Source: Pyxidicoccus parkwaysis
Lineage (GTDB): Bacteria > Myxococcota > Myxococcia > Myxococcales > Myxococcaceae
NCBI RefSeq assembly: GCF_017301735.1
Contig: NZ_CP071090.1
Coordinates: 7,182,001-7,246,000, forward strand
Reading direction: 5' to 3'
Length of the DNA: 64,000 nt
Within the stretch, counting starts at the first letter, position 1. Every line of letters starts with the position of its first letter. Shown here one piece after another: positions 1 through 64,000 of this stretch. A program made the translations under genes and the position numbers. Under the pieces are notes generated by a model, which was given only the letters and a program-made list of their open reading frames with translations, ran no database searches and was not told the origin of the DNA.

Positions 1-2818
1 CAGCGCCGCACCCGCCGCGGGAGCCAGGGCCGGCAGCGACATGATCAGCAGGATGATGGCCGCGATGATGAAGGCGATGAGGATGATTTCGACGATGGGA
101 ACGCGCACCGGCTCGCGATTGCGGTCCGGGTCGCACGGGTCATCCGAGCCGCCATTCAGGCCGCCGTTGATGAGGTACGCTGCCGCCCCCGTGTCCGGGT
201 CCTCGATGATGTAGCCCGCGCCCTTCCAGTTGCCGTGCGTCGGAGCGCGCTCGGACACGATGACGTGCTTGCCCGCCAGCACTGCGTCGTAGATTTCATT
301 CTTGATGTCCGCCGGGAGGTTCAGCCGGGGCGCGATGGCCTCGTAGTTCTCCGCGGTGATTCGGTAGATGGGAATCTGCTGCTGGTTGGCCTCCCTCAGG
401 AGCTGCACCGCCGACACGCCCGAGCCCTGCTCACGCTTGAAGAGCGCGTCGAACGTGCGCCCCTCCAGCAGCGAGCCGAACGTGCCCGTCAGCCGGTAGA
501 TTTCCGCCGTGTCGCCGTTCGCCTTGTCCACCACCGCGAGCAGCGAGCGCGCCACATCCATCTGCCGCGACACGTACGTGCCCGTACGGGGAATGCCGAA
601 GAAGTACCCCACCTGCAGCGGCACCGAGAACAGGCCGATGGACGGCATGCGCATGACGAGCGCGTTGCGCGTGGAGGCCACCGCCTCGGCCAGCGCGTCG
701 TACTGGGCCCAGTAGTACAGCGCCACCGTGTTCAGGTTCTCCGCCGCCGTGTCCGACGGCACCTGCGCGAAGCGCCGGTGAATCATCTCCTGCGTCACTC
801 CGGAGCCGTTGATGCCGAACACCATCTCCTCGCCCGCCGCCACCTCGAACTCCTCCGGCGCGCTGCCCGGGTCTCCCGGCGAGAGGAACCGCGCCTCCCA
901 CGTCTGCTCCGTGCCCATGGCGCTCGCGGGGCCCTGCGCCTGGTCCACGCCGTCCACCTGCACCACCGGGCGCACCTGAATCTGGTACAGCGGAAGGCTG
1001 TCGCCGGGGCTGCTGCGGTAGCTCGCGAGCACCGCCGCGTCCGCCGCCGTGGCGGGCGCGTACGTCACGCCCAGCCGCTTGCCCGCCAGCGAGGGCAGGT
1101 CCACCGTCCACGTGAGCGAGGACTCACCCATGAGCCTGTCCCACGACGACGCGTACAGCGTGAGCTCCACGCGGTGGCGCAGGCTGTCCGGCAGCCGCGT
1201 GAAGCTGGTGGTGCGGGCCACCACCTTGTTCGGGAGCGACCCCGCCAGCACGCTGCCCGTCTCGGGGATGATGGTGCGGCTGCCGGTGTAGTCGGACAGC
1301 TTCCGCTCCGTCCCGTACTGGGCCTCGATGTCCGAGCGCATCTTCTGCGTCCACGCGTCGTACGCGGCCAGGTCCAGGTTGGTGAAGGAGCCCGTCTGCA
1401 GGTCCTCGGTGGCCGTGGCCATGATTTGCGCCGCCGCCGTGTCCACGTCCACCGGCACCGTGCCCTTCAGGTCCACCGGCGCGGCGTAGGTGTACTGTTT
1501 GAAGGACGCATCCATCGCCACCCAGGTGTCCGGCTCCTTGTTGATGGCGCCGCGCGACGGGACGAAGTCCACTAGCGCCTCCACCCAGACGTGCTCCATC
1601 CGGATGCTCCGGATGGCACCACCATTGGCGAGCGCGACGCTGGGGATGCCGCCCTGCCCCATGAGCTGCTGCGCCGCATCCGGCCGCGTGACGCCGCCCA
1701 CCCAGTTCATCACCTGGCCCACCGGCACCTCGATGGTGCCGTACACGTAGCGCGCGGGAATGCCGGCCGCGCGGTACAGGGCAATCAGCAGGCTCGAGGT
1801 GTCGAAGGCATTGCCCCGCCGGTTGAGCAGCGTGAAGTCACTGCCCTGGAGCGAGCCATAGCTGGGCACCCACTGGATGTTGTTGCGCACCCAGTTGTAG
1901 ATCTCCACCGGGTTGTTGTGCAGCGAGGCCGCGAGGTCGCGGATGGGCTGGGTGAGCTGAACGTCCTCCGTCGCCGCCAGCGCGTCCGCGGGCACCGGCA
2001 CCGCCAGCGAGGCCTGTGCACCGGCCTTCGCGCGAGCCCCATCCATGCGCCGCCCCGCGTCCTCCGGAGCCAGCGTCAGCGGGAAGGCCTCGGGCGTGGT
2101 GGCCGGCTCGCGCACCTGGGCGTCGGGCGCGCGGAACGGCAGCTTGTCCAGCCGCGCGCGCTGGTGCGTGCGGCCCTGCGGGTTCTGCTCGAAGAAGGCG
2201 GCCACCTGCTCCACCGCGGCGGCGCGCTCCGCCGGCTGGTTGGCGTCATCCGCTCGGGCCAGCCGCGCCGACAACTGCTGGAGCTGCACCTGGCGGGCGC
2301 GCACCTGCTTCACCGCCGCGCGGTGCCGCTCCAGCGCCACGGGCGGCAGCTTCTGCGCCTTCAATTCCCGCTCGGCCGCCAGGAACGAGGCGTCCATCGC
2401 CGCGCCCGACGCCACCGCCTCCGCGAGCTGCGTGCGGAGCGCCTTCACGTCCTCCAGCCGCGCGCCTCGCGCCAGGGGCCGCGTCTGCTTCGCGCGCTCC
2501 GCCACCGCGACGAGCCGCTCGCCGTACCGTTCCTCCGCCGTGGGCTCGGGCCGCTTCAGCCCGGACAGCTCGCACCGGTTGGCCCCCGTGCCCTGGGACG
2601 CCATGGGCGACAGGAAGGGCGCCGGCGAGGCCGGGCCGGACGGCACCGCGCCGTGGGCCAGCCGCTGTGCCCGCGCCGCCGCCAGGCGCATGGCCGGCTG
2701 TGCCGCCGCCGCCATGGGCTGCAGCGAGAGGACGACCATCGCCACCGTTACCACCACCGAGATGCCCTGCATCCAACCACTGGAGGTCTGGGGCACTGCT
2801 TCACGAGGTCCCTGCATG
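1..2818 (-). CDS. Transglutaminase-like exported protein, 3' end outside the window
   Basis: The reading frame is open from an ATG at 2818 through position 1, so about 939 residues are visible and the C-terminus is missing. AGGA lies 7 nt before this ATG. The N-terminus has a hydrophobic stretch (ISVVVTVAMVVLSLQPMAAA) consistent with a signal peptide. A helical, Ala/Arg/Gln-rich part (about residues 60-190) follows, then a transglutaminase-like core at about 315-440 with GNAFDTSSLLIALYRAAGIPAR, EHVWVEAL and WVAMDASF. The His and Asp of the papain-like triad are present, but the position that normally holds Cys aligns with Ala (GNAFD). This suggests a non-catalytic or divergent member. A hydrophobic segment (VEIILIAFIIAAIILLIMSL) lies at the visible end. 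It is co-directional with the 2,423-residue exported protein upstream. Such proteins often sit beside RHS-type proteins, which may lie beyond the edge; that is inference. Confidence 0.75.
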
Positions 2819-2834
2819 ACGGATTCCTGCCCTT

Positions 2835-2894
2835 CATGTCCCCCAAAGGAGACATTCATCCATTGCATGTCCCCCGAAGGGGACATGAATCCAT
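2835..2894. repeat. Two direct copies of a palindromic 29-bp element
   Basis: Copy 1 is at 2835-2863 and copy 2 at 2866-2894; both follow catgtcccc-n4-ggrgacat and end in atccat, with a 31-bp period. Copy 2 contains a perfect 9-bp inverted repeat, catgtcccc-cgaa-ggggacatg (2866-2887). Copy 1 is an imperfect version. They lie 17-76 bp upstream of the transglutaminase-like start on the minus strand. They could be an operator pair, RNA hairpins in the leader, or a transcription end signal for the upstream gene. Confidence 0.6.
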
Positions 2895-2945
2895 GAGTTC
2901 CTGAACTGGGTTCCTGTCGAAACTGAGCCGACGCTCATGAGGACC

Positions 2946-3056
2946 GCGGCAGGCCCTGCTTCACCTGCCGCGACCCGACGTCGAGCGCCGCTCGATGACT
3001 CAGAAGGGCGGCGGCAGGTCCTGAGTCGCCTGCCGCAACCAGACGCCGAGCGCCGC
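2946..3056. repeat. Degenerate tandem duplication of the 3' end of the 2,423-residue gene
   Basis: Bases 2946-2991 and 3011-3056 align at a constant offset of 65 bp with few mismatches. The copy nearer the gene encodes its C-terminus (RAALGVWLRQATQDLPPPF). The outer copy lies past the stop codon and translates in another frame to the similar RAALDVGSRQVKQGLPRSS. This looks like a local duplication that left an untranslated ghost of the gene end. Confidence 0.65.
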
Positions 3057-6000
3057 GCGCAGCTCGACGACCGACGGGTCCGTGATTCCCAGCAGCGCAT
3101 CCGAGGCCTTCACCGCGGACTCGCACGCGAGCACCGGCCACTCCACTTCATCCGCCGCGGCCTGGCCCACGTAGCTGGCGGCCGACTTCAGCGCGGTGGC
3201 GTTGGGGTGACCCGTCTTCGACAGCGCGAGCAGCTTCGCCTGGATGCTGGTGAGCGTGTCCGCGGCCGTGACGCTCAGCCGCAGCGTGGCGTCCACCGAC
3301 ACCGCGCCCGTGAGGCCGCCCTTCACCACCGCGGTGAAGTCCACCGGCCCCGGCGCCTTCGGCAGCCGCACCCAGAAGCGCACCTGCTTCGTCCCGGCCG
3401 CATCCAGCGGGAAGGTGAAGGTGAGCTGCCCGTCCACCACCTGGCCCGAGCCCGGGTCCACCAGCTCCACGCCCGGAGGCATGACCACCGTGGCGGTGAT
3501 GGGCGCCGCCATGCCCTGGTTCTCCACGTCGAGCTGCACCGGCACCACGGCCCGGGCACCGGTGGGCACGGGCACGGGGTGCACGCGCTCCAGCAGCGCA
3601 CGGAGGACGTCCGCGGCCTTGCTCGTCTGGCCGTCGCGGGTGGCGATGGCCAGCAGGTCCATGCCCGCGAAGCCGGACTCGCCGTGGCCGTACGCGTTCA
3701 GCGTCACCGCGTCCAGCGGCGTGGTCGGCGTGGGGTAGCCGCTCGCGAGGCGGAAGGTGCCCAGGCTCTGTGCGCCGCGCCGCTCGATTTGCAGCGGCTT
3801 CTCGCCCGCGAGCACCGCCATCTCACCGCTGAGCAGCGGGAAGCCCGGCGCGTCCAGCACCACGCGCGCGGCGCCGTTCACCTTGCTCACGTAGCGCAGG
3901 CCCAGCGCGTCGTGCACCGTCTTGTGGCGCGAGTCGTAGTCGCCCGCCACCACCAGGCCCTCTCCGCGGAACACCGCCTCGCGCAGCTCCTTCTGGATGA
4001 GCGGGTCCAGCGTGAAGAACTCGCTCAGCAACATGAAGGCGCCGTAGCCGCCCGTACGCATCTGCACGGCGAAGGTCTTCTGCCACTCGACGATGTCGTA
4101 GGACCAGCCGGCCGTGTCCAGCAGCTGCTTGAGGAACGCCTTCTGGGCAATCAGGCCCGGCGCGCCGGTGGGGCCGTACGGGTCATTGTCGTTGCCGCTG
4201 CCTTCGACGGGCGCGTCCAGCAGGATGAGCAGCCGGCCGCGGCCACCCTGGCTGAGCTTCGCGCTGAAGCGGATGGGCGGCGTCTCCACCTGGAAGCTGG
4301 CGAAGCCCAGGGTGCGCGTCTCTCCGGGCAGCTCCGCCTGGAGCACGCAGGCGTAGCCGCCCGGCGCCAGCCCCTGCGTGGAGATGCTCCGCGTCCGGAC
4401 GTTGGGGGCGTTGGCCGCCAGGTCCACCGTCTCGTGCACCTCGCTCAGCACCGTGCCCGCGGCCACGTCCACCAGCTGGCGCACCAGCACGACGCCCGGC
4501 ACCGCCTCACCGGAGGCGCTGCGCGCCGTGTCCGTGCAGGCGTTGGCGTCGCCCACGTACACCTTGGACTGAGCCACGCTCACCGAGCCCGACACGCCCG
4601 CCAGCACGCGGCGCTCCACCTGGAAGGTGGTGGTGGCCGTGCTCAGCACTGCCCGCGACAGCGCATCGCGGAGCACCAGGGTGACGGGGTAGCTGCCGCC
4701 GGCCGCATCGCTCAGCGTGAGCGGGAAGGGCAAGTCCAGCAGCGCGCCGGGCATGAGCTGGCGCACGTCCCGCGTGGCGGTGAACAGCGTGGCCCCGCCC
4801 GGCGTGCGCACCGTCAGCTCCGCCTTGGACGGAGCCAGCAGCGCGTTGGGCGCTGCGTTGCCGACGCGGCCGGTGATGCGCACCGCGTCCCAGGCGCCAT
4901 ACACCGCCTTGTCCGTGACGACGGCCGTGGTGGCGACGGCAGAGGGCGAGCTGATGCGCAGCGGCGCCACGCCCCGGGCCACCACCCGCCCGAGCGCGTC
5001 CAGCAGCCGGCCCCGCACCTCGTAGTCACCCGCCAGCGTGGAGCCGGTATTCCAGCCCGCCGGCAGCACGCGAGAGGCGCCCGCTGACAGCGTGTCCACC
5101 GGCAGCGGCGGCAACTCCACCAGCGGCTCCGTGCTCCCCACCGCGTGGATGGCCAGCACCACCTGTCCCGTGGCCGGCGTGGGCCCGGTGTTCGTCACCG
5201 TGCTCTGGATGGCCACGGGAGCGGAGGCCGGGTACGTCAGCGCATCCGTCTTCACGGCCAGCGTCATGCCGCTGGCGGCCCGCACCACGGGCACGTCCAG
5301 GGGCACCTGCACCTTCTCCTCCAGGAACGAGTTGTCGAACTCGAGGAAGGCGCGAGTCGACACCGGACGCTGCTCGTCCAGCACCATGTTGGCCAGCCCC
5401 AGGTCGAACTCCACCTCACGGCCAGAGCCCGTCACGCCCAGCAGCCGCCACGTGTAGGCGGTGACACCGCTCGGGCCCGGCTGCACCGTGGTGGGCGCGA
5501 GCGTGGGGTTGGACAGCGTCACGTTGCCCGGCAAGTCGAGCCGCAGGTCCACGTCGATGCCGCCCAGCCGCTCCAGCGCCTTGGGCATGAAGACCATGAC
5601 GAAGCTGGTGGACGCCAGGCGCGTGCTCAGGCCGTTGTTGTTGTTGTCCCACGAGCCGTCCGCGCGCTGCGTAGCCAGCAGGTACTGGATGGCCTTGCGA
5701 ATCTGCGGGTCCGCGGGCGACGGGTCCGTGTACTCGAGCGCGATGCCCACCATGGCTGACACGAGCGGGTCACTGGAGTAGCCCACGTAGCGGCCCCAGC
5801 CGCCGTCGGCGCGCTGGCGCTGGCGCAGCAGGTCCGCCTCGTAGGTGATGGCCGTGTCGATGCGCGAGCGGAGCGTGGCGTCGTCCACGTACGGCCGGGC
5901 CTCCGCGAGCCCCATCAACCGCAGCGCGTGCACGGTGTTGTCGCTGTTGTTGTCCTGATAGCTCGCGAGCAGGTAGCGCACCGCGCGGGGAAGCTCCGCG

Positions 6001-9000
6001 CGCAACGCCGCCAGCGAAGAGGTGTCCAGCGCCGCGCTCCGCACCTGCTTCAGCGTGTTGTCACCCGCGTAGGTGGCGAACACCTGGTTGCCCACCGCCG
6101 CGACGGCGCGGAGGTAGCTCACCTCGAAGAGGCGCTCGGCGCTGCCATCCGGGCGCACGCGGAGCATGCCCTCCGAGTAGTTCTGGGCCACCAGCACGTA
6201 CAGGCTGCCGTCCTGCGCCCGCGTCATCCGCATGGGCGGGTACGCGAGGCCATCCGCGAAGGTGGTGACGGTGCGGTTCGGGGCCACCTTGGCGATGTTG
6301 TAGCCCCACATGTTGGACACCAGCAGGTTGCCGTCCGCGTCGAACACCACGCTGTACGGGTAGTAGATGAGCCCGCCGCTCACGAACGTCTCCACCTGGC
6401 CGGAGCGGGACACGCGCAGCACGCGGTGGCTGTAGTAGTCCGTCGCGTAGAACCAGCCATCCGGGCCCAGGGCGCCGTCGATGAGGTAGCCGCCCGCATT
6501 CACATCCTGCCGGGTGCCGTCAGGCCGGACGATGATGACGGTGGGGTTGGAGGGACGGGTGACGAAGAAGGTGCCGTCCGCCGCGACGTCCAGGCCGTAC
6601 GTCGGCGCGGGCAGGCCCGACACGACGCGCGTCGACTGGGCCGTGGCCGGGTCCAACCGGTCGATGGCCCCGCCGTTGCGCAGCACGTACAGGGTGCCGT
6701 CCGGCGCCGCCGTCAGGTCCTCCGAGCCCGACATGGTGCCCACCGCGCCCACCGTGGCGAGCGAGTAGTCCTTCACGTCCGCGACTTCCGGCCGCGTGGC
6801 GTCCTTGAGGACGTTGGCGAAGCCCTTCACGGTGAGCGCCGTGTGGCTCACGTCCGTGTTCCACCAGCCGGTGGCGTAGTCCGGGGACCACCACGTCTGG
6901 TCGCCGCTGGAGTAGCGCCGCGCCTGGAGGTACTTCGCCGCGTTCAGCTTGGTGCGGAAGGTGCCCGCGATGTCCGGCCACGCGGAGAGCGACCAGAGGC
7001 CCAGGGTGGTCTGCGTGCGCTGGAACTCCGGGTGGGAGATGCGCAGCGCGCCGTCCGACCACTGGCTGCTGGAGATGCTGTTGTAGAGGAACGTCGCGGC
7101 GCCGCGGTCCACCGGCGCCTTGTCGAAGGAGCTCGACAGGCCGAGCAGGCTCTGCGTCTGGATGTGGCAGCCCAGGCACCGGTTCACGCGGTGCCAGTTC
7201 TCGGCCTCTGGCGCCGTGTAGACGCCGCCGCGCCGGACGGACTCCTTCACGAAGGCGAACAGCGGGTCCGTGCTGCCGCCCTGGGACGTGTCCACGCCCT
7301 GCATGGCCACCTTGCCGCGCACCGTCTGGTTGCCCTCGGGCACCACGGTGCGGCTGACGGTGAAGCTGCCCGTCGCCTTGTCGCCCACGTACAGGCGGTC
7401 CGTCATCTCGCCGGCCACGCCCGCGGCCACCGGCCGCACGCGCACCTGGAGGTTGCCGGCCTGCATCGGCGTGAAGGTGCCGAGGAACACCGTGGTCAGC
7501 TCGCCCACCTCCAGGGCGGCCGCGTTCGCCTGCGCGGTGAACAGCGTCTCACCCGAGTCCGGGTGCACGACGGTGAGCACGTACGCGCCCGCCGCCAGCG
7601 GCACGTTGCCCGCGTTGCGCAGCATCACCGAGAAGGACACCGGCGTGGGCAGCCCCGCCTGCGTGAGCGGCGGGTTGATGCTCATGGCCCCGCTGACGGC
7701 CTGCGTGGGCTTCACGCGCGCGGAGGCGCTGTCCTCCGCCAGGACTTCGCCCGTGGGCAGGGCGCGGCTGACGGTGCCCGGCTCCACCACGCGCAGCACC
7801 AGCCGGTACACGCCCGGGGAGAACTGCGCCGTGTTCCACGGGACGGTGAGCGTCTTCACCTCGTCCGGCGCGAAGGAGAACTCGGTGCCCGGAGTGGTGG
7901 TGCCCTCGAGGTAGGGCCGCACCACCGCGATGCCCGTGCCGGTGGCGTCCTGGATTTCTCCCAGCACCAGCGCGGCCTTCTGCGCGTCCAGCAGGCTGGC
8001 GATGCGGGCGGTGAACATCACCGTGCCGTCCGCGCCCGCCTCGGGCTGCGTCGCGTCCAGGGCGACAATCTGGAAGCTCTCTCCGGCCACCGGCACCAGC
8101 ACGGGGCTGAAGGTGTAGCTGCCGTGCGCGGCGAGCTTCACGCCGTGCGCCTGCGCGCCGTAGCCCACCGCGGACACCTTCACGGTGAACTCCAGCGACT
8201 CGATGCCGGCCAGGGTGTAGCCGCCATCCGCGCCGGTGATGGCGGACAGGTTGGTGCCATCGATGGAGACGAGGGCTCCGGCCACGGGCGCCCCCGTGTC
8301 CGCGTCCGTGACGAGGCCCGCGAAGTTGCTCGTGGTGGCGCTGCTGCCGGGCGGGGAGAGCTTGAGCTCCACCACGGCCTCGCCGAACGCGCCCACCTTC
8401 ATGGTGTACGTGGCCGGCGCGTAGCCCGCCGCGCTCACCGCGAGGCTGAAGTCCTTGAGGGTGATGCCAGTCAACACGAAGCGGCCGTCCGCGGTGGTGG
8501 TGGCGCTCGCTCCCGTCTCCACCAGCTGCACGGTGGCGGCACCCACGGGCGCGCCATTCACACCGTCGGACACCGTGCCGCGCAGCGTGAGCGAGGTGGG
8601 CGACGGCGTGGAGGCCTCGGGGTACAGCGTCAGCGCGCCCATGTCGCCGATGGAGCCCGGCCCGAACATCAGGCTGAAGTTCACCCCCTGGTAGCCCGTC
8701 GCGCGCACCGTGCCCTGGTAGCTGCCGCGCGGCACGTCGGTGATGGCGAAGGTGCCGTCCGCCGCGGTGGTGGCGCTCAGGCCCGAGCCCAACGAGACGG
8801 CGGCGCCCGCGAGCGGCTGGCCCGTCTTCCCATCCACCACGCGGCCCGACACGAGGCCGGCCGAGTCATCCACCGGCGTGGTGTCCGGCGTCATGGCGAG
8901 CTGCGCGTTCACCGTCTCACCAGCCGTCACGGTGACGGTGCCGGAGAGGGTGCGGTAGCCCGTCTTCTGGAAGCGGATGGCGTACGCGCCCGGCGCCAGC

Positions 9001-10271
9001 GCGCCGAAGTCGAAGTCACCCGCGCCGTTGGTGAGCACCGAGCGCTGCGCCGTGCCCTCCAGGCTCACCTGGACGGAGGCGAGCGCCTGCGACGTGGTGG
9101 AGTCCACCACCTTGCCACGCACGAGGCCCGTCTGCGCGGCCACGTCCAGCACCAGCCGCCCCGCGAGCGTCACCTGGTTCGCCTGGATGCCCACGGCCAC
9201 GCTGGCCGACGTGAAGCCCGCCCGGCTCGCGGTGAGCGTGTAGCCACCGGCGGGCAGGCCGGGGATGACGAAGTAACCTTCCGAGTTGGTGAGCACCGCG
9301 ACGTCGGGAGACTCGGCCACGCTGACGGTGGCCCCGGCGATGGGCTCGGTGCTGTTGGCGCGCACCACGTAGCCGGACACGGAGCCGGTGGGCGCGGGCG
9401 TCCCGCCGCTGCTTCGGGCCTCGTACGCGCGCAGCGCCTGGAGCACCAGGGCCGTCGTGTACGTGTCGTGAGCCCAGCTGTCGTCGGGGAGCTGGCGGGC
9501 CTGGAGGGCCGTCGCGCTGGCCGTCAGTCCGGACAAGTCAGTGGCCGCGGGCACCAGGGCCAGCAGCACCTGCGCGCTGACAAAGTCTTCGCCCCAGAGG
9601 CCGTCCGCCTCGACGCGCGAGGCGAGGAAGCCCTGCGCGCGGGTGAGCGCCGCCGCCACGCCCTGCCACGTCGAGCGGTACGGCCACAGCGCGCGCAGCG
9701 TCACGGCGCTCAGCGACACCGAGGCGTCATTCGCCCCTTCCGCCCAACCGCCGTTGCCCTGCTGGCGCGCGAGGAGGAAGGACACGGCCCTGCCCACCTG
9801 CGGCATGGAGCCGTAGTTGGCCGCGCCCAGCGCCTCCACCGCGAGCGCGGTGTCCGTCACGCTGGAGTCGAAGCCCGGCCGGTGGCCGAAGCCGCCGTCC
9901 GCGTTCTGGTGCGTGAGCAGCCGCGTGGCGAACACCGTCGCCATGCGCCCCGCCAGCGCATTCACCGTCACCTTGCGCGCGAGGAACTCGGTGTTCACCT
10001 CGGGGTGCGCGTTGAGCCAGGCGAGCCCAGGCTCGAAGCCCAGCGCGAGCGACTGATTCAAGGCGAGCTGGGCACGCAGCACCTCGGCCGTGGCCTGCGG
10101 ACGCGTGGCGAGCGATGCCGCGCTCCCGCCATAGCTGCCGTCCACGTCCTGCTGGGCCGTGAGCCAGTCCAGCCCAGAGCCCGCGTGTGCCACCGTCGAG
10201 AACAACAGCGCCAGCACCGCGTAACGGAAACGGCTCGCGCGTAGCGCGGCCCTCACGACTCCAACGTGCAT
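3000..10271 (-). CDS. Giant exported multidomain protein with prenyltransferase-like toroids, carboxypeptidase-regulatory-like domains, CxxCH site and NHL repeats
   Basis: Start chosen at ATG 10271 because GGGGGAGG lies 8 nt upstream; a TTG at 10277 in the same frame is too close to it. The protein has 2,423 residues. A signal peptide ends near STVAHAG. Residues about 30-280 are alpha/alpha-toroid repeats of the prenyltransferase/squalene-cyclase type (DGGFGHRPG, GNGGWAEG). About 290-730 hold five carboxypeptidase-regulatory-like beta domains (V-x-D-x2-T/S-G-x-P-(L/V)-x-G-A pattern). CARDB-like beta domains follow. A single haem-type motif, CLGCH, lies near 1035. NHL/SMP-30-like propeller repeats span about 1170-1420, and a second toroid about 1427-1570 (RADGGWGRY, RADGSWDNNNN). 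More beta domains follow, then a GATase/ThuA-like alpha/beta region near 2050-2300. The architecture suggests a surface or periplasmic adhesion or sensing protein. Any enzymatic activity is unproven. Confidence 0.8.
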   Translation of the reverse strand: MHVGVVRAALRASRFRYAVLALLFSTVAHAGSGLDWLTAQQDVDGSYGGSAASLATRPQATAEVLRAQLALNQSLALGFEPGLAWLNAHPEVNTEFLARKVTVNALAGRMATVFATRLLTHQNADGGFGHRPGFDSSVTDTALAVEALGAANYGSMPQVGRAVSFLLARQQGNGGWAEGANDASVSLSAVTLRALWPYRSTWQGVAAALTRAQGFLASRVEADGLWGEDFVSAQVLLALVPAATDLSGLTASATALQARQLPDDSWAHDTYTTALVLQALRAYEARSSGGTPAPTGSVSGYVVRANSTEPIAGATVSVAESPDVAVLTNSEGYFVIPGLPAGGYTLTASRAGFTSASVAVGIQANQVTLAGRLVLDVAAQTGLVRGKVVDSTTSQALASVQVSLEGTAQRSVLTNGAGDFDFGALAPGAYAIRFQKTGYRTLSGTVTVTAGETVNAQLAMTPDTTPVDDSAGLVSGRVVDGKTGQPLAGAAVSLGSGLSATTAADGTFAITDVPRGSYQGTVRATGYQGVNFSLMFGPGSIGDMGALTLYPEASTPSPTSLTLRGTVSDGVNGAPVGAATVQLVETGASATTTADGRFVLTGITLKDFSLAVSAAGYAPATYTMKVGAFGEAVVELKLSPPGSSATTSNFAGLVTDADTGAPVAGALVSIDGTNLSAITGADGGYTLAGIESLEFTVKVSAVGYGAQAHGVKLAAHGSYTFSPVLVPVAGESFQIVALDATQPEAGADGTVMFTARIASLLDAQKAALVLGEIQDATGTGIAVVRPYLEGTTTPGTEFSFAPDEVKTLTVPWNTAQFSPGVYRLVLRVVEPGTVSRALPTGEVLAEDSASARVKPTQAVSGAMSINPPLTQAGLPTPVSFSVMLRNAGNVPLAAGAYVLTVVHPDSGETLFTAQANAAALEVGELTTVFLGTFTPMQAGNLQVRVRPVAAGVAGEMTDRLYVGDKATGSFTVSRTVVPEGNQTVRGKVAMQGVDTSQGGSTDPLFAFVKESVRRGGVYTAPEAENWHRVNRCLGCHIQTQSLLGLSSSFDKAPVDRGAATFLYNSISSSQWSDGALRISHPEFQRTQTTLGLWSLSAWPDIAGTFRTKLNAAKYLQARRYSSGDQTWWSPDYATGWWNTDVSHTALTVKGFANVLKDATRPEVADVKDYSLATVGAVGTMSGSEDLTAAPDGTLYVLRNGGAIDRLDPATAQSTRVVSGLPAPTYGLDVAADGTFFVTRPSNPTVIIVRPDGTRQDVNAGGYLIDGALGPDGWFYATDYYSHRVLRVSRSGQVETFVSGGLIYYPYSVVFDADGNLLVSNMWGYNIAKVAPNRTVTTFADGLAYPPMRMTRAQDGSLYVLVAQNYSEGMLRVRPDGSAERLFEVSYLRAVAAVGNQVFATYAGDNTLKQVRSAALDTSSLAALRAELPRAVRYLLASYQDNNSDNTVHALRLMGLAEARPYVDDATLRSRIDTAITYEADLLRQRQRADGGWGRYVGYSSDPLVSAMVGIALEYTDPSPADPQIRKAIQYLLATQRADGSWDNNNNGLSTRLASTSFVMVFMPKALERLGGIDVDLRLDLPGNVTLSNPTLAPTTVQPGPSGVTAYTWRLLGVTGSGREVEFDLGLANMVLDEQRPVSTRAFLEFDNSFLEEKVQVPLDVPVVRAASGMTLAVKTDALTYPASAPVAIQSTVTNTGPTPATGQVVLAIHAVGSTEPLVELPPLPVDTLSAGASRVLPAGWNTGSTLAGDYEVRGRLLDALGRVVARGVAPLRISSPSAVATTAVVTDKAVYGAWDAVRITGRVGNAAPNALLAPSKAELTVRTPGGATLFTATRDVRQLMPGALLDLPFPLTLSDAAGGSYPVTLVLRDALSRAVLSTATTTFQVERRVLAGVSGSVSVAQSKVYVGDANACTDTARSASGEAVPGVVLVRQLVDVAAGTVLSEVHETVDLAANAPNVRTRSISTQGLAPGGYACVLQAELPGETRTLGFASFQVETPPIRFSAKLSQGGRGRLLILLDAPVEGSGNDNDPYGPTGAPGLIAQKAFLKQLLDTAGWSYDIVEWQKTFAVQMRTGGYGAFMLLSEFFTLDPLIQKELREAVFRGEGLVVAGDYDSRHKTVHDALGLRYVSKVNGAARVVLDAPGFPLLSGEMAVLAGEKPLQIERRGAQSLGTFRLASGYPTPTTPLDAVTLNAYGHGESGFAGMDLLAIATRDGQTSKAADVLRALLERVHPVPVPTGARAVVPVQLDVENQGMAAPITATVVMPPGVELVDPGSGQVVDGQLTFTFPLDAAGTKQVRFWVRLPKAPGPVDFTAVVKGGLTGAVSVDATLRLSVTAADTLTSIQAKLLALSKTGHPNATALKSAASYVGQAAADEVEWPVLACESAVKASDALLGITDPSVVELRAALGVWLRQATQDLPPPF

Positions 10272-10368
10272 GGACAAGGCCTCCCCCTGTTGAAGACAGA
10301 CAAGACTCCGTCTCCAAGGCGCGCCTTATGTCTCACATCTGCTGTTGCAGCGTCAACGCAGCCTTGCG

Positions 10369-10385
10369 TTCTCGCCGTACGAGAA
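10369..10385. repeat. Small inverted repeat in the 147-bp gap
   Basis: TTCTCG-ccgta-CGAGAA forms a perfect 6-bp stem between the end of the 1,429-residue gene and the start of the 2,423-residue gene. There is no clear T-run. It could be a weak terminator or an operator upstream of the exported-protein gene. A TTGACG on the minus strand at 10356-10351 is a possible -35 element for the latter, without a convincing -10. Confidence 0.3.
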
Positions 10386-10424
10386 TGTCAGGGTCATCGG
10401 TGATGCTCCCGCTGCCGCGGGGTG

Positions 10425-13400
10425 TCACGCCCATCCGGGCTCCACCACCTCGCCGGCCGCGTTCGATACGGCCTTCAGCCAGTCACGCCTGGGGTCCGCG
10501 GAGCCTTCGCACGGGAGGCTGACAGCCAGTTCCTCCTGGAGTGCCTTCCTCGGAAGCTCGGCGAGCATGCGGTCCAGGAACCGCGACGCGTGCGCGTGCG
10601 AGGGGAGCGCCGCGAAGAGGCGGAGGGAGATGAGCGGCCCCTGGGCGAGGGCCGCCCGCTCCAGCGCGTCCACGAGGCCGGCTGGAATCCAGGGCTCGAA
10701 GTACAGGGACTCCGTGCCCCGGAAGCGGCGGACCCAGCCCGCGCAGACCGCGTCCAGCAGCGCGCTCGCGTCCCACCCCCGGGCCCGCGCCGCCAGCGTG
10801 AGGCGCGCGTGGCAGCCTGGCCAGCCAAGGGGGTGGAGCCGGGACAGGAACCCGACGACGGCCTGGCGCGTCCGGGGGCGCTCGGCAAGGCGGATGAGGA
10901 GCTCCTCCACGTCATCCGGCAGGAAGTTCATCGGCTCGGCGAAGGTGGCATTCGTGGCCCGTGCCACCAACGCGTCCGGAGCCCGCCGCTCCACCAACTG
11001 CTCCAACACTCCCCTCCAGCACTCCAGGGGCAGGCCTCCCCGCGTCAGCACGTCGAAGCACGGCTCCAGTGCCTCGCCCTCGCCGTCCACCGGCACTCCG
11101 GGACGCGTCCCCACGTCGAGCGCGTGGAGCGCGCGCCGCAGCGGCGTGAGGTCCACCGCCTTCTCCGCCGGCGCGCCGTCCCAGCGCGCCAGGACCTCCC
11201 GCGTGGGCCCGGGCAGGTGGAGCCGCAGGTCGGCGAGCGCCTCGAAGGGCGCGACGCCGGGCACCGGCAGCGCACCGGGAGGCAGGAACGCGCCGGGCCC
11301 GGACTGCCTCAACAGCGCGGCGAGCATGTCCGGCAGCGCGGCGAGCTCACGGCTGCTCGCGCAGCGCCTGCGCAGGACGCGCAGGGCCGGTGGACAGCCG
11401 ATGGGCGCACCCTCGAGCCAGGTGAGGCCCCGAGGCACCGGCCCGGGCCGCTCCAGGTTCGAGGGAAAGGGGAAACGCGCGGCCAGGTGCAGCGCCACCC
11501 GGTGCGTTGCGGGGTGCCTTCTTGCGTCCGCGAGGCAGCGGACCACCTCTGCCGGGTCCGGCCTCCGCTCGTAGGCCCTCGCGCAGGACGCGAGGACGCG
11601 CCGCCATGCCTCGTCGCGGCAGTCCCCGCAGTAGGGCGCCCCGGCCGAGCCGAAGGAGTCCCAGAGTGGCGCCACCCGCTCGCACAGCTCGAGCGCCGTG
11701 GCCACCTCCAGCTTCGACAGCAGGGGCGGCAGCACGTCCAGGGTGCCATGCTCGATGCCGTGGTCGCTGAAGCGTGCCGAGCGCTTCGACTCGCGCCGGG
11801 CCACGTCCACGAGCATCCGCGCCGCCGCCGCGGAGGGGCTCGCGAGGTCGAGGAGCGCCTCGGCCGCCTCCCAGTGGGCGTCGTCCACCCGCGGGAAGCG
11901 GCCCAGCATCGCGAGCATCGCCTCGGCGTCGGGGGTGAAGGCGCGGCGCAGGAGCGCGAACCCCAGCATCGGATGGTGCCTCGCGAGCTGAAGGCACTCG
12001 GCCTCTCCCAGGCGCTCGAGGAGCCAGTGCGCGGCCTCCAGGTGCACCTCCCCGCAGAGGTTGCGCCCCAGGGCGGTCAGCGTCGCCCCGACGTCCTCGC
12101 GCTGGCGGGCGAACCACACGTCCGCCTCGTACTCGAGCCCCTCGGACGGAGGGGTGGGCCGCCCCAGGTGCCGGCAGTACGCCGCCACGCTGTCTCCGGC
12201 CGGGCCCGCCGCACCCGAGAGGTGGAAGGGCACGGTGCCGTCGTCGTACCAGCGCCCCGGGTGCAGGGGCTCCGGCTCGCCAGAGGTCGCCAGCCGCAGC
12301 CGGGCACTGGAGGCCAGGTCCTCGCAGAAGGTGAGGAAGGCGCGCTCGACCTCCGGCCGCAGCTCGCGCTCCAGCGCGACGTAGAGCCGGTACCCCAGGA
12401 GCTTCCAGTCCCGGGAGACGGCGAGGAGCTTGCGCGCGACGATGTTCCCGGCCTCGTCGCGCAGGTAGAGGACGCGCTTGTTCGCGTCCAGGGCGTTGAG
12501 CACGGTGGCGGCGCTCCCCCCGCCCCCCTCGATGGACAGGCACGTGTTGAAGGGGATGCCCATCCGCAGCACCTGGAGCGGGTCCTGCTCCAGGGAGAGC
12601 ACGTACCGGCGGCCCTCGAGGCGCACCTCGGTGGAGCGGGGCGCGAGCCAGGCCTCCACGTTCATCCGTTTCGCCGCGCGCTTGAGCCACGGCGTGTTGG
12701 CGGGCATGGCGCGAACCAGGGGCTGCCCCGGATGGGCCGCCGCATGGCGCAGCAGCGTGCCAAGCAGCTCCTTGTTCTCCTCCGTCGACAGGTGGAAGCG
12801 CACCGCGTCGCGCCACGCGGGCGTCAGCACGGACAGACAGATGCCCCAGCCAGCGCGCAGCACGGCGTCGAGCGCGACGTCGAGACGGACCTCGAAGGCC
12901 TGGGCCTGTGCCGCCTCCACCCGCTCCCGGAGGCGCCGCAGCGTCCACTCCGGCGAGGGCGGTGCCTCCCGGTGGGGCCGCACCTGCGCCAACCGCTCCA
13001 GCCGGCGCCGCTGGCCTTCCGTGAGGCCCTCGAGGGAGGACAGGTGTACGAGCTCGCGCTCGTGCCTCGTGGCCCGGGCGAAGTCGCGCAGCAGCGTCCG
13101 GGGCAGTCCCGGCGGCTCGCCCGCCAGCCGCCGCAGGTGGCAGTAGCGGTCCAGCAGGGCCTCCTCTCCGAGCCAGGCGGCGAACTCCGGGAAGAGGCTG
13201 CGCCCGAGCCCCGGCGCGGTGCCCATCAGGTCCGCATGGAGCTGGCGAGCCTGCTCCGGCGCGGAGCGCACCAGCCCGAGCGTCGCATCGAGCCACGTGA
13301 GGAGCGTCTGGGGCTTCGGCGTGGACCGCAGGGTGAGCAGGCATCGTCCGAGCAGCGTGAGCCGCGCCTTGCGGCTCCGGGTGATGCCTCGGAAGGTGGA

Positions 13401-14714
13401 CGCCATCTCCGCCGTTTCGCGCGCGGGCTTCTTCAGCACCGGAGCGAGCCGCAGTGCCCATTGCCCCCAGATGCGCGCCGCCTCCACGTCGTTCATCAAC
13501 TCCACGAGCCCGCCGGTGAGCTTGCCCCGGACGAGCTCGGAGACCAGGGAGAGCTCGAGGCCTTGCGCCACGAGCCCTCCGAGCGGACGGAGGATGTCGC
13601 TCGAGGTGTCGCTCCGGTGCCTTTCGAGCCGCAGCAGCTCCAGCACCTGCGCCCCCCCGAGCCGCTGCCCCGCGAGGGACTCACGCAGCCGCTCCACATT
13701 CCGCAGCACGAGCGAGACATCCGAGGGCGTGAGGAGAACCTCCGAGTCCGGGCGGAACATCAGCCCGAGCACTCCGAGCGCACGCCCCCGCTGCTCCAGG
13801 GTCTGGTCGTCCGAGGTGGAGCGCTGCGCCGCGATGACCTCCTCCCCCACCACCCGCACCGCGTCTCCCAGGGACGGCGGCAGCGGCTCCGGGGGCGTGT
13901 CCCCTTCCGTGACGGGCGGCGGGGCGGGCCACGCCATCATCGCCTGCACGGTCCTCCGCAGACGGCGCTCGAAGGGACGGCCTCTCACCCGGTCCGCATG
14001 GAGCACCTCCCGGGCGAAGCCCTCGAGGACGTCGTCCGGAATCTCGCAGGCGTCGCACGGCGCGAGGCGCGAGTCCGGGGAGAGGCGCGCCGTGAGCGCG
14101 GCGATGCGCCGCTGTCCCTCGGCCCGGCGCAGGCGGCCTTGCTCGCGGCTTCGAAGCTCGCTTCGCTCCAGCACCCTGGCGGTACCGGAACCGTGGAGGG
14201 CTTCGACCAGGGCGTGCACGCCTGCCGTCCCTTCCATGGGGCCGGCCGAGAGCTGTCGTGAGAGCGCGTCCAGCGCGTGCTGCCGCGCGTCGAGCCATGC
14301 CGCGTCCACGAGGCCATGGCGCCGGAAGACGCGCCGGGCCTCCGAGATGAGCGTGAGCGCGGAGGGATGGCGCCTGAGCGCCTTGAGGTCCCGCTGCGCG
14401 GCGCCGAGCCACTGGACGTCCACCGCCAATGGAGGGCGGACCATCCGCGCGGCGCGCTGGAGCCCCGCCAACGTGGGACGTCCGTGCCGTTCGATTTCCT
14501 CGAGCAGCACGAGCGGGTCGTGCACGTGCTGGAGCCAGATGAGCCTCGGCCCCTCCACGCACCACGTCAGTCGCCCGTCGAGCAGGCTCAGGCGCAGCAG
14601 GATGCGCTTGAGGTCGGAGATGGGCGCATCGGACGGACGTCGCATGGGCACGGGAAGGCAGGACGCACGCGGAAAGGGCGTGGTCGCCGCCGGCATGGAC
14701 GCCGGGCCCGCCAA
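10425..14714 (-). CDS. Large protein of unknown function (1,429 residues)
   Basis: I do not recognise the family by name. The protein is soluble-looking, Leu/Ala/Arg-rich and mostly helical, perhaps with HEAT-like stretches. The most distinctive block (about residues 715-810) contains MGIPFNTCLSIEGG, NALDANKRVLYLRDEAGNIV and ARKLLAVSRDWKLLGYRLY. From memory this resembles a block in uncharacterised planctomycete and myxobacterial proteins and is loosely reminiscent of PcfJ-like domains. A CGDC pair lies near residue 1025. The start is uncertain. TTG 14714 has GGAG 9 nt upstream and lies 40 bp after the preceding gene. ATG 14696 and ATG 14645 (MRRPSDAP) are alternatives. It is probably co-transcribed with the polytopic membrane protein upstream. 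Confidence 0.7.
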   Translation of the reverse strand: MAGPASMPAATTPFPRASCLPVPMRRPSDAPISDLKRILLRLSLLDGRLTWCVEGPRLIWLQHVHDPLVLLEEIERHGRPTLAGLQRAARMVRPPLAVDVQWLGAAQRDLKALRRHPSALTLISEARRVFRRHGLVDAAWLDARQHALDALSRQLSAGPMEGTAGVHALVEALHGSGTARVLERSELRSREQGRLRRAEGQRRIAALTARLSPDSRLAPCDACEIPDDVLEGFAREVLHADRVRGRPFERRLRRTVQAMMAWPAPPPVTEGDTPPEPLPPSLGDAVRVVGEEVIAAQRSTSDDQTLEQRGRALGVLGLMFRPDSEVLLTPSDVSLVLRNVERLRESLAGQRLGGAQVLELLRLERHRSDTSSDILRPLGGLVAQGLELSLVSELVRGKLTGGLVELMNDVEAARIWGQWALRLAPVLKKPARETAEMASTFRGITRSRKARLTLLGRCLLTLRSTPKPQTLLTWLDATLGLVRSAPEQARQLHADLMGTAPGLGRSLFPEFAAWLGEEALLDRYCHLRRLAGEPPGLPRTLLRDFARATRHERELVHLSSLEGLTEGQRRRLERLAQVRPHREAPPSPEWTLRRLRERVEAAQAQAFEVRLDVALDAVLRAGWGICLSVLTPAWRDAVRFHLSTEENKELLGTLLRHAAAHPGQPLVRAMPANTPWLKRAAKRMNVEAWLAPRSTEVRLEGRRYVLSLEQDPLQVLRMGIPFNTCLSIEGGGGSAATVLNALDANKRVLYLRDEAGNIVARKLLAVSRDWKLLGYRLYVALERELRPEVERAFLTFCEDLASSARLRLATSGEPEPLHPGRWYDDGTVPFHLSGAAGPAGDSVAAYCRHLGRPTPPSEGLEYEADVWFARQREDVGATLTALGRNLCGEVHLEAAHWLLERLGEAECLQLARHHPMLGFALLRRAFTPDAEAMLAMLGRFPRVDDAHWEAAEALLDLASPSAAAARMLVDVARRESKRSARFSDHGIEHGTLDVLPPLLSKLEVATALELCERVAPLWDSFGSAGAPYCGDCRDEAWRRVLASCARAYERRPDPAEVVRCLADARRHPATHRVALHLAARFPFPSNLERPGPVPRGLTWLEGAPIGCPPALRVLRRRCASSRELAALPDMLAALLRQSGPGAFLPPGALPVPGVAPFEALADLRLHLPGPTREVLARWDGAPAEKAVDLTPLRRALHALDVGTRPGVPVDGEGEALEPCFDVLTRGGLPLECWRGVLEQLVERRAPDALVARATNATFAEPMNFLPDDVEELLIRLAERPRTRQAVVGFLSRLHPLGWPGCHARLTLAARARGWDASALLDAVCAGWVRRFRGTESLYFEPWIPAGLVDALERAALAQGPLISLRLFAALPSHAHASRFLDRMLAELPRKALQEELAVSLPCEGSADPRRDWLKAVSNAAGEVVEPGWA

Positions 14715-14754
14715 TGCCTGACGCTCCAGAGGGGCACCCGCCCTCCGGGGCGCC

Positions 14755-17700
14755 TCAATCCCAGTCGCGAAGCCGCACGCGCACCCGCTTCAGCGCCAGC
14801 TCCCATTCCTGACGTTTGAGGGTGGCCAGCACGCGCGCGCTGACGATGCTGAGCCCGGTGAGCGTCATCACCAGGAAGCCGATGCGGTGGTCCCTCAGGC
14901 CCGCGTTGAGCAGGTTGGCCGCCACGTCCAGCGTGAGAAAGAGCGTCCCCAGCGCGAGGTAGGCGCGAATCTGCAACGCCATGCCCACCGCCACGCCGAG
15001 GAGGCAGACACCGCCGAAGACGAGCGCATACGTCCCGTCCGCCGACTCGCCCACCCGCATCGCCAGCTTCGCCGCCGCCGGCACGTAGAGCAGCAGCCCT
15101 CCGACGACGCGCACCGCGTTGCGGGCCGCGTGCGGCAGGCTCGACGTGAACAACTGGCTCAGCATGAGCAGCAGCAACCCGAGCGGCGCGAGGTACACCT
15201 CCAGCCCGTCCAGGCCGAACGCCAGCGCGGCGATGAGCAGCGCGAGGTTGCACGCCGCCGCCGCGAAGGCGCCGAACATACGGCTGCGCTCCACCGCGCC
15301 CAGCGCCGCGTACAAGAGGCCCGAGCCGCCCGCGAGCAGCGCCGCCTCCTGCGTCGCGTCCCCGGGCAGCACCAGCGCGACACCGATGGGCAGCAGCGCC
15401 GCGAAGCGCCGGGTCGCCGCCTCCACCGGACGCACGCCCGCGCGCCGCGCCAGCACCGTCACGCCCACCAGCACGAAGCCCAGCGCCAGCGCGAAGAGCG
15501 CGTCGTGCTCGGGCCGCAGGCCGGGCGCGTACAGGCTGCGCACCAGCGCGTAGACGCCCACCACCGCCACCTGCACGAAGTACACGTGCCGGCCCGTGTG
15601 CTCACGCCACGCGGCGTGCAGCGACACGAGGACGGACAGACCGATGGCTCCAATGGCCAGCGGCAGCGCCTCCGCCGTGGCACGGCCGCTCGCCGCGACG
15701 ATGGCGAGCAACACGCCGACAATGACCAGCCACCCGTCACGTCCCCAGCCCAGGCCGCCCGACACGTCCTCGCGGCGGCGCTGCGTCACCCAGCGGGACA
15801 GGTGCAGGCCCAGCGCACTTCCCGCGACGGCCAGGGCCAGCGCCGCGCCGGACGTGGTGAAGAGCGCGCCATAATCCGGCGTGCCACCCGCGCGAAGAAC
15901 GAGCGTCACCATGAGCGCGGAGACGACGGCGCTTCCCGCGACGCAGGCGCCCCACCACGCGACGAGCCCCGCGAAGGCACCCTTCCACTGGAACGCCGCC
16001 ACGAGCAGCGCGGTGGCGAAGACGGCCAGCGTCACCGGCACCGCGACGGACACCATCCACGCGCCGCCCAACCCCAGCAGCATCCGCCACAGCAGCGTGG
16101 GCACGGCGAGCACGGACGACGTCTCCCCCGTCACGGCCAACGCGTACACCATGCCGGACACGAGGTAGGCCAGCGCGACCTGATGAACGCGCACGCGCGT
16201 CACGCTCGGGTCCACACCGCGCCGCTTCGCCAGCCAGGGGCCCAGCACCACCACCGCCAGCCCCACCAGCGCGAGCACCGGACCCGGCCAGGCCTCCAGG
16301 AATTGCGCCTGGTGCGCCTGGGCATGCACGAGCAGCAGGACACCTGCGCCGAGGACACCGCGCCCCTTCCCTCGGTCCCCGCCCTCGAAGAGCACCGCGC
16401 CCGTCGCGAAGACGAGCCCGGCCGCCGTCAAGCCCGGTTGGAAGAACGCAGCGGCGAAGACGAGCCCCACGGCGATGACGGACCCGCCGCGCAGCGCCTG
16501 CTTCAACGGCCCGTGCCGCGCGGCGAACACCGCCGCGGCATAGACGAGCCCCGCGGCGGCGATGCCCGCGAAGGCCCGCTGCCAGAGGAAGAAGAGCGTG
16601 TCTCCCGGCGAAAGCCACGCCTCCGGCCGGAGCCAGTCCAGCGCCTCGGCGGACGCGAGCACCGCCGTGGCACGCACCCACTGGCCATCCGGCGGGACGA
16701 GCGCGACGAGGCTCGGGCCGAGCAAATCCTGACGCGCGGCCAGCAGCGCGGCGCCGGGCAACCCCAGCAACAACCCCACCTGCGCGATGACCACCGAGCG
16801 GAAGGAGTACGCCAGCAGCAGCGACAGCAGCGCCGCGCCCAGCAGCAGCAGCGGCGGCACCACACCGAGCGCGCGCGAGGGGTCCGGCAGGCCCACCACC
16901 ACCGCGCTCTTCACGAGGACCACCACCAGCGCGGCCACGCCCAGGTGCGGCACGCCGTGGTAGTCGCTGCCGTGCGACGGGTTCTCCAGCCACCGCCCCA
17001 GCGCGGGCCCGAAGCGCCGCGTCGCCAGCGCGAGCCCCCACAGCGCGATGCCGATGAGGGGCAGGCGCCACGCGGACACGTCGGGCGGCAGCGGCCGGCC
17101 CGCGCGGTTGATGACGGCCGTGAGCGCGATGAAGCCGCCGCCCGCCGCCAGTGTGAGCACCGAGCCCCGCAGATGCCACGTCACGAAGCCGCGCGACACG
17201 AAGGCCACCAGCGCGATGAGCGTGAGCAGCCCGCCCGCGAGCAGCACCTGCGGCCGCTCCACGTCGCTCGGCGTGGGAATCCAGCTGAAGAGCACGAGCG
17301 TCGTCGCCGCGACCCGCACGAGCACGGCGGCGGCGAACCCGTCCGTGAAGAGGTGCAGACCCCGCGCGCCGAAGGGCAGTGGCAGGAAGCCCAGCAGCAT
17401 CCGTCCCTTGATTCGGACCGGCGGCGTCCCATCCAAGGGCACGGCCGGGACGGGACGTCGCAGCGCCGCGAAGGCCGCGAAGCCCAGGGCCACGCACGCG
17501 GACACGAAGGCCGCCCTCGCGGAGCCGGGGACGGAGACGGTGTCCAGCGCCTGCTCCACCGTGAGCGCCAGCCCTGAAGCCGCGAGGAAGGAGACCAACC
17601 TGCTCCTGTCTCGCCGCGCGCGCAGCAACAACAACGCGGACGTCAGCGCCATGGGCACGCAAGCCAGCCCCCCCGTCCCACCGTCCACGAAGGGTTCCAG

Positions 17701-19746
17701 CGCCGACGGCAGCACCGGCGTGACAAAGGTGGCCATCACCAGGCCGAGCGACGCCATGCCCAGCGACAGGTCATCCAGGGGCCGCAGCACGTTGCCACTC
17801 CCCTGCGGATGCACTCCCCTCCCGTGCATGAGCCCCGCGAGGCCATACAGCACCGCCGCCAGCGAGAGGACGGCGAAGGTCGTCGCGCTCGCGCTGAGCC
17901 AAGGCATGCCCGCGACATACGTGAGCGCCCCGAAGAGCAGCGCCACGCCGCCGAGGTAGTGCAGCCCCCGCCAGTGCCAGCGCCAGCCTCCCGCCACGTG
18001 CGCCGCCGCCGCGATGGACGCGCCCGTCAGCACCTGCGGCCACATGCTCCCCCAGTTCCAAACCCACGCGGTGCCCATGACGACGGGCATCGCCAGCAGC
18101 GAGCCGACGACACCCCAGGCCAGCAGGCGGATGCGCGTTCCCTGGGTCGCCGTCACGCGCGCCAGCAGCAGCAGGCCCGAGCACACCGCCGCGAAGCCGA
18201 AAGCCCACCACGTGGAATCCGCCGGCGCCTGGGTGCGCATGAGCAACACGCCGCTCAACATCGCGGCCATGACGAACGGATGCACCAGCGCCCGGCGCCG
18301 GGGCTCCAGCAGGAAGAAGACGCCCGCCGCCAGCACGGGCGCGAGCGCCGAGGCCAGGTCCGTCTGGAAGTCCCCCACCGACGTGGAGAACGCGCCGAGC
18401 GCCCCCGCGAGCGCGCCGCTGGCCACCACCGCGTGCGCCAGCGTCTCCGCCACCGCGCCCGCGCGAGGGAACACATCCCGCACCACGTCCGAGGACGCAG
18501 CCACCGCCACCACCGCGCCGAGCGCCACCGCCCACAGCGTCAGTCCCGCGAACAGCGCGGTGCCCGGCTCCAGCGCGTCGAACCCGTCCGGCGCGCTGGC
18601 CACGCAGAAGATGGCGAGGCACAGCGCCCCATAGAGCGCCGCGCCCGCGTTGACGAGCGTGGCCTTCCCCGGCCCAGACGAGCGTGCGCGCCACGCCGTG
18701 GCTCCCAGCGCCACCACGCCCGCCGACGCACAGAGCGCGCGCAGCCAGGGCGCCTCCTCGAAGCCCATCAACGGCAGCCCGGCCAGCAGCGACGGCCAGA
18801 GCGCCACCGCGAGGGACGCCGCGGACGTCCCATGCAATAGCCGCCCCGCCATCCGCAGCGGCACCAGCCCCACGCCCGCGACGCCGAGCGCGACCGGCAC
18901 GCCAATCATTGGCGCCAGCGCTACCAGCGCGGACAGCGCGACGAACACCACCGGCAGCAGCGCGAGGCCGATGCCCGCCAGCACGCGCCCGGCCGACATC
19001 GAGCGCCGCGACAGGAACGCGCCCAGTCCGATGAAGGCCGCGTGGTAGCCGAAGAGCGCGCCCGTGACGAGGAGCTGCCGGGGCACACCGCCCAGCGCCC
19101 GCCATGCCTCTCGCACGCCCATCAGCGAGCCGCCCAGCACCAGCACCGCGCCGAGGAACCACCAGATGTACTCGTGGAGGCGCGGCGTGCTCGCGGGCCC
19201 GCCCTCGTCCAGCGCCACCACCGCCTCCAGCCCACCGCCCAGCGCACCCGTCTGCCCGTGCGCGAAGAGCGCCTGTCCCGAGCCCAGCGCCGAGCCCAGG
19301 TCGTCCTCGGTGGAGTCACCGTCCGAGGCTCGCGCCGCGCGCTTCCGGGCCGCCAGCTCGCGCTCCTCCTTCGCGGCCTCCTCCAGGTTGCGCGCCAGCT
19401 CCACGCCCCAGCCCGGACGCCACCCCGCCGCCCGGCGCATTGAGTCCGCGACGTCATCCGCCCACGCCTCCACCCGCACGGCCGAAGGCACCGGCTGTGG
19501 TGCCTCCACGGGCTCCGTCTCGGGCGCGGCCTGCTGCGTGGCGGAGAGGGACGCCTCCAGCTTCGCGGCCATGGCGGCATCCACGAGCCCGTCGTAGCGC
19601 CAGCGCTCGATGCGGTGCCGCAGCGCCCGCTCCACGAGCGCCTCGACGTGTGCCTCCGTGGGAGGGACGAGCGTGTTGCCACACTCCGGGCACGAGGCCC
19701 CGGCTTCATCGGCACGGAGCCGCGCACAGACTGGGCAGATTCTCAC
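14755..19746 (-). CDS. Very large zinc-ribbon polytopic membrane protein, function unknown
   Basis: Start placed at GTG 19746 so that the protein opens with the zinc ribbon VRICPVCARL...SCPECGNTL; a TTG at 19821 would add 25 unlikely residues. The length is about 1,663 residues. After the CPVC/CPEC ribbon come a short charged, Ala-rich cytosolic part (about residues 60-210) and then a very long series of hydrophobic segments running almost to the C-terminus. These are probably several tens of transmembrane helices. The C-terminus is short and basic (RVRVRLRDWD). The general design (soluble N-terminus plus a long string of helices) resembles DUF2339-type proteins, but I cannot assign it. It lies between a saccharopine-dehydrogenase-like reductase upstream and the 1,429-residue protein downstream, all on one strand. 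Confidence 0.75.
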   Translation of the reverse strand: MRICPVCARLRADEAGASCPECGNTLVPPTEAHVEALVERALRHRIERWRYDGLVDAAMAAKLEASLSATQQAAPETEPVEAPQPVPSAVRVEAWADDVADSMRRAAGWRPGWGVELARNLEEAAKEERELAARKRAARASDGDSTEDDLGSALGSGQALFAHGQTGALGGGLEAVVALDEGGPASTPRLHEYIWWFLGAVLVLGGSLMGVREAWRALGGVPRQLLVTGALFGYHAAFIGLGAFLSRRSMSAGRVLAGIGLALLPVVFVALSALVALAPMIGVPVALGVAGVGLVPLRMAGRLLHGTSAASLAVALWPSLLAGLPLMGFEEAPWLRALCASAGVVALGATAWRARSSGPGKATLVNAGAALYGALCLAIFCVASAPDGFDALEPGTALFAGLTLWAVALGAVVAVAASSDVVRDVFPRAGAVAETLAHAVVASGALAGALGAFSTSVGDFQTDLASALAPVLAAGVFFLLEPRRRALVHPFVMAAMLSGVLLMRTQAPADSTWWAFGFAAVCSGLLLLARVTATQGTRIRLLAWGVVGSLLAMPVVMGTAWVWNWGSMWPQVLTGASIAAAAHVAGGWRWHWRGLHYLGGVALLFGALTYVAGMPWLSASATTFAVLSLAAVLYGLAGLMHGRGVHPQGSGNVLRPLDDLSLGMASLGLVMATFVTPVLPSALEPFVDGGTGGLACVPMALTSALLLLRARRDRSRLVSFLAASGLALTVEQALDTVSVPGSARAAFVSACVALGFAAFAALRRPVPAVPLDGTPPVRIKGRMLLGFLPLPFGARGLHLFTDGFAAAVLVRVAATTLVLFSWIPTPSDVERPQVLLAGGLLTLIALVAFVSRGFVTWHLRGSVLTLAAGGGFIALTAVINRAGRPLPPDVSAWRLPLIGIALWGLALATRRFGPALGRWLENPSHGSDYHGVPHLGVAALVVVLVKSAVVVGLPDPSRALGVVPPLLLLGAALLSLLLAYSFRSVVIAQVGLLLGLPGAALLAARQDLLGPSLVALVPPDGQWVRATAVLASAEALDWLRPEAWLSPGDTLFFLWQRAFAGIAAAGLVYAAAVFAARHGPLKQALRGGSVIAVGLVFAAAFFQPGLTAAGLVFATGAVLFEGGDRGKGRGVLGAGVLLLVHAQAHQAQFLEAWPGPVLALVGLAVVVLGPWLAKRRGVDPSVTRVRVHQVALAYLVSGMVYALAVTGETSSVLAVPTLLWRMLLGLGGAWMVSVAVPVTLAVFATALLVAAFQWKGAFAGLVAWWGACVAGSAVVSALMVTLVLRAGGTPDYGALFTTSGAALALAVAGSALGLHLSRWVTQRRREDVSGGLGWGRDGWLVIVGVLLAIVAASGRATAEALPLAIGAIGLSVLVSLHAAWREHTGRHVYFVQVAVVGVYALVRSLYAPGLRPEHDALFALALGFVLVGVTVLARRAGVRPVEAATRRFAALLPIGVALVLPGDATQEAALLAGGSGLLYAALGAVERSRMFGAFAAAACNLALLIAALAFGLDGLEVYLAPLGLLLLMLSQLFTSSLPHAARNAVRVVGGLLLYVPAAAKLAMRVGESADGTYALVFGGVCLLGVAVGMALQIRAYLALGTLFLTLDVAANLLNAGLRDHRIGFLVMTLTGLSIVSARVLATLKRQEWELALKRVRVRLRDWD

Positions 19747-19849
19747 GCCACCAGCATAGCGCCGGAGCCCCTGCCTTCCGCCAGGGGCCCCCCGGTTCGC
19801 CTCGGCCACCCGCGCGAGCAACCTGGCGAGCGCGCCGCGCGAATCGTGC

Positions 19850-21112
19850 TCAGGCGGCCTGTTCCTGCACCTCGAACGTCATGCCCACCTTGCGCAGCCG
19901 CTCCACCAGCCGCATGCCCATGGACGAGGACGGAGTGAGCACCCCGCCCTGCGTCGGGTTGGCGTCGAAGGCGAGGCACAGCGCGGCCTCGGAGAGCATG
20001 CGCGCAGTGGCCGCGTAGCCCGGGTCTCCCTGCGCCGCCACCTTGCCCTTCAGCTTCACCTCGAGGCCGGTGCGCGGCGACTTCCCCTCGCCCAGGAGCT
20101 GCGCCACGAAGAAGCCCTTCTCGCGCGCCTCGGCGGACGGGCCCTGCCCCGGCGCGGGCAGCACCTTCGACTCCAGCAGCCCGCGCAGCGGCTTGACCTG
20201 CAGCGCGACGAGGAACCCGCCCAGGCCCGCCGTCATGCTGGTGGCTCGCGCCAGTCCCTTCACGCCGGCGCCGAAGCTGGCCACCTCCGTGTAGAGGAAG
20301 TCGCGGCCCCACGGGAAGCCGAGCAGCGCATGGCTGCGCCGCACCACGCGCGTGTTCACCGAGGCCATGACGAAGGGGCCCGTCCACTGCCCCACTTCCT
20401 GGCTGTAGCGCACCGTCGCCAAATCTCTCTCGGCCGGGTTGCGCGGCTGGCGCGGGTCCGGGTCCAACGCATGCGGGTTGACGAGCACGCGCCGCACCGA
20501 GCGGTCCGCGTCCACCTCCTCCAGCGCCTGGAGGAGACTGGCCACTGTGCCGCCACTGGCGCCTCCGCGCATCGGCCCCATGTAGAGGCGCACGGAGCCC
20601 AGGTGCCCGCCGTGCTTCTCGCGCATGTACTCCTGCATCATCAGCACGCCCAGGTCCGACGGAATCGAGTCGAAGCCGCACGTGTGGACGATGCGCGCGC
20701 CCGTCGCTCGGGCCTGCTCGTGGTGCGCGTCAATCATCCGCCGCATCCACTGCACCTCGCCCGTCAGGTCACAGTAGTCCGTGCCGGCGCGGGCGCACGC
20801 GGCCACCAGCTCGTTGCCGTATTTCGCGTACGGCCCCACGGTGGTGCACACCACGCGCGTGCGCGTCACCAGCGCGTCCAGCGAGGCCGGGTCCTTCGCA
20901 TCCGCCACCAGCAGCGGCAGCTCCGCGCACGCGGGCACCAGCGTGGCGAGCGCCCGGCGCACCTCCTCGAGTTTCTTGAGGTCGCGTCCCGCCAGGGCCC
21001 ACCGTGCGCGGTGGGCGTCCTGCGTCTTCGCGAGGTACTCGGCGACGAGGCGCCCGGTGAAGCCCGTGGCACCCCACACGATGACGTCGAATTCGGCGGA
21101 GGACTTGCTCAT
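19850..21112 (-). CDS. Saccharopine dehydrogenase-like / trans-acting enoyl reductase family protein
   Basis: The protein of 420 residues starts at ATG 21112 (MSKSSAEFD). An in-frame extension to 21235 is possible but lacks family similarity. The N-terminal Rossmann motif is VIVWGATGFTGRLVAEYLAK. Further conserved blocks are TTVGPYAKYG, CARAGTDYCDLTGE and HTCGFDSIPSDLGV. This pattern is typical of the saccharopine dehydrogenase-like NAD(P)-binding family that includes the mycobacterial trans-acting enoyl reductases of complex-lipid synthesis. The expected role is NAD(P)H-dependent reduction of a lipid or acyl intermediate; the substrate is not visible. It is first in an apparent minus-strand set with the polytopic membrane protein, which begins about 100 bp downstream. 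Confidence 0.85.
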   Translation of the reverse strand: MSKSSAEFDVIVWGATGFTGRLVAEYLAKTQDAHRARWALAGRDLKKLEEVRRALATLVPACAELPLLVADAKDPASLDALVTRTRVVCTTVGPYAKYGNELVAACARAGTDYCDLTGEVQWMRRMIDAHHEQARATGARIVHTCGFDSIPSDLGVLMMQEYMREKHGGHLGSVRLYMGPMRGGASGGTVASLLQALEEVDADRSVRRVLVNPHALDPDPRQPRNPAERDLATVRYSQEVGQWTGPFVMASVNTRVVRRSHALLGFPWGRDFLYTEVASFGAGVKGLARATSMTAGLGGFLVALQVKPLRGLLESKVLPAPGQGPSAEAREKGFFVAQLLGEGKSPRTGLEVKLKGKVAAQGDPGYAATARMLSEAALCLAFDANPTQGGVLTPSSSMGMRLVERLRKVGMTFEVQEQAA

Positions 21113-21234
21113 GGGCCCGGCACTCTGGCCGCGCGCCCCGTCCGCCGCAACCCCGGCGTGCGTCTGCTGCCCACACCCCCTCATTCCAGGGTCGCAATCC
21201 CTGGCAGGCAGGAGCATTTCCCACACTTCAGACA

Positions 21235-21273
21235 CCTCACCGGATGAGGACAGTGTTTCCCCACCCGGTGAGG
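21235..21273. terminator. Hairpin downstream of the lanthipeptide precursor
   Basis: CCTCACCGG (21235-21243) and CCGGTGAGG (21265-21273) are a perfect 9-bp inverted repeat with a 21-nt loop. Two smaller perfect stems flank it: cctgtc-tattg-gacagg (21278-21294) and ccaggg-tcgcaat-ccctgg (21186-21204). The cluster starts just past the precursor stop codon on the minus strand, so it may end or stabilise the short precursor transcript. No T-run follows. Confidence 0.45.
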
Positions 21274-21302
21274 CTCACCTGTCTATTGGACAGGCAGCTG
21301 CA

Positions 21303-21449
21303 TCACCCCTCGCAGCGAGGACCACCGTCCGTACAAAACGGAGTGGTGATCTCCTTCTTCGTGGGAGACCCTTCCGGGTTCGAGAGAATGCGGACCGTCT
21401 CACGGCTCAGGCTCAGCTTCTTGGGCTGCTTGTTGTCGTGCTGGTTCAT
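21303..21449 (-). CDS. lanA: Class I lanthipeptide precursor peptide
   Basis: The peptide of 48 residues starts at ATG 21449, with GGGAAGG 7 nt upstream. Longer in-frame starts up to 21548 lack this support. The leader carries KKLSLSRETVRIL, which matches the K-L-x-L-x-K/R-E-T-x-x-x-L pattern of class I lanthipeptide leaders. The C-terminal part has Thr35, Thr36, Cys39, Thr40 and Cys46 (ITTPFCTDGGPRCEG). Thr36-Pro-Phe-Cys39 has the same spacing as the nisin B ring, and Thr40 to Cys46 would give a seven-residue ring. Ring assignment and the leader cleavage site are inference. The gene is divergent from lanC-lanB, which should install these rings. The surrounding DNA is clearly more AT-rich than the rest of the window. 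Confidence 0.85.
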   Translation of the reverse strand: MNQHDNKQPKKLSLSRETVRILSNPEGSPTKKEITTPFCTDGGPRCEG

Positions 21450-21594
21450 GGTTGCGCCTTCCCTTGCGATGTTGTGAATCACCGCTGATGAGCGGCCCTC
21501 AAAGCTTGCATTGGCGCCTTCCCGGCGTCCAAAAGTAATTGCATTCACACATCAACCACACACATCGAATCTAGATAATTCCACCCTGCTCACA

Positions 21595-21623
21595 TTGACA
21601 GTTGCAACCTGGAGGCGATTTTC
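21595..21623 (+). promoter_or_regulatory. Candidate promoter of lanC-lanB
   Basis: A perfect -35 element, TTGACA (21595-21600), lies about 100 bp upstream of the lanC start in AT-rich DNA. The hexamer at 17-bp spacing (attttc) is a poor -10. The divergent precursor promoter must lie in the same 248-bp region, but I cannot place it. Confidence 0.35.
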
Positions 21624-21697
21624 GACTCGCGTGTAGTCGCGTCGCTGCAAGATGCCTGTCTGGATTGGTGATGACAGCGAGAGCGAGGGACGCGGGC

Positions 21698-22978
21698 ATG
21701 CGGCGGACGGTGAGCTGGAAACCCCTGCTGGAGGGAGCGGAGCGCGAGGCCGCCCTGCGCGTGGTGGGGCACATCCTCGAGGACCTTCCCCGCTTCCCGG
21801 TGCAGGGCCCCCTGGCCGCCTCCCTCATGCGAGGCCAGACGGGCCTGGCCATCCTCTTCGCCTACCACGCGCGCGCGTTTCCGGGCTCCCCCTCGGCTGA
21901 CAAAGCCGAAGCACTGCTGGAAGAAGCCACCGAGGCCCTGGCCACCACCACGCTGCTGCCTGATTTGTATGACGGTTTCCCGGGCATCGCCTGGGCCCTC
22001 CAGCACGTGCGGGGAACGCCCGAGTCACCGGACGAGGACCCGCTCACGGACATCGACGCCGCGCTCGCGGAGTTCCTCCAGACGCGCCCGTGGACCCACC
22101 GCTACGATTTGGTGAGTGGACTGGCGGGGCTGGGTGCCTACGCGCTGGAGCGCCTTCCCCGCCCCGGCGCCCGCCAGTGTCTGGAGCAGGTGGTGGCCCG
22201 GCTGGGCGAGCTCGCCGAGCCCGTGGAGGATGGCGTCCGTTGGAAGACGCCGCCCTGGCACATCGCGGAAGAGGCCCGGGCGCACTACCCCCAGGGCGGC
22301 TTCAACCTGGGCGTCGCGCATGGCATCCCCGCCGTGCTCGGCGTGCTCGCGGAGGCCGTGGCCGCGGGCGTCGCGGAGCCCTCCGCGCGGAAGCTGCTTC
22401 AGGGCGGTTGGACGTGGCTGATGCGGCAGCGCGCTCCCGATGATGCCGCCGCGCGCTTCCCCACGCGCCTCGACGCCAACGGCGAGCCACACGGCTGGCC
22501 GGGCCGTCCCGCGTGGTGCTACGGCGACCCCGGCATCGCGCTCACCCTCCATGGCATCGCCCGCGCCGTGGGGAATGCCGACTGGGAGCGGGAGGCCCTC
22601 GCGCTCTGCCGCGAGTCGGTGGAGCGGTGGAGCCGCACCGAGCTCGTGAGGGACGCGTGCCTCTGCCACGGCGCGGCGGGGCTCGCGCACCTGTACAACC
22701 GGCTCTTCCAGACCACGGGCGAGCGCATCTTCGAGGACGCGGCGCGCCGCTGGCTGCACCATGCCCTCTCGCTGCGGAAGCCGGACGTGGGCATCGGCGG
22801 CTTCCAGACGCTGGAGTCCGCGCCCGGCGGCGGTGAGGAATGGACGGACCTGCCGGGGCTGCTCGCCGGAGCCACCGGCATCGCCCTGGTCCTCCTGGCG
22901 GTGGCGACTCCAGTGGAGCCCGGGTGGGACCGCCTGCTGCTCATGTCTCCTCCGCCCTTCGCCCCGGCCCGTTCATGA
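21698..22978 (+). CDS. lanC: Lanthionine synthetase C family cyclase
   Basis: Start taken as ATG 21698 (MRRTVSWKPLL), with GAGGG about 8 nt upstream; ATG 21671 is the alternative. The protein has 426 residues, the usual LanC length. The alpha/alpha toroid glycine motifs are visible (RGQTGLAILF, DGFPGIAWAL, SGLAGLGAYAL, VAHGIPAVLGVL). The zinc ligands are all present: Cys in WCYGDPGIAL (near residue 273) and the Cys-His pair in CLCHGAAGLAHL (near 324-325). LanC adds the Cys thiols of the precursor to dehydrated Ser/Thr, forming (methyl)lanthionine rings. Its stop overlaps the lanB start by 4 bp (ATGA), so the two enzymes are translationally coupled. A single divergent precursor lies 248 bp away. 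Confidence 0.9.
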   Translation: MRRTVSWKPLLEGAEREAALRVVGHILEDLPRFPVQGPLAASLMRGQTGLAILFAYHARAFPGSPSADKAEALLEEATEALATTTLLPDLYDGFPGIAWALQHVRGTPESPDEDPLTDIDAALAEFLQTRPWTHRYDLVSGLAGLGAYALERLPRPGARQCLEQVVARLGELAEPVEDGVRWKTPPWHIAEEARAHYPQGGFNLGVAHGIPAVLGVLAEAVAAGVAEPSARKLLQGGWTWLMRQRAPDDAAARFPTRLDANGEPHGWPGRPAWCYGDPGIALTLHGIARAVGNADWEREALALCRESVERWSRTELVRDACLCHGAAGLAHLYNRLFQTTGERIFEDAARRWLHHALSLRKPDVGIGGFQTLESAPGGGEEWTDLPGLLAGATGIALVLLAVATPVEPGWDRLLLMSPPPFAPARS

Positions 22979-25900
22979 CCGCTCCGCTCGCCGCGCTGCC
23001 CGGCTACACGACGTCGGGGTTCTTCGTCCTCCGCTCGCCCCTGCTGCCCTTCGACGCGCTCCTCGCCTGGAGCGCGGGCGCCGGCGAGGACCGTGCCCTG
23101 CTCCGCGGCCGCCTCGAGGAGAACCTCGCGCGCGGAGAGCTTCGCGAGGCGCTCTTCCTCGCTTCCCCTTCGCTCGACGAAGGCCTGGCCGAGTGGCACC
23201 GCGCGCCCGAGAGCGAGTGGGGCCAGAAGGTCGAACGCGCGCTGGTGCGCTACTGGCAGCGCATGGCCGCGCGGGCCACGCCCTTCGGCCTCTTCGCGGG
23301 CCACACCGTGGGCACCCTGGGCCCGAGCACCCGCCTCACGCTGGAGGCCCGCGAGACGTACCGCCGCCACACGCGGCTGGACATGGACTACGTCAGCGCT
23401 CTGTCGGAGCGACTCGCCCGCGAGCCCGCGCTGCGAGAGGCCCTGCGCTACCGGCCCAACTCCAGCCTCTACCGGAGCGCCGGGAAGCTGCGCTACGCCG
23501 AGTCGCACATGACGGGGCGCACGCGCGCCTACCAGCTGGTCGCCGTGGAGCCCACGGACTACCTGGAGGCCACGCTGGAGCGGGCCCGCCCCGGAGCGCC
23601 GCTCTCCGAGCTGGTCCAGGCCCTCGTCGACGCGGACCCCGACGTGGCTCGCGAGGAGGCGGAGGCCTACGTCAGCATGCTGGTGGACCACCAGCTCCTC
23701 GTGCCGGAGCTGCCGCCCCGCGTGACGGGCCCCGAGCCCCTCGATGAGCTGCTCGCGCGGCTGGCGCCCGTGCCCGCCCTGGTCGACTACCACCAGCGCC
23801 TGGAGCGCGTCCGGAGCGCGCTGGCGGACCTGGATGCCTCGCCTCCTGGCAGCGCGCCTTCTGTCTACCGCGCCATCGCCCGGGAGCTGGAGGCGCTCCC
23901 CACGCCCGTCGAGCCGAGCCGCCTCTTCCAGGTGGACCTGGTGAAGCCCGGCGCGGCGCTCACGCTGGGACCTCCGGTGGTGGAGGAGATGGCCCGGGGC
24001 GCGGCCCTGCTCCACCGCATCAGCCACGCCTCGGAGTCACCGTCCCTGCGCCGCTTCCGCGAGGCCTTCGTGCAGCGCTACGAGGGACGCGAGGTGCCGC
24101 TCGTAGAGGCGCTGGACGATGACGTGGGCATCGGCTTCGAGGCGGGCAATCCCATCTTCGCGGAGGGCAGCCCGCTCCTGCGGGGGCTCGACTTTCCCGC
24201 CGACGCCGCGGAGGCACGCCAGCCCTGGGGGCCGGGACAGGCCCACCTCCAGCACCGGGTGACGGAGCTGCTGCGCTCCGGCGCGCACGCATTGGAGCTG
24301 GACGAGGCGGACCTGAAGGCCCTGGAGAACCCACGGCCGGGCCCGCTGCCGGAGGCCTTCTCCATCATGGCGGGCGTGCTGGCCGCGTCCCCGGCGGACC
24401 TCGACGCGGGCAGGTTCCAGGTGGTGCTGGAGTCGGTGCTGGGGCCGTCCGGCGCGCTGCTGCTGGGGCGCTTCTGTCACGTGGATCCGGAGCTGCACCG
24501 GCACGTGGAGGCCCACCTGCGCACGGAGGAGGCACTGCATCCGGACGCGCTCTTCGCGGAGCTGGTCCATCTGCCCGAGGGGCGCGTGGGCAACGTCATC
24601 AGCCGCCCCGTCCTGCGCGACTATGAGCTCGTGTACCTGGGGCACTCAGGCGCGCCGGTGGCGAAGCAGATACCCATCACCGACCTGCGCGTCTCCGTCC
24701 AGGGCCGGCGCATCGTCCTGCGGTCCGCCAGCCTGGGGCGTGAAGTCCTGCCCCGCATGACACACGTCCACAACTTCGGCGGGGCCCACCTGCGGCCCTA
24801 CACCTTCCTGGCCACGCTCCAGCAGGAGGGCGTGTCCCCGGGCCTGCGGTGGACGTGGGGCCCGCTCTCCGACAGCGCCTTCCTTCCCCGCGTCACCGCC
24901 GGAAGGCTCATCCTCTTCCGCGCCCGCTGGCGCCTGCTGGCCACGACGCTGCGGGCCCTGGGCGAAGTGCCCGAAGCGGAACGCTTCCAGGCCACGCAGC
25001 GCCTCCGCGCCGAGCTGCGGCTACCCCGCTTCGTGGGTGTCGAGGACCGGGACAACGTGCTGCCCGTGGACCTGGACAACGCGCTGAGCATCGACACCTT
25101 CGTCCACCTGGTGAAGGACCGGACGCACGCGGTGCTGGTGGAGCTGCTCACGGAAGGGCTCTGCGTCCAGGGCCCCGAGGGGCGCTTCGTGCACGAGCTG
25201 GTGGTGCCCTTCGTGCGCACGACGCCCCTGGCCCGACAGCCGCCGCGCGCCACGTCGCCGGTGCGGCCCATTCCCATCGGCCGTGTCTTCGCACCGGGCT
25301 CGGAGTGGCTCTACGCGAAGCTCTACACGGGCACGGCCACCGCCGACGCCGTCCTGCGCGACGTGGTTGCCCCGGTGGCGAGGGAGGCGCTGGCCTCCGG
25401 CGCGGCGAACCAATGGTTCTTCATCCGCTACGGAGACCCGGACTGGCATGTGCGGGTGCGCTTCCAGGGCAACCCGGCGCGGCTCCGGACGGAGGTGCTG
25501 GCGCGTCTGCACGAAGCGCTGGCGCCGTCGCTGGGCGCGGGGCTCGTCCACCGCGTCCAGCTGGACACGTACGAGCGCGAGGTGGAGCGCTACGGCGGCG
25601 ACGAGGGACTCCTGATCTCCGAGCACCTCTTCCACGTGGACAGTGAAGCCGCGCTGGAGCTGCTCGACACCTGTGTGGGTGAGGCAGGCGCGGACGCGCG
25701 CTGGCGCCTCACGCTGCGTGGCATCGACGCGCTCCTCGATGACCTCGGCCTGGACCTGGAGGCCCGGCGTCAGCTCCTCGAGGGACTGCGCGAGGCCCAT
25801 GGGAAGGAGTTCCAGGTGGACGGCGCCTTCGAGCGGCAACTGGGCGAGCGCTTCCGCGCGCACCGCCGGGAGCTGGAGGCGCTGCTCTGGAATCCACCGT

Positions 25901-26160
25901 CTCCGGAGAGCCCGCTTGCACCTGGGCTGGCGGTGCTGCGACGGCGCTCGGAGCGCAACGCGCCGCTCATGGAGCGACTGAAGGCGCTCTCGCTCGAGGG
26001 GATGCTGGGGCAGCCGCTGCCCCATGTGGCGGCGAGCCTGGCCCACATGCATGCCAACCGGATGTTGCGCTCGGCCGCGCGGGCGCAGGAGCTGGTGCTG
26101 TATGACTTCCTGCACCGGCTCTACGAGTCGCGGGTGGCCCGCCAGCGCCGGGGAGTCTGA
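22975..26160 (+). CDS. lanB: Full-length lanthipeptide dehydratase, class I
   Basis: ATG 22975 overlaps the lanC stop; the protein has 1,061 residues, as expected for a full-length LanB. The N-terminal 750 or so residues form the glutamylation domain (SGFFVLRSPLLPF, RATPFGLFAGHTVG, YRPNSSLYRSAGKLRYAE). The C-terminal 300 residues are the SpaB-C/thiopeptide-type elimination domain (WLYAKLYTGTATADAVL, WFFIRYGDPDWHVRVRF). Both parts are present in one chain, unlike the split enzymes of thiopeptides. LanB transfers glutamate from glutamyl-tRNA to Ser/Thr of the precursor and eliminates it to give Dha/Dhb. Substrate: the divergent precursor at 21303-21449. No adjacent lanT-type ABC transporter or lanP protease is visible, so export and leader removal must be encoded elsewhere or carried out by general machinery. 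Confidence 0.92.
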   Translation: MTAPLAALPGYTTSGFFVLRSPLLPFDALLAWSAGAGEDRALLRGRLEENLARGELREALFLASPSLDEGLAEWHRAPESEWGQKVERALVRYWQRMAARATPFGLFAGHTVGTLGPSTRLTLEARETYRRHTRLDMDYVSALSERLAREPALREALRYRPNSSLYRSAGKLRYAESHMTGRTRAYQLVAVEPTDYLEATLERARPGAPLSELVQALVDADPDVAREEAEAYVSMLVDHQLLVPELPPRVTGPEPLDELLARLAPVPALVDYHQRLERVRSALADLDASPPGSAPSVYRAIARELEALPTPVEPSRLFQVDLVKPGAALTLGPPVVEEMARGAALLHRISHASESPSLRRFREAFVQRYEGREVPLVEALDDDVGIGFEAGNPIFAEGSPLLRGLDFPADAAEARQPWGPGQAHLQHRVTELLRSGAHALELDEADLKALENPRPGPLPEAFSIMAGVLAASPADLDAGRFQVVLESVLGPSGALLLGRFCHVDPELHRHVEAHLRTEEALHPDALFAELVHLPEGRVGNVISRPVLRDYELVYLGHSGAPVAKQIPITDLRVSVQGRRIVLRSASLGREVLPRMTHVHNFGGAHLRPYTFLATLQQEGVSPGLRWTWGPLSDSAFLPRVTAGRLILFRARWRLLATTLRALGEVPEAERFQATQRLRAELRLPRFVGVEDRDNVLPVDLDNALSIDTFVHLVKDRTHAVLVELLTEGLCVQGPEGRFVHELVVPFVRTTPLARQPPRATSPVRPIPIGRVFAPGSEWLYAKLYTGTATADAVLRDVVAPVAREALASGAANQWFFIRYGDPDWHVRVRFQGNPARLRTEVLARLHEALAPSLGAGLVHRVQLDTYEREVERYGGDEGLLISEHLFHVDSEAALELLDTCVGEAGADARWRLTLRGIDALLDDLGLDLEARRQLLEGLREAHGKEFQVDGAFERQLGERFRAHRRELEALLWNPPSPESPLAPGLAVLRRRSERNAPLMERLKALSLEGMLGQPLPHVAASLAHMHANRMLRSAARAQELVLYDFLHRLYESRVARQRRGV

Positions 26161-26294
26161 CACCGGAGTCACGATTCCTCGCGCGCCCGTGGGGTGCCTC
26201 TCTCGGAGCGCCCATGGCACATGGGTTGCTCAGGCGTTGGCCGCACTCCGGACGAGGCCCTGGGCGTCCGGAACGAGGGGCCTCCTTCCGAGCC

Positions 26295-26873
26295 ATGTCT
26301 TCACTCCTCCCGTCGAAACCGTCCCGCCTCCGCCGTCTGGCCGCAACCTTCGTCCTCATCGTGGCGAGCCTCGGCACGGTGGCCACGTCCGACTACGAGG
26401 AGCCCGACGGGAGTCAGCTCACCGGCCCCGCTGTGACTCTCGCGGCGCAAGCTCCCCGGAGCCAGCGCCGCTACGTCATCCTGGTCTCCGCCAGGAACGA
26501 GTTCGAGTACCTCCATGCGGACCTGAGCGCCGAGCTGACCGCCACCTGGAAGCCAGCCGACTCCACCCCCTCGAGGGGACCGGCTCTTCGTACACGCCTG
26601 ACGCAAGTGGAGCCCGAGGGCGACTCCACGCCGGACAAGAGCGTCGTACTCGAATGGCCCGGCGCCGCCATGGACGCCACTCCCGGAACGCTCTCCCTCA
26701 CGGACTGCGAGAACGCGATGAGGTGTCAGTGGGACGTGGTGGTGGACCTCGAGCTGCTGGACGACATCGGCTTGGACTCCGTCGAGGTCGACTGGAAGCT
26801 ACAGGCGTCGATAACCGTCGACGGCACGGTGGATGACCCATCGGCCTTCACGGTGAGCATTTCCGAGCGCTGA
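26295..26873 (+). CDS. Exported protein of unknown function
   Basis: The protein of 192 residues starts at ATG 26295 (MSSLLPSKPS); the frame stays open upstream to 26214. The N-terminus is basic and followed by a hydrophobic stretch (LAATFVLIVASLGTVATS), consistent with a signal peptide. The mature part is acidic and beta-rich, ending in LQASITVDGTVDDPSAF, with two Cys (DCENAMRC). I do not recognise a family. It lies 134 bp after lanB on the same strand and its stop touches the start of the next small membrane protein. It may be part of the lanthipeptide transcript, but nothing in the sequence ties it to lanthipeptide maturation. Confidence 0.65.
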   Translation: MSSLLPSKPSRLRRLAATFVLIVASLGTVATSDYEEPDGSQLTGPAVTLAAQAPRSQRRYVILVSARNEFEYLHADLSAELTATWKPADSTPSRGPALRTRLTQVEPEGDSTPDKSVVLEWPGAAMDATPGTLSLTDCENAMRCQWDVVVDLELLDDIGLDSVEVDWKLQASITVDGTVDDPSAFTVSISER

Positions 26874-27368
26874 GTGACCACCCTGGTGTCACGTCCCCCG
26901 GCTTCATTCCCTGGCAGTGCGCTGCTGCACCCGCTGGCCCTCGGCGCGGTGGCGCTGCTCATCGTCAATGACCACGTGCTGAAGAAGCACTGGCCGTCGT
27001 GGTGGACGGGGAAGCTCTCGGACCTGGCCGGCATGGTGATGTTTCCGCTGCTGCTCCAGGCCCTCTGGGAGGTGGCGCGTGCACGGACGGGCGGAGGCTT
27101 CCGTCCCTCCCGCACGGTGCTGGTGACGTGCGTGGTGCTGACAGGGCTGTGCTTCTCCGCGACGAAGTCGTGGGGCCCGGCTGCGGAGGCGTGGCGGTGG
27201 TCGCTCGGCTTCTTGCAGTGGCCGGTGCGCCTGGGCGTGGCGCTTCTCCACGGGCGCCCGCTTCCGGGAGTGGCGCCCGTCGCTCACGTGATGGACGTCA
27301 CGGACCTGCTCGCGCTGCCGGGACTGCTGGTTGCCCTCGCGGTGGGCTGGCGGAGACGTGACGCGTGA
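26874..27368 (+). CDS. Small integral membrane protein of unknown function
   Basis: GTG 26874 directly follows the TGA of the preceding gene (TGAGTG), suggesting translational coupling. The protein has 164 residues with about four hydrophobic segments (LHPLALGAVALLIVNDHVL, MVMFPLLLQALWEVA, TVLVTCVVLTGLCFS, LLALPGLLVALAVG). The motif NDHVLKKHWPSWWTGKLSDLAG is of a kind I recall in uncharacterised bacterial membrane proteins. Its role is unknown. A function in self-protection against, or export of, the lanthipeptide cannot be excluded, but there is no direct evidence. It converges on the next gene with only 6 bp between stops. Confidence 0.7.
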   Translation: MTTLVSRPPASFPGSALLHPLALGAVALLIVNDHVLKKHWPSWWTGKLSDLAGMVMFPLLLQALWEVARARTGGGFRPSRTVLVTCVVLTGLCFSATKSWGPAAEAWRWSLGFLQWPVRLGVALLHGRPLPGVAPVAHVMDVTDLLALPGLLVALAVGWRRRDA

Positions 27369-27374
27369 GCCGAC

Positions 27375-28187
27375 TCACGGCAGCGGGGCCTCGGGCGGTA
27401 GCTCCAACATCGACGGTGCGGATGGGTCCTGCCACCGTTGCCACAGCGGGCAGCCCCGCGAGTGAACCGCCTTCTCGCTCCACGCCACGAGCGCCTCGCG
27501 CGCCGCGTCCTTCATCGAGCTGCTGAAGAACGCCTCCGCCTCGCCACCATCGGGCGCGGCCCAGAAGAGACGAAGGTCGGCATAGCCCGGGTCCGGCCTG
27601 CTGTAGTCGACGACGACGAGCCCATCGGGCCGCGTGAGGCACCACGCGTAGGTGGCCTCATAGCCCTGCAACTCCGCGCGTCGCAGCGGCAGTCCGGTGA
27701 AGAGCGCCTCCAGGACACCGAGCTGCCGCTCACAGAGGACGAGCTCGAAGGCAGCCGGGTCCTCCTGCCGAGCGGGGTCGTCGTCTCCCCACAGTCCCGC
27801 CAGACAGACGCTGTTGACGCCCGTGCGCGCGGGCCGCCCACCCAGCCGCGTGTTCGCGGACCAGAGCGCATCGAGTACCGCGCGAGCCTCGGCCGGACGG
27901 AGGCCTCCCACCTCCAGGAGCTGGTGGCGCCGGCTCTCACCGTCATCCTCCCGGTAGCAGGCCGCGATGCCCACCGCGTCCAGCGCCTCCACGCGAATGT
28001 CGAGCGTGAGGACACCCTCACCCACCACGCGAGGCGGTTGCAGCAGCGCCGCGAGCAGTGCCTCCACGTGCAGCGCCAGTTCCTCGGGAGGAAGCGAGCG
28101 CAGCAACGCGCTGTGGCCCTCTTCATCCACCGCCATCCAGCGAGCGGCGTACAGGCGAGGGTTCGTCCGGGCGAGGTGGCGGTCCAT
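27375..28187 (-). CDS. Protein of unknown function downstream of the NRPS
   Basis: The protein of 270 residues starts at ATG 28187 (MDRHLARTNPRLYAARWM). The much longer in-frame extension overlaps the NRPS antisense-frame region and is rejected. It looks soluble and acidic. Blocks such as LEALFTGLPLRRAELQGYEATYAWC and LVVVDYSRPDPGYADLRLFW are visible, but I recognise no family. It begins 53 bp after the NRPS stop on the same strand and could be the last gene of the NRPS-PKS operon. A perfect 12-bp palindrome lies in the gap. Confidence 0.65.
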   Translation of the reverse strand: MDRHLARTNPRLYAARWMAVDEEGHSALLRSLPPEELALHVEALLAALLQPPRVVGEGVLTLDIRVEALDAVGIAACYREDDGESRRHQLLEVGGLRPAEARAVLDALWSANTRLGGRPARTGVNSVCLAGLWGDDDPARQEDPAAFELVLCERQLGVLEALFTGLPLRRAELQGYEATYAWCLTRPDGLVVVDYSRPDPGYADLRLFWAAPDGGEAEAFFSSSMKDAAREALVAWSEKAVHSRGCPLWQRWQDPSAPSMLELPPEAPLP

Positions 28188-28206
28188 CCCCACCACCTTG
28201 CCCACG

Positions 28207-28218
28207 CCGGACGTCCGG
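28207..28218. repeat. Perfect 12-bp palindrome CCGGACGTCCGG
   Basis: It lies in the 53-bp gap between the NRPS stop and the next co-directional gene. It is too compact for a hairpin terminator with a normal loop. A chance GC-rich palindrome or a protein-binding site are both possible. Confidence 0.3.
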
Positions 28219-28240
28219 ATGCAATGGGCGTTCGGGCTCG

Positions 28241-31200
28241 CTATCTGCGACGCCGCTGGTGCAGCGCGCGCCGAGCAGCGCCTCGTGCCGCCACATCCTT
28301 CAGCGCCTGCGCCTCCCCACTGTCGCCGGAGAGGAACGTGGAGAGCGCGCGGATGGTCGGATAGCGGAACAGGTCCACCAGCGTCAGTGGCCGTTCCACC
28401 TTCGACTTCAGCTTCTCCAGCACCTGCACCATCAGCAGCGAGTGCCCGCCCAGGTCGGCAAACTTGTCCTCCACACCCACCTTGTCGAGCTTCAACACCT
28501 CCTGCCAGATGCCGGCGAGCATCGTCTCCGTCTCGCTCTCCGGGCGCGTGAAGCCTCCGCGCGCCTGTGCCTGCTCCGGCGCCGGCAGCGCCTTGCGGTC
28601 CACCTTCTTGTTCGGCGTCTGCGGGAACGCGCTCAGCGTGACGAAGGCTTGCGGCACCATGTAGTCTGGCAGCCGTGAGCGCAGGAAGTCGCGCAGCGCC
28701 TCCGACGCCGGAGGCTCGCCCGGCTTCGCGATGAGATACGCCACGAGCCGCTTGTCGCCCGGAGTGTCCTCGCGCACCACCACCACCGTCTCGCGCACCG
28801 CCGGGTGCTCGCCGAGCCGCGCCTCGATTTCGCCCAGCTCGATGCGGAACCCACGCACCTTCACCTGATGGTCCAGGCGGCCGATGAACTCCACCACGCC
28901 GTCCTGCCGCCACCGCGCCGCATCCCCCGTGCGGTACATGCGCGCGCCCGGCCGCGAGGAGAACGGGTCCGCGACGAAGCGCTCGCGGTCCAGCTCCGGC
29001 CGCTGGTGATAGCCGCGCACCACACCCGCGCCGCCGATGTACAGCTCACCCACCGCGCCGATGGGCAGCGGACGCCGCCGAGCATCCAGCACATGGAGCT
29101 GCGTGTTCGCGATGGGCGTGCCGATGGGCACTCCCTCTCCCACATTCTTCACCGCGTACGTCGAGGACCAGATGGTCGTCTCCGTGGGCCCGTACATGTT
29201 GAGCACGTCACCGGACACGACCTCGGAAAGCTGCCGAGCCAGGGGGACGGGGAAGGCCTCGCCGCCCACCATCATCTTCTTCAGCCGCGTCAGGCCCGCG
29301 CGAGCACGCTCCTCGGCCAGCAGCATGCTCGCCTGCGACGGCGTGCACTGGAGGTGCGTCACCGCGTGGCGCTCCAGCAGCGCGGGCACGGAGCCATCCA
29401 CCCCGTCATCCTCCACCGGCTTCACGCCCGCGCTGGCGTTGGAGCGCTGGAGCACCTGGGCCAGCAGCGGCAGGTGCTTCATCACCAACTCCGTCGGCAC
29501 GCCGAAGTCCACGAGGCAGGCCACCTCGTCCACGTCCATGCCCTTCAGCTTGTCGACGAAGGCGACGCAGGCATCCACGCTGCCGAAGAGGCCGGACGTC
29601 TGGAAGTAGCGCTCGAAGGAGAACTCGAGCAATGCGTCCATCTCCTCGGCGGAGAGGTTGTCGGTGCCGAAGTTGCCATTGGCCAGCGTCGTCTGCGCCT
29701 TGAACGCCGGGAAGCTCCAGGCAGCCTCCTTGATGAGGCTCACCGACGACTTGAGGTACGCCTTCATCGGGCCGCGCACCACCTCCTTCACCGAGGCCTC
29801 GGATTCACCGACGAAGGTGTGCAGCATCAGCGTCACCGTGCCCTGCCCCCGGTGGCCTGCCTTGCGCCACGTCTCACGGTAGAGGGCAATCTTCTGCGCG
29901 ACTTCCTCTGGCGTCTGGCCGAGCAGGTGCGTCAGCACGTGACAGCCCGCGCGCGCAGCCTCTTCGAATGTCTCCGGATTGCCGGCAGTGGTGACCCAGA
30001 TGGGCAACTCCTTCTGCACGGGCCTGGGCAGCGTGCGCAGCTTCACCGTGCCGCCGGTGCCGCTCTTCGTCTCCAGCGTCTCGCCGCGCCACAGCCTGCG
30101 CACGTCTTCGATTTGCTGGAACATGACGCGCTTGCGGCCCGCGAAGTTCTCCGGCCGCAGCGCGAAGTCATTGGGCTGCCAGCCCGCCGCGAACGAGATG
30201 CCCACGCGGCCGTGGGAGATGTTGTCCACCACGGCCCAGTCCTCGGCGATGCGCAGCGTGGGGTGCAGCGGCGACACGAGGCTGCCCGCACGGAGCTGCA
30301 CGTTGCGAGTCACCGCCGCCAGAGCCGCCGACGTCACCGCCGGGTTGGGGAACAGTCCGCCGAAGGCATGGAAGTGCCGCTCCGGCGTCCACACCGCGCG
30401 GAAGCCATTCGCGTCCGCGAAGCGCGCGCTCTCCAGCAGCAAATCGTAGCGCCCCTCGGGCCGCTCGCCCTCGTCGCTGGAGAAGTAGAAGAGGCTGAAG
30501 TCCATCGCGCGCGAGCCGTGCTTCCCCTCCTGCGCGCCGCCGTGCCGCTCCGCGTGGATGACCACCGTGAAGCCACGGGTGAGCGTCCACAGGAGCTCCA
30601 GCACGGAGATGTCGAAGTTGAGGCTGGTGACGGCGAGCCACGTGCCACGCTCCGTGCCCAGGCGCTCGTCCATGCCGAGGCCGAAGTTCACGAAGTTGCG
30701 GTGCTCAATCATCACGCCCTTCGGGCGGCCCGTGCTGCCGGAGGTGTAGATGACATACGCAAGGCTGTCGGGCCCGGCCGGAGGCGTCTGAGCATCTTCG
30801 GAAGCAGCAATGCGCTCCCACGCCGAGTCCACCGCGAGCACCTGCCGCGCGGCCCGGGGCACCTGCGCGAGCAACCGCTCCTGCGTGAGCACCAGATGGC
30901 AGCCCGAGTCCTCCACCATGAAGGCGATGCGCTCCGCCGGGTACGCCGGGTCCAGCGGCACGTAGCAACCGCCCGCCTTGTGGGTGGCCACCACGCCCAC
31001 CATCATCTCCAGTGAGCGCTCCATGAAGATGCCCACGCGCACGTCGCGGCCCACACCCGCGCCGCGCAGATGGCGGGCGAGCTCGTCGCTGCGCTCATCC
31101 AGCTCGCGATACGTCAGCGACGTGCCCCGGCAGATGAGGGCCGTCGCGTCAGGAGTGCGCTGTGCCTGAGCCCGGAAGAGCGAATGGAAGGTGGCGTCCC

Positions 31201-32908
31201 CAGGTAGCTCGCGGGTGGTGTCGTTCCACTTCGCGAGCAGCGCACGCTCCTCCGCGCCCAGCAGGTCGTGCTCGTCCAGGGGCCTGCCAGGAGATTCACG
31301 CAGTGACGCGAGGAACGCGGAGAGCTGGCGAGACAGTTCGGAGACGCGGCCCTGCTCCACCCGTGAGGCGTCGAAGAGCCACTGCGCCTGGGTGCCCTCC
31401 GCGTCCACGACGACGGTGAGCGCCGCGCCGGGCACGGCATGGCCCAGCTCCCCCGGCGCGGAGATGCGCAGGGCGACGGGATAAGCCACTTCACCCATGT
31501 GGCGCGACAGCCCGGCGAGCTGAGGTGAGCGGCCGAGCAAATCCCTCGACATGACGCCCTTCTCGCGAAGCTGCGCCAGCGCCTTGCGGAATGCGGATGC
31601 CGCGGCCTCCGGCGCCTCCTTCATCGGCAGCGCCAACCGGAGCGGGAGCTGCGAGGCGAAGAAGCCCTCCACGTCCCGCACCCGAGCGCGCGTACCGGAG
31701 TCACTGAAGCCCACGTCGAAGCGCGGCTCGGGAGACAGGCGCGACAGGAAGGCCGCAGCGGTGAAGAGGAGCCGCTCGTCGGGCGGCAGGTCCGAAGCCC
31801 AGCCCGAGGCAACCTCGCTGACAGAGAGCGTCAGCGAGTGCGTGCCCTCCTCCTTCGAGCTTCCGCCCAGGAACGGCAGGTCCGGAGGCGCCAGCGTCTC
31901 CAACCGCCCGAGGAAGAACGCCTCCGCCTTGCCCGCCACCGTGCCCACTTCAGTCAAGCGCGCGAGCAACTCCGGAGAGACCGGCTGCAGCAAATCACCC
32001 ACCGCGAGGTTGCGCGAGCCCAGCAACTCGGCCCACGACAGCGGCGCGCCGCACAGTCCCTTCGGCCCCTTCAACACGAGGTCGCCACCGCCGAAGGCCA
32101 GCGTCAGCGCGTCGCCCTCAATCGCGACGATGTAGCCCGGGCTCGCGTCGGAGCCCTCCTCCACCCGGAGCGCTTCGGACACGGCCACCGGCGCGCTGCC
32201 CAGCCACAGCTTCGCGAAGGCGAGCGGGTTGGGATAGCCACCGTAGTCCAGCGCCGCCACCAGCGCGCGCGCATCCTCCACGTCGCCATGCGGGTCCAAC
32301 AGCGCCGCCGCGTCCGGCCGCTTCGCCATGCCGAAGTAGCTGCGCCGGGAGAAGTCCTGCTCGACGGAATCCACGCGGCCTTCGACGAGCTCGGCGGCCA
32401 GCTCCGCGAAGGTCTCCATGCCCAGCGTGTAGCAGCGCGCGTTGAGGCTGAAGGCCGTCTCGTTGGGCGCGAGCTCGAAGAGGCGCTGCTTGAGGATGCG
32501 CCCCTTGTCCGCGCCCGAGGTCATCTCGTGCCACGTGACGCCGTGCTGGGACTCGCGGTGCAGCAGCGCCCACGAGGTGACGTTGAGGCCCGCGTAGCGC
32601 GGCAGCGGACCGTCGTGGAAGTTGATGGCCATGCGACGCGGAAGCCGCAGCACCTCGTCCTTCACCAGGCTCAGGTTGACGATGCTGAAGAGCCAGTCGA
32701 AGGGCGTGGCGGAGAGGAAGGGCAGCACTCCGTCCCCAGGCGGCACGTGTTGAATGCCCTGGGCCTCCGCCCACTTCTGGAGGGACGGCTCGCGGGTGAC
32801 GAGCCCGAGAATCCGCACGCCGTGCTCCTGGAGCGCCTCGGCGCAGGGGACGACGAGGGTGCCCTCTCCGATGATGAAGCAGGAAGGCGACTCGACGGTC
32901 GCGGTCAT
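28241..32908 (-). CDS. NRPS: formyltransferase - partial condensation - adenylation interrupted by luciferase-like monooxygenase - carrier
   Basis: The protein has 1,555 residues; ATG 32908 overlaps the preceding hydrolase stop by 4 bp. Residues about 1-300 are a formyltransferase domain with the Asn-His pair (INFHDGPLPRYAGLN) and the catalytic Asp (GADKGRIL). About 345-545 resemble only the C-terminal half of a condensation domain; no HHxxxDG is present. Adenylation starts near 570 (IYTSGSTGRPKGV near 719, FDISVLELLW). It is interrupted at about 799-1129 by a luciferase-like monooxygenase of the natural-product type (TPERHFHAFGGLFPNP, GISFAAGWQPNDFALRPENF). It then resumes (MYGPTETTIW, YRTGDAARW, NKKVDRKALP). 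A carrier domain follows (DLGGHSLLMVQ, Ser near 1484). Hand alignment of the specificity pocket gives D-I-L-Q-M-G-M-I-W, close to the glycine code DILQLGLIW. The module probably activates glycine, formylates and/or oxidises it, and passes it to the adjacent PKS. Confidence 0.9.
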   Translation of the reverse strand: MTATVESPSCFIIGEGTLVVPCAEALQEHGVRILGLVTREPSLQKWAEAQGIQHVPPGDGVLPFLSATPFDWLFSIVNLSLVKDEVLRLPRRMAINFHDGPLPRYAGLNVTSWALLHRESQHGVTWHEMTSGADKGRILKQRLFELAPNETAFSLNARCYTLGMETFAELAAELVEGRVDSVEQDFSRRSYFGMAKRPDAAALLDPHGDVEDARALVAALDYGGYPNPLAFAKLWLGSAPVAVSEALRVEEGSDASPGYIVAIEGDALTLAFGGGDLVLKGPKGLCGAPLSWAELLGSRNLAVGDLLQPVSPELLARLTEVGTVAGKAEAFFLGRLETLAPPDLPFLGGSSKEEGTHSLTLSVSEVASGWASDLPPDERLLFTAAAFLSRLSPEPRFDVGFSDSGTRARVRDVEGFFASQLPLRLALPMKEAPEAAASAFRKALAQLREKGVMSRDLLGRSPQLAGLSRHMGEVAYPVALRISAPGELGHAVPGAALTVVVDAEGTQAQWLFDASRVEQGRVSELSRQLSAFLASLRESPGRPLDEHDLLGAEERALLAKWNDTTRELPGDATFHSLFRAQAQRTPDATALICRGTSLTYRELDERSDELARHLRGAGVGRDVRVGIFMERSLEMMVGVVATHKAGGCYVPLDPAYPAERIAFMVEDSGCHLVLTQERLLAQVPRAARQVLAVDSAWERIAASEDAQTPPAGPDSLAYVIYTSGSTGRPKGVMIEHRNFVNFGLGMDERLGTERGTWLAVTSLNFDISVLELLWTLTRGFTVVIHAERHGGAQEGKHGSRAMDFSLFYFSSDEGERPEGRYDLLLESARFADANGFRAVWTPERHFHAFGGLFPNPAVTSAALAAVTRNVQLRAGSLVSPLHPTLRIAEDWAVVDNISHGRVGISFAAGWQPNDFALRPENFAGRKRVMFQQIEDVRRLWRGETLETKSGTGGTVKLRTLPRPVQKELPIWVTTAGNPETFEEAARAGCHVLTHLLGQTPEEVAQKIALYRETWRKAGHRGQGTVTLMLHTFVGESEASVKEVVRGPMKAYLKSSVSLIKEAAWSFPAFKAQTTLANGNFGTDNLSAEEMDALLEFSFERYFQTSGLFGSVDACVAFVDKLKGMDVDEVACLVDFGVPTELVMKHLPLLAQVLQRSNASAGVKPVEDDGVDGSVPALLERHAVTHLQCTPSQASMLLAEERARAGLTRLKKMMVGGEAFPVPLARQLSEVVSGDVLNMYGPTETTIWSSTYAVKNVGEGVPIGTPIANTQLHVLDARRRPLPIGAVGELYIGGAGVVRGYHQRPELDRERFVADPFSSRPGARMYRTGDAARWRQDGVVEFIGRLDHQVKVRGFRIELGEIEARLGEHPAVRETVVVVREDTPGDKRLVAYLIAKPGEPPASEALRDFLRSRLPDYMVPQAFVTLSAFPQTPNKKVDRKALPAPEQAQARGGFTRPESETETMLAGIWQEVLKLDKVGVEDKFADLGGHSLLMVQVLEKLKSKVERPLTLVDLFRYPTIRALSTFLSGDSGEAQALKDVAARGAARRALHQRRRR

Positions 32909-33738
32909 TCAGTGACTCCGGACTGCGAGAAGGATTTCGAGGCCTCGGCGAGGGCGGCGGGATGCTTCAGCAACTCCGCGTGCCCCACGCCCTGGAAGGA
33001 GTGGAAGGGCGCTCCCAGCCTGCGCGCGAGCTCTTCACCATGAGCCGGAGGCAGCGCCGCATCCGCCAGTCCATGCAGCACCCGGACGGGCGGCAGGCCC
33101 TCGGACACGAGCGAGAGGTTGTCGTAGCGGTCCGGCGTGCGCAGCAGGCCGCACAGCCCCTTGTCCGTCACATCCATCAACGTGAAGGGAGCAAGGAGCA
33201 CGACACCTCGTGCTGGCCGCCCATCCTTCGCCAGCGCGTGCGCCGCCGCGAGCGCCGCGTTGCTCCCCATGGAGAAGCCCACGAGCTGGAGCTCTTCCGG
33301 CCGGTGCGTGGCGACGAGCCAGCGCACCGCCGCCTCCGCCCCAGCACGAAGCGACTGCGGTGACGGCCTGCCAGGAGAGCCATCGAAGCCCGGCGGTGCA
33401 ACCGCCGCGAGCCCGAAGCCACGCCCGGCATCCAGCGCCTCCAGCACGGAGCGCGCCTCTTCCAGATAGCCGGGGCCGTTGCCTCCGAAGAAGACCAGCC
33501 ACCGCGTCTGGCCCGGCGCGGGAGCCCGCGTCAGCGCGCGCTGGCGCGGCGGCCCATTGACATCGCTCAGCGTCCATCCACCCGCAGTGAGCCGTGCCTC
33601 CGAGCCGGAGGCCAGGGGCGCACCGTCATAGGGAAACGGCCCGGGCGCCTCCGAGCGTCTGTCCAGCCAACCGAACTTCAACACGACGCCCCCCAGGGCG
33701 GCCGCGAGCGCCGCCACGCCCATGTCCCGGCGATTCAC
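32905..33738 (-). CDS. Alpha/beta hydrolase between the PKS and NRPS genes
   Basis: The protein has 277 residues. Its ATG overlaps the PKS stop by 4 bp and its stop overlaps the NRPS start by 4 bp, so the three genes are translationally coupled. The nucleophile elbow is GFSMGSNAALAAAHALA; a likely acid Asp lies in GLADAALPP and the His in GVGHAELLKHP. The N-terminus (MNRRDMGVAALAAALGG) carries two Arg before a hydrophobic segment, suggesting a membrane anchor or signal (a weak twin-arginine resemblance). It could act as a proofreading thioesterase or a product-modifying hydrolase; the substrate is not visible. Confidence 0.85.
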   Translation of the reverse strand: MNRRDMGVAALAAALGGVVLKFGWLDRRSEAPGPFPYDGAPLASGSEARLTAGGWTLSDVNGPPRQRALTRAPAPGQTRWLVFFGGNGPGYLEEARSVLEALDAGRGFGLAAVAPPGFDGSPGRPSPQSLRAGAEAAVRWLVATHRPEELQLVGFSMGSNAALAAAHALAKDGRPARGVVLLAPFTLMDVTDKGLCGLLRTPDRYDNLSLVSEGLPPVRVLHGLADAALPPAHGEELARRLGAPFHSFQGVGHAELLKHPAALAEASKSFSQSGVTE

Positions 33739-36700
33739 TTGCGGCCCACCTGTTGTGCTTCGTCCAGCGCCGCGCGCAGCAGGCCACCGAGGATGTGGAC
33801 GTTGGGCTCGCGCACCAGGCTGTCATGGTCGCCGGGCACCTCGCGGATGCGCAGCGACGGCACCAGCGGCGCCCAGCCCAACGTCGCGCCCATGTGCGAG
33901 TAGATGGGGTTGACGTCCTGCGCGCGGAACAGCGTCACCGTCCCGGAGTAGGGGCGCGGGGTGTAGCGGCTCGACAGGAGCTGGAAGCGCTCGGTGAGCT
34001 GGAGGTCTCGTAGCTCGATGGGCAGCGGCTCACCGCGCTGCTCGTACCAGCGCAGCTTGATGGAGTTGATGAGCCGGTTGCCGTCGCGCTCCACCTTCTT
34101 GCGCAACCGGTCCTTGAGGTAGGCCGCCGCGCCCTCGTCGAGCACTGCGCGCATGCGCTCGTCGAAGGTGAGCCGCCGCTCCTGGGTGGCGGGATGGAAG
34201 GTGTCGAGGAAGGCGAGCAGCGCCACCTCTTCGCCCTGCTCGCGCAGCCGCTGCGCCATCTCGTAGGCGACGACGCCTCCGCCGGAGTATCCACCGAGCA
34301 GGTAGGGGCCGCGCGGCCTCAACTGGCGGATGCCCTCCAGGTAGATGTTCGCCATCTCCTCGATGCTGTCCGCGGGCGGGAGCTTTCCGTCCACGCCGCG
34401 CGCCTGGAGCCCGTAGAAGGGCTGCTCCTTTCCGAGCGAGGCCGCGAGGTCGCGGAAGTTGAGGACGTTGCCGCCCGCACCGTGCACGCAGAAGAACGGA
34501 ATGCCAGAGCCGCCCTTCTGGATGGCGACGAGCGGCGTCCACTCCTTCGACACGGGCGCGGAGGCCACAGGGGCCGGTGTGCCCGGAACGGTGTCCGGCG
34601 TGAAGGGAATCCCGGCCGCCTCGCGCACGAGCGCCGCGCACTGCTCCAGCGTAGGGGCCTCGAACAGCGTGGCCAGCGTCAGGTCCGCGCCGAGCAGCTT
34701 CTTGATGCGCGCGAACAGGCGCACCGCGATGAGCGAATGCCCGCCGAGGTCGAAGAAGTTGTCCTTGAGCCCCACCCTCGGGACGCCGAGCAACTGCTGC
34801 CAGAGCTCCGCGAGCTTGCGCTCCACGTCGTCGCGCGGAGCGTCCGCGGCCGAGGCCTGCTGTGCCGTGACCGCACCTTGCTGCGCGGCCACGGGCTTCT
34901 CCGCCTCCTGCTTCGGACGCAGGCGCGCCGCCAGTCCGTGCAGGTCCATGGAGCTGACGAACAACGCCGACGTACCGGCAAGGGACAGCGCGCGCAGGAA
35001 GACCTCCTGGCCCTCGGCGGGCTTGATGCCCAGCGGCAGCCACGTCTCCAGCAGCGAGCCCTTCTTCTGCGGCGAGCGGCCGAAGCGCTTCGCCTCGACG
35101 GCGGCGACGAGGTAGCCCTCGATGGAGCAGAAGACACGGCCGTCCGAGTCACACAGGGTGACGTCGAGCAGCGCCCCACGACCCTCCTCCTGGCGCACGC
35201 GCACGTGGCTCAGCGCCACCTCGGGCCACGGTCCCCATACGCGCAGGTGCCGGTAGGAGACTGGCACGTGCAGCTTCCCGGGCTGCACCGCATCCGGCAG
35301 CAGCGAGAAGGCGAAGCCGGAGGCAATGTCCAGCAGCCCGGGCGGCAACGCATACGTCGCCAGGTCTCCGAGCAGCGCGCGAGGAAGCTCCAGTCGCGCG
35401 AGCGCCTCGGATGCACCGAAGCCCGCCGAGCGCAGCACCTTCCAGCGCGGCCCGAAGGCAATGAGTGAGTCCTGCGGCAGGACCTGTTCGCCTTCTCCGA
35501 ACGTGAGCGGCCGCACCGTGCAGCGCGAGCGCACCGTGCTCACATCCAGCGGCGCGGGAGGTCCCTCCACCGCTGCACCCAGGCGCGCGGTGGCATGCTC
35601 CACCCAGGCGCTACCGGCGGCACGGCTCGAGACGCGGAATGTGAAGCCATCACCCTCCGAAGCCAGCGCCACCTCCACCTCGCGCACCTCGCCATCAGGC
35701 ACGTCGAGCGGCGCGACGAAGGCGAGATGGTCCACGTGCAGCGACGCGCCCGGACGCACCGTCTCCCAGGCCGCGCGCGCCAGTTCCACGTAGCCCGTGC
35801 CCGGAAGCACCGGCCCGCCGCCGCGCATGCGGTGCTCATCCAGCACCCACAGGGCCTTCGCGTCGTAGATGGCACGGAAGACATGCTGGCCCTCGGGAGC
35901 GTCCACGCGCCGCTGCAACAGCGGGTGGGCCACCGACTCGCCCGGAGGAAGCCGGGGCGCCACCTGGGCCGCGGCCATGCCCACCTCCTGCCAGACACCC
36001 CACCCCAGCGCGAGCGCACGCTTCGCCGTGCCGGAAGCCTCCAGTCGCGCCGCCTGGGCCAGCAGGAACGCATTGGCCGCGACGTAGTCCACCTGTCCCG
36101 GAGGACCGAGGTGCGCGCTCGTCGAGGAGAAGCTCACGAAGAAGTCGAGCTGTGCGCCGCGCAGCGCCTCCTCCAGCGCGAGCGCACCGAGCGCCTTGGG
36201 CGCAAGCACCCGCAGCGCCGAGTCCCGAGTCTTCGACTCCAGCGGCCCGTCTTCGAGCCCACCCGCCGCATGCACCACTCCATGCAGCGCACCGAAGCGC
36301 GACTTCACCTCGGCGATGGCGGCCCGGAGCTGGCCCGCGTCCGAAGTGTCCGCCTTGAGCAACAGGACCTCGGCACCCAGGCCCTCCAGCGTGCGCTGCA
36401 CCTCCGCATGCGAGGCACTGGCAGCGGAGCGGGACACGAGCGCGAGCCGGGCCTTCGCCTTGCGCGCGAACAACTCCGCGAGCGTCCGGCCGATGCCACC
36501 GAGTCCGCCGGTGATGAGGTACACGCCGCGCTCACGCAGGGGCGTCGGTGCCTCCTGCAACGCGGTCCGCTCCAACACCTGCACGAGCCTGCGGCCACCG
36601 CGTAGCGCCACCGGCACGTCCACCTCCGCGCGCAGCAACTCGTCCGCCAGCTCGCGGGCCTGCGTCGCCGGAGCGGCGCTCACGTCGACATCCACCGCGC

Positions 36701-39700
36701 GTGCGGACAGCTCGGGCAGCTCCTTCGGCGCCACGAGGACCGGACCGAAGGCCAGTGCCTGCTCGGGCGTCCGCGCGGGCCCATCCACCGCCATGCCGCC
36801 CCGCATCACCCGCACGTAGCGCAGCCCGGCGGGCAGAGACTCGGCCGTCAGCGACTGCATCAGCGCGAGCGGCGTGAGGAAGTGACGCGACACCGCGCGC
36901 TCCCATGCCCCCGCGTCCACGCCCGGCAGGTCCACCAACCTCTGAGGCACACGCCCCTCCGCGCCCAGCGCATCCCAAAGCGCTTCCCAGTCCTCGCGCG
37001 CATCGGGCCGCAGGGTGAACGCCCCATCCGGCCTCCGAGCGAACGCCTCACCCGGGAACACCCGCTGCACACGCGCGCCTCGGGCCGCCAGCTCGCGAGA
37101 CAGTTCCTCCGCGAGCGGCTCCTCCTCCGTCAGCAACAGCCAGCGCTCGTTCTCCGCCGGAGCCTCCGGCCTGGGCCCGGGCTGCTCGCGGAAGCGCGGC
37201 ACATAGCCCCACCGCGACACATCCTCCTCGCGCACCAGCGGACGCTCGCCCTCGCGCCGGGCCATGAAGTAGCCCGTGCCCGGCTCCACCCAGTGGCGCT
37301 CGCGCTCGAAGGCATAGGTCGGCAGGCCCACGCGCCGCCGCTTCTGCCCCGCGAAGAGCGCCGCCGCGTCCAGATTCACTCCGCTCGCCCACAGGCGTCC
37401 CAGCGCGAGCTGGAAGAAGGCCAGGTCCGCGACGGTGTCATTCGGGTGCCGCAGCGAAGGCACGAGCCCCTCGGCCAGGGGCTTCTCTCCCTGCGCCCGT
37501 AGCAGCGACAGCAGCGTCTGCCCCGGCCCCACCTCCAGGTACACGCGGGCCTTGTCCGCGAGGAGCACGCCCGCCCCTTCCGCGAAGCGCACCGGCTGGC
37601 GCAGATGGCGCACCCAGTAGTCGGGAGACGTGGCCTCCTCGGGCGCAACCCACGTCCCCGTGACGTTGGAGACCCACGGCATCTTCGGCGCGGAGAGGCG
37701 CACCTTCGTCGTCAGGTACTCACGGAAGGGCGCCAGAATCGGCTCCAGCATCCGCGAGTGCGCGGCGACACGGATGTGCAGGCGCCGGGCCTCCACCTCG
37801 CGCGCCTTCAACTGTGCCTCCAGCGCGTCGATGGCCGCCACCTCGCCCGACACGAGGCACAGCCCCGGCGCATTGTGCGCGCCCAGGTCCAACCCCGGCC
37901 CGAGCAGTGGCTTCAACTCCGCCTCGGGCAACTCCACGCTGAGCATGGCCCCAGCAGGGAGCCCGTCGAAGAGCCGCCCCCGGCACGCGACGATTCCCAA
38001 CGCGTCCTTCACGGAGAACACGCCGGCAAGCTGGGCACACGCGTACTCGCCCATGCTGTGCCCCAGGCACGCGGCGGGCGTCACCCCACGCGACCTCCAC
38101 AGCGCGGCCAGCGCCAGCTCCACGGACAGCAGCGCCGGCAGTGCATACGTCGCCTGCTCGAGCTGCTCACGGGCCTCCGCCTCCTTGCCGGCCTCGGGGA
38201 ACAGCAGCGGGCGCAGCTTCAATGACTCGTGCTGCTCCAGCAGAGACAGGCACTCATCCAGCGCGCGGCGGAACACGGGCTCCTGCTCGTAGAGCCCCTT
38301 CGCCATGCCCGGGTACTGCGCGCCGCCGCCGGGGAACAGGAACACCACCGAGCGTCCCTCGGCCTCGGTGTGGGCCTGCGCCGTGCGGGCCGGCTCGGGC
38401 TGTTCCAAGAGGCGGACAGCCTCCTCGCGCGAGGCCGCCACCACCGCGCGCCGGTGCGCGAAGCGGCGCCGCCCCGTCAGCAGCGTGAAGGACACATCTC
38501 CGAGGTTCGGCGCCCCCTCCTCTCCCAACCGCTGCGCGAGCCGGCGGCTTGCACGCTCCAGCGCGGCCGGTGTGCGGGCGGACAACCAGAGCGTCTCGAA
38601 GGGACGCGCAGCGGACGTCGCGGGCTGCGCCGGAGCCTCCTCCAGGATGACGTGCGCGTTGGTGCCGCCCACGCCCAGCGAGTTCACCGCCGCGCGCCGG
38701 GGCCGGCCTCCCTTGGCCGTCCACTCGCGCAGCGTGGCATTCACCACGAACGGCGTGCGCGCGAAGTCGATTTGCGGATTCGGCTTCTCGAAGTGGAGGC
38801 TCGGCGCGAGCTGCCGGTGCCGCAGCATCTGGATGACCTTGATGAAGCTCGCCACGCCGGCCGCCGTGTCCAGGTGGCCGATGTTCGTCTTCACCGAGCC
38901 GATGCGGCAGTACCCGCTCTTCTGCGTCTGCGTGCGAAAGGCCTGGGTGAGCGCGGTGATTTCAATCGGGTCGCCCACCGGCGTGCCCGTGCCGTGGCAC
39001 TCGACGTAGTCGATGTGATCCGCGCTGACGCCGGAGACATTGAGCGCCTCCACCACCGCATCCGCCTGCCCGTCCACGGACGGCGCGAGGTAGCCCACCT
39101 TGCGCGCGCCATCGTTGTTCACCGCACTGCCCTTCACCACCGCGTACACGGTGTCGCCATCTGCCAGCGCGTCCTCCAGCCGGCGCAGCGCCACCACGCC
39201 CACGCCGCTGCCGAAGAGCGTCCCCTGCGAGCGGTGGTCGAACGCGCGGCAGTGCCCGTCCGGAGAGAGGATTTCCCCCTCCTGGTACAGGTAGCCCCGG
39301 TAGTGCGGCAGCTCCAGCGTGACGCCGCCCGCGAGGGCCAAATCACACTCGCGCGCCAGCAGGCTCTGCACCGCCGAGTGGATGGCCACCAGCGACGTGG
39401 AGCACGCCGTCTGCACGTTGACGCTGGGCCCGCGCAAGTCGAGGCAATACGAGACGCGCGTGGTGAGGAAGTCCTTGTCGTTGCCCGTGTGCCGCGCGAG
39501 GAACAGGCCCACCTGCTCCATCAACCGCGGGTTCGTGAAGAGGTGGTACGGCATGTACGCATTCATGCCGGAGCCGCCGAAGACGCCGATGGGGCCCTTG
39601 AAGGACTCGGGCAGGTGGCCGCAGTGCTCCAGCGCCTCCCAGCACACCTCCAGGAAGTGCCGGTGCTGCGGGTCCAGGATGGACGCCTCGCGCGGGCTGA

Positions 39701-39953
39701 AGCCGAAGAAGCCCGCGTCGAAGTCCTCCAGCCCCTCGAAGACCATGCCGGCCTTGACGTAGTTCGGGTCCTTCAGCAGGGACGGGTCCACACCCGCGGC
39801 GAGGAGCTGCGCGTCGGTGAACCACGTCACCGAGCCCACGCCGTCGCGCACGCGGCGCCAGAAGGCGTCCACGTCCCGCGCCCCCGGCAGCCGCGCGGCC
39901 ATTCCAACGACCGCGATATCTGGCGACTCCGAGCCCTCGACTTCATCCGTCAT
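33735..39953 (-). CDS. One-module type I PKS: KS-AT-KR-DH-ACP-TE
   Basis: ATG 39953 (MTDEVEGSES) has AGGGA 6 nt upstream; the protein has 2,072 residues. The KS shows the active-site Cys in TACSTS (near 186) and the His motifs CHGTGTPVGDP and NIGHLDTAAG. The AT has GHSMGEYACAQ (near 632) and VAAHS at the specificity position, which is neither the usual HAFH nor YASH. The KR (near 1147) has GGLGGIG and the Ser/Tyr/Asn set (SSTSAH...DYVAANAF). The DH follows the KR, with His in EHRMRGGG (near 1371) and Asp in GLLDIASG (near 1541). The ACP has DLGGHSL (near 1736). The TE has GYSGGG (near 1891) and GDHDSL. KR before DH is not the canonical order. It should add one C2 unit to the aminoacyl starter, reduce and dehydrate it, and release the chain. 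The TE makes this the last module although its gene comes first. Confidence 0.92.
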   Translation of the reverse strand: MTDEVEGSESPDIAVVGMAARLPGARDVDAFWRRVRDGVGSVTWFTDAQLLAAGVDPSLLKDPNYVKAGMVFEGLEDFDAGFFGFSPREASILDPQHRHFLEVCWEALEHCGHLPESFKGPIGVFGGSGMNAYMPYHLFTNPRLMEQVGLFLARHTGNDKDFLTTRVSYCLDLRGPSVNVQTACSTSLVAIHSAVQSLLARECDLALAGGVTLELPHYRGYLYQEGEILSPDGHCRAFDHRSQGTLFGSGVGVVALRRLEDALADGDTVYAVVKGSAVNNDGARKVGYLAPSVDGQADAVVEALNVSGVSADHIDYVECHGTGTPVGDPIEITALTQAFRTQTQKSGYCRIGSVKTNIGHLDTAAGVASFIKVIQMLRHRQLAPSLHFEKPNPQIDFARTPFVVNATLREWTAKGGRPRRAAVNSLGVGGTNAHVILEEAPAQPATSAARPFETLWLSARTPAALERASRRLAQRLGEEGAPNLGDVSFTLLTGRRRFAHRRAVVAASREEAVRLLEQPEPARTAQAHTEAEGRSVVFLFPGGGAQYPGMAKGLYEQEPVFRRALDECLSLLEQHESLKLRPLLFPEAGKEAEAREQLEQATYALPALLSVELALAALWRSRGVTPAACLGHSMGEYACAQLAGVFSVKDALGIVACRGRLFDGLPAGAMLSVELPEAELKPLLGPGLDLGAHNAPGLCLVSGEVAAIDALEAQLKAREVEARRLHIRVAAHSRMLEPILAPFREYLTTKVRLSAPKMPWVSNVTGTWVAPEEATSPDYWVRHLRQPVRFAEGAGVLLADKARVYLEVGPGQTLLSLLRAQGEKPLAEGLVPSLRHPNDTVADLAFFQLALGRLWASGVNLDAAALFAGQKRRRVGLPTYAFERERHWVEPGTGYFMARREGERPLVREEDVSRWGYVPRFREQPGPRPEAPAENERWLLLTEEEPLAEELSRELAARGARVQRVFPGEAFARRPDGAFTLRPDAREDWEALWDALGAEGRVPQRLVDLPGVDAGAWERAVSRHFLTPLALMQSLTAESLPAGLRYVRVMRGGMAVDGPARTPEQALAFGPVLVAPKELPELSARAVDVDVSAAPATQARELADELLRAEVDVPVALRGGRRLVQVLERTALQEAPTPLRERGVYLITGGLGGIGRTLAELFARKAKARLALVSRSAASASHAEVQRTLEGLGAEVLLLKADTSDAGQLRAAIAEVKSRFGALHGVVHAAGGLEDGPLESKTRDSALRVLAPKALGALALEEALRGAQLDFFVSFSSTSAHLGPPGQVDYVAANAFLLAQAARLEASGTAKRALALGWGVWQEVGMAAAQVAPRLPPGESVAHPLLQRRVDAPEGQHVFRAIYDAKALWVLDEHRMRGGGPVLPGTGYVELARAAWETVRPGASLHVDHLAFVAPLDVPDGEVREVEVALASEGDGFTFRVSSRAAGSAWVEHATARLGAAVEGPPAPLDVSTVRSRCTVRPLTFGEGEQVLPQDSLIAFGPRWKVLRSAGFGASEALARLELPRALLGDLATYALPPGLLDIASGFAFSLLPDAVQPGKLHVPVSYRHLRVWGPWPEVALSHVRVRQEEGRGALLDVTLCDSDGRVFCSIEGYLVAAVEAKRFGRSPQKKGSLLETWLPLGIKPAEGQEVFLRALSLAGTSALFVSSMDLHGLAARLRPKQEAEKPVAAQQGAVTAQQASAADAPRDDVERKLAELWQQLLGVPRVGLKDNFFDLGGHSLIAVRLFARIKKLLGADLTLATLFEAPTLEQCAALVREAAGIPFTPDTVPGTPAPVASAPVSKEWTPLVAIQKGGSGIPFFCVHGAGGNVLNFRDLAASLGKEQPFYGLQARGVDGKLPPADSIEEMANIYLEGIRQLRPRGPYLLGGYSGGGVVAYEMAQRLREQGEEVALLAFLDTFHPATQERRLTFDERMRAVLDEGAAAYLKDRLRKKVERDGNRLINSIKLRWYEQRGEPLPIELRDLQLTERFQLLSSRYTPRPYSGTVTLFRAQDVNPIYSHMGATLGWAPLVPSLRIREVPGDHDSLVREPNVHILGGLLRAALDEAQQVGRK

Positions 39954-40004
39954 GCCGGTTCCCTGTCCCCCACGGCAGGTGCCCACGCACCGCCCTCGGG
40001 GAGG

Positions 40005-40017
40005 GTAACACGGTTAC
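40005..40017. promoter_or_regulatory. Small inverted repeat upstream of the PKS gene
   Basis: GTAAC-acg-GTTAC lies about 50 bp upstream of the PKS start on the minus strand. It is more AT-rich than its surroundings and could be an operator; this is a weak call. Confidence 0.3.
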
Positions 40018-40150
40018 ACCGCTGGCCAGCCGGGCCGGCCCGGCGGGATGCAGGGCCGACAGAGGCACCGCATCCCGCTCGAGCACGGCCCCGTCCGAGC
40101 AGACACGTCACGCGGATCGTGTCATCGCCAGTACGCTGCTGGCCGGTTCC

Positions 40151-40196
40151 GCGACGGTGGCCGTCGCGGCCGGCTCCCACTGCTCAGTGCAGTGGG
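40151..40196. terminator. Two adjacent hairpins after the immunity gene
   Basis: GCGACGG-tgg-CCGTCGC (40151-40167) and CCCACTGC-tcagt-GCAGTGGG (40176-40196) are perfect 7- and 8-bp stems. The second begins 13 bp past the immunity-gene stop on the minus strand. They probably end the RHS-immunity transcript and insulate the PKS operon. No T-run follows. Confidence 0.5.
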
Positions 40197-40209
40197 ACTC
40201 CTGCAAGCA

Positions 40210-40530
40210 TCATCGTGTTTCGCCCAGCAGCCCCCTTGCCGGCGACACATCGACGAAGCGGCGCCTGCTCGCATCGAACTGCAAATCCGAAACAGGCACC
40301 TGCCCCAACAACACGCCATGACCCATCACGGCTTCCCAGGGCCCTTCCTCGGGGGGACGCTGCGAGACAGCGTACACAGAGAAACAAGGACCGTAGTCAT
40401 CCCGCTCCTCATCGAATGGACAATCAAAAACGAAGTTCCGGTCCCCAATCTCTACCGCGAACAACCGCGGCACATCATAGAACTCCCGATACCGGATGGG
40501 GATCCAATCCCGACTCGTATCATCGCTCAT
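40210..40530 (-). CDS. Probable immunity protein for the RHS toxin
   Basis: The protein has 106 residues; its ATG overlaps the RHS stop by 4 bp (ATGA). It is small, acidic and soluble-looking, with aromatic-rich blocks (YREFYDVPRLFAVEIGDRNF, GPCFSVYAVSQRPPEEGPW). I recognise no family. Assignment as immunity rests on position: a small gene translationally coupled to the 3' end of a polymorphic-toxin gene is the standard arrangement for cognate immunity. It shares the lower GC of the toxin tip. Confidence 0.7.
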   Translation of the reverse strand: MSDDTSRDWIPIRYREFYDVPRLFAVEIGDRNFVFDCPFDEERDDYGPCFSVYAVSQRPPEEGPWEAVMGHGVLLGQVPVSDLQFDASRRRFVDVSPARGLLGETR

Positions 40531-43500
40531 TTGATTCGGAGTTTAGCAGGAACAGGGTTTGGACGCGGCGCCGAGAAGCAAGACCCCCCCTCGCAGACAT
40601 TCACGTGCCTGGGATTGATTGTTCCTGACCTCGTCGGTTCAGGGGCAACCTCAACCCTACCTCCGCTGGCCCGAATCTCCCCGGCCGTAGTGGTTCGAAT
40701 GGTTCCATGAGGAACACCCGCGGCAGCCTCCTCCAGCGTCGCTCCTTGAGAGCCAGAAAACACCTGACCTGGCTCAGGCATCGGGCTCGAGCCTCCGCGG
40801 ACTACAGTGTACGAATCCGGGACGTCTCCGGGTGCATGCGGGCCAAGAACAGTAGCCGCAGTGGGCGGGCCAATCTTCGCATCGATCGCATTGAGAGTCA
40901 GACTGATGAGATCTGTTGACTCACCGGTCTTATTATCGACAACAACAAAGGCGGGAGCCTCCGCGGCCACAAGCATATCCCCCGCCGTTTTGAGCCAATC
41001 CCTCTCCTGAGACTCGCCTTCAGGCTTCGCTGCAATCTGCTTCGCCGACTGCCAGCCCCGACTCAGACAATCCAAGAAGTCCGAAACACCATCGAAACCA
41101 CAAAGGCCGTCCGGGTCGGCAATCGAAACAGGATTTCCATACGCGTACCCATAGACTGGGGGCGGAGTCCCTTCCTTCACTTTGCTCGCCACCCATCCCG
41201 GCTCTGACAGCTTCGGCTCGGGCGCCAGGTACCGGCCGCTCCCCGCGTCGTAGTACCGGTTCCAGTTCTCGAAGAGGTCCGTCTCCGCGTCGTAGTACTG
41301 GCCGGGCATCCGCAGCGGCAACCACACGGGCTTGGTGCCGGGCTCGAAGCGCCGGTACTCGAAGCCGGAGAGGTGGACCTCCGTGTTCGTCTGGTCGGTA
41401 TCCGGCCGCATGTACAGCGTGAAGGCGCCACCGGCCGGAGTCGTGGCCCAGCCCCGGGTGGTGAAGTGGATGTGGAGGCCGCCGTAGTCATAGCCACTCC
41501 ATGAGTCCAGCTGCGCTCCCGTGCCGTCGGCGAGGTACACGGCGGCCTGGCCCTGGGTGGAGGCCCATTCGAGCCGCGCACGCACCTGCGTGACGAGCGC
41601 CGGACTGTAGGGCGCCTGCATCGTGGCAACGGGCGCATCGAAGAGGTTTCGAGCGGAAGCGAAGCGCGTGGTGCGGTTGACGTGACCAAAGGGCTCGTAG
41701 TCCCCCACGCCCGCCACGCGGCCACCGGAGGTGAGGAGCAGCACCGGTTTGCCCAGCCCATCCGTCACCGGGTAGTAGGTGCCGCAGGGCACGTCCGACT
41801 CGAGTCCGAAGCGCGAGCAGTCACCCGCGTTGTCGGGCTTGCGCAGGAAGGGCGAGTGGTCGAAGCGCGACTTGACGACAGCCACCGGGCGCCCATCCAG
41901 CCACACGTACTCGTCCAGCACGTATTCCGTGGTGCTGGGGTTGGCCCCCGTGTGGCCCACGTCCACCATCAACTGGGTGCCGGCGTAGAAGTACTCGTCC
42001 TCGCGCCCGTCCCAGCTGCGCTTCAGGCGACGCCGGCCGTTGGCGTCGTAGAAGTACTCGTAGCTGCGCTGGGCCCCGCCCTGCTCGGTGGCCACCACCT
42101 GGCGGTAGACGCTCCCTTCCTCGTCGTGGGACCACGAGCGGGAAGCGCCCAGGTCCAGCGTGAAATAGGGCTGGGTCGAGGAGGCCGTGAGGTACGAGGC
42201 CACCTGCTTCACGCGGCCATCAGCATCATGCGCGTAACGCGAGGTAACGCCATAGGAGAGACAGCCTGCCTGTCCGACGGGGCAGGTGGGGGGCTGGGCC
42301 TTGCGCGCGGTGAGCTGGTCCACGCGAGGGAACGCGCCGTCGTACTCGCTCTGCACGGTGAAGCCGTTGAAGGTCTCCTGCGTGCGGTTGCCTCGCGAGT
42401 CGTAGGCATACGAGACGTCGGAGAAGGCCCCGCCCGTGCTGGAGAGGTTCCTGGCGCGGACCAGCTGGAGACGGGAGTCATAGCCGCGCTCTCCGCTGGG
42501 GCCGAAGTAGGCCTGCGACGCGGCGGTGCCCGACGAGCTCAGGATGCACGTCGCCTCCTGCGACAGCTGGTCGGCGTTGTACACGTAGCCGCGCTTGAAG
42601 ATGTCACCCACCACGCCCGTGCTCAGGCGAGACACGCTCAGTCCCGCGAGCCGCCCGGAGACGTCCCCCGCGTTGAGCACGGTCTGCTGGAAGGCCAGCG
42701 GCGCGCAGCTGGAGAAGCTCGTGTTGGAGCCCCCCCGGTGGTAGGCCACGCGCACGAGCGCTTCGTGACCGGCGGCGCCGCGCGAGTGCGTCAGGTACGA
42801 GCTCAAGCCACCATAGGGCTCCCACTGCACATCGCTGATGAGCAGGTCGTTTTCGGAGGAGCCGTCCGCATTGAGGTTCGCCGCCTTGATGGCGGAGATG
42901 CGGTGGGGCTGGCCACTGGAGGCCGGGTAGTACTGGTACTCGATAGCGCGCCCATAGGGATAGATTTCCCACGCCAGGCGGCCCGCGGCGTCATAGCCGA
43001 AGATGTGGTTGGGTTTGTCCTTGCCGGAGAAGTAGGGACTGGTGTCGCACGCCAGGCTGGGGGGTTGCGTCTGCGTGCCACGCACCCGGTATCGGGCCAC
43101 CTCGCGCCCCAGGCCGTCGTAGGCGAACCAGGTGGCGCCGAACGAGTCGAGCAGGACGTGGGGGCTTCCGGGCCTCGCGGCCGGACAACCGGTGGGCGCC
43201 TCCTGCACCTCACCCTCGTACCAGTACTGGAAGAGGCGCTCGGTGAGCGCACCGGGACGGTGGGACTCGGCCCATATCAGGCGGCCCAGGGCGTCGTAGC
43301 GGTAGCTCATCCAACTGCCCGTCTGGGCCATCTGGGGCGTCTGCTTCTCGGTGAGGTTGCCGGCCTCGTCGTAGGCATAGCGGAAGAGGCCACGACCGGG
43401 CGGCATCGTCTCCGCCTCGGGCGCGCCCAGGCCCCAGGGGGCCTTCAGCTCCAGGAGGTTGCCGAAGTCGTCATGGAGGTACTCCGCGACCGGCTGCCCG

Positions 43501-46500
43501 GTGCAGCTGTCATAGCTGCTGCTGGCGGAGCAGCCCTGCTTGATGCCGCGCACGTTGCCGGCCTCGTCGTAGGCCAGGTGCGTGGCGCTGGAGGACTGCC
43601 CCGCGGCGCCGGCCGCCTCCAGCGCGGTGACGAGGCGGTTGAGCCGGTCGTATGCGAAGGCGCGGCACTCGGGCGGCAGCGGGTTGAGGGCGCCATTGCT
43701 GGTGTTGTACCCGCCGCAGAAGTCGGAGGGCCGGCTGGGAGACGTCAGGTAGGGCACGGCCTGCCGGATGCGGTTGTCCTCGCCATCGAAGAGGGACGTG
43801 GTGGAGTAGGCCTTCAACGAGCCTCGGGGCTCGCCCCACGCCTCGCCCCAGCCCTCGTAGGTGGGACGGCCCAGCGGGTCGCTGTCATAGGTGCGCCGCC
43901 GGCGCAGGGCCCCGGAGCCACTCCGCGTCTCCTCTGCCACCAGGACACCATTGCGGTAGAGGTAGTCGATGCGCTCGCTGTAGCTGGCGCCGGTGGCCAC
44001 GGACGACGTGGCCCGCCACTGCAGCCGGGTGGTCAGCGTGCCTCCGGTGCAGCCCTGCCCCGCCAGCGTCCCCGTGCGGTAGCACTGCACCTCGTACCGT
44101 CCATCCGGGTGCTTGATGTAGTCGCCGTGCGCGCCGTTGTCGTAGCCGTAGTCGGTGACGAGCGCCGGCACCCCGTTGCCCGTCACCGTCTTCCGCACCA
44201 GCTTGTCGCCGCTGTAGTGGAACCGCGTCTGCACGCCCGCGGCGTCGGTCATGAGCAGCAGCCGCCCGCGCTCGTCATAGGCCTGGTAGTCCGTGTCCAG
44301 GTAGCGCTCGCCCTGGCAGACGGGGCCCGAGCCGCTGGCCACCGAGCTCGTGAAGACACGCTTCTTCACCAGGTGCTGCTGCTGGCCGTTGGGGGCATTG
44401 GCGGCGCCATAGAAGTACTGGGTGACGGCCCCCTGTCCCCTGCACTGCGTGTCCGTGAGATTGAAGACCAGGCACGGGCCGACGACCTCCACGGTGCGCG
44501 CCTGGGGGTCGGCGTCTGCCGCCGTCTCGCCGCTGCACTGCCGGTAGGTGCGATAGAAGGTGGCCATGAGCCGGGGCACCGGCGCGCTGAAGCCGTTGTT
44601 GAAGGTCCAGGTGTAGCCGCTGCGCACCTTGGCCTTCAGACGGTTGGTGCCGGGCTCGTACTGGTACGTCCACGACGCCTGGGCGCCCGCCCCCACCCGA
44701 CTCGCCATGGCGGAGGGAGCCGTCTCCGTCTTCACCAGCTGCTCGTATCCCGCGAAGGTGCCGGCACGACCGTACTCGTAGGTGTACTGCTTCGTGAGGA
44801 GGGCGTTGCTGCCGTCGGCGGCGCTGGCCCCCAGCGCCACGGACCGGACCTCCGCCGGAGCCAGGAAGCCGCTGAGGGGGTCATAGGGCACCTGATGGTC
44901 CCCGGTTCCCCGGGGTGCCAGGCAATTCGTGTAGACGGTGAAGCCGCCACGTGCGTCCTGATAGGACTTGGCCATCTCCACGAAGCGCTCCCAGTCCGTC
45001 ATGCGGACCTCCCGTCCCCATCCACGCGCCTGGAGTTGCGCCAGGTACTGCCCGACGCCGCGGCATTCCGTGGCGTTGCCGCCGGACGTGAGGCATTGGG
45101 TGTTGGAGCCGAACGTCACCGGGCCGCTGTTGGGCGCCTGGCTGGGCAGGCTGACGTTGTAGGCCTCCGACACGCGCGTCAGCGGAGAGATGCCATCGCC
45201 CACGCCCGCGAACTTCAAGAAGCTCTGGATCTGCGAGGTCCCGCACTGCGAGCCGAAGCGGCCGGGCCCGCAGTCCGGCCCGTTCAGCGTGGTGACCGCC
45301 ACCTGCTGGATGACATTCGCGTCCGGGTCCGCGTCCTCGATGACATGGCCGTCATACTTGCTCAGCAGCTTGCGCGTCAGCAGGGCTCCGTTGCGACGCA
45401 CCTCCCAGCGCAACTGCGCGGGGTTTCCCCCCAGGTCCACCAGGCTGTAGGTCATGCTCGTCGGCGGCGCCGGCTCCGCCCCGGCGGGAAGTCCCGGAGC
45501 AGCGGTCGGGTTCCGCCGAGCCTCGACCAGGCGGCCCGCGCGAGGCGTGCTGTCCGAGTCCGGCTCGTAGGTGTACTGCACGGCGGAGATGGTGCTGTTG
45601 CCCGTCCCAGAGGTCCCGGGCTCCTGGTCGACCGACGCCAGCACGCACTCGTGGGTGATGGTGGTGAAGCCGGTGTCCCGGGTGCGCACGGCGGTGTAGA
45701 GGAAGTGCAGCCGGGAGCCGTTGTTGAGATAGGCATACCGGGGCAGTGGCCCGTTCGCCCCGAGGGTGTTGGCGGGCGTCTGACATTGCGCCGGAGGAGT
45801 CGTGTAGTAGTCGAGCGCCAGCAGGGCCCGGTGGCCCTGCTCGCCCACCTGGGATTCCGGATAGCCATAGCCCACCGGCTCCACGCTGGAGAGGTAGTAC
45901 GCCCCACTCCACTGAGTGCGGTCGGTCACAACCCCATCCACCGCGAAGACCGGCACGTAGTGCGTGTAGCGATAACGTCCGGAGTCCGTCAGCAGGGTGA
46001 ACCCATCTCCATCCCAGCGCAGCTTCGAGTGCTGCTCACTGGAACTGTCCGCGAAGGAGCCGGCGCTCGCCTCGGGCGTACAGTTCACGAAGTCCAGGCG
46101 CGAGCCCGACGTATCTCGCACCGTGCAGATATTGGTGATGACAGGCTCTTCGTCCCTGGACGGCCTCCTCGTCCTCTCCGCCACCAGCACGTAGCTGTGA
46201 AGGTTGTGCGTCCAGGCCAGGGAGCTGGTGGTGTTGTTGCTGTTTCGGACATGCCCGAAAGGCGAAGGCAGCTTCGTCAGCTCCGGCGCGGACAGGCCCC
46301 ACGCCTCTGTCGAAGCCATGAAGGTGCGCGTGAAGGCGAATTCCCCCAGGGCGGACTTCGTGGCGAAGTCCGTCTCGGTGTGGACGGGCTTGAGCGAGCC
46401 CAGGGGAACGGGCTCCGCGTCGGACACGCCCGCGCTCCGGGGCCCCCCCACCGGCGGCACCGGGCTGAGCGGGGCCTGGTCCACGAGTTGCTGCACGTCC

Positions 46501-46649
46501 TCGTCGCTGTCGGTGGCGGCCCATGCCAGTCCCACGCCCACCACCAGCACCGCGGCTCCCAGGGCTCGCGCTGGAGCGCCTCGGGACACCCGCCGGAAGA
46601 AGGGCCTCACCTGCCCGAAGCTCCCTTCATTTCCTCCGGGGCGGTTCAT
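40527..46649 (-). CDS. RHS/YD-repeat polymorphic toxin with variable C-terminal tip
   Basis: ATG 46649 has GGAGGT 6 nt upstream; longer in-frame starts up to 46763 are rejected. The protein has 2,040 residues. A hydrophobic signal or anchor segment (ALGAAVLVVGVGLAWA) lies near residue 30. Most of the protein is YD/RHS repeats (YDEAGNV, YDALGRLIW, YDSRGNRTQ), the beta-cocoon that encloses the toxin. The core ends with YYDAGSGRYLAPEPKL and GNPVSIADPDGL. The last 190 or so residues are variable; the final 100 include YTVVRGG, FSGSQGATLEEAAAGVPHG, IRTTTAGEIRASGG and INPRHVNV, which I cannot assign to a named toxin family. An ADP-ribosyltransferase-like R-S-E arrangement is conceivable but unproven. 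The operon is lipoprotein - RHS - immunity, all overlapping by 4 bp. Base composition drops in the tip, as expected for module exchange. Confidence 0.88.
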   Translation of the reverse strand: MNRPGGNEGSFGQVRPFFRRVSRGAPARALGAAVLVVGVGLAWAATDSDEDVQQLVDQAPLSPVPPVGGPRSAGVSDAEPVPLGSLKPVHTETDFATKSALGEFAFTRTFMASTEAWGLSAPELTKLPSPFGHVRNSNNTTSSLAWTHNLHSYVLVAERTRRPSRDEEPVITNICTVRDTSGSRLDFVNCTPEASAGSFADSSSEQHSKLRWDGDGFTLLTDSGRYRYTHYVPVFAVDGVVTDRTQWSGAYYLSSVEPVGYGYPESQVGEQGHRALLALDYYTTPPAQCQTPANTLGANGPLPRYAYLNNGSRLHFLYTAVRTRDTGFTTITHECVLASVDQEPGTSGTGNSTISAVQYTYEPDSDSTPRAGRLVEARRNPTAAPGLPAGAEPAPPTSMTYSLVDLGGNPAQLRWEVRRNGALLTRKLLSKYDGHVIEDADPDANVIQQVAVTTLNGPDCGPGRFGSQCGTSQIQSFLKFAGVGDGISPLTRVSEAYNVSLPSQAPNSGPVTFGSNTQCLTSGGNATECRGVGQYLAQLQARGWGREVRMTDWERFVEMAKSYQDARGGFTVYTNCLAPRGTGDHQVPYDPLSGFLAPAEVRSVALGASAADGSNALLTKQYTYEYGRAGTFAGYEQLVKTETAPSAMASRVGAGAQASWTYQYEPGTNRLKAKVRSGYTWTFNNGFSAPVPRLMATFYRTYRQCSGETAADADPQARTVEVVGPCLVFNLTDTQCRGQGAVTQYFYGAANAPNGQQQHLVKKRVFTSSVASGSGPVCQGERYLDTDYQAYDERGRLLLMTDAAGVQTRFHYSGDKLVRKTVTGNGVPALVTDYGYDNGAHGDYIKHPDGRYEVQCYRTGTLAGQGCTGGTLTTRLQWRATSSVATGASYSERIDYLYRNGVLVAEETRSGSGALRRRRTYDSDPLGRPTYEGWGEAWGEPRGSLKAYSTTSLFDGEDNRIRQAVPYLTSPSRPSDFCGGYNTSNGALNPLPPECRAFAYDRLNRLVTALEAAGAAGQSSSATHLAYDEAGNVRGIKQGCSASSSYDSCTGQPVAEYLHDDFGNLLELKAPWGLGAPEAETMPPGRGLFRYAYDEAGNLTEKQTPQMAQTGSWMSYRYDALGRLIWAESHRPGALTERLFQYWYEGEVQEAPTGCPAARPGSPHVLLDSFGATWFAYDGLGREVARYRVRGTQTQPPSLACDTSPYFSGKDKPNHIFGYDAAGRLAWEIYPYGRAIEYQYYPASSGQPHRISAIKAANLNADGSSENDLLISDVQWEPYGGLSSYLTHSRGAAGHEALVRVAYHRGGSNTSFSSCAPLAFQQTVLNAGDVSGRLAGLSVSRLSTGVVGDIFKRGYVYNADQLSQEATCILSSSGTAASQAYFGPSGERGYDSRLQLVRARNLSSTGGAFSDVSYAYDSRGNRTQETFNGFTVQSEYDGAFPRVDQLTARKAQPPTCPVGQAGCLSYGVTSRYAHDADGRVKQVASYLTASSTQPYFTLDLGASRSWSHDEEGSVYRQVVATEQGGAQRSYEYFYDANGRRRLKRSWDGREDEYFYAGTQLMVDVGHTGANPSTTEYVLDEYVWLDGRPVAVVKSRFDHSPFLRKPDNAGDCSRFGLESDVPCGTYYPVTDGLGKPVLLLTSGGRVAGVGDYEPFGHVNRTTRFASARNLFDAPVATMQAPYSPALVTQVRARLEWASTQGQAAVYLADGTGAQLDSWSGYDYGGLHIHFTTRGWATTPAGGAFTLYMRPDTDQTNTEVHLSGFEYRRFEPGTKPVWLPLRMPGQYYDAETDLFENWNRYYDAGSGRYLAPEPKLSEPGWVASKVKEGTPPPVYGYAYGNPVSIADPDGLCGFDGVSDFLDCLSRGWQSAKQIAAKPEGESQERDWLKTAGDMLVAAEAPAFVVVDNKTGESTDLISLTLNAIDAKIGPPTAATVLGPHAPGDVPDSYTVVRGGSSPMPEPGQVFSGSQGATLEEAAAGVPHGTIRTTTAGEIRASGGRVEVAPEPTRSGTINPRHVNVCEGGSCFSAPRPNPVPAKLRIK

Positions 46650-47065
46650 CGCCGCACCTCCGCGTCCTGAGCCGCACTGCCCGGCTGGCACAGCGCGACC
46701 TGAGCACCGGGCACTACCGACACACAGGCCCAGCCCTGGGGGCATTCCGCGTCCTGGCGGCACTCACGCGTGCAGACGTAGCCCTGACCGCGTGCCGCAC
46801 CGGGCACGTGGATGCAGCGCCCACTGCCGCACTCGTCATTCCCTCCGCGCGTGCACTCCTCGCCCACCTCGCGCCGGGAGGCGCCCTCCACGAGCGGCTG
46901 CGCCCGCCACTCGCTCACGACAGTCACCTCGCCAGCGGCCACGGGGACCTCGGCGGCGGGAGTCCCTTCCGGAGGTGACATGCATCCTGCCGCTACCCAC
47001 GGAAGCATGAAGAGTGCGGCCAGCAAGAAGGTTCGAGCGTGGGGACGCGCTCCGCGTCCTGCCAT
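46646..47065 (-). CDS. Cys-rich lipoprotein upstream of the RHS toxin
   Basis: Start taken as ATG 47065 (MAGRGARPHARTFLL), giving 139 residues; ATG 47095 is an alternative. A lipoprotein signal with lipobox VAAGC lies near residue 28. The mature part has six spaced cysteines (EECTRGGNDECGSGRC, VCTRECRQDAECPQGWAC), a pattern common in myxobacterial surface lipoproteins. The stop overlaps the RHS start by 4 bp, so it is produced with the toxin. It may help to anchor or deliver the RHS protein at the outer membrane; this is inferred from position only. Confidence 0.8.
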   Translation of the reverse strand: MAGRGARPHARTFLLAALFMLPWVAAGCMSPPEGTPAAEVPVAAGEVTVVSEWRAQPLVEGASRREVGEECTRGGNDECGSGRCIHVPGAARGQGYVCTRECRQDAECPQGWACVSVVPGAQVALCQPGSAAQDAEVRR

Positions 47066-47395
47066 GACCTGATGAGTGTTTGGGGGAGCCTGCATGGGTC
47101 GTCCGTCGAGAGAGTGGAAGGCATGGGACGGCGTTTGTTTTCCATGCCTTGGGGTACCCATAGCCCCCGGGGAGTGATGGGAGCGTGACGGGCATGGCCT
47201 CCGCTCCCGCCTGTCGGCTGGCGTCTTGCGGAGGCGGACTCGCGCGTGCAGTCGCTGGAGAGGTCGGCGAGCTCACCCCTTCCATGCCCGCGACGGCGCT
47301 CGACGGACACACGCCGCCCCCGCGCGTTCCGAGGGTGACACCCACGGACGAGCAGAAGCGGTGGATGAAGCTCTACTGCGGGAGCGGCCCGGAGC
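47066..47395. other. Intergenic region upstream of the RHS operon
   Basis: About 330 bp between the barrel-protein stop and the lipoprotein start. It contains the 9-bp inverted repeat at 47118-47150. A plus-strand frame from 47194 shows moderate GC3 bias (PTDEQKRWMKLYCGSGPEL), but it runs antisense into the barrel gene and resembles nothing I know. It could be a gene fragment. I see no clear promoter. Confidence 0.4.
47118..47150. repeat. 9-bp inverted repeat in the leader of the RHS operon
   Basis: AAGGCATGG (47118-47126) and CCATGCCTT (47142-47150) are perfectly complementary with a 15-nt T-rich loop. It lies about 55-85 bp upstream of the lipoprotein start. It may be an operator or a leader hairpin. 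Confidence 0.4.
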
Positions 47396-48298
47396 TCAGC
47401 GGCGACGCCGCGCGGGCGCCTTGGGCCGGCGCAAATCTTCCTCCTTCGTCGGCAGCTTCGGCCCGGTGGCGAGGTCGAACTCGTAGGTGGCGCCGAGCAG
47501 GACGCGGAACTGGTAGATCTCACTCAGCTCCGGCGTCACCGCCACGCCCGCGACGGCCTCCAGCACCAGCCCGGGGTAGGCCTCATGGCGCAGCACGGGG
47601 ATGATCTCCACCTGCGTGGCGTTGTCGCGCCACACCGGCGTAATCACATCCTCGAAGTAGACGCGGCCCACCACCTCGAGCCCCAGCATGGTGAACTTGT
47701 CGAGGTTGTACGTGCCGGCCAGCGACACCTGCACCGCGTCCGGCACGTCGAAGTCGGGCAGCTCACCGCGAGCGCGCGTGCCCTGGTGGAAGTAGCCGCC
47801 GTTGAGCATGAAGCGCAGGTCCTTCGTCGCGCGGAGCTCCGCGATGAAGGTGCCCTCGTAGTCCCACGTGCCGTCGGACAGGCTGGGGATGATGCCGTCC
47901 TCGTCACTGGGGCCGGTGGGCAGCGTGATGCGACCGTAGACTCCCAGCGCCAGCTTCGACGTCTCCAGGAACGTCCACTGCAGGCCCACGGGGATGTCAC
48001 CAAAGGCCAGCTTGAACTCGTCCTCGCCGGGCAGGCCCAGCGCGAGCAGCTCCAGGTAGAGGTTGGCCTCCAGGTTGTCGACGATGCCGAAGCGCGCGCT
48101 CGGCGAAAGCTGCTGGTAGGGCTGCGACTCGTCGAAGTCGAGCGAGAAGAAGCCCTGGTACCGCAGGCCCAGCTCCAGGTTGCCGGGCCGGGTGGTGACC
48201 GCGGTGCGCGTCACCATGGCGCGGTAGGGACGCGCCTGCGCGCGAGGAGCCACGAGACACACGGCAGCGAGAACGAGGACGAGCAGTCGGGTGTGCAT
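47396..48298 (-). CDS. Outer-membrane beta-barrel protein
   Basis: The protein has 300 residues. An N-terminal signal peptide ends near PRAQA (MHTRLLVLVLAAVCLVAPRA). The remainder is alternating beta sequence (LELGLRYQGFFSLDF, LALGVYGRITLPTGPSD, LRFMLNGGYFHQGTRA), typical of transporter/phenol-MetA-like barrel families. It lacks a C-terminal aromatic residue and ends in a basic tail (RRPKAPARRRR). The function is unknown, possibly an outer-membrane porin or sensor. It follows the EmrA-like gene on the same strand but is separated by a hairpin, so it is probably a separate unit. Confidence 0.8.
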   Translation of the reverse strand: MHTRLLVLVLAAVCLVAPRAQARPYRAMVTRTAVTTRPGNLELGLRYQGFFSLDFDESQPYQQLSPSARFGIVDNLEANLYLELLALGLPGEDEFKLAFGDIPVGLQWTFLETSKLALGVYGRITLPTGPSDEDGIIPSLSDGTWDYEGTFIAELRATKDLRFMLNGGYFHQGTRARGELPDFDVPDAVQVSLAGTYNLDKFTMLGLEVVGRVYFEDVITPVWRDNATQVEIIPVLRHEAYPGLVLEAVAGVAVTPELSEIYQFRVLLGATYEFDLATGPKLPTKEEDLRRPKAPARRRR

Positions 48299-48333
48299 GC
48301 CGCTGGACGCTAGCGTGCGTCACCCCGTGAAAC

Positions 48334-48366
48334 AGCGTGCGGCCGCCACCAAAGCGACCGCACGCT
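48334..48366. terminator. Hairpin between the EmrA-like and barrel genes
   Basis: AGCGTGCGG (48334-48342) and CCGCACGCT (48358-48366) form a perfect 9-bp stem with a 15-nt loop. It lies about 30 bp past the EmrA-like stop on the minus strand and is followed there by GTTTCA. It probably terminates the efflux operon. Confidence 0.55.
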
Positions 48367-48396
48367 TTACTTCTGCAACACCGGTGAAAACACGGC

Positions 48397-49632
48397 TCAG
48401 TTGTGCGTGTGCACCGTCACGTGCGCGGAGAGTCCGGCGCGCAGGGCGAGCCCCTCGGGCGGGTGGCTCCACGCAATCCGCACGGGCACGCGCTGCACCA
48501 CCTTCACGAAGTTGCCCGAGGCGTTGTCCGGCGGCAGCAGCGAGAAGCGCGCGCCGGTGCCACCGGACAGGCTCTCCACGCGGCCCTCCAGCGTCTTGCC
48601 GGAGAAGGCGTCCACCTCCACCTCCACCACCTGGCCGGGCTTCATGTTGCCCACCTGCGTCTCCTTGAAGTTGGCCACCACGTACGTCTCGCTGGGCACC
48701 AGCTCCGCCACCAGCTGGCCCGCGCCGAGGAACTGCCCCTCGCGGACGGAGAGGCGGGACACCTGCCCGTCCGCGGGCGCGACGACGTGCGTGTAGTCCA
48801 GCCGCAGCTTCGCCTGGTCCAGCGCCGCCTCCGCCGCCTTCACCCGCGCGTGGGCGAGCGCCGCGCTGGCCCGCGCGGCGGCAATCTTCGAGTCGATGGG
48901 CGCGCTCTGGTCGAGCTGGCCCTGGGCCTCGGCCACCTTGCCCTGCGCCATGCGCCGGCTCTCCTCGGCGGCGGTGAGCTGCGCACGCGCGCCCTCCACC
49001 GCGGCCTGCGCGGTGTCGTAGCCCGCCTGGGCGTCATCCAGCGCCTGCTGCGGCAGCACGCTCTGCTCATGCAGCGTCTTCGCGCGCTGCAAGTCCAACT
49101 CGGCCTTGCGGGCCTGGGCCTCCGAGCGGGAGAGGGCCGCGCGGGCCGCGGCCACCTGGGCCTCGGCGTTGCCCGCGGCGGCGGAGCTGGTGGACACCTG
49201 GGCGCGCGCCGTGGAGAAGCCGCCCTTGGCACCGGCCTCCGTCACCGCCACCTGCGCGTCCGCCGCGGCCGCCTGGGCCGTCGCGGACTCCAGCTCCGCC
49301 TCGGCCTGCTTCATCTGCGCGGCGTACTCACGCGGGTCCAGCTCCAGGAGCAAATCACCCTTGTGCACCACCGCGTTGTCCGGCACCGCCACGCGCAGCA
49401 CGGGGCCGGCCACGCGGATGGACAGCGGCACCACGTCCGCCTCCACCTGCGCGTCGTCGGTGTCCTCCTGGCCGGCGGTGAGGAGCTTGTAGCCGCCGAT
49501 GGCCACCAGCACCGCCGCCACCACGCCGGCGAGGATGAGGTAGGCGCGCTTGCCGCGCTTGCGAGGAGCCTGGGTGGCCGTGGCCGCCCGCTCCGGAGTC
49601 ACGAGTTGAGGAGCCGTAGTTGGAGTCGACAT
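48397..49632 (-). CDS. HlyD/EmrA-family membrane-fusion protein
   Basis: ATG 49632 (MSTPTTAPQL) has GGAG 7 nt upstream and starts one base after the MFS stop (TGAAATG); the protein has 411 residues. There is one N-terminal transmembrane helix (AYLILAGVVAAVLVAIGGY). The biotinyl-lipoyl-like halves are LSIRVAGPVLRVAVPDNAVV and YTHVVAPADGQVSRLSVREG. A long Ala/Gln/Glu-rich coiled-coil hairpin (about residues 100-280) separates them. It bridges the inner-membrane exporter to an outer-membrane channel for drug efflux. The partner is the EmrB-like gene immediately upstream. No outer-membrane TolC-type gene is in the operon. Confidence 0.9.
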   Translation of the reverse strand: MSTPTTAPQLVTPERAATATQAPRKRGKRAYLILAGVVAAVLVAIGGYKLLTAGQEDTDDAQVEADVVPLSIRVAGPVLRVAVPDNAVVHKGDLLLELDPREYAAQMKQAEAELESATAQAAAADAQVAVTEAGAKGGFSTARAQVSTSSAAAGNAEAQVAAARAALSRSEAQARKAELDLQRAKTLHEQSVLPQQALDDAQAGYDTAQAAVEGARAQLTAAEESRRMAQGKVAEAQGQLDQSAPIDSKIAAARASAALAHARVKAAEAALDQAKLRLDYTHVVAPADGQVSRLSVREGQFLGAGQLVAELVPSETYVVANFKETQVGNMKPGQVVEVEVDAFSGKTLEGRVESLSGGTGARFSLLPPDNASGNFVKVVQRVPVRIAWSHPPEGLALRAGLSAHVTVHTHN

Positions 49633-49633
49633 T

Positions 49634-51265
49634 TCAAATCTCCACGTCGATGTGCGGCGTCTCTCCAGACGCCGGGCCACTCTTGGGGGCCTTGAGAAGG
49701 AAGACGAGGGGCAGCACCACCACGAAGAGCAGCGCGGCCAGCACGAAGAGCTTGTCGAAGGCGAGCACCGCCGCCTGCCGGGCGACCGTCCCGGACATCA
49801 TGCGCAGCGCCAGGGCCTGGCTGCTCACCGCGTCCATGCCCGTGCCGCCCAGCGCCTTCTGCATCGCCGCCATCCGGGTCGCCACCTCCAGCCGGTCCGG
49901 CGTGAGGTGCGCGGCGACGGACGCCGTGGAGTGCACCGTGAAGCGAGACAGCAGCGTCGCGAAGATGGCCAGGCCGATGGAGCCGCCCACCTGCCGCAAG
50001 AGCGAGTTGAGGCCCGTGGCGTCCGTCATGCGCTCGCGCGGCACGCGGGACAGGGCCACCGTGGACAGCGGAACGAAGAGCAGGCTGAAGCCGATGCCCT
50101 GGAGCGCAATCGCGCCGATGACGTTCTGCGTCCCCGTGCTCAGCGAGAAGTGGCTCATCTGGAACGCGCCCAGGCCGGTAATCACCACGCCCACGAGGAT
50201 GAGCACCCGCGGCGGCACCTTCCGGTAGAGCCGCCCCACAATCGGCATCATCACCATCATCACCAGCGTGCGCGGCATCAGCGCGAGGCCGGACTGGGTG
50301 GCGGTGAAGCCCAGCAACTCCTGCATGAACAGCGGCAGCAGGAACATGCTCGCCATGAGGATGGAGAACACCAGCGCGTTGAACACCGTGCCGGACGCGA
50401 AGACGGGGTCCTTGAAGAGCCGCAGGTTGACGGCGGGCACCTCCGCGGTCATCTCGCGAATCATGAAGGCCGCCAGGCACGTCGCGGACACCAGGGCGCA
50501 CGCGGCGATGAGCGGGGACTCGAACCAGTCATGGCTCTGCCCCTCCTCCAGGAGGAACTGGAGCGACGCGAGGCCCACGCACAGCAGGATGATGCCGGCC
50601 CAGTCCATGTTCTTGCGCTGGCGCTCGGCTTCCGCTCGCGCGAAGGACCGCAGCGACTCGTCCTCCTGGACGAAGCGCGCCACCATGAAGAAGCCGAGGA
50701 TGCCCACCGGGACGTTGATGAAGAAAATCCAGGACCAGTGCAGGTTGTCGACGATGAGGCCGCCCAGCGTGGGGCCGATGGCCGGGCCCACCATGACGGC
50801 CATGGCGAACAGCGCCATCGCCGTGCCCTGCTCCTCGGGCGGGAAGGTCTGCCGGAGGATGGCCTGCTCGGTGGGCTGGAGCGCTCCGGCGCCCAGGCCT
50901 TGAATGAAGCGGAAGAAGACGAGTGACGGCAGGTTCCACGCGAGGCCACACAGGAACGAGCCCGCCACGAAGAGCAGCAGACACCCCAGGTACACGCGCT
51001 TCTGACCGAAGAGGCGCCCGAGGAAGCCCGTCAGCGGCATCACCATCACCGTGGCGATGACGAAGCCCGTCGTCGTCCACGTGATTTCCTGCACCGTGGC
51101 GCCCACCGCGCCGCGAAGCTGCGGCATGGCCACGTTGACGATGGACGAGTCGATGGCGCCCATCAGCGTGCCGAACGTCACCGACAGCGTGACGAGCCAC
51201 TTGTTCGGCACCGCGCGCGGTGCGGGCACGGCCACCGGAGGATTCATTGCCATGGACGTAGTCAT
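49634..51265 (-). CDS. EmrB/QacA-family MFS drug exporter (DHA2)
   Basis: The protein of 543 residues starts at ATG 51265, with GGAGGT 9 nt upstream; it begins 5 bp after the TetR stop. It shows 14 predicted helices. DHA2 motifs include AIDSSIVNVAMPQL (motif D1-like), WTTTGFVIATVMVMPL, GRLFGQKRVYLGCLLLF (motif A) and AMAVMVGPAIGPTLGG (motif C). It uses the proton gradient to expel hydrophobic compounds from the inner membrane through the EmrA-like adaptor. It is likely controlled by the upstream TetR protein. Confidence 0.92.
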   Translation of the reverse strand: MTTSMAMNPPVAVPAPRAVPNKWLVTLSVTFGTLMGAIDSSIVNVAMPQLRGAVGATVQEITWTTTGFVIATVMVMPLTGFLGRLFGQKRVYLGCLLLFVAGSFLCGLAWNLPSLVFFRFIQGLGAGALQPTEQAILRQTFPPEEQGTAMALFAMAVMVGPAIGPTLGGLIVDNLHWSWIFFINVPVGILGFFMVARFVQEDESLRSFARAEAERQRKNMDWAGIILLCVGLASLQFLLEEGQSHDWFESPLIAACALVSATCLAAFMIREMTAEVPAVNLRLFKDPVFASGTVFNALVFSILMASMFLLPLFMQELLGFTATQSGLALMPRTLVMMVMMPIVGRLYRKVPPRVLILVGVVITGLGAFQMSHFSLSTGTQNVIGAIALQGIGFSLLFVPLSTVALSRVPRERMTDATGLNSLLRQVGGSIGLAIFATLLSRFTVHSTASVAAHLTPDRLEVATRMAAMQKALGGTGMDAVSSQALALRMMSGTVARQAAVLAFDKLFVLAALLFVVVLPLVFLLKAPKSGPASGETPHIDVEI

Positions 51266-51270
51266 GTCCG

Positions 51271-51900
51271 TCAGACCTCCACGCCTCTCAGGAAGACGCG
51301 GGCGGCTTCCTCCAGACTCTGTTCCAGGCGCTCCACGCCGTGGCCGCGGCCCAGCTCGCGGTGGAAGACGGCGGTCGTCATGCCCGACAGCAGCGTGGCG
51401 AAGAGCTCATGGCCCTCGGAGCGCAGCTCGCCGGACTTCACGCCCCGGGCGACGAGCGTCTCCAACCGCTCATGCAGCTCCGTCTTGGAGCCGCCCTGCC
51501 GGGCCTTGCGGTTCACCAGCTCCTCGGACTGGATGAGCACGCGCAGGAAGGCGCCGTGCTCGGAGACATGGTGGGCCAGCGCGGACAGGAAGGTGCGCAG
51601 CTGCTCGCGGAAGGGGCGCCCGGCCGAGGCGGCGAGCGCGGCATCCATGCGCTTCAGCAGCGCCTCGCGGCGACGCTTCATCAGTGCGTCCAGCAGCGCG
51701 GCCCGGTCGTCGAAGTGGTTGTAGAGCGTGCCCACGGACACCCCTGCCCGCTCGGCGATGGTCTCCATGCGCGCCGCCGACAGCCCCTGCTCCCCGAACA
51801 CCTCCGCCGCGGCCACCAGGATGGCGTCGGCGGTGGCCTCCTTCAGCCGGGAGCGAAGATTCTGAGCCGGCTTTCTACTTTTTGAATCTCGATTCAGCAT
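51271..51900 (-). CDS. TetR-family repressor of the efflux operon
   Basis: Start taken as ATG 51900 (MLNRDSKSRK), giving 209 residues; the frame stays open upstream to 51954. The N-terminal HTH is typical (AAEVFGEQGLSAARMETIAERAGVSVGTLYNHFDDRAAL). The C-terminal ligand domain is divergent. It is first in the TetR - EmrB-like - EmrA-like operon (5 bp to the exporter), so it is expected to repress its own operon and respond to a drug substrate. Three TGAATC/GATTCA half-sites cover its first codons and the -10 region. Confidence 0.9.
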   Translation of the reverse strand: MLNRDSKSRKPAQNLRSRLKEATADAILVAAAEVFGEQGLSAARMETIAERAGVSVGTLYNHFDDRAALLDALMKRRREALLKRMDAALAASAGRPFREQLRTFLSALAHHVSEHGAFLRVLIQSEELVNRKARQGGSKTELHERLETLVARGVKSGELRSEGHELFATLLSGMTTAVFHRELGRGHGVERLEQSLEEAARVFLRGVEV

Positions 51901-51936
51901 CTGAATCCTATTTACAGCAGAGAGCGGCCAAGTCAA
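51883..51936 (-). promoter_or_regulatory. Promoter and overlapping operator of the efflux operon
   Basis: On the minus strand, TTGACT (51936-51931) and TAAATA (51914-51909) are 16 bp apart, and the -10 ends 8 nt before the TetR ATG, so the transcript could be leaderless. Half-sites TGAATC lie at 51883-51888, 51891-51896 (inverted) and 51902-51907, forming TGAATC-tc-GATTCA and GATTCA-gcatc-TGAATC. An alternative reading is that AGGA (51908-51905) is the ribosome site and the promoter lies further upstream. Confidence 0.5.
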
Positions 51937-52506
51937 TCCGCTGGGGTGGGACATGTCGGAGCAAGGGAGAGCCGGCCGCCTGGAGCCCGGGCAGGCGGCC
52001 CGGCGCTTCGTCCATGGGGGCGGCTGGAGGGCGGCACTCCGTCACGACAGCCGGGCGGCGGGCTCACCGGAAGCAGGCAGGGGGCCTCCACGACGCATCG
52101 CACCGCCGCCACGCGTCGAGTCGTGACACGTGACGCCAGCGGCGAAGGTGAAGCGGGTGTCCGACTCGGAGGCCGACGACTTCAGTCACGCCCCCGGAGT
52201 GCGGGAGCCAAGAACCACCGCATTCACCGAATCAGAAAACTAAGTGGTATCCACGATACCAGTGCAACTCGGGCCGAAGTCAGACACCCACCAGCAAAGC
52301 CAGACACGGCGCGGCGCAGCATCGAGGCCCGAGTCGGAAACACCCGGAGCCCATGTATCACCCTGCCCATGCTTTGACATTTCACGGATAGTGTGCAAAA
52401 CAATACTTGCCCGACTGCGCTCGTCGCCGCAACGGCGACACCGAAAACACACCCCCGCAGCCCGGGCCAGCGCCGCAGTCCCCATCCGCGCATCGAGGAG
52501 AGGCCC
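51901..52506. other. Divergent intergenic region between the TetR gene and the di-haem lipoprotein
   Basis: About 600 bp with no convincing gene. It holds the TetR promoter/operator at its left end. It also holds a perfect inverted repeat TGGTATC-cac-GATACCA at 52245-52261. A consensus -35 TTGACA lies at 52374-52379 without a clear -10, and a good ribosome site before 52507. The right half is more AT-rich than the genome average. Confidence 0.5.
52245..52261. promoter_or_regulatory. Perfect 7-bp inverted repeat, possible operator
   Basis: TGGTATC-cac-GATACCA lies about 245 bp upstream of the di-haem lipoprotein gene and about 110 bp before a TTGACA. It is notably AT-rich in this genome. The binding protein is unknown. 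Confidence 0.35.
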
Positions 52507-53760
52507 ATGAGCCCGAGCTGGCATTCCAGATGTCTCGTCGTGTCTCTTGGCTGTTTCAGTCTCACCCTGGCCTGCGACACGGCCAGTGCGAGTGAAGACG
52601 TGAGCGCCGAGGTGGCGGGACAATCCACCGCGCTGGCGACGGCCTCATTCGAGGATGCGCTCCCCGGGCTCACCGCGGCCCAGCTCGCGCTGTTCCAGGA
52701 GGGCAAGCTGGCCTTCGCGGAGGAGGAGGACGCCTCGGACGGCCTGGGCCCGGTCTTCAACGGCAACTCGTGCGCGGCGTGCCACGTGCAGGGCGCCGTT
52801 GGCGGCGCGGGTGAAATCGTGGAGACGCGCTTCGGGAAGAAGAACGCGGACGGCAGCTTCGACCCGCTGGCGCAGAACGGCGGCTCGCTCATCCAGACCA
52901 CCGGCATCGGCCAGACGTCGCCGGTGTGCAACTTCACCGGAGAGGTGGTGCCCGCCGCGGCCAACGTCGTCTCGGGCCGGCTCACCACGCCGCTCTTCGG
53001 GCTGGGGCTGGTGGACGCGGTGCCAGACAGCACCTTCCTCAACCTCGCGAGCGTCCAGCGCCAGTACTACCCGAGCACCGCGGGCCGGGCGAACCTGGTG
53101 GACAACCCGCCGCTGGGGAAGAAGACCGTCGGGAAGTTCGGCTGGAAGGCGCAGGTCCCCTCGCTGCTCGTCTTCGCCGCGGACGCCTACCTCAATGAAA
53201 TGGGCATCACCACGTCCATCTTCCCCCACGACAACTGCCCCAACGGAGACTGCGCGCTGCTCGCCAGCTGCGACCCCGTGCCCGACTCCCAGGGCCCCGA
53301 GGACGAGGGCGACGTGGACATGCTGAAGTTCCGCGACTTCATGCAGCTTCACGCCGCGCCCCCGCCGGGGCCCAGCACTCCGGACTCCATCGACGGCGAG
53401 GACCTCTTCTATTGGATTGGCTGCACCGACTGCCACGAGCCGTCGCTGACCACGGGCCCCAACACCATCGCCGCCCTCAACAAGAAGACCTTCTTCCCGT
53501 ACTCGGACTTCCTCCTGCACGACATGGGGACGCTGGGCGACGGCATCGTGCAGGACACGGCGAAGGGCAACGAAATCCGCACGGCGCCGCTGTGGGGCGC
53601 GCGGGTCCGCACGCGCTTCCTGCATGACGGCCGCGCGCACAACGTGAGGGACGCCATCCTCGCCCACGCAGGCCAGGGCAAGGCGGCCAGGGACCTCTTC
53701 GCGAACTACCTCTTCGAGGACGAGCGGGTGGCCCTCATCGCCTTCATCAACACCCTGTAG
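52507..53760 (+). CDS. Di-haem oxidoreductase-like lipoprotein (DUF1111 type)
   Basis: ATG 52507 has GGAGAGG just upstream; the protein has 417 residues. It has a lipoprotein signal (SLGCFSLTLAC). Two haem c motifs are visible: CAACH near residue 90 within FNGNSCAACHVQGAVGG, and CTDCH near 307 within YWIGCTDCHEPSL. The context GKLAFAEEEDASDGLGPVFN and the C-terminal DMGTLGDGIVQ...RTAPLWGARVRTRFLHDGRA are typical of the DUF1111 di-haem thiol-oxidoreductase/peroxidase-like family. It is expected on the outer or inner membrane facing the periplasm, oxidising an unknown partner or detoxifying peroxide. It is monocistronic, ending in a region with a strong terminator. Confidence 0.88.
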   Translation: MSPSWHSRCLVVSLGCFSLTLACDTASASEDVSAEVAGQSTALATASFEDALPGLTAAQLALFQEGKLAFAEEEDASDGLGPVFNGNSCAACHVQGAVGGAGEIVETRFGKKNADGSFDPLAQNGGSLIQTTGIGQTSPVCNFTGEVVPAAANVVSGRLTTPLFGLGLVDAVPDSTFLNLASVQRQYYPSTAGRANLVDNPPLGKKTVGKFGWKAQVPSLLVFAADAYLNEMGITTSIFPHDNCPNGDCALLASCDPVPDSQGPEDEGDVDMLKFRDFMQLHAAPPPGPSTPDSIDGEDLFYWIGCTDCHEPSLTTGPNTIAALNKKTFFPYSDFLLHDMGTLGDGIVQDTAKGNEIRTAPLWGARVRTRFLHDGRAHNVRDAILAHAGQGKAARDLFANYLFEDERVALIAFINTL

Positions 53761-53810
53761 GCCCGCGAGTCCGGGCAAAGACAGACGTAGCGCGGTTGCA
53801 ACAAGAACAA

Positions 53811-53841
53811 AGCCCCCGGACTCACGAAGAGCCCGGGGGCT
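53811..53841 (-). terminator. Intrinsic terminator of the six-cysteine lipoprotein operon
   Basis: AGCCCCCGG (53811-53819) and CCGGGGGCT (53833-53841) form a perfect 9-bp GC-rich stem. On the minus strand the hairpin is followed by TTGTTCTTGTT, a U-rich tract, giving a textbook rho-independent terminator 24 bp past the lipoprotein stop. It may also stop transcription from the convergent di-haem gene. Confidence 0.75.
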
Positions 53842-53864
53842 GATGGCTTCACGACGACGAAGGC

Positions 53865-54209
53865 CTACGGGTGCGGGTTGCTGCTCCAGCACACGCGGTA
53901 CGCCTCATGGCCGCAGAAGGTGTTCGCGTAGGACGTGCACTGCCCGTAGGCGACGGAATTGAGCGCCCACATCCACTCGCTGGTGCTGCGGCACTTCCAC
54001 GAACAGGTGCGGCCGCCGCTGTCCCAGCCGGCACAGTTGGCGGTCCACAGCGCCTCGACGTCGCCCTCCGTGCGGTCCCTCGTCATCACGGACGACGAAG
54101 GGTCGGGGAGCGCCGCCGCGGGCTGCGCCGTCTCTTCCGTGCCCTCGGGAGCCCCGCCGCAGGCGGAGAGGAGGACCGCGGACACCAGCCCCAGCAACAG
54201 GGCCTTCAT
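53865..54209 (-). CDS. Six-cysteine lipoprotein, second of a tandem pair
   Basis: The protein of 114 residues starts at ATG 54209, overlapping the preceding paralog's stop by 4 bp. The lipoprotein signal is MKALLLGLVSAVLLSAC. The mature domain carries C-A-G-W-D-S-G-G-R-T-C-S-W-K-C, then NSVAYGQC, FCGHEAY and VCWS. This is the same six-Cys spacing as the upstream paralog. The function is unknown; the compact domain is probably disulphide-bonded and outside the cytoplasm. A terminator follows. Confidence 0.8.
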   Translation of the reverse strand: MKALLLGLVSAVLLSACGGAPEGTEETAQPAAALPDPSSSVMTRDRTEGDVEALWTANCAGWDSGGRTCSWKCRSTSEWMWALNSVAYGQCTSYANTFCGHEAYRVCWSSNPHP

Positions 54210-54505
54210 GGAATGCTCCAGCAGACGCTGTACGGCTCGCGGCCGCAGTCGCGCACCGCGACGTCATGGCACTGGCCCCAGGCGACGGCGTTGTAGGCGT
54301 ACCAGTGGCGGAAGTCGTTCGCCGTGCACTTGAAGGTGCAGTGCCGCGCGCCGTTGTCATAACCCTCGCAGACACCCTGCTCCGTCTCGCCGATGGGCGA
54401 CTCGTCGGCAGGCGTCTGGCTGCCCGTCATCTCCTCGGGCGCACCGCCGCAGGCGGCCAGCAGGCCTCCCAAAGACAGGCCAATGATGAAGGTATTCAGT
54501 TTCAC
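54206..54505 (-). CDS. Six-cysteine lipoprotein, first of a tandem pair
   Basis: The protein of 99 residues starts at GTG 54505 (VKLNTFIIGLSLGG), with AGAGGA 9 nt upstream; a longer in-frame start at 54544 is less likely. The lipobox is LLAACGG. The mature domain has CEGYDNGARHCTFKC, NAVAWGQC, DCGREPY and VCWSIP, paralogous to the next gene. Both mature proteins start with CGGAPE. They look like a recent tandem duplication of a small secreted Cys-rich domain. The upstream 280 bp is AT-rich and contains GTTGAA (54547-54552) inverted to TTCAAC (54568-54573). Confidence 0.8.
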   Translation of the reverse strand: MKLNTFIIGLSLGGLLAACGGAPEEMTGSQTPADESPIGETEQGVCEGYDNGARHCTFKCTANDFRHWYAYNAVAWGQCHDVAVRDCGREPYSVCWSIP

Positions 54506-54783
54506 GTGATGGATTCCTCTAGGGTGTGGGCCGGCGGAAATCACCGGTTGAAACAGAATATCTCGAATTCAACGAATCGCAAACCCAGCATGGATTCATC
54601 ATTTGTCTGCGAGTCCACATTTCACTTGAATTGAGAGCGATACAAACCAGGAGTGCGAGTCTTTGGGGAGTCAAAGCGCACCGGGTCACCAATGCCACTC
54701 GTCGCGATGGTTGGCGCGGAGCTCATTGGCTTCGGCTTCTCGCGGCGGTTCTTCTCGCTCAGCGTCGAAGCCGTGAGCCGGAG

Positions 54784-55746
54784 TCACTCACTCCGGCTGC
54801 GCAGCAAACTCTCCAGGCTCACGTCCAGCGAGCGGGCCAGGCCGAGCACGCTCTCCACCTGAGACGCGCTCAGCTTCAGGTGGGCGCCGAGCTCGGTGCG
54901 CGTGCGCTCGAGCACGTCCTCGCGGGCCCGGGCGAGCCAGCGAGAAATCGTCGAGGCATTCACCCGGTGCATGACGGCCAGCCTGTCCAGCTTGAGGCCG
55001 TCCGCGTAGTACAGCCGCAGCAGGTTGCGCTCGCGGGGTGACAGCGACGCCATGGCCTCGCGCAGCGCGGTGCGGAGCAGCTCCGCGTGGCGCTCGCGCA
55101 TGAGCCGCGACTCCGGGTCCAGCGCCGGGTCCATGGCCTCCAGCAGGGAGCGCTCGTCGGCCTGCACCTCGCGGCGCACGCCCCGCTGGAGGCTGATGCC
55201 CGTCCTCAGTGCGGCGACTCGCAGCCACGCGGACAGCGGCCCCAGCCCCGTGTACGACGCGAGCTTCGGCGCGCCCTCCTCGCCCACGAGCAGCTTGTCG
55301 CCGAGCACCGACTTCACCTCGTCCGCGAGCTCGGGCCGGGCCCCGAGGCCCCGCAGCGCCGCGCGCACCTCCACGTCCAGCCGCGAGTCCAGCTCCCGCA
55401 GCGCCAGGGCATGGCCGCACAGACACGCGAAGCTCAGCCAGAGGTCGGCCACCTCGACGCTGGAGAGCGCCTCGTCGAGGTCCCCCTCCTCCGACAACCG
55501 CTCCGCCATGTGGCCCACGAAGGCCACCTCGTCCGCCGTCACGTCCGGGAAGCGCTGCCGCGCCTCCTCGATGCGCGCGCGCAGGCGCTGCTCCAGCGCC
55601 TCGGCGTCACCGAGCTTCGCCACGGCGTGGGACGGGAGCCGCCCTCGAAAGGCGAGGGAGAGGGGGGTGGGGGGTGGCACATCGCGATGATACACGCGGG
55701 CCACGACGGCACTGAAACCGCTGGCGAGCACGACGCCGCGCCTCAC
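54784..55746 (-). CDS. Myxococcales-type sigma-70 family RNA polymerase sigma factor
   Basis: GTG 55746 overlaps the kinase stop (GTGA), giving 320 residues. GTG 55680 (VPPPTPLSLAF, 298 residues) fits the family N-terminus better, so the start is uncertain. Residues about 150-200 are a region-2-like segment (YTGLGPLSAWLRVAALRTGIS). The C-terminal third has a region-4 HTH (LSPRERNLLRLYYADGLKLDRLAVMHRVNASTISRWLARARE). The pattern matches the Myxococcales Sig-70 gmx1 family (TIGR03001). It is encoded directly after, and coupled to, a kinase with an anti-sigma-like zinc finger, which suggests the kinase controls it. Confidence 0.82.
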   Translation of the reverse strand: MRRGVVLASGFSAVVARVYHRDVPPPTPLSLAFRGRLPSHAVAKLGDAEALEQRLRARIEEARQRFPDVTADEVAFVGHMAERLSEEGDLDEALSSVEVADLWLSFACLCGHALALRELDSRLDVEVRAALRGLGARPELADEVKSVLGDKLLVGEEGAPKLASYTGLGPLSAWLRVAALRTGISLQRGVRREVQADERSLLEAMDPALDPESRLMRERHAELLRTALREAMASLSPRERNLLRLYYADGLKLDRLAVMHRVNASTISRWLARAREDVLERTRTELGAHLKLSASQVESVLGLARSLDVSLESLLRSRSE

Positions 55747-58700
55747 GGCGGCCGCGACGCCCCCTTGCGCTCCGCGCGCGCACGCTCGAGGTACCGCCGC
55801 GCCCGGGTGAGCGACTCGCGATTGTCGTCCGTCTCCGGCTGCTTCACCGCGCGCTCCAGCGCCGGCAGGGCCAGGTCGAAGCGCCCGAGGTGCACCGCCA
55901 CCATCCCGAGGTCGGAGAGGGCGACGGTCAGGCTGCCTCCCTCCGGGCCCAGCTTCTCGCGGATGGCGAGCGCGCGCTCGGCCAGCGGAAGCGCCTCGGC
56001 GTAGCGGCGGAGCACGACGAGGGCCTCGATGAGGTTCGACAGGACGACGGCGGCGTCGTAGGAGTCCTGCCCCGTCCGCTTCTCGAACAGGGAAAGCGCC
56101 TTGCGGTGCAACGCGAGCGCCTCGGCGGGGCGCCCCTGCCTCAGGAGGACCACACCGAGGTTGTCGAGGTCCTCCCCCACCATGTCGGTGTCGGGCCCCA
56201 GGGCCTTGGTGCGGACGGCGATGGCGCGTTCAATCGTGGCGCGAGCGGCAGCGTATTGCTTGTCCCGGAGCTGCGCCTTTCCAAGCGAGCTGAGCACCAT
56301 GGCGACATTCGGATGCTCGGGGCCGAGCGCCTTCTCGAAGATGGCGCGCGCCCGCTCCAGCGCGGCGAACGCCTCGGCATTCCGTCCCGCTCTGGACAGC
56401 AAGCGCCCCAGTGCCACCAGCGATAGAGCGACGGAGGGGTGCTCGGGGCCCTGGAGCTTCACCGCGAGGTCCCTCCCACGCTCGGCGAGCTGGACCGCTC
56501 GGGCATGGTCGCCCCGCCCGCTCGCCAGGGTACCCATCATCGCCAGGAGCCTGGGAATCAGCGGGTGCTCTCCGAGTCCGGCCCCGTCCAGGATGTCGAG
56601 TGCGCGTCGGTAGCACGCCTCGCCCTCGTCCTGCCGGTCCGTCGTGTGGAGCAGCAGCCCCAGGTTGAACAGCGTCATGGCCACCGTCGGGTGGTGGGGC
56701 CCGAAGGCCTTCTCCTGGATGGCGAGCGCCTTGCGCTGGCTCTCCCGGGCCTCGTCGAAGCGGGAGAGGCTGCCGTACGTGGTGGCCAACTGGCTGAGGC
56801 TCAGGGCGAGGTCGGGGTGGTCCTCGGGCAGCAGCCGCTGCCGTATCGCGAGCGACTCCTCCGCGTCCTTCAGCGACGCCGCATAGTCTCCCTTCGCCCA
56901 CAGCACGCTGCCGCGCGTGGCGAGCAACCGGGCCATGTCCAGCTCCGCGTTGCCCAGGCGGACGATGGCCGCCTGCGCGTGCTGCCCGAGCGTCAGCGCC
57001 TCGTCGAAGCGCTGCTCCCTCCGCCCGACGATGAACACGAGCGACGTCCACGCCCGTGCCGCGGTGACGTCATCGCGGCCGGCCTCCGCCGCGAGCACCG
57101 CCTCGCGCAGCGTCTTCTCCGCAGCCGGTGCATCGCCGACCTGCGTCTCGGCCTCGCCCTTCAGCGCCGCGAGCCGCGCCTCCAGCGGCTGGTACCCGGT
57201 GGCCCGAGCCTCCTCGAGCGCTACGCGCACCACGTCCAGCCCCTCCCGGTACTTGCCGTTGCGCATGAGCGCCTGGGCCTCCGCTTCCTTCACGCCCAGC
57301 GCTTCCACCTTCGCGCGCACCGCCGGGTCCGTCGGCGGCGGCACCCGGGCCGTCAGCGCGCGCAGGTCCGCGCAGTGCGAGAGCGGCGGGAGCGCGCGCG
57401 CCGCCTCCACGGCGTGTTCCACGACGTCGCGGTCGGCGCGGGTGAAGAACGTCCCCAGCGCGCGCACCGCTTCGAGCCGCTCGTCGAGGCACATCATCCG
57501 CAGCGCCTGGTGCGCCTCGAGCTGCTCCTTGCGCACCTGCGTCGCCTCACAGGCGTCCCTGCGCGCGACGACCCACTCCCGCGTGTACGCGTCCAGCAGG
57601 GCCGCGCTCGCCCGCGCGGCGTCCTCCGCATAGGGGACTCCGGTGGCGTGGAACGCGGAGAGCATCGCCTGTCTGCGGGCGTCGTCCCAGACGCCCGCGA
57701 GCTTCTGCTCGCCGCCCGCGCACACCTGACTGGGCCCCGCGCCCAGCAGGTAGGCCCCGAGCGAGCCCAGCGCGAGCAGCAAGAGGCCGCCCGCGACGGC
57801 CAACATCCGCCGCCAGGGAGAGGCCGTCTCCGGAGCGAGCGCGGTGAGCAGCGCATCCATCGAGGTGAAGCGCGCCTCGGGCCGGGGACGCAGCGCGCGA
57901 AGCAGGGCGCTCCGGACGCGCTCCGGCACCTCTCCTCCCAGCGGTGGCTCCGCCGGCCCGCGCTCCTTGCTCACCGCCAACTCGTCGAGCGTCCGTCCCT
58001 CGTGGGCTCCGCGCCCGTAGAGCGCCTCGTGCAGCGCGACGGCGAAGCTGAACTGGTCCGCCAGCGGGCCGGCCCGCTCGCCGCGGTGCTGCTCTGGCGC
58101 CATGTACAGCGGCGTCCCGAGCACTCCTGCGGTCCGCGTCTCCTTGTCGGACGCAGGCTCTGAGTGAGAGCCGCCACCGGAGGTCTCTTCACCCGTCCAG
58201 CCGGCGAGGCCGAAGTCGGTGACGCGCACGCGGCCGTCCGTGCCGACCATGACGTTGGAGGGCTTGAAGTCGCGGTGGACGAGCCCGGCCGCATGGGCCG
58301 CCGCGAGCCCCCGGCCCGCCTGGACGAAGCGCTCCAGGATGGCGCTGGCCGGATGAGGGCCCGCGTCGAGCCAGGCGGAAAGCGGCTGCCCGTCGACGTA
58401 CTCCATGGCGATGAACACGTGCCCGTCATGGCTGCCGACGTCGTAGATGGTCACCACGTTGGGGTGCGACAGCCGCGCGGCGATGCGCGCCTCGCGCAGC
58501 AGTCGCGCCGACGCGAGGTCCAGGCCGATGCGCGCGGCCAGGTCGCCGCGCAACACCTTGAGCGCCACCTTCCTGTCCAACGCGGAGTCATGCGCGGCGT
58601 AGACGACGCCCATGCCACCCCGGCCGAGGACATCGAGCAGCGTGTAGCGGCCGAAGCGCACGTCACGCTCGGGAGGAGCGGATGGCGGCGCGACGGCTCC

Positions 58701-58874
58701 TCCCGCGTCACCTTCACCGTCGAGCGACGCACGAGCAGCGGCCACCACCAGGGCACGGCACGTCTCGCAGGCGTCGAGGTGCTCATCGAGCGCCGCTGTC
58801 TCGGCGACAGGCAGCCGGCCCTCGACGAAGGCAGCGAGGGTGTTCTCTCCAGGGTGCTTCACCGACATCGCCAT
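55743..58874 (-). CDS. Membrane Ser/Thr protein kinase with N-terminal zinc-finger and C-terminal TPR domain
   Basis: The protein has 1,043 residues from ATG 58874; ATG 58868 (MSVKHPGENT) is equally possible. Residues about 10-45 form an anti-sigma-type zinc finger with HLDACETC (HxxxCxxC). The kinase domain spans about 73-340: GRGGMGVVY, VALKVLR, HRDFKPSNV (catalytic Asp) and VTDFGLAGW, so all catalytic residues are present. One transmembrane helix follows near 352-375 (MLAVAGGLLLLALGSLGAYLL). The remaining 650 residues contain many TPRs (A-L-x-I-x-E-K-x-x-G-P-x-H-P pattern, kinesin-light-chain-like), presumably outside the membrane. The stop overlaps the sigma-factor start, implying a signalling pair. 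Confidence 0.9.
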   Translation of the reverse strand: MAMSVKHPGENTLAAFVEGRLPVAETAALDEHLDACETCRALVVAAARASLDGEGDAGGAVAPPSAPPERDVRFGRYTLLDVLGRGGMGVVYAAHDSALDRKVALKVLRGDLAARIGLDLASARLLREARIAARLSHPNVVTIYDVGSHDGHVFIAMEYVDGQPLSAWLDAGPHPASAILERFVQAGRGLAAAHAAGLVHRDFKPSNVMVGTDGRVRVTDFGLAGWTGEETSGGGSHSEPASDKETRTAGVLGTPLYMAPEQHRGERAGPLADQFSFAVALHEALYGRGAHEGRTLDELAVSKERGPAEPPLGGEVPERVRSALLRALRPRPEARFTSMDALLTALAPETASPWRRMLAVAGGLLLLALGSLGAYLLGAGPSQVCAGGEQKLAGVWDDARRQAMLSAFHATGVPYAEDAARASAALLDAYTREWVVARRDACEATQVRKEQLEAHQALRMMCLDERLEAVRALGTFFTRADRDVVEHAVEAARALPPLSHCADLRALTARVPPPTDPAVRAKVEALGVKEAEAQALMRNGKYREGLDVVRVALEEARATGYQPLEARLAALKGEAETQVGDAPAAEKTLREAVLAAEAGRDDVTAARAWTSLVFIVGRREQRFDEALTLGQHAQAAIVRLGNAELDMARLLATRGSVLWAKGDYAASLKDAEESLAIRQRLLPEDHPDLALSLSQLATTYGSLSRFDEARESQRKALAIQEKAFGPHHPTVAMTLFNLGLLLHTTDRQDEGEACYRRALDILDGAGLGEHPLIPRLLAMMGTLASGRGDHARAVQLAERGRDLAVKLQGPEHPSVALSLVALGRLLSRAGRNAEAFAALERARAIFEKALGPEHPNVAMVLSSLGKAQLRDKQYAAARATIERAIAVRTKALGPDTDMVGEDLDNLGVVLLRQGRPAEALALHRKALSLFEKRTGQDSYDAAVVLSNLIEALVVLRRYAEALPLAERALAIREKLGPEGGSLTVALSDLGMVAVHLGRFDLALPALERAVKQPETDDNRESLTRARRYLERARAERKGASRPP

Positions 58875-58893
58875 TCAGAAGCCATCCGATTGC

Positions 58894-58920
58894 ATCATAC
58901 CGACCCCGGCAGCCCGGCAA
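58894..58920 (-). promoter_or_regulatory. Candidate promoter of the kinase-sigma operon
   Basis: On the minus strand, TATGAT (58899-58894) is a good -10, about 20 bp before the kinase ATG. TTGCCG (58920-58915), 15 bp away, is a weak -35. The spacing is short, so this is tentative. Confidence 0.35.
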
Positions 58921-59012
58921 GGGCCACAGTGCCACCAACGGCGCGGCACGTCCTCCGTTCTCGGTAGATGCACCGCATGCCCCCTGCGTCCGTCGAGCAC
59001 CGTGCCGGCGAG

Positions 59013-59657
59013 CTACGGGCCCTTGCGCCCGGCCTGAGGCGCGCGCGCCCGCGCCCGGGGCTTCGCGTCCGGATTCAGCCCGGCCACCTGACGCGCAATC
59101 CCCTCCGCGAAGGCCCTGTCCAGCGGCGCATGGCCGAAGAGCAGCCGGTACCAGAGCGCGCCGAAGACCTGGTCGAGGACCAGCTCGTGGTCCACCGTGG
59201 GAGGCAGCTCGCCTCGCGCGGCGGCGCGCTCCAGCAGCACGCGCAGCACCTGCCGGCGCCGCTCGAGGAACTGGCTCCGGAACTGCTCCAGGAAGTCGGG
59301 GTGGAGCTGGCTCTCTACCACCAGCGCCTTGAGGATGGGCCCGGTGGGCTTGTCCCCGTCCAGCACCTCGAAGCTGCGCCGCAGGAGCGCGGCGATGTCC
59401 GTCTCCAGCGCGCCCGTGTCGGGCTCCGGAATGCGCTCCGAGGACTCGTCAGCGAGCGCGTCCAGCACCAGCGCCCCCTTCGAGGACCACCAGCGATAGA
59501 TGGTCTGCTTCCCCACCTTCGCGCGCGCGGCCACCTTGTCGAACGTGAGCGCCGCGTAGCCGTCGCTGCGCAGCATCTCCAGCACCGCCTCCTGCACCGC
59601 CAGGCGAGAGGCCTCGCTCCGCTTCCTTCCCGTGTGGGGACGGGGAGTCGTTTCCAT
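59013..59657 (-). CDS. TetR-family repressor divergent from an SDR gene
   Basis: The protein has 214 residues from ATG 59657. The HTH is VLEMLRSDGYAALTFDKVAARAKVGKQTIYRWWSSKGALV. The C-terminal part is of the TetR_C_11-like kind (GALETDIAALLRRSFEVL, VLDQVFGALWYRLLFGH), ending in a basic tail. It is divergent from the short-chain dehydrogenase gene, and the 94-bp gap holds two near-identical palindromes that are very likely its operators. It probably represses both genes. Confidence 0.92.
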   Translation of the reverse strand: METTPRPHTGRKRSEASRLAVQEAVLEMLRSDGYAALTFDKVAARAKVGKQTIYRWWSSKGALVLDALADESSERIPEPDTGALETDIAALLRRSFEVLDGDKPTGPILKALVVESQLHPDFLEQFRSQFLERRRQVLRVLLERAAARGELPPTVDHELVLDQVFGALWYRLLFGHAPLDRAFAEGIARQVAGLNPDAKPRARARAPQAGRKGP

Positions 59658-59689
59658 GCCCCAACCCTATCCGCCCGCCACTGGCTTGA

Positions 59690-59737
59690 CGAGACGATTC
59701 GTCTCGATTACTCATTTTGACGAGACGAACAGTCTCG
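59690..59737. promoter_or_regulatory. Twin TetR operators overlapping the SDR promoter
   Basis: CGAGAC-gattc-GTCTCG (59690-59706) and CGAGAC-gaaca-GTCTCG (59721-59737) are two copies, 31 bp apart (about three helical turns), each preceded by TTGA. Together with each preceding TTGA they form a TTGACG that could be a -35 (59686-59691 is the better placed). The first copy is a perfect palindrome including its centre. Confidence 0.8.
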
Positions 59738-59751
59738 AAAAGGAGCGGGCC

Positions 59752-60462
59752 ATGGCGGGACGAATCGCAGTGGTGGGCGGCAGCTCGGGCATCGGCGAGG
59801 CGATTGCCGGGCGGCTGGCCAGGCAGGGGCTCGAGGTGGTGATTGGCGGCCGGGGCGAGGAGCGACTGCACAACGCGAGGGAGCGGCTCGGAGGCCGCGT
59901 GAGGGCGGAGGTCATCGACGCGGGCGACGCCGCGAGCGTGGAGCGCTTCTTCGAGCGGGTGGGCCCGCTGGAGCACCTCGTCATCTGCCTGAGTGGCCGC
60001 AAGGGCGCCGGCCCCTTCGCCACCCTCTCGCTGGAGGCGGTGGGCGAGGGCTTCCAGGAGAAGGTGCTGCCGCAGCTCCGCACGGCGCAGGTGGGCCTGA
60101 AGCGGCTGGCGGAGTCCGGTTCCATCACCTTCATCACCGCCGCGTCGGCGCGGATGGTGGCTCCTGGGGCGGCGGGGCTCGCGGCCATCAACGGCGCGCT
60201 GGAGGCGATGGTGCCCACGCTCGCCGTGGAGCTGGCGCCCCGGCGCATCAACGCGGTGTCCCCGGGCGTCATCGACACGCCGTGGTGGAACGACGTGCCG
60301 GGCGACATCAAGACGCACTACTTCGAGCAGTCGCGCGCCACCCTGCCCGCCCGCCGTATCGGCAAGCCGGAGGACGTGGCCGCCGCGGTGGAGCTGCTCG
60401 TGGGCAACACCTTCATGACGGGCACCGTGCTGGAGGTCGACGGCGGCGCGCGGCTGGTGTGA
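59752..60462 (+). CDS. Short-chain dehydrogenase/reductase
   Basis: ATG 59752 has GGAG 6 nt upstream; longer in-frame starts would run through the operators. The protein has 236 residues, typical of classical SDRs. The cofactor motif is VVGGSSGIGEAIA. The usual Tyr-x3-Lys is not evident: the segment after the Ser-like strand (SITFITAASARMV) reads APGAAGLAAINGALEAM, so the catalytic Tyr appears replaced. C-terminal blocks are normal (RINAVSPGVIDTPWW, GTVLEVDGGARL). It is either an atypical SDR or one using other residues. It is regulated by the divergent TetR protein. Confidence 0.88.
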   Translation: MAGRIAVVGGSSGIGEAIAGRLARQGLEVVIGGRGEERLHNARERLGGRVRAEVIDAGDAASVERFFERVGPLEHLVICLSGRKGAGPFATLSLEAVGEGFQEKVLPQLRTAQVGLKRLAESGSITFITAASARMVAPGAAGLAAINGALEAMVPTLAVELAPRRINAVSPGVIDTPWWNDVPGDIKTHYFEQSRATLPARRIGKPEDVAAAVELLVGNTFMTGTVLEVDGGARLV

Positions 60463-60494
60463 GCCCGTGCCGGGGCGTCTATGCTCCCGGCACC

Positions 60495-61184
60495 GTGTCT
60501 CGCGCCGAACGACTGCTCGACCTGCTCCAACTCCTCCGCCGGCAGCGGGCTCCCGTGAGCGGTGCGACGCTCTCGAATGAGCTGGGCATCAGCCTGCGCA
60601 CGCTCTACCGCGACATCGCCAGTCTCCAGGCGCAGGGCGCGCGAATCGAGGGTGAGCCCGGCCTCGGGTACATCCTCCGCCCGGGCTTCACGCTGCCCCC
60701 ACTGATGTTCTCCGAGGACGAATTGGAGGCATTGGTGCTCGGCTCGCGGTGGGTGGCGCACCGGGCGGATGACCGGCTCGGGCTCGCCGCACGCGACGCG
60801 CTGGCCAAGATTGCGGCCGTGCTGCCGGCGGACCTGCGGGACGACCTGGACTCGACGACGCTGCTCGTCGGCCCGGGCGAGCCCATCGTCTCGGGCAGCC
60901 TGGACCTCGGCGTCGTGCGGCAGGCCATCCGCGCGGAGCGGAAGCTGGTCATCACCTACCGGGATTTGAAGGACGCGGAGAGCACGCGCACCATCTGGCC
61001 CTTCGCGCTCGGCTTCTTCGACCGGGTGCGCGTCATCGTCGCGTGGTGCGAGCTGCGCCAGGGCTTCCGCCACTTCCGCGCGGACCGCATCGGTTCGCTG
61101 AAGCCCACGGAGGACGGCTACCCGCGCCGCCGCCAGGCGCTCCTGCGGGAGTGGCGGGAGGTGGAGCGCGTCGCCCCGCAGTAG
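60495..61184 (+). CDS. YafY-type transcriptional regulator (HTH_11 + WYL)
   Basis: GTG 60495 (VSRAERLLDLLQLL) gives 229 residues; the upstream in-frame extension overlaps the SDR gene and is rejected. The N-terminal DeoR/HTH_11 domain is GATLSNELGISLRTLYRDIASLQAQGARIEGEPGLGY. The C-terminal WYL domain includes LVITYRDLKDAESTRTIWPF and VIVAWCELRQGFRHFRADRI. It lies 32 bp after the SDR gene and immediately before a VOC-family gene, a common pairing in which it controls the VOC gene. A CTGACAG direct repeat between them is the likely site. Confidence 0.9.
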   Translation: MSRAERLLDLLQLLRRQRAPVSGATLSNELGISLRTLYRDIASLQAQGARIEGEPGLGYILRPGFTLPPLMFSEDELEALVLGSRWVAHRADDRLGLAARDALAKIAAVLPADLRDDLDSTTLLVGPGEPIVSGSLDLGVVRQAIRAERKLVITYRDLKDAESTRTIWPFALGFFDRVRVIVAWCELRQGFRHFRADRIGSLKPTEDGYPRRRQALLREWREVERVAPQ

Positions 61185-61197
61185 CCCGTGCTCGCTG

Positions 61198-61214
61198 CTG
61201 ACAGAAACTGACAG
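61198..61214 (+). promoter_or_regulatory. Direct repeat, probable YafY-type regulator site
   Basis: CTGACAG-aaa-CTGACAG, with a 10-bp period, lies about 85 bp upstream of the VOC gene and just after the regulator gene. It sits inside a TGCTG...CAGCA flanking inverted repeat. Repeats one helical turn apart suggest protein binding on one face. Confidence 0.5.
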
Positions 61215-61297
61215 CACCCTCCCCTATGACGTGCCTCACCGAGCGGGCCACACCGCCCGGCGGAGCCGAGCTCCCCTTTCCTTTTCGGAGACCCGTC

Positions 61298-61669
61298 ATG
61301 GCCGACCCCAACTTCGTCCTCCTCTACGTCGACAGCCCCACCGCCAGCGCCGACTTCTACGCGGGCCTGCTGGGCAAGCCCCCCGTGGAGGCCTCGCCCA
61401 CCTTCGCGATGTTCGCCCTGTCGTCGGGCGTCATGCTCGGGCTGTGGTCGAAGCACACGGTGCAGCCCGCCGCCACGGCCACGGGCGGTGGCGCGGAATT
61501 GGCTTTCGCTGTCGCGGACGTCAACGCCGTCCGCGCAATGCACGAGGACTGGCGTCGCCGCGGGCTCCGCATCCTCCAGGAGCCCACGGACCTGGACTTC
61601 GGCCACACCTTCGTCGCGCTGGACCCGGACGGCCACCGCCTCCGCGTCTTCACGCCGGGCGGGAACTGA
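61298..61669 (+). CDS. VOC-family (glyoxalase/bleomycin-resistance-like) protein
   Basis: ATG 61298 has GGAG 7 nt upstream; the protein has 123 residues, one VOC monomer of two beta-alpha-beta-beta-beta units. Visible motifs are FVLLYVDSPTASADFYAGLLG, MLGLWSKHTVQP and LDFGHTFVALDPDGHRLRVF. The role could be metal-dependent catalysis or small-molecule sequestration. It follows the YafY-type regulator gene. Its 3' end overlaps the convergent AraC-family gene by 20 bp. Confidence 0.88.
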   Translation: MADPNFVLLYVDSPTASADFYAGLLGKPPVEASPTFAMFALSSGVMLGLWSKHTVQPAATATGGGAELAFAVADVNAVRAMHEDWRRRGLRILQEPTDLDFGHTFVALDPDGHRLRVFTPGGN

Positions 61670-62477
61670 GCCCGCGCCGCGACGGTGCGCCGCGTACGAG
61701 GGACGTCGGCGTGACGCCGAGGACGCGCTTCATCCAACGCGCCATGTGGCTCTGGTGCGAGAAGCCCGCTTCGAGCGCTACCTGGCTCGGGGCGAGCTGC
61801 CGCTTCAGGAGCAGCGCCCGCGCCCGCTCGACGCGGCGCTGGATGACGTACTGGTGTACCGGCACGCCCATGGACCGGCGGAACTGCGTCTTCAGGTGGG
61901 ACGCGCTCACCTCCACCACCCGGGCGAGCCGGGGCAGCGTGAGGTTCTGGTCCAGGTGCTCCTCGATGTAGTCCGTCAGCCGCCGCAACTGCTGAGATGA
62001 CAGCCCGCTCCGGAGCTCGCCCGGAACCGCGTAGTGGCCGAGCAGGTGGACCGCCAGCGCCAGCCCCAGGCTGTCGGTGTAGAGGCGTCCATTGGGATGG
62101 CCGGCCCGGCGCTCAGCGTCGAGCGCCCAGGCCACGTGCTCGATGCGTGCATCCCGGAACTGGTGGCGGGGCTCCAGCCCCGTCCGGTCGGGGTCTCTGC
62201 CCAGGTCCTCCGCGGCGCGGCGCAGGAGCGCCGGCGGGAGCTGGACGACGATGGACGTGGCCGGCTCCTCCTCCACCCACGTGCCGGAGAATCCCGCCGG
62301 CAGCAGCGTGAGGTCACCCCGCGTGTAGCGGTGCGTGGAGGTACACGACAGGCGGGCGGGAGGCCCGGCATGGACGGACAGCCGGTGGTCTCGCAAGGGT
62401 GCGAGCTGGACCACGCCCACCGCGTCCGTCTGGCGTTCGATGCGCAGCCCGCCCATGGCCTGATTCAGTGCATTCAT
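61650..62477 (-). CDS. AraC-family transcriptional regulator
   Basis: The protein has 275 residues from ATG 62477. The N-terminal cupin-like sensor is followed by a C-terminal double HTH (LTLPRLARVVEVSASHLKTQFRRSMG and LAPSQVALEAGFSHQSHMARWMKRVLGVTP). It is divergent from the MDR oxidoreductase gene, which it may control. The C-terminus overlaps the convergent VOC gene by 20 bp. Confidence 0.92.
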   Translation of the reverse strand: MNALNQAMGGLRIERQTDAVGVVQLAPLRDHRLSVHAGPPARLSCTSTHRYTRGDLTLLPAGFSGTWVEEEPATSIVVQLPPALLRRAAEDLGRDPDRTGLEPRHQFRDARIEHVAWALDAERRAGHPNGRLYTDSLGLALAVHLLGHYAVPGELRSGLSSQQLRRLTDYIEEHLDQNLTLPRLARVVEVSASHLKTQFRRSMGVPVHQYVIQRRVERARALLLKRQLAPSQVALEAGFSHQSHMARWMKRVLGVTPTSLVRGAPSRRGLSSRPA

Positions 62478-62630
62478 CCCATGCGCTCCCGGGCACGTAT
62501 ATGCGGCCGGGCCCGGGACATGTCATGGCGATCTACACGGGGGCGTGTCCGAACATGCTCCGCGCATGTCCATCCGTGCGCGCGATGGGCTGGGGGAATG
62601 AAGAGAGTGCCGCCCGAAAGGGAGGCACAC

Positions 62631-63617
62631 ATGAAGGCTGTCGTGTTCGATGAAATCGGCTCGCCCCTGGAAGTGCTCCGGCTTCGGGACCTACCCATCC
62701 CGGAGGCAGGGCCCAACGAAGTCCAGGTGAAGATGCTCGCGGCGAGCATCAACCCGGGCGACTTCCTCTACATCCAGAGTCTCTACCCGGAGCCCAAGAA
62801 GCCCGCGCTGCCGGGGCAGGTCGCCGGCAACCACGGCGCGGGAATCATCACCAAGGTGGGGCCGGGCGTGACGCTGGAGCCCGGGACGCTCGTGGCGTTC
62901 AGCCACCTGGACACCTGGGCCGAATACGCCGTCGTGCCAGCGGAGCGGCTGATGCCACTGCCCGCCGGCTACCCGATGGAGAAGGCCGCGCAGTTCTTCA
63001 ACCTCATCACCGCGAGGGACATGCTGGAGGAATCCCAGGTGCAGCCGGGCCAGTGGCTCGCGCTCACCGCCGGCAACTCGACGGTGGCGACGATGGTGCT
63101 GCAGCTGGCCCGGGCCCGGAAGGTAAACGTCCTCTCCATCGTGAGGAAGAAGCAGGAGCACCTGGACCTGCGGGCCCTGGGCGCAAACCACGTCCTCGAG
63201 CTCGCGGCGCATCCAGACGACATCGACAAGAGGGTCTCCGAGCTCACGGGCGGCCAGGACGTCAGCGCCATCATCGACGCCGTGGGAGGAAAGCTCCTCG
63301 AACAGCTCCTGAAGAGCACCGCCTTCCGGGCGCGCGTCGTCGTCTACGGCCTCTACAGCCCGGAGCGCTTCAGCCTCCACAACTACGAACTCCTGCTGAA
63401 GGAGCTCCGCATCAGCGCGCACGTGTACCGCTACTTCTTCGACCCGCCGAAGCCCGGAGATGAGCCCATGCTCCGGGAGCTGGCGGCGCTCACCGCGCCC
63501 CCGGAGTTCCAGGTCCCCTTCCGCGCCATGCACCCGCTGGAGGACTTCAAGGCCGCAGTGGAGGAGAGCTTCCTGCGCCCGGAGAGCGGCAAGCGCTTCT
63601 TCCGCATGACACCGTAG
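62631..63617 (+). CDS. Zinc-independent MDR/quinone-oxidoreductase-like dehydrogenase
   Basis: ATG 62631 has GGAGG 5 nt upstream; the protein has 328 residues. The GroES-like N-terminal domain includes VKMLAASINPGDFLYIQSLYP and GNHGAGIITKVGPGVTLEPG. The Rossmann part is WLALTAGNSTVATMVLQLARA, followed by GANHVLEL. No structural Cys cluster is present, consistent with the zinc-free quinone reductase/enoyl reductase branch. It probably uses NADPH to reduce a quinone or enone. It is divergent from the AraC regulator with about 150 bp between. Confidence 0.9.
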   Translation: MKAVVFDEIGSPLEVLRLRDLPIPEAGPNEVQVKMLAASINPGDFLYIQSLYPEPKKPALPGQVAGNHGAGIITKVGPGVTLEPGTLVAFSHLDTWAEYAVVPAERLMPLPAGYPMEKAAQFFNLITARDMLEESQVQPGQWLALTAGNSTVATMVLQLARARKVNVLSIVRKKQEHLDLRALGANHVLELAAHPDDIDKRVSELTGGQDVSAIIDAVGGKLLEQLLKSTAFRARVVVYGLYSPERFSLHNYELLLKELRISAHVYRYFFDPPKPGDEPMLRELAALTAPPEFQVPFRAMHPLEDFKAAVEESFLRPESGKRFFRMTP

Positions 63618-63634
63618 TGCCGGAGGACACCGCG

Positions 63635-64000
63635 CTACCGGCGCTCGCTGTCGAGGTGGCGCATCTGCTCCGCCCCGTAGCGGTCGCCGGAAATCTTCAC
63701 CAGCGACTCCAGCGCGGTCATGTCCTCCTTCGACAGCGGCCGGCTCAGCGCCCCCAGCGAGTCGTCGAGCTGCGCGCGCGTCTTCACGCCCACCACGGGC
63801 ACGAGGGACGGCTGCTTCGCGAGCACCCAGGCCAGCGTGAGCTGGCCCGTCGTCATCTTCCGCTCCTGGGCGAAGCGCTGGAGCGAGGCCACCACGTCCT
63901 CGTTCTTCGCGCCGTCGGCGCCGGTGAAGCGCGGCAGGTGCGCGCGGTAGTCCCCCTGCGCCGCCGGCTTGCTGCCCGTCAGCAGCCCGCGCGAGAAGAC
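63635..64000 (-). CDS. Aldo/keto reductase, N-terminal part outside the window
   Basis: The frame is open to position 64000, giving the last 121 residues. Motifs are SRGLLTG, MTTGQLTLAWVLAKQPSLVPVVGVKTRAQLDDSL and a terminal acidic/basic tail. These are typical of the C-terminal half of AKR13-like NADPH-dependent aldo/keto reductases (NADP-binding loop G-x-K-x2-x-Q-L). The catalytic Tyr would lie outside. It converges on the MDR gene with 17 bp between stops. Confidence 0.88.
   Translation of the reverse strand, partial: VFSRGLLTGSKPAAQGDYRAHLPRFTGADGAKNEDVVASLQRFAQERKMTTGQLTLAWVLAKQPSLVPVVGVKTRAQLDDSLGALSRPLSKEDMTALESLVKISGDRYGAEQMRHLDSERR

Follow-up and report, generated by a model that had tools for sequence, protein, structure and literature searches.

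The 64,000-nucleotide stretch of Pyxidicoccus parkwaysis DNA analysed here (the window) carries a minus-strand operon at positions 28241-39953 that encodes a polyketide synthase (PKS), an alpha/beta hydrolase and a nonribosomal peptide synthetase (NRPS), neighbouring genes sharing 4 bp at both junctions (Table 1). In our reading, for which we see the case as evenly poised, the NRPS and PKS form a two-module, chain-terminating line that would couple one acetate to a glycine that has been formylated and oxidised, and provide the resulting acyl unit for a polysaccharide or envelope target. The NRPS-PKS pair is a co-inherited family spanning three phyla and lies, outside Myxococcus, mostly in exopolysaccharide (EPS) loci.

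The corresponding open reading frames on the minus strand span 33735-39986, 32905-33738 and 28241-32908. For the PKS, the ATG at 39953 is preferred as the start over the alternative GTG at 39986 because the homologous genes of two other genomes open with MTEDVEG. Values of dN/dS between 0.12 and 0.23 for both NRPS and PKS in all six pairwise strain comparisons indicate that the genes are not chance reading frames and, together with the conserved motifs, led us to reject a pseudogene reading. Judged from the translations, a 1662-aa plus-strand frame at 41682-46670 probably arises by chance on the strand opposite the RHS-like gene, and we regard it as an artefact.

Table 1. Genes and domains of the operon, in window coordinates.
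Feature	Position	Strand	Basis and remarks
PKS gene, KS-AT-KR-DH-ACP-TE, 2072 aa	33735..39953	-	Pfam; catalytic residues compared across 26 rows
KS domain	38787..39920	-	Pfam; Cys-His-His in 26/26 rows
AT domain	37377..38345	-	Pfam, residue comparison; GHSMG and VAAHS motifs; malonyl extender assumed
KR domain	35985..36527	-	Pfam, residue comparison; LED motif, catalytic Tyr kept
DH domain, after KR	35088..35927	-	Pfam, residue comparison; His and Asp conserved, DxAxG replaces DxxxQ/H, without the usual Gln/His
ACP domain	34629..34817	-	Pfam, residue comparison
Thioesterase (TE) domain	33777..34496	-	Pfam, residue comparison; Ser/Asp/His
Alpha/beta hydrolase gene, 277 aa	32905..33738	-	Pfam; N-terminus hydrophobic by sequence reading; G182 has a similar middle gene
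NRPS gene, FT - half C domain - A(LLM) - T, 1555 aa	28241..32908	-	Pfam, TIGR04020
Formyltransferase (FT) region	31949..32908	-	Pfam, motif; closest among solved structures are ArnA and sugar N-formyltransferases, matching from about residue 71
Condensation (C) domain remnant, C-terminal half	31229..31921	-	hhalign probability 97.9; catalytic motif missing
A domain, first part	30551..31177	-	Pfam, code alignment
Inserted luciferase-like monooxygenase (LLM/MOX)	29453..30499	-	TIGR04020 profile match; nearest solved PuwE (6ket)
A domain, second part	28589..29395	-	Motif and code alignment; whole code DILQMGMIWK, glycine type
T (carrier) domain	28331..28519	-	Pfam, motif alignment

In the NRPS, Pfam recognises Formyl_trans_N (a match limited to residues 81-167), AMP-binding in two stretches around Bac_luciferase, AMP-binding_C and PP. 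The inserted monooxygenase matches the MupA/Atu3671 LLM family over residues 804-1152 (510 bits, cut-off 244) and sits inside the A domain, between A4-type and A5-type motifs. Of a condensation domain, residues 330-560 retain the C-terminal half but not the lobe with HHxxxDG, and the loss of this catalytic lobe fits a starter module. The adenylation code follows the pattern DILQxGM[I/V]WK in all 31 aligned rows, window included; in the same genome, the 12 A domains without an LLM that were read gave other codes, and there are seven further LLM places, two with a readable A code and five with incomplete A matches. The window code agrees with the published glycine-MOX signature, DILQLGMIWK, which all four MOX glycine A domains carry in the portion of PMC12283262 used here. 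The FT motif Asn-x-His...Asp is present in 30 of the 31 rows. With this motif in an N-terminal FT and a C domain that does not look functional, the NRPS has the F-A-T make-up of a formylating starter, and its assignment as a formyl-glycine starter is well supported by these sequence features.

The PKS shows the Pfam order KS, AT, KR, DH, PP, TE, with the KR before the DH. Among solved structures the AT is closest to ZmaA, which is specific for hydroxymalonyl-ACP, and none of 26 rows has Arg or Lys at the first RXR position. The LED motif suggests a B-type-like KR; the KR glycine motif is altered in five of six Hyphomicrobiales sequences. The original prediction of a PKS-hydrolase-NRPS operon with 4-bp overlaps is thus confirmed by frame coordinates and Pfam domains, as is its single reducing PKS module with its own thioesterase; the domain content bears out a two-module line, and the code and FT motif agree with its near-glycine adenylation pocket and N-formyl-glycine starter.

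The working order appears fixed as NRPS, PKS, TE, because the Aliiroseovarius relative, in which an FT-A(LLM)-T gene is followed by KS-AT-KR-DH-ACP-C-A-T-TE, has C-A-T between ACP and TE. In Methylobacterium the NRPS precedes the PKS on the same strand. Were gene order also the working order, the PKS would act first and the NRPS would end the chain, as in the amide release of myxothiazol; the PKS does open the operon, and the MOX resembles that of MtaG in both type and position. That direction is nevertheless highly improbable, since the TE is located on the PKS and absent from the NRPS and the C domain is only half, and we rejected it on the Aliiroseovarius architecture, where C-A-T-TE follows the PKS module. 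The MtaG-type terminal modules of myxothiazol and melithiazol resemble the window NRPS in having a glycine A domain with the MOX between A4 and A5, but they end a long chain, after which the TE hydrolyses the glyoxylyl (PMC10204066, in the passages used), whereas the window NRPS, a formylating starter, has neither the working C domain nor the TE that go with amide release in MtaG-type end modules, its C domain being only half present.

With the order NRPS, PKS, TE, the A domain would load glycine onto the T domain, the FT would formylate the amine of the T-bound glycine and the inserted MOX would hydroxylate the formyl-glycine at C-alpha while it is still on the carrier. The KS would accept the formylated starter for one extension, probably with malonyl, the KR and DH would yield an enoyl thioester, and the TE would release the product, which we infer to be 4-formamido-4-hydroxybut-2-enoate or, with the MOX skipped, 4-formamidobut-2-enoate. 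Hydroxylation at C-alpha is the likeliest MOX chemistry by analogy with characterised glycine-MOX modules (PMC10204066 and PMC11342130, in the sections consulted), and because of this analogy we set aside the N-oxidation that had been proposed. SolF of solanimycin likewise combines a glycine module with a flavin monooxygenase to give alpha-hydroxyglycine, but its MOX lies between A8 and A9, in mid-chain, unlike the window starter, and the word "formyl" is absent from the text of PMC10204066. The MOX step may instead lead to cleavage as in myxothiazol, formyl-alpha-hydroxyglycine giving formamide and glyoxylyl-S-T; the PKS would then extend glyoxylate to 4-oxobut-2-enoate, a reactive aldehyde, and formylation would serve oxidation alone. 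We judge this unlikely, though not negligibly so: parts of PMC10204066 and PMC11342130 describe the myxothiazol and melithiazol modules as cleaving a carbinolamide to a glyoxylyl thioester, whereas hydroxyglycine is retained in solanimycin B (PMC10204066, same portion). The sequence is compatible with either course.

The original prediction offered a C4-type amino-enoate or an oxazole-like unit as the product; the former stands as the predicted backbone, while the latter is not supported. The F-A(Gly)-T logic is common to the oxazole starters of conglobatin and oxazolomycin, and the window NRPS resembles the CongA/oxazolomycin starters and rhizopodin F domains, the conglobatin formyl-glycine starter also feeding a PKS (PMC4504003, in part). 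However, the conglobatin cluster includes a putative cyclodehydratase as a protein of its own (CongE), four PKS extension modules are expected for it and, in that part of its account, there is no MOX. Among 16 window neighbours, five of which match no family, Pfam recognised no cyclodehydratase of the CongE/OzmP type, and the MOX would be expected to oxidise a carbon that the ring requires. With a MOX present and no cyclodehydratase among these scanned neighbours, we set the oxazole-type starter aside as very unlikely.

The operon is carried by 16 of the 27 genomes of the genus, to which a genome search found it confined within its bacterial family. Some hydrolase match occurs in 97 of 145 genomes. 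The operon copies are the 16 places with E values of 6e-76 or lower; the remaining matches, starting at E 6e-30, were discarded as generic hydrolases. The gene pair is also found in G182, on alphaproteobacterial plasmids and on one Deinococcus plasmid. The same three subgroups appear in the LLM clade (26 rows, 96/95) and the KS clade (25 rows, 100/99), LLM and KS distances are closely correlated (Mantel r 0.969, 0/2000 permutations), and the window LLM and KS belong to these pair clades, the genes being adjacent.

Outside the myxobacteria, 13 of 15 pair loci, which include related strains and three sources of the query proteins, have at least three EPS-gene places, compared with none of seven control stretches; the exceptions are L114 (none) and L120 (one). 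Four LLM loci in which no FT is fused were opened as controls, Deinococcus among them; its PKS, its FT and its place in the tree then led us to reassign it as a pair locus, and leaving it out gives 12 of 14. The EPS-place count omits L123 (14.5 kb) and four of 12 flanking stretches (L135-L138), and three further paired records (Aminobacter H23 and H24, Paracoccus H33) lie outside the loci opened, as does H49, which is fragmented. The Deinococcus capsule cluster encodes a FemAB-like protein, an FT that stands apart from A(LLM)-T, the A(LLM)-T protein itself and a PKS with a terminal C domain. Downstream of the NRPS in G182 is a UDP-GlcNAc 2-epimerase gene, and at G002, where the PKS is absent from the 20-kb contig, Pfam detects glycosyltransferases, Wzy and a FemAB-like gene adjoining the NRPS. 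Because relatives of the pair often sit in slime-polysaccharide clusters, the product may decorate cell-surface sugars, and in the related loci it is, judging by gene neighbourhood, probably an acyl unit destined for surface polysaccharide.

By the Myxococcus operons, no EPS-gene place was found in the window or in eight flanking stretches, covering four other genomes of the genus, with alphaproteobacterial queries that may miss distant genes and that overlooked the glycosyltransferases at G002. In the window the operon has LanBC, RHS-like and efflux genes as neighbours; in G118 it lies near genes for DNA polymerase III, metG and an MscS-type channel. The middle gene encodes a hydrolase rather than a glycosyltransferase. 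All this favours a diffusible small metabolite in Myxococcus (the amino-enoate or its aldehyde), made by the same chemistry without involvement of polysaccharide, which we regard as a real possibility somewhat short of probable; common ancestry with pairs mostly located in EPS loci and the lack of an exporter gene within the operon argue against it. We make no claim of a link to the M. xanthus spore coat, the terms occurring, in the part of PMC2875238 at hand, solely in its reference list, in titles about how glycine is incorporated into the coat. On our preferred reading, an acyl unit for the envelope, the same unit would probably be sent in Myxococcus to a target encoded elsewhere. More tentatively, the pair may be a polysaccharide-tailoring system that attaches an enoyl unit with a formylated hemiaminal (a masked aldehyde) to EPS, possibly cross-linking it to amines or thiols, the Myxococcus pair having become detached from glycan genes.

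The nearest solved LLM, PuwE of the puwainaphycin pathway (PDB 6ket, 365 bits), is a separate 362-residue protein, unlike the fused LLM of the window. RkpA of Sinorhizobium, which resembles PKS and FAS proteins, is likewise associated with a capsular polysaccharide locus but is not known to be paired with an NRPS. LgrA, the initiation module of linear gramicidin, uses another amino acid and is not known to involve a MOX or a PKS. It is similar to the window NRPS in that its F domain works on the carrier-bound first amino acid (PMC4504003, in part). Among the papers listed by full-text searches of an open-access collection, none describes, in its title or abstract opening, an NRPS-PKS line supplying an EPS substituent, and a Phaeobacter genome paper (PMC4062626) names a PKS and NRPSs without, in the portion used, showing the FT-A(LLM)-T/PKS pair. 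The line is short enough to be rebuilt in vitro, so C-alpha oxidation of formyl-glycine and its hand-over to the KS are directly testable. If our reading is true, several bacterial groups would devote a two-module NRPS-PKS to providing their extracellular polysaccharides with a substituent that is not a sugar.

The PKS-hydrolase-NRPS operon of the original prediction was confirmed as three minus-strand genes with a 4-bp overlap at each junction. Pfam and NCBIfam models resolve the PKS into KS-AT-KR-DH-ACP-TE and the NRPS into a formyltransferase (FT) domain, an AMP-binding domain split by a luciferase-like monooxygenase domain (LLM or MOX), AMP-binding_C and a carrier. The Pfam FT match is restricted to NRPS residues 81-167; solved formyltransferases, ArnA best, align from approximately residue 71 onward. 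Residues 330-560 have no Pfam match, and a family profile of this stretch (13 rows) resembles the C-terminal half of condensation (C) domains that this genome encodes, at a probability of 97.9 (E 5e-13; template columns 195-448). Since the profile reaches only this half, the HHxxxDG lobe is absent from the NRPS. The FT match and the half C domain together indicate a starter module, with FT ahead of the half C domain.

Features in the window and in compared loci
Feature	Locus	Coordinates	Strand	Remark
PKS gene	Window	39953-33735	minus	GTG start at 39986 possible too
Alpha/beta hydrolase gene	Window	33738-32905	minus	
NRPS gene	Window	32908-28241	minus	
LanC-like gene and lantibiotic dehydratase	Window	21698-26160	plus	Convergent with operon
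Putative RHS-like protein	Window	40527-46550	minus	Directly upstream of PKS
Phenol_MetA_deg-family protein, HlyD, MFS transporter, TetR regulator	Window	47396-51900	minus	Consecutive; likely efflux operon
FemAB/GNAT-like protein	L110 (genome G002)	993-2750		Adjoins NRPS
FemAB/GNAT-like protein	L125 (Deinococcus)	14846-15892		Near NRPS
Second NRPS gene	L115 (Paracoccus)	1-2555		Within same polysaccharide cluster
PKS variant	L114 (Aliiroseovarius)	22480-31728		Extra C-A-T module ahead of TE

Among the other window genes, the dehydratase is full-length (N and C parts), and genes resembling it and the LanC-like gene lie near the operon in two compared genomes, G114 and G108. The RHS-like protein, its translation read by eye, had no match spanning half its length in the Myxococcus stretches compared (those of the window's genus).

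The working order of the line can be read from related loci. Aliiroseovarius has an FT-A(LLM)-T gene followed by a single gene for KS-AT-KR-DH-ACP-C-A-T-TE, and in Methylobacterium the NRPS gene lies ahead of the PKS on the same strand. Together with the TE on the PKS and an NRPS lacking a whole C domain, these orders imply a line running NRPS, PKS, TE. A Deinococcus plasmid carries a separate FT, A(LLM)-T and a PKS with a terminal C domain.

The ten-residue code of the A domain, DILQMGMIWK, is conserved as DILQxGM[I/V]WK across all 31 aligned rows (the window and 30 relatives), with position 299 being M in 20, F in 4, L in 4, A in 2 and C in 1, and position 330 being V in one. Two other LLM-interrupted A domains in the same genome read DILQMGMIWK and DILQLGMIWK; 12 domains lacking an LLM have other codes, with one or two positions unread in six of them. 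Eight domains of this genome score above the TIGR04020 cut-off, and it has 111 matches to condensation domains. The four MOX-bearing glycine domains listed in one survey are all DILQLGMIWK (PMC12283262). The FT motif Asn-x-His...Asp is present in 30 of the 31 rows, and the exception (L122) has a formyltransferase annotated as a separate gene. The predicted two-module line with formylated glycine holds.

Catalytic residues of the PKS (KS Cys/His/His, KR Tyr, DH His and Asp, ACP Ser, TE Ser/Asp/His) are retained in 26 of 26 aligned rows. The DH motif is DxAxG in 24 instead of the usual DxxxQ/H. The KR motif is LED or xDD in 23, which is B-type-like and would favour an E double bond; the KR glycine motif is altered in five of six Hyphomicrobiales rows (L111, L116-L119). 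The AT motif is GHS in 25 rows and AHS in Aliiroseovarius, and no row has Arg or Lys at the first RXR position. The closest solved AT is ZmaA-AT (253 bits), described as a hydroxymalonyl-ACP enzyme (PMC4207774), with which this AT shares AAHS. The annotations of the loci show no hydroxymalonyl gene set. By default, the extender unit is taken as malonyl.

For the myxothiazol and melithiazol glycine modules, MOX is described as hydroxylating C-alpha, with carbinolamide cleavage next, and in solanimycin B hydroxyglycine is retained (PMC10204066, PMC11342130). By analogy, the MOX of this NRPS most likely hydroxylates C-alpha. N-oxidation, as originally proposed, is not supported by these precedents, nor is an oxazole product supported. 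The product would be of the 4-formamido-4-hydroxybut-2-enoate type, a masked aldehyde.

Searches with the hydrolase identified 16 operon-type places among 145 genomes of the order, all within the window's genus (27 genomes), including Pyxidicoccus caerfyrddinensis, Pyxidicoccus fallax and Myxococcus sp. RHSTA-1-4; PKS and NRPS flank the hydrolase in all 15 copies outside the window's own genome. An FT-C query matched 24 genomes among the 195 from the phylum: the 16 operon carriers, G002 and G182, five with giant ORFs, and G194 (a weak match). In those with giant ORFs (G055, G077, G102, G110, G113) the FT-C-remnant-like stretch has 32-35% identity and lies in ORFs of 14,189-14,476 aa; G114 has two further such places in shorter ORFs. 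G182 carries PKS, a middle gene, NRPS and then a UDP-GlcNAc 2-epimerase gene; its middle gene, which has no Pfam family, resembles the window hydrolase over 83 residues (E 5e-7). In G002 the NRPS is present and the PKS absent on its 20-kb contig. The 15 plasmid records matching at least 80% of the NRPS (identity 39.5-44.7%) are alphaproteobacterial in every case, and a block-by-block comparison shows both genes of the pair in all 11 alphaproteobacterial loci that it covered. Among the best 40 of 193 plasmid records for the PKS, the top 14 include 13 with the NRPS in the same record; the other, a Tateyamaria plasmid, has an NRPS fragment at the record start.

Phylogenies of the two genes agree. 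In the LLM tree, 26 pair members form one clade (96/95) separate from ten other LLMs, with seven of the ten from the window's genome, several of the ten and Deinococcus long-branched, and the root placed at the midpoint. The KS tree likewise unites 25 members (100/99), and its three subgroups match those of the LLM tree; the Deinococcus-Aliiroseovarius-Methylobacterium subgroup has support of 98/95 in the KS and 94/87 in the LLM tree. Pairwise LLM and KS distances correlate with r 0.969 (25 rows), or 0.938 with Myxococcus cut to one row (15 rows), values reached by none of 2000 permutations in either case. Purifying selection acts on NRPS and PKS in Myxococcus, and the hydrolase gene changes faster (dN/dS 0.13-0.41). 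Judged from these sequence comparisons, NRPS and PKS are a co-inherited family.

Outside Myxococcus the pair is mostly surrounded by sugar transferase, glycosyltransferase, flippase or export genes, which a phosphopantetheinyl transferase gene often accompanies. Where Myxococcus has the hydrolase in the middle position, six of the eight Rhodobacterales loci examined have a glycosyltransferase. By a uniform tblastn count, 13 of the 15 pair loci have at least three exopolysaccharide (EPS) gene places (none in Aliiroseovarius, one in Methylobacterium). This is to be read as a strong tendency and not as 15 independent cases, since related strains are included and the queries came from three of the loci (self-hits removed). 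The same count gave zero in each of seven controls, namely three LLM loci, from Nostoc, Streptomyces and Burkholderia glumae, together with four stretches taken from other parts of four pair plasmids. Deinococcus was opened first as a fourth LLM control and later counted as a pair locus; without it the ratio is 12 of 14. The G002 locus has no places by tblastn, yet Pfam gives glycosyltransferases, Wzy and a FemAB-like protein. The FemAB/GNAT-like proteins of G002 and Deinococcus share 30% identity over their aligned part and are candidate transferases for the unit. Within the genus, the EPS queries matched nothing in the window, nor in the eight flanking stretches taken from four other genomes, and Pfam found no EPS families among 16 window neighbours (five without a family) or 10 neighbours in a further genome, G118. 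The point new to this analysis is that the pair forms a co-inherited family which, outside Myxococcus, mostly belongs to surface-polysaccharide loci.
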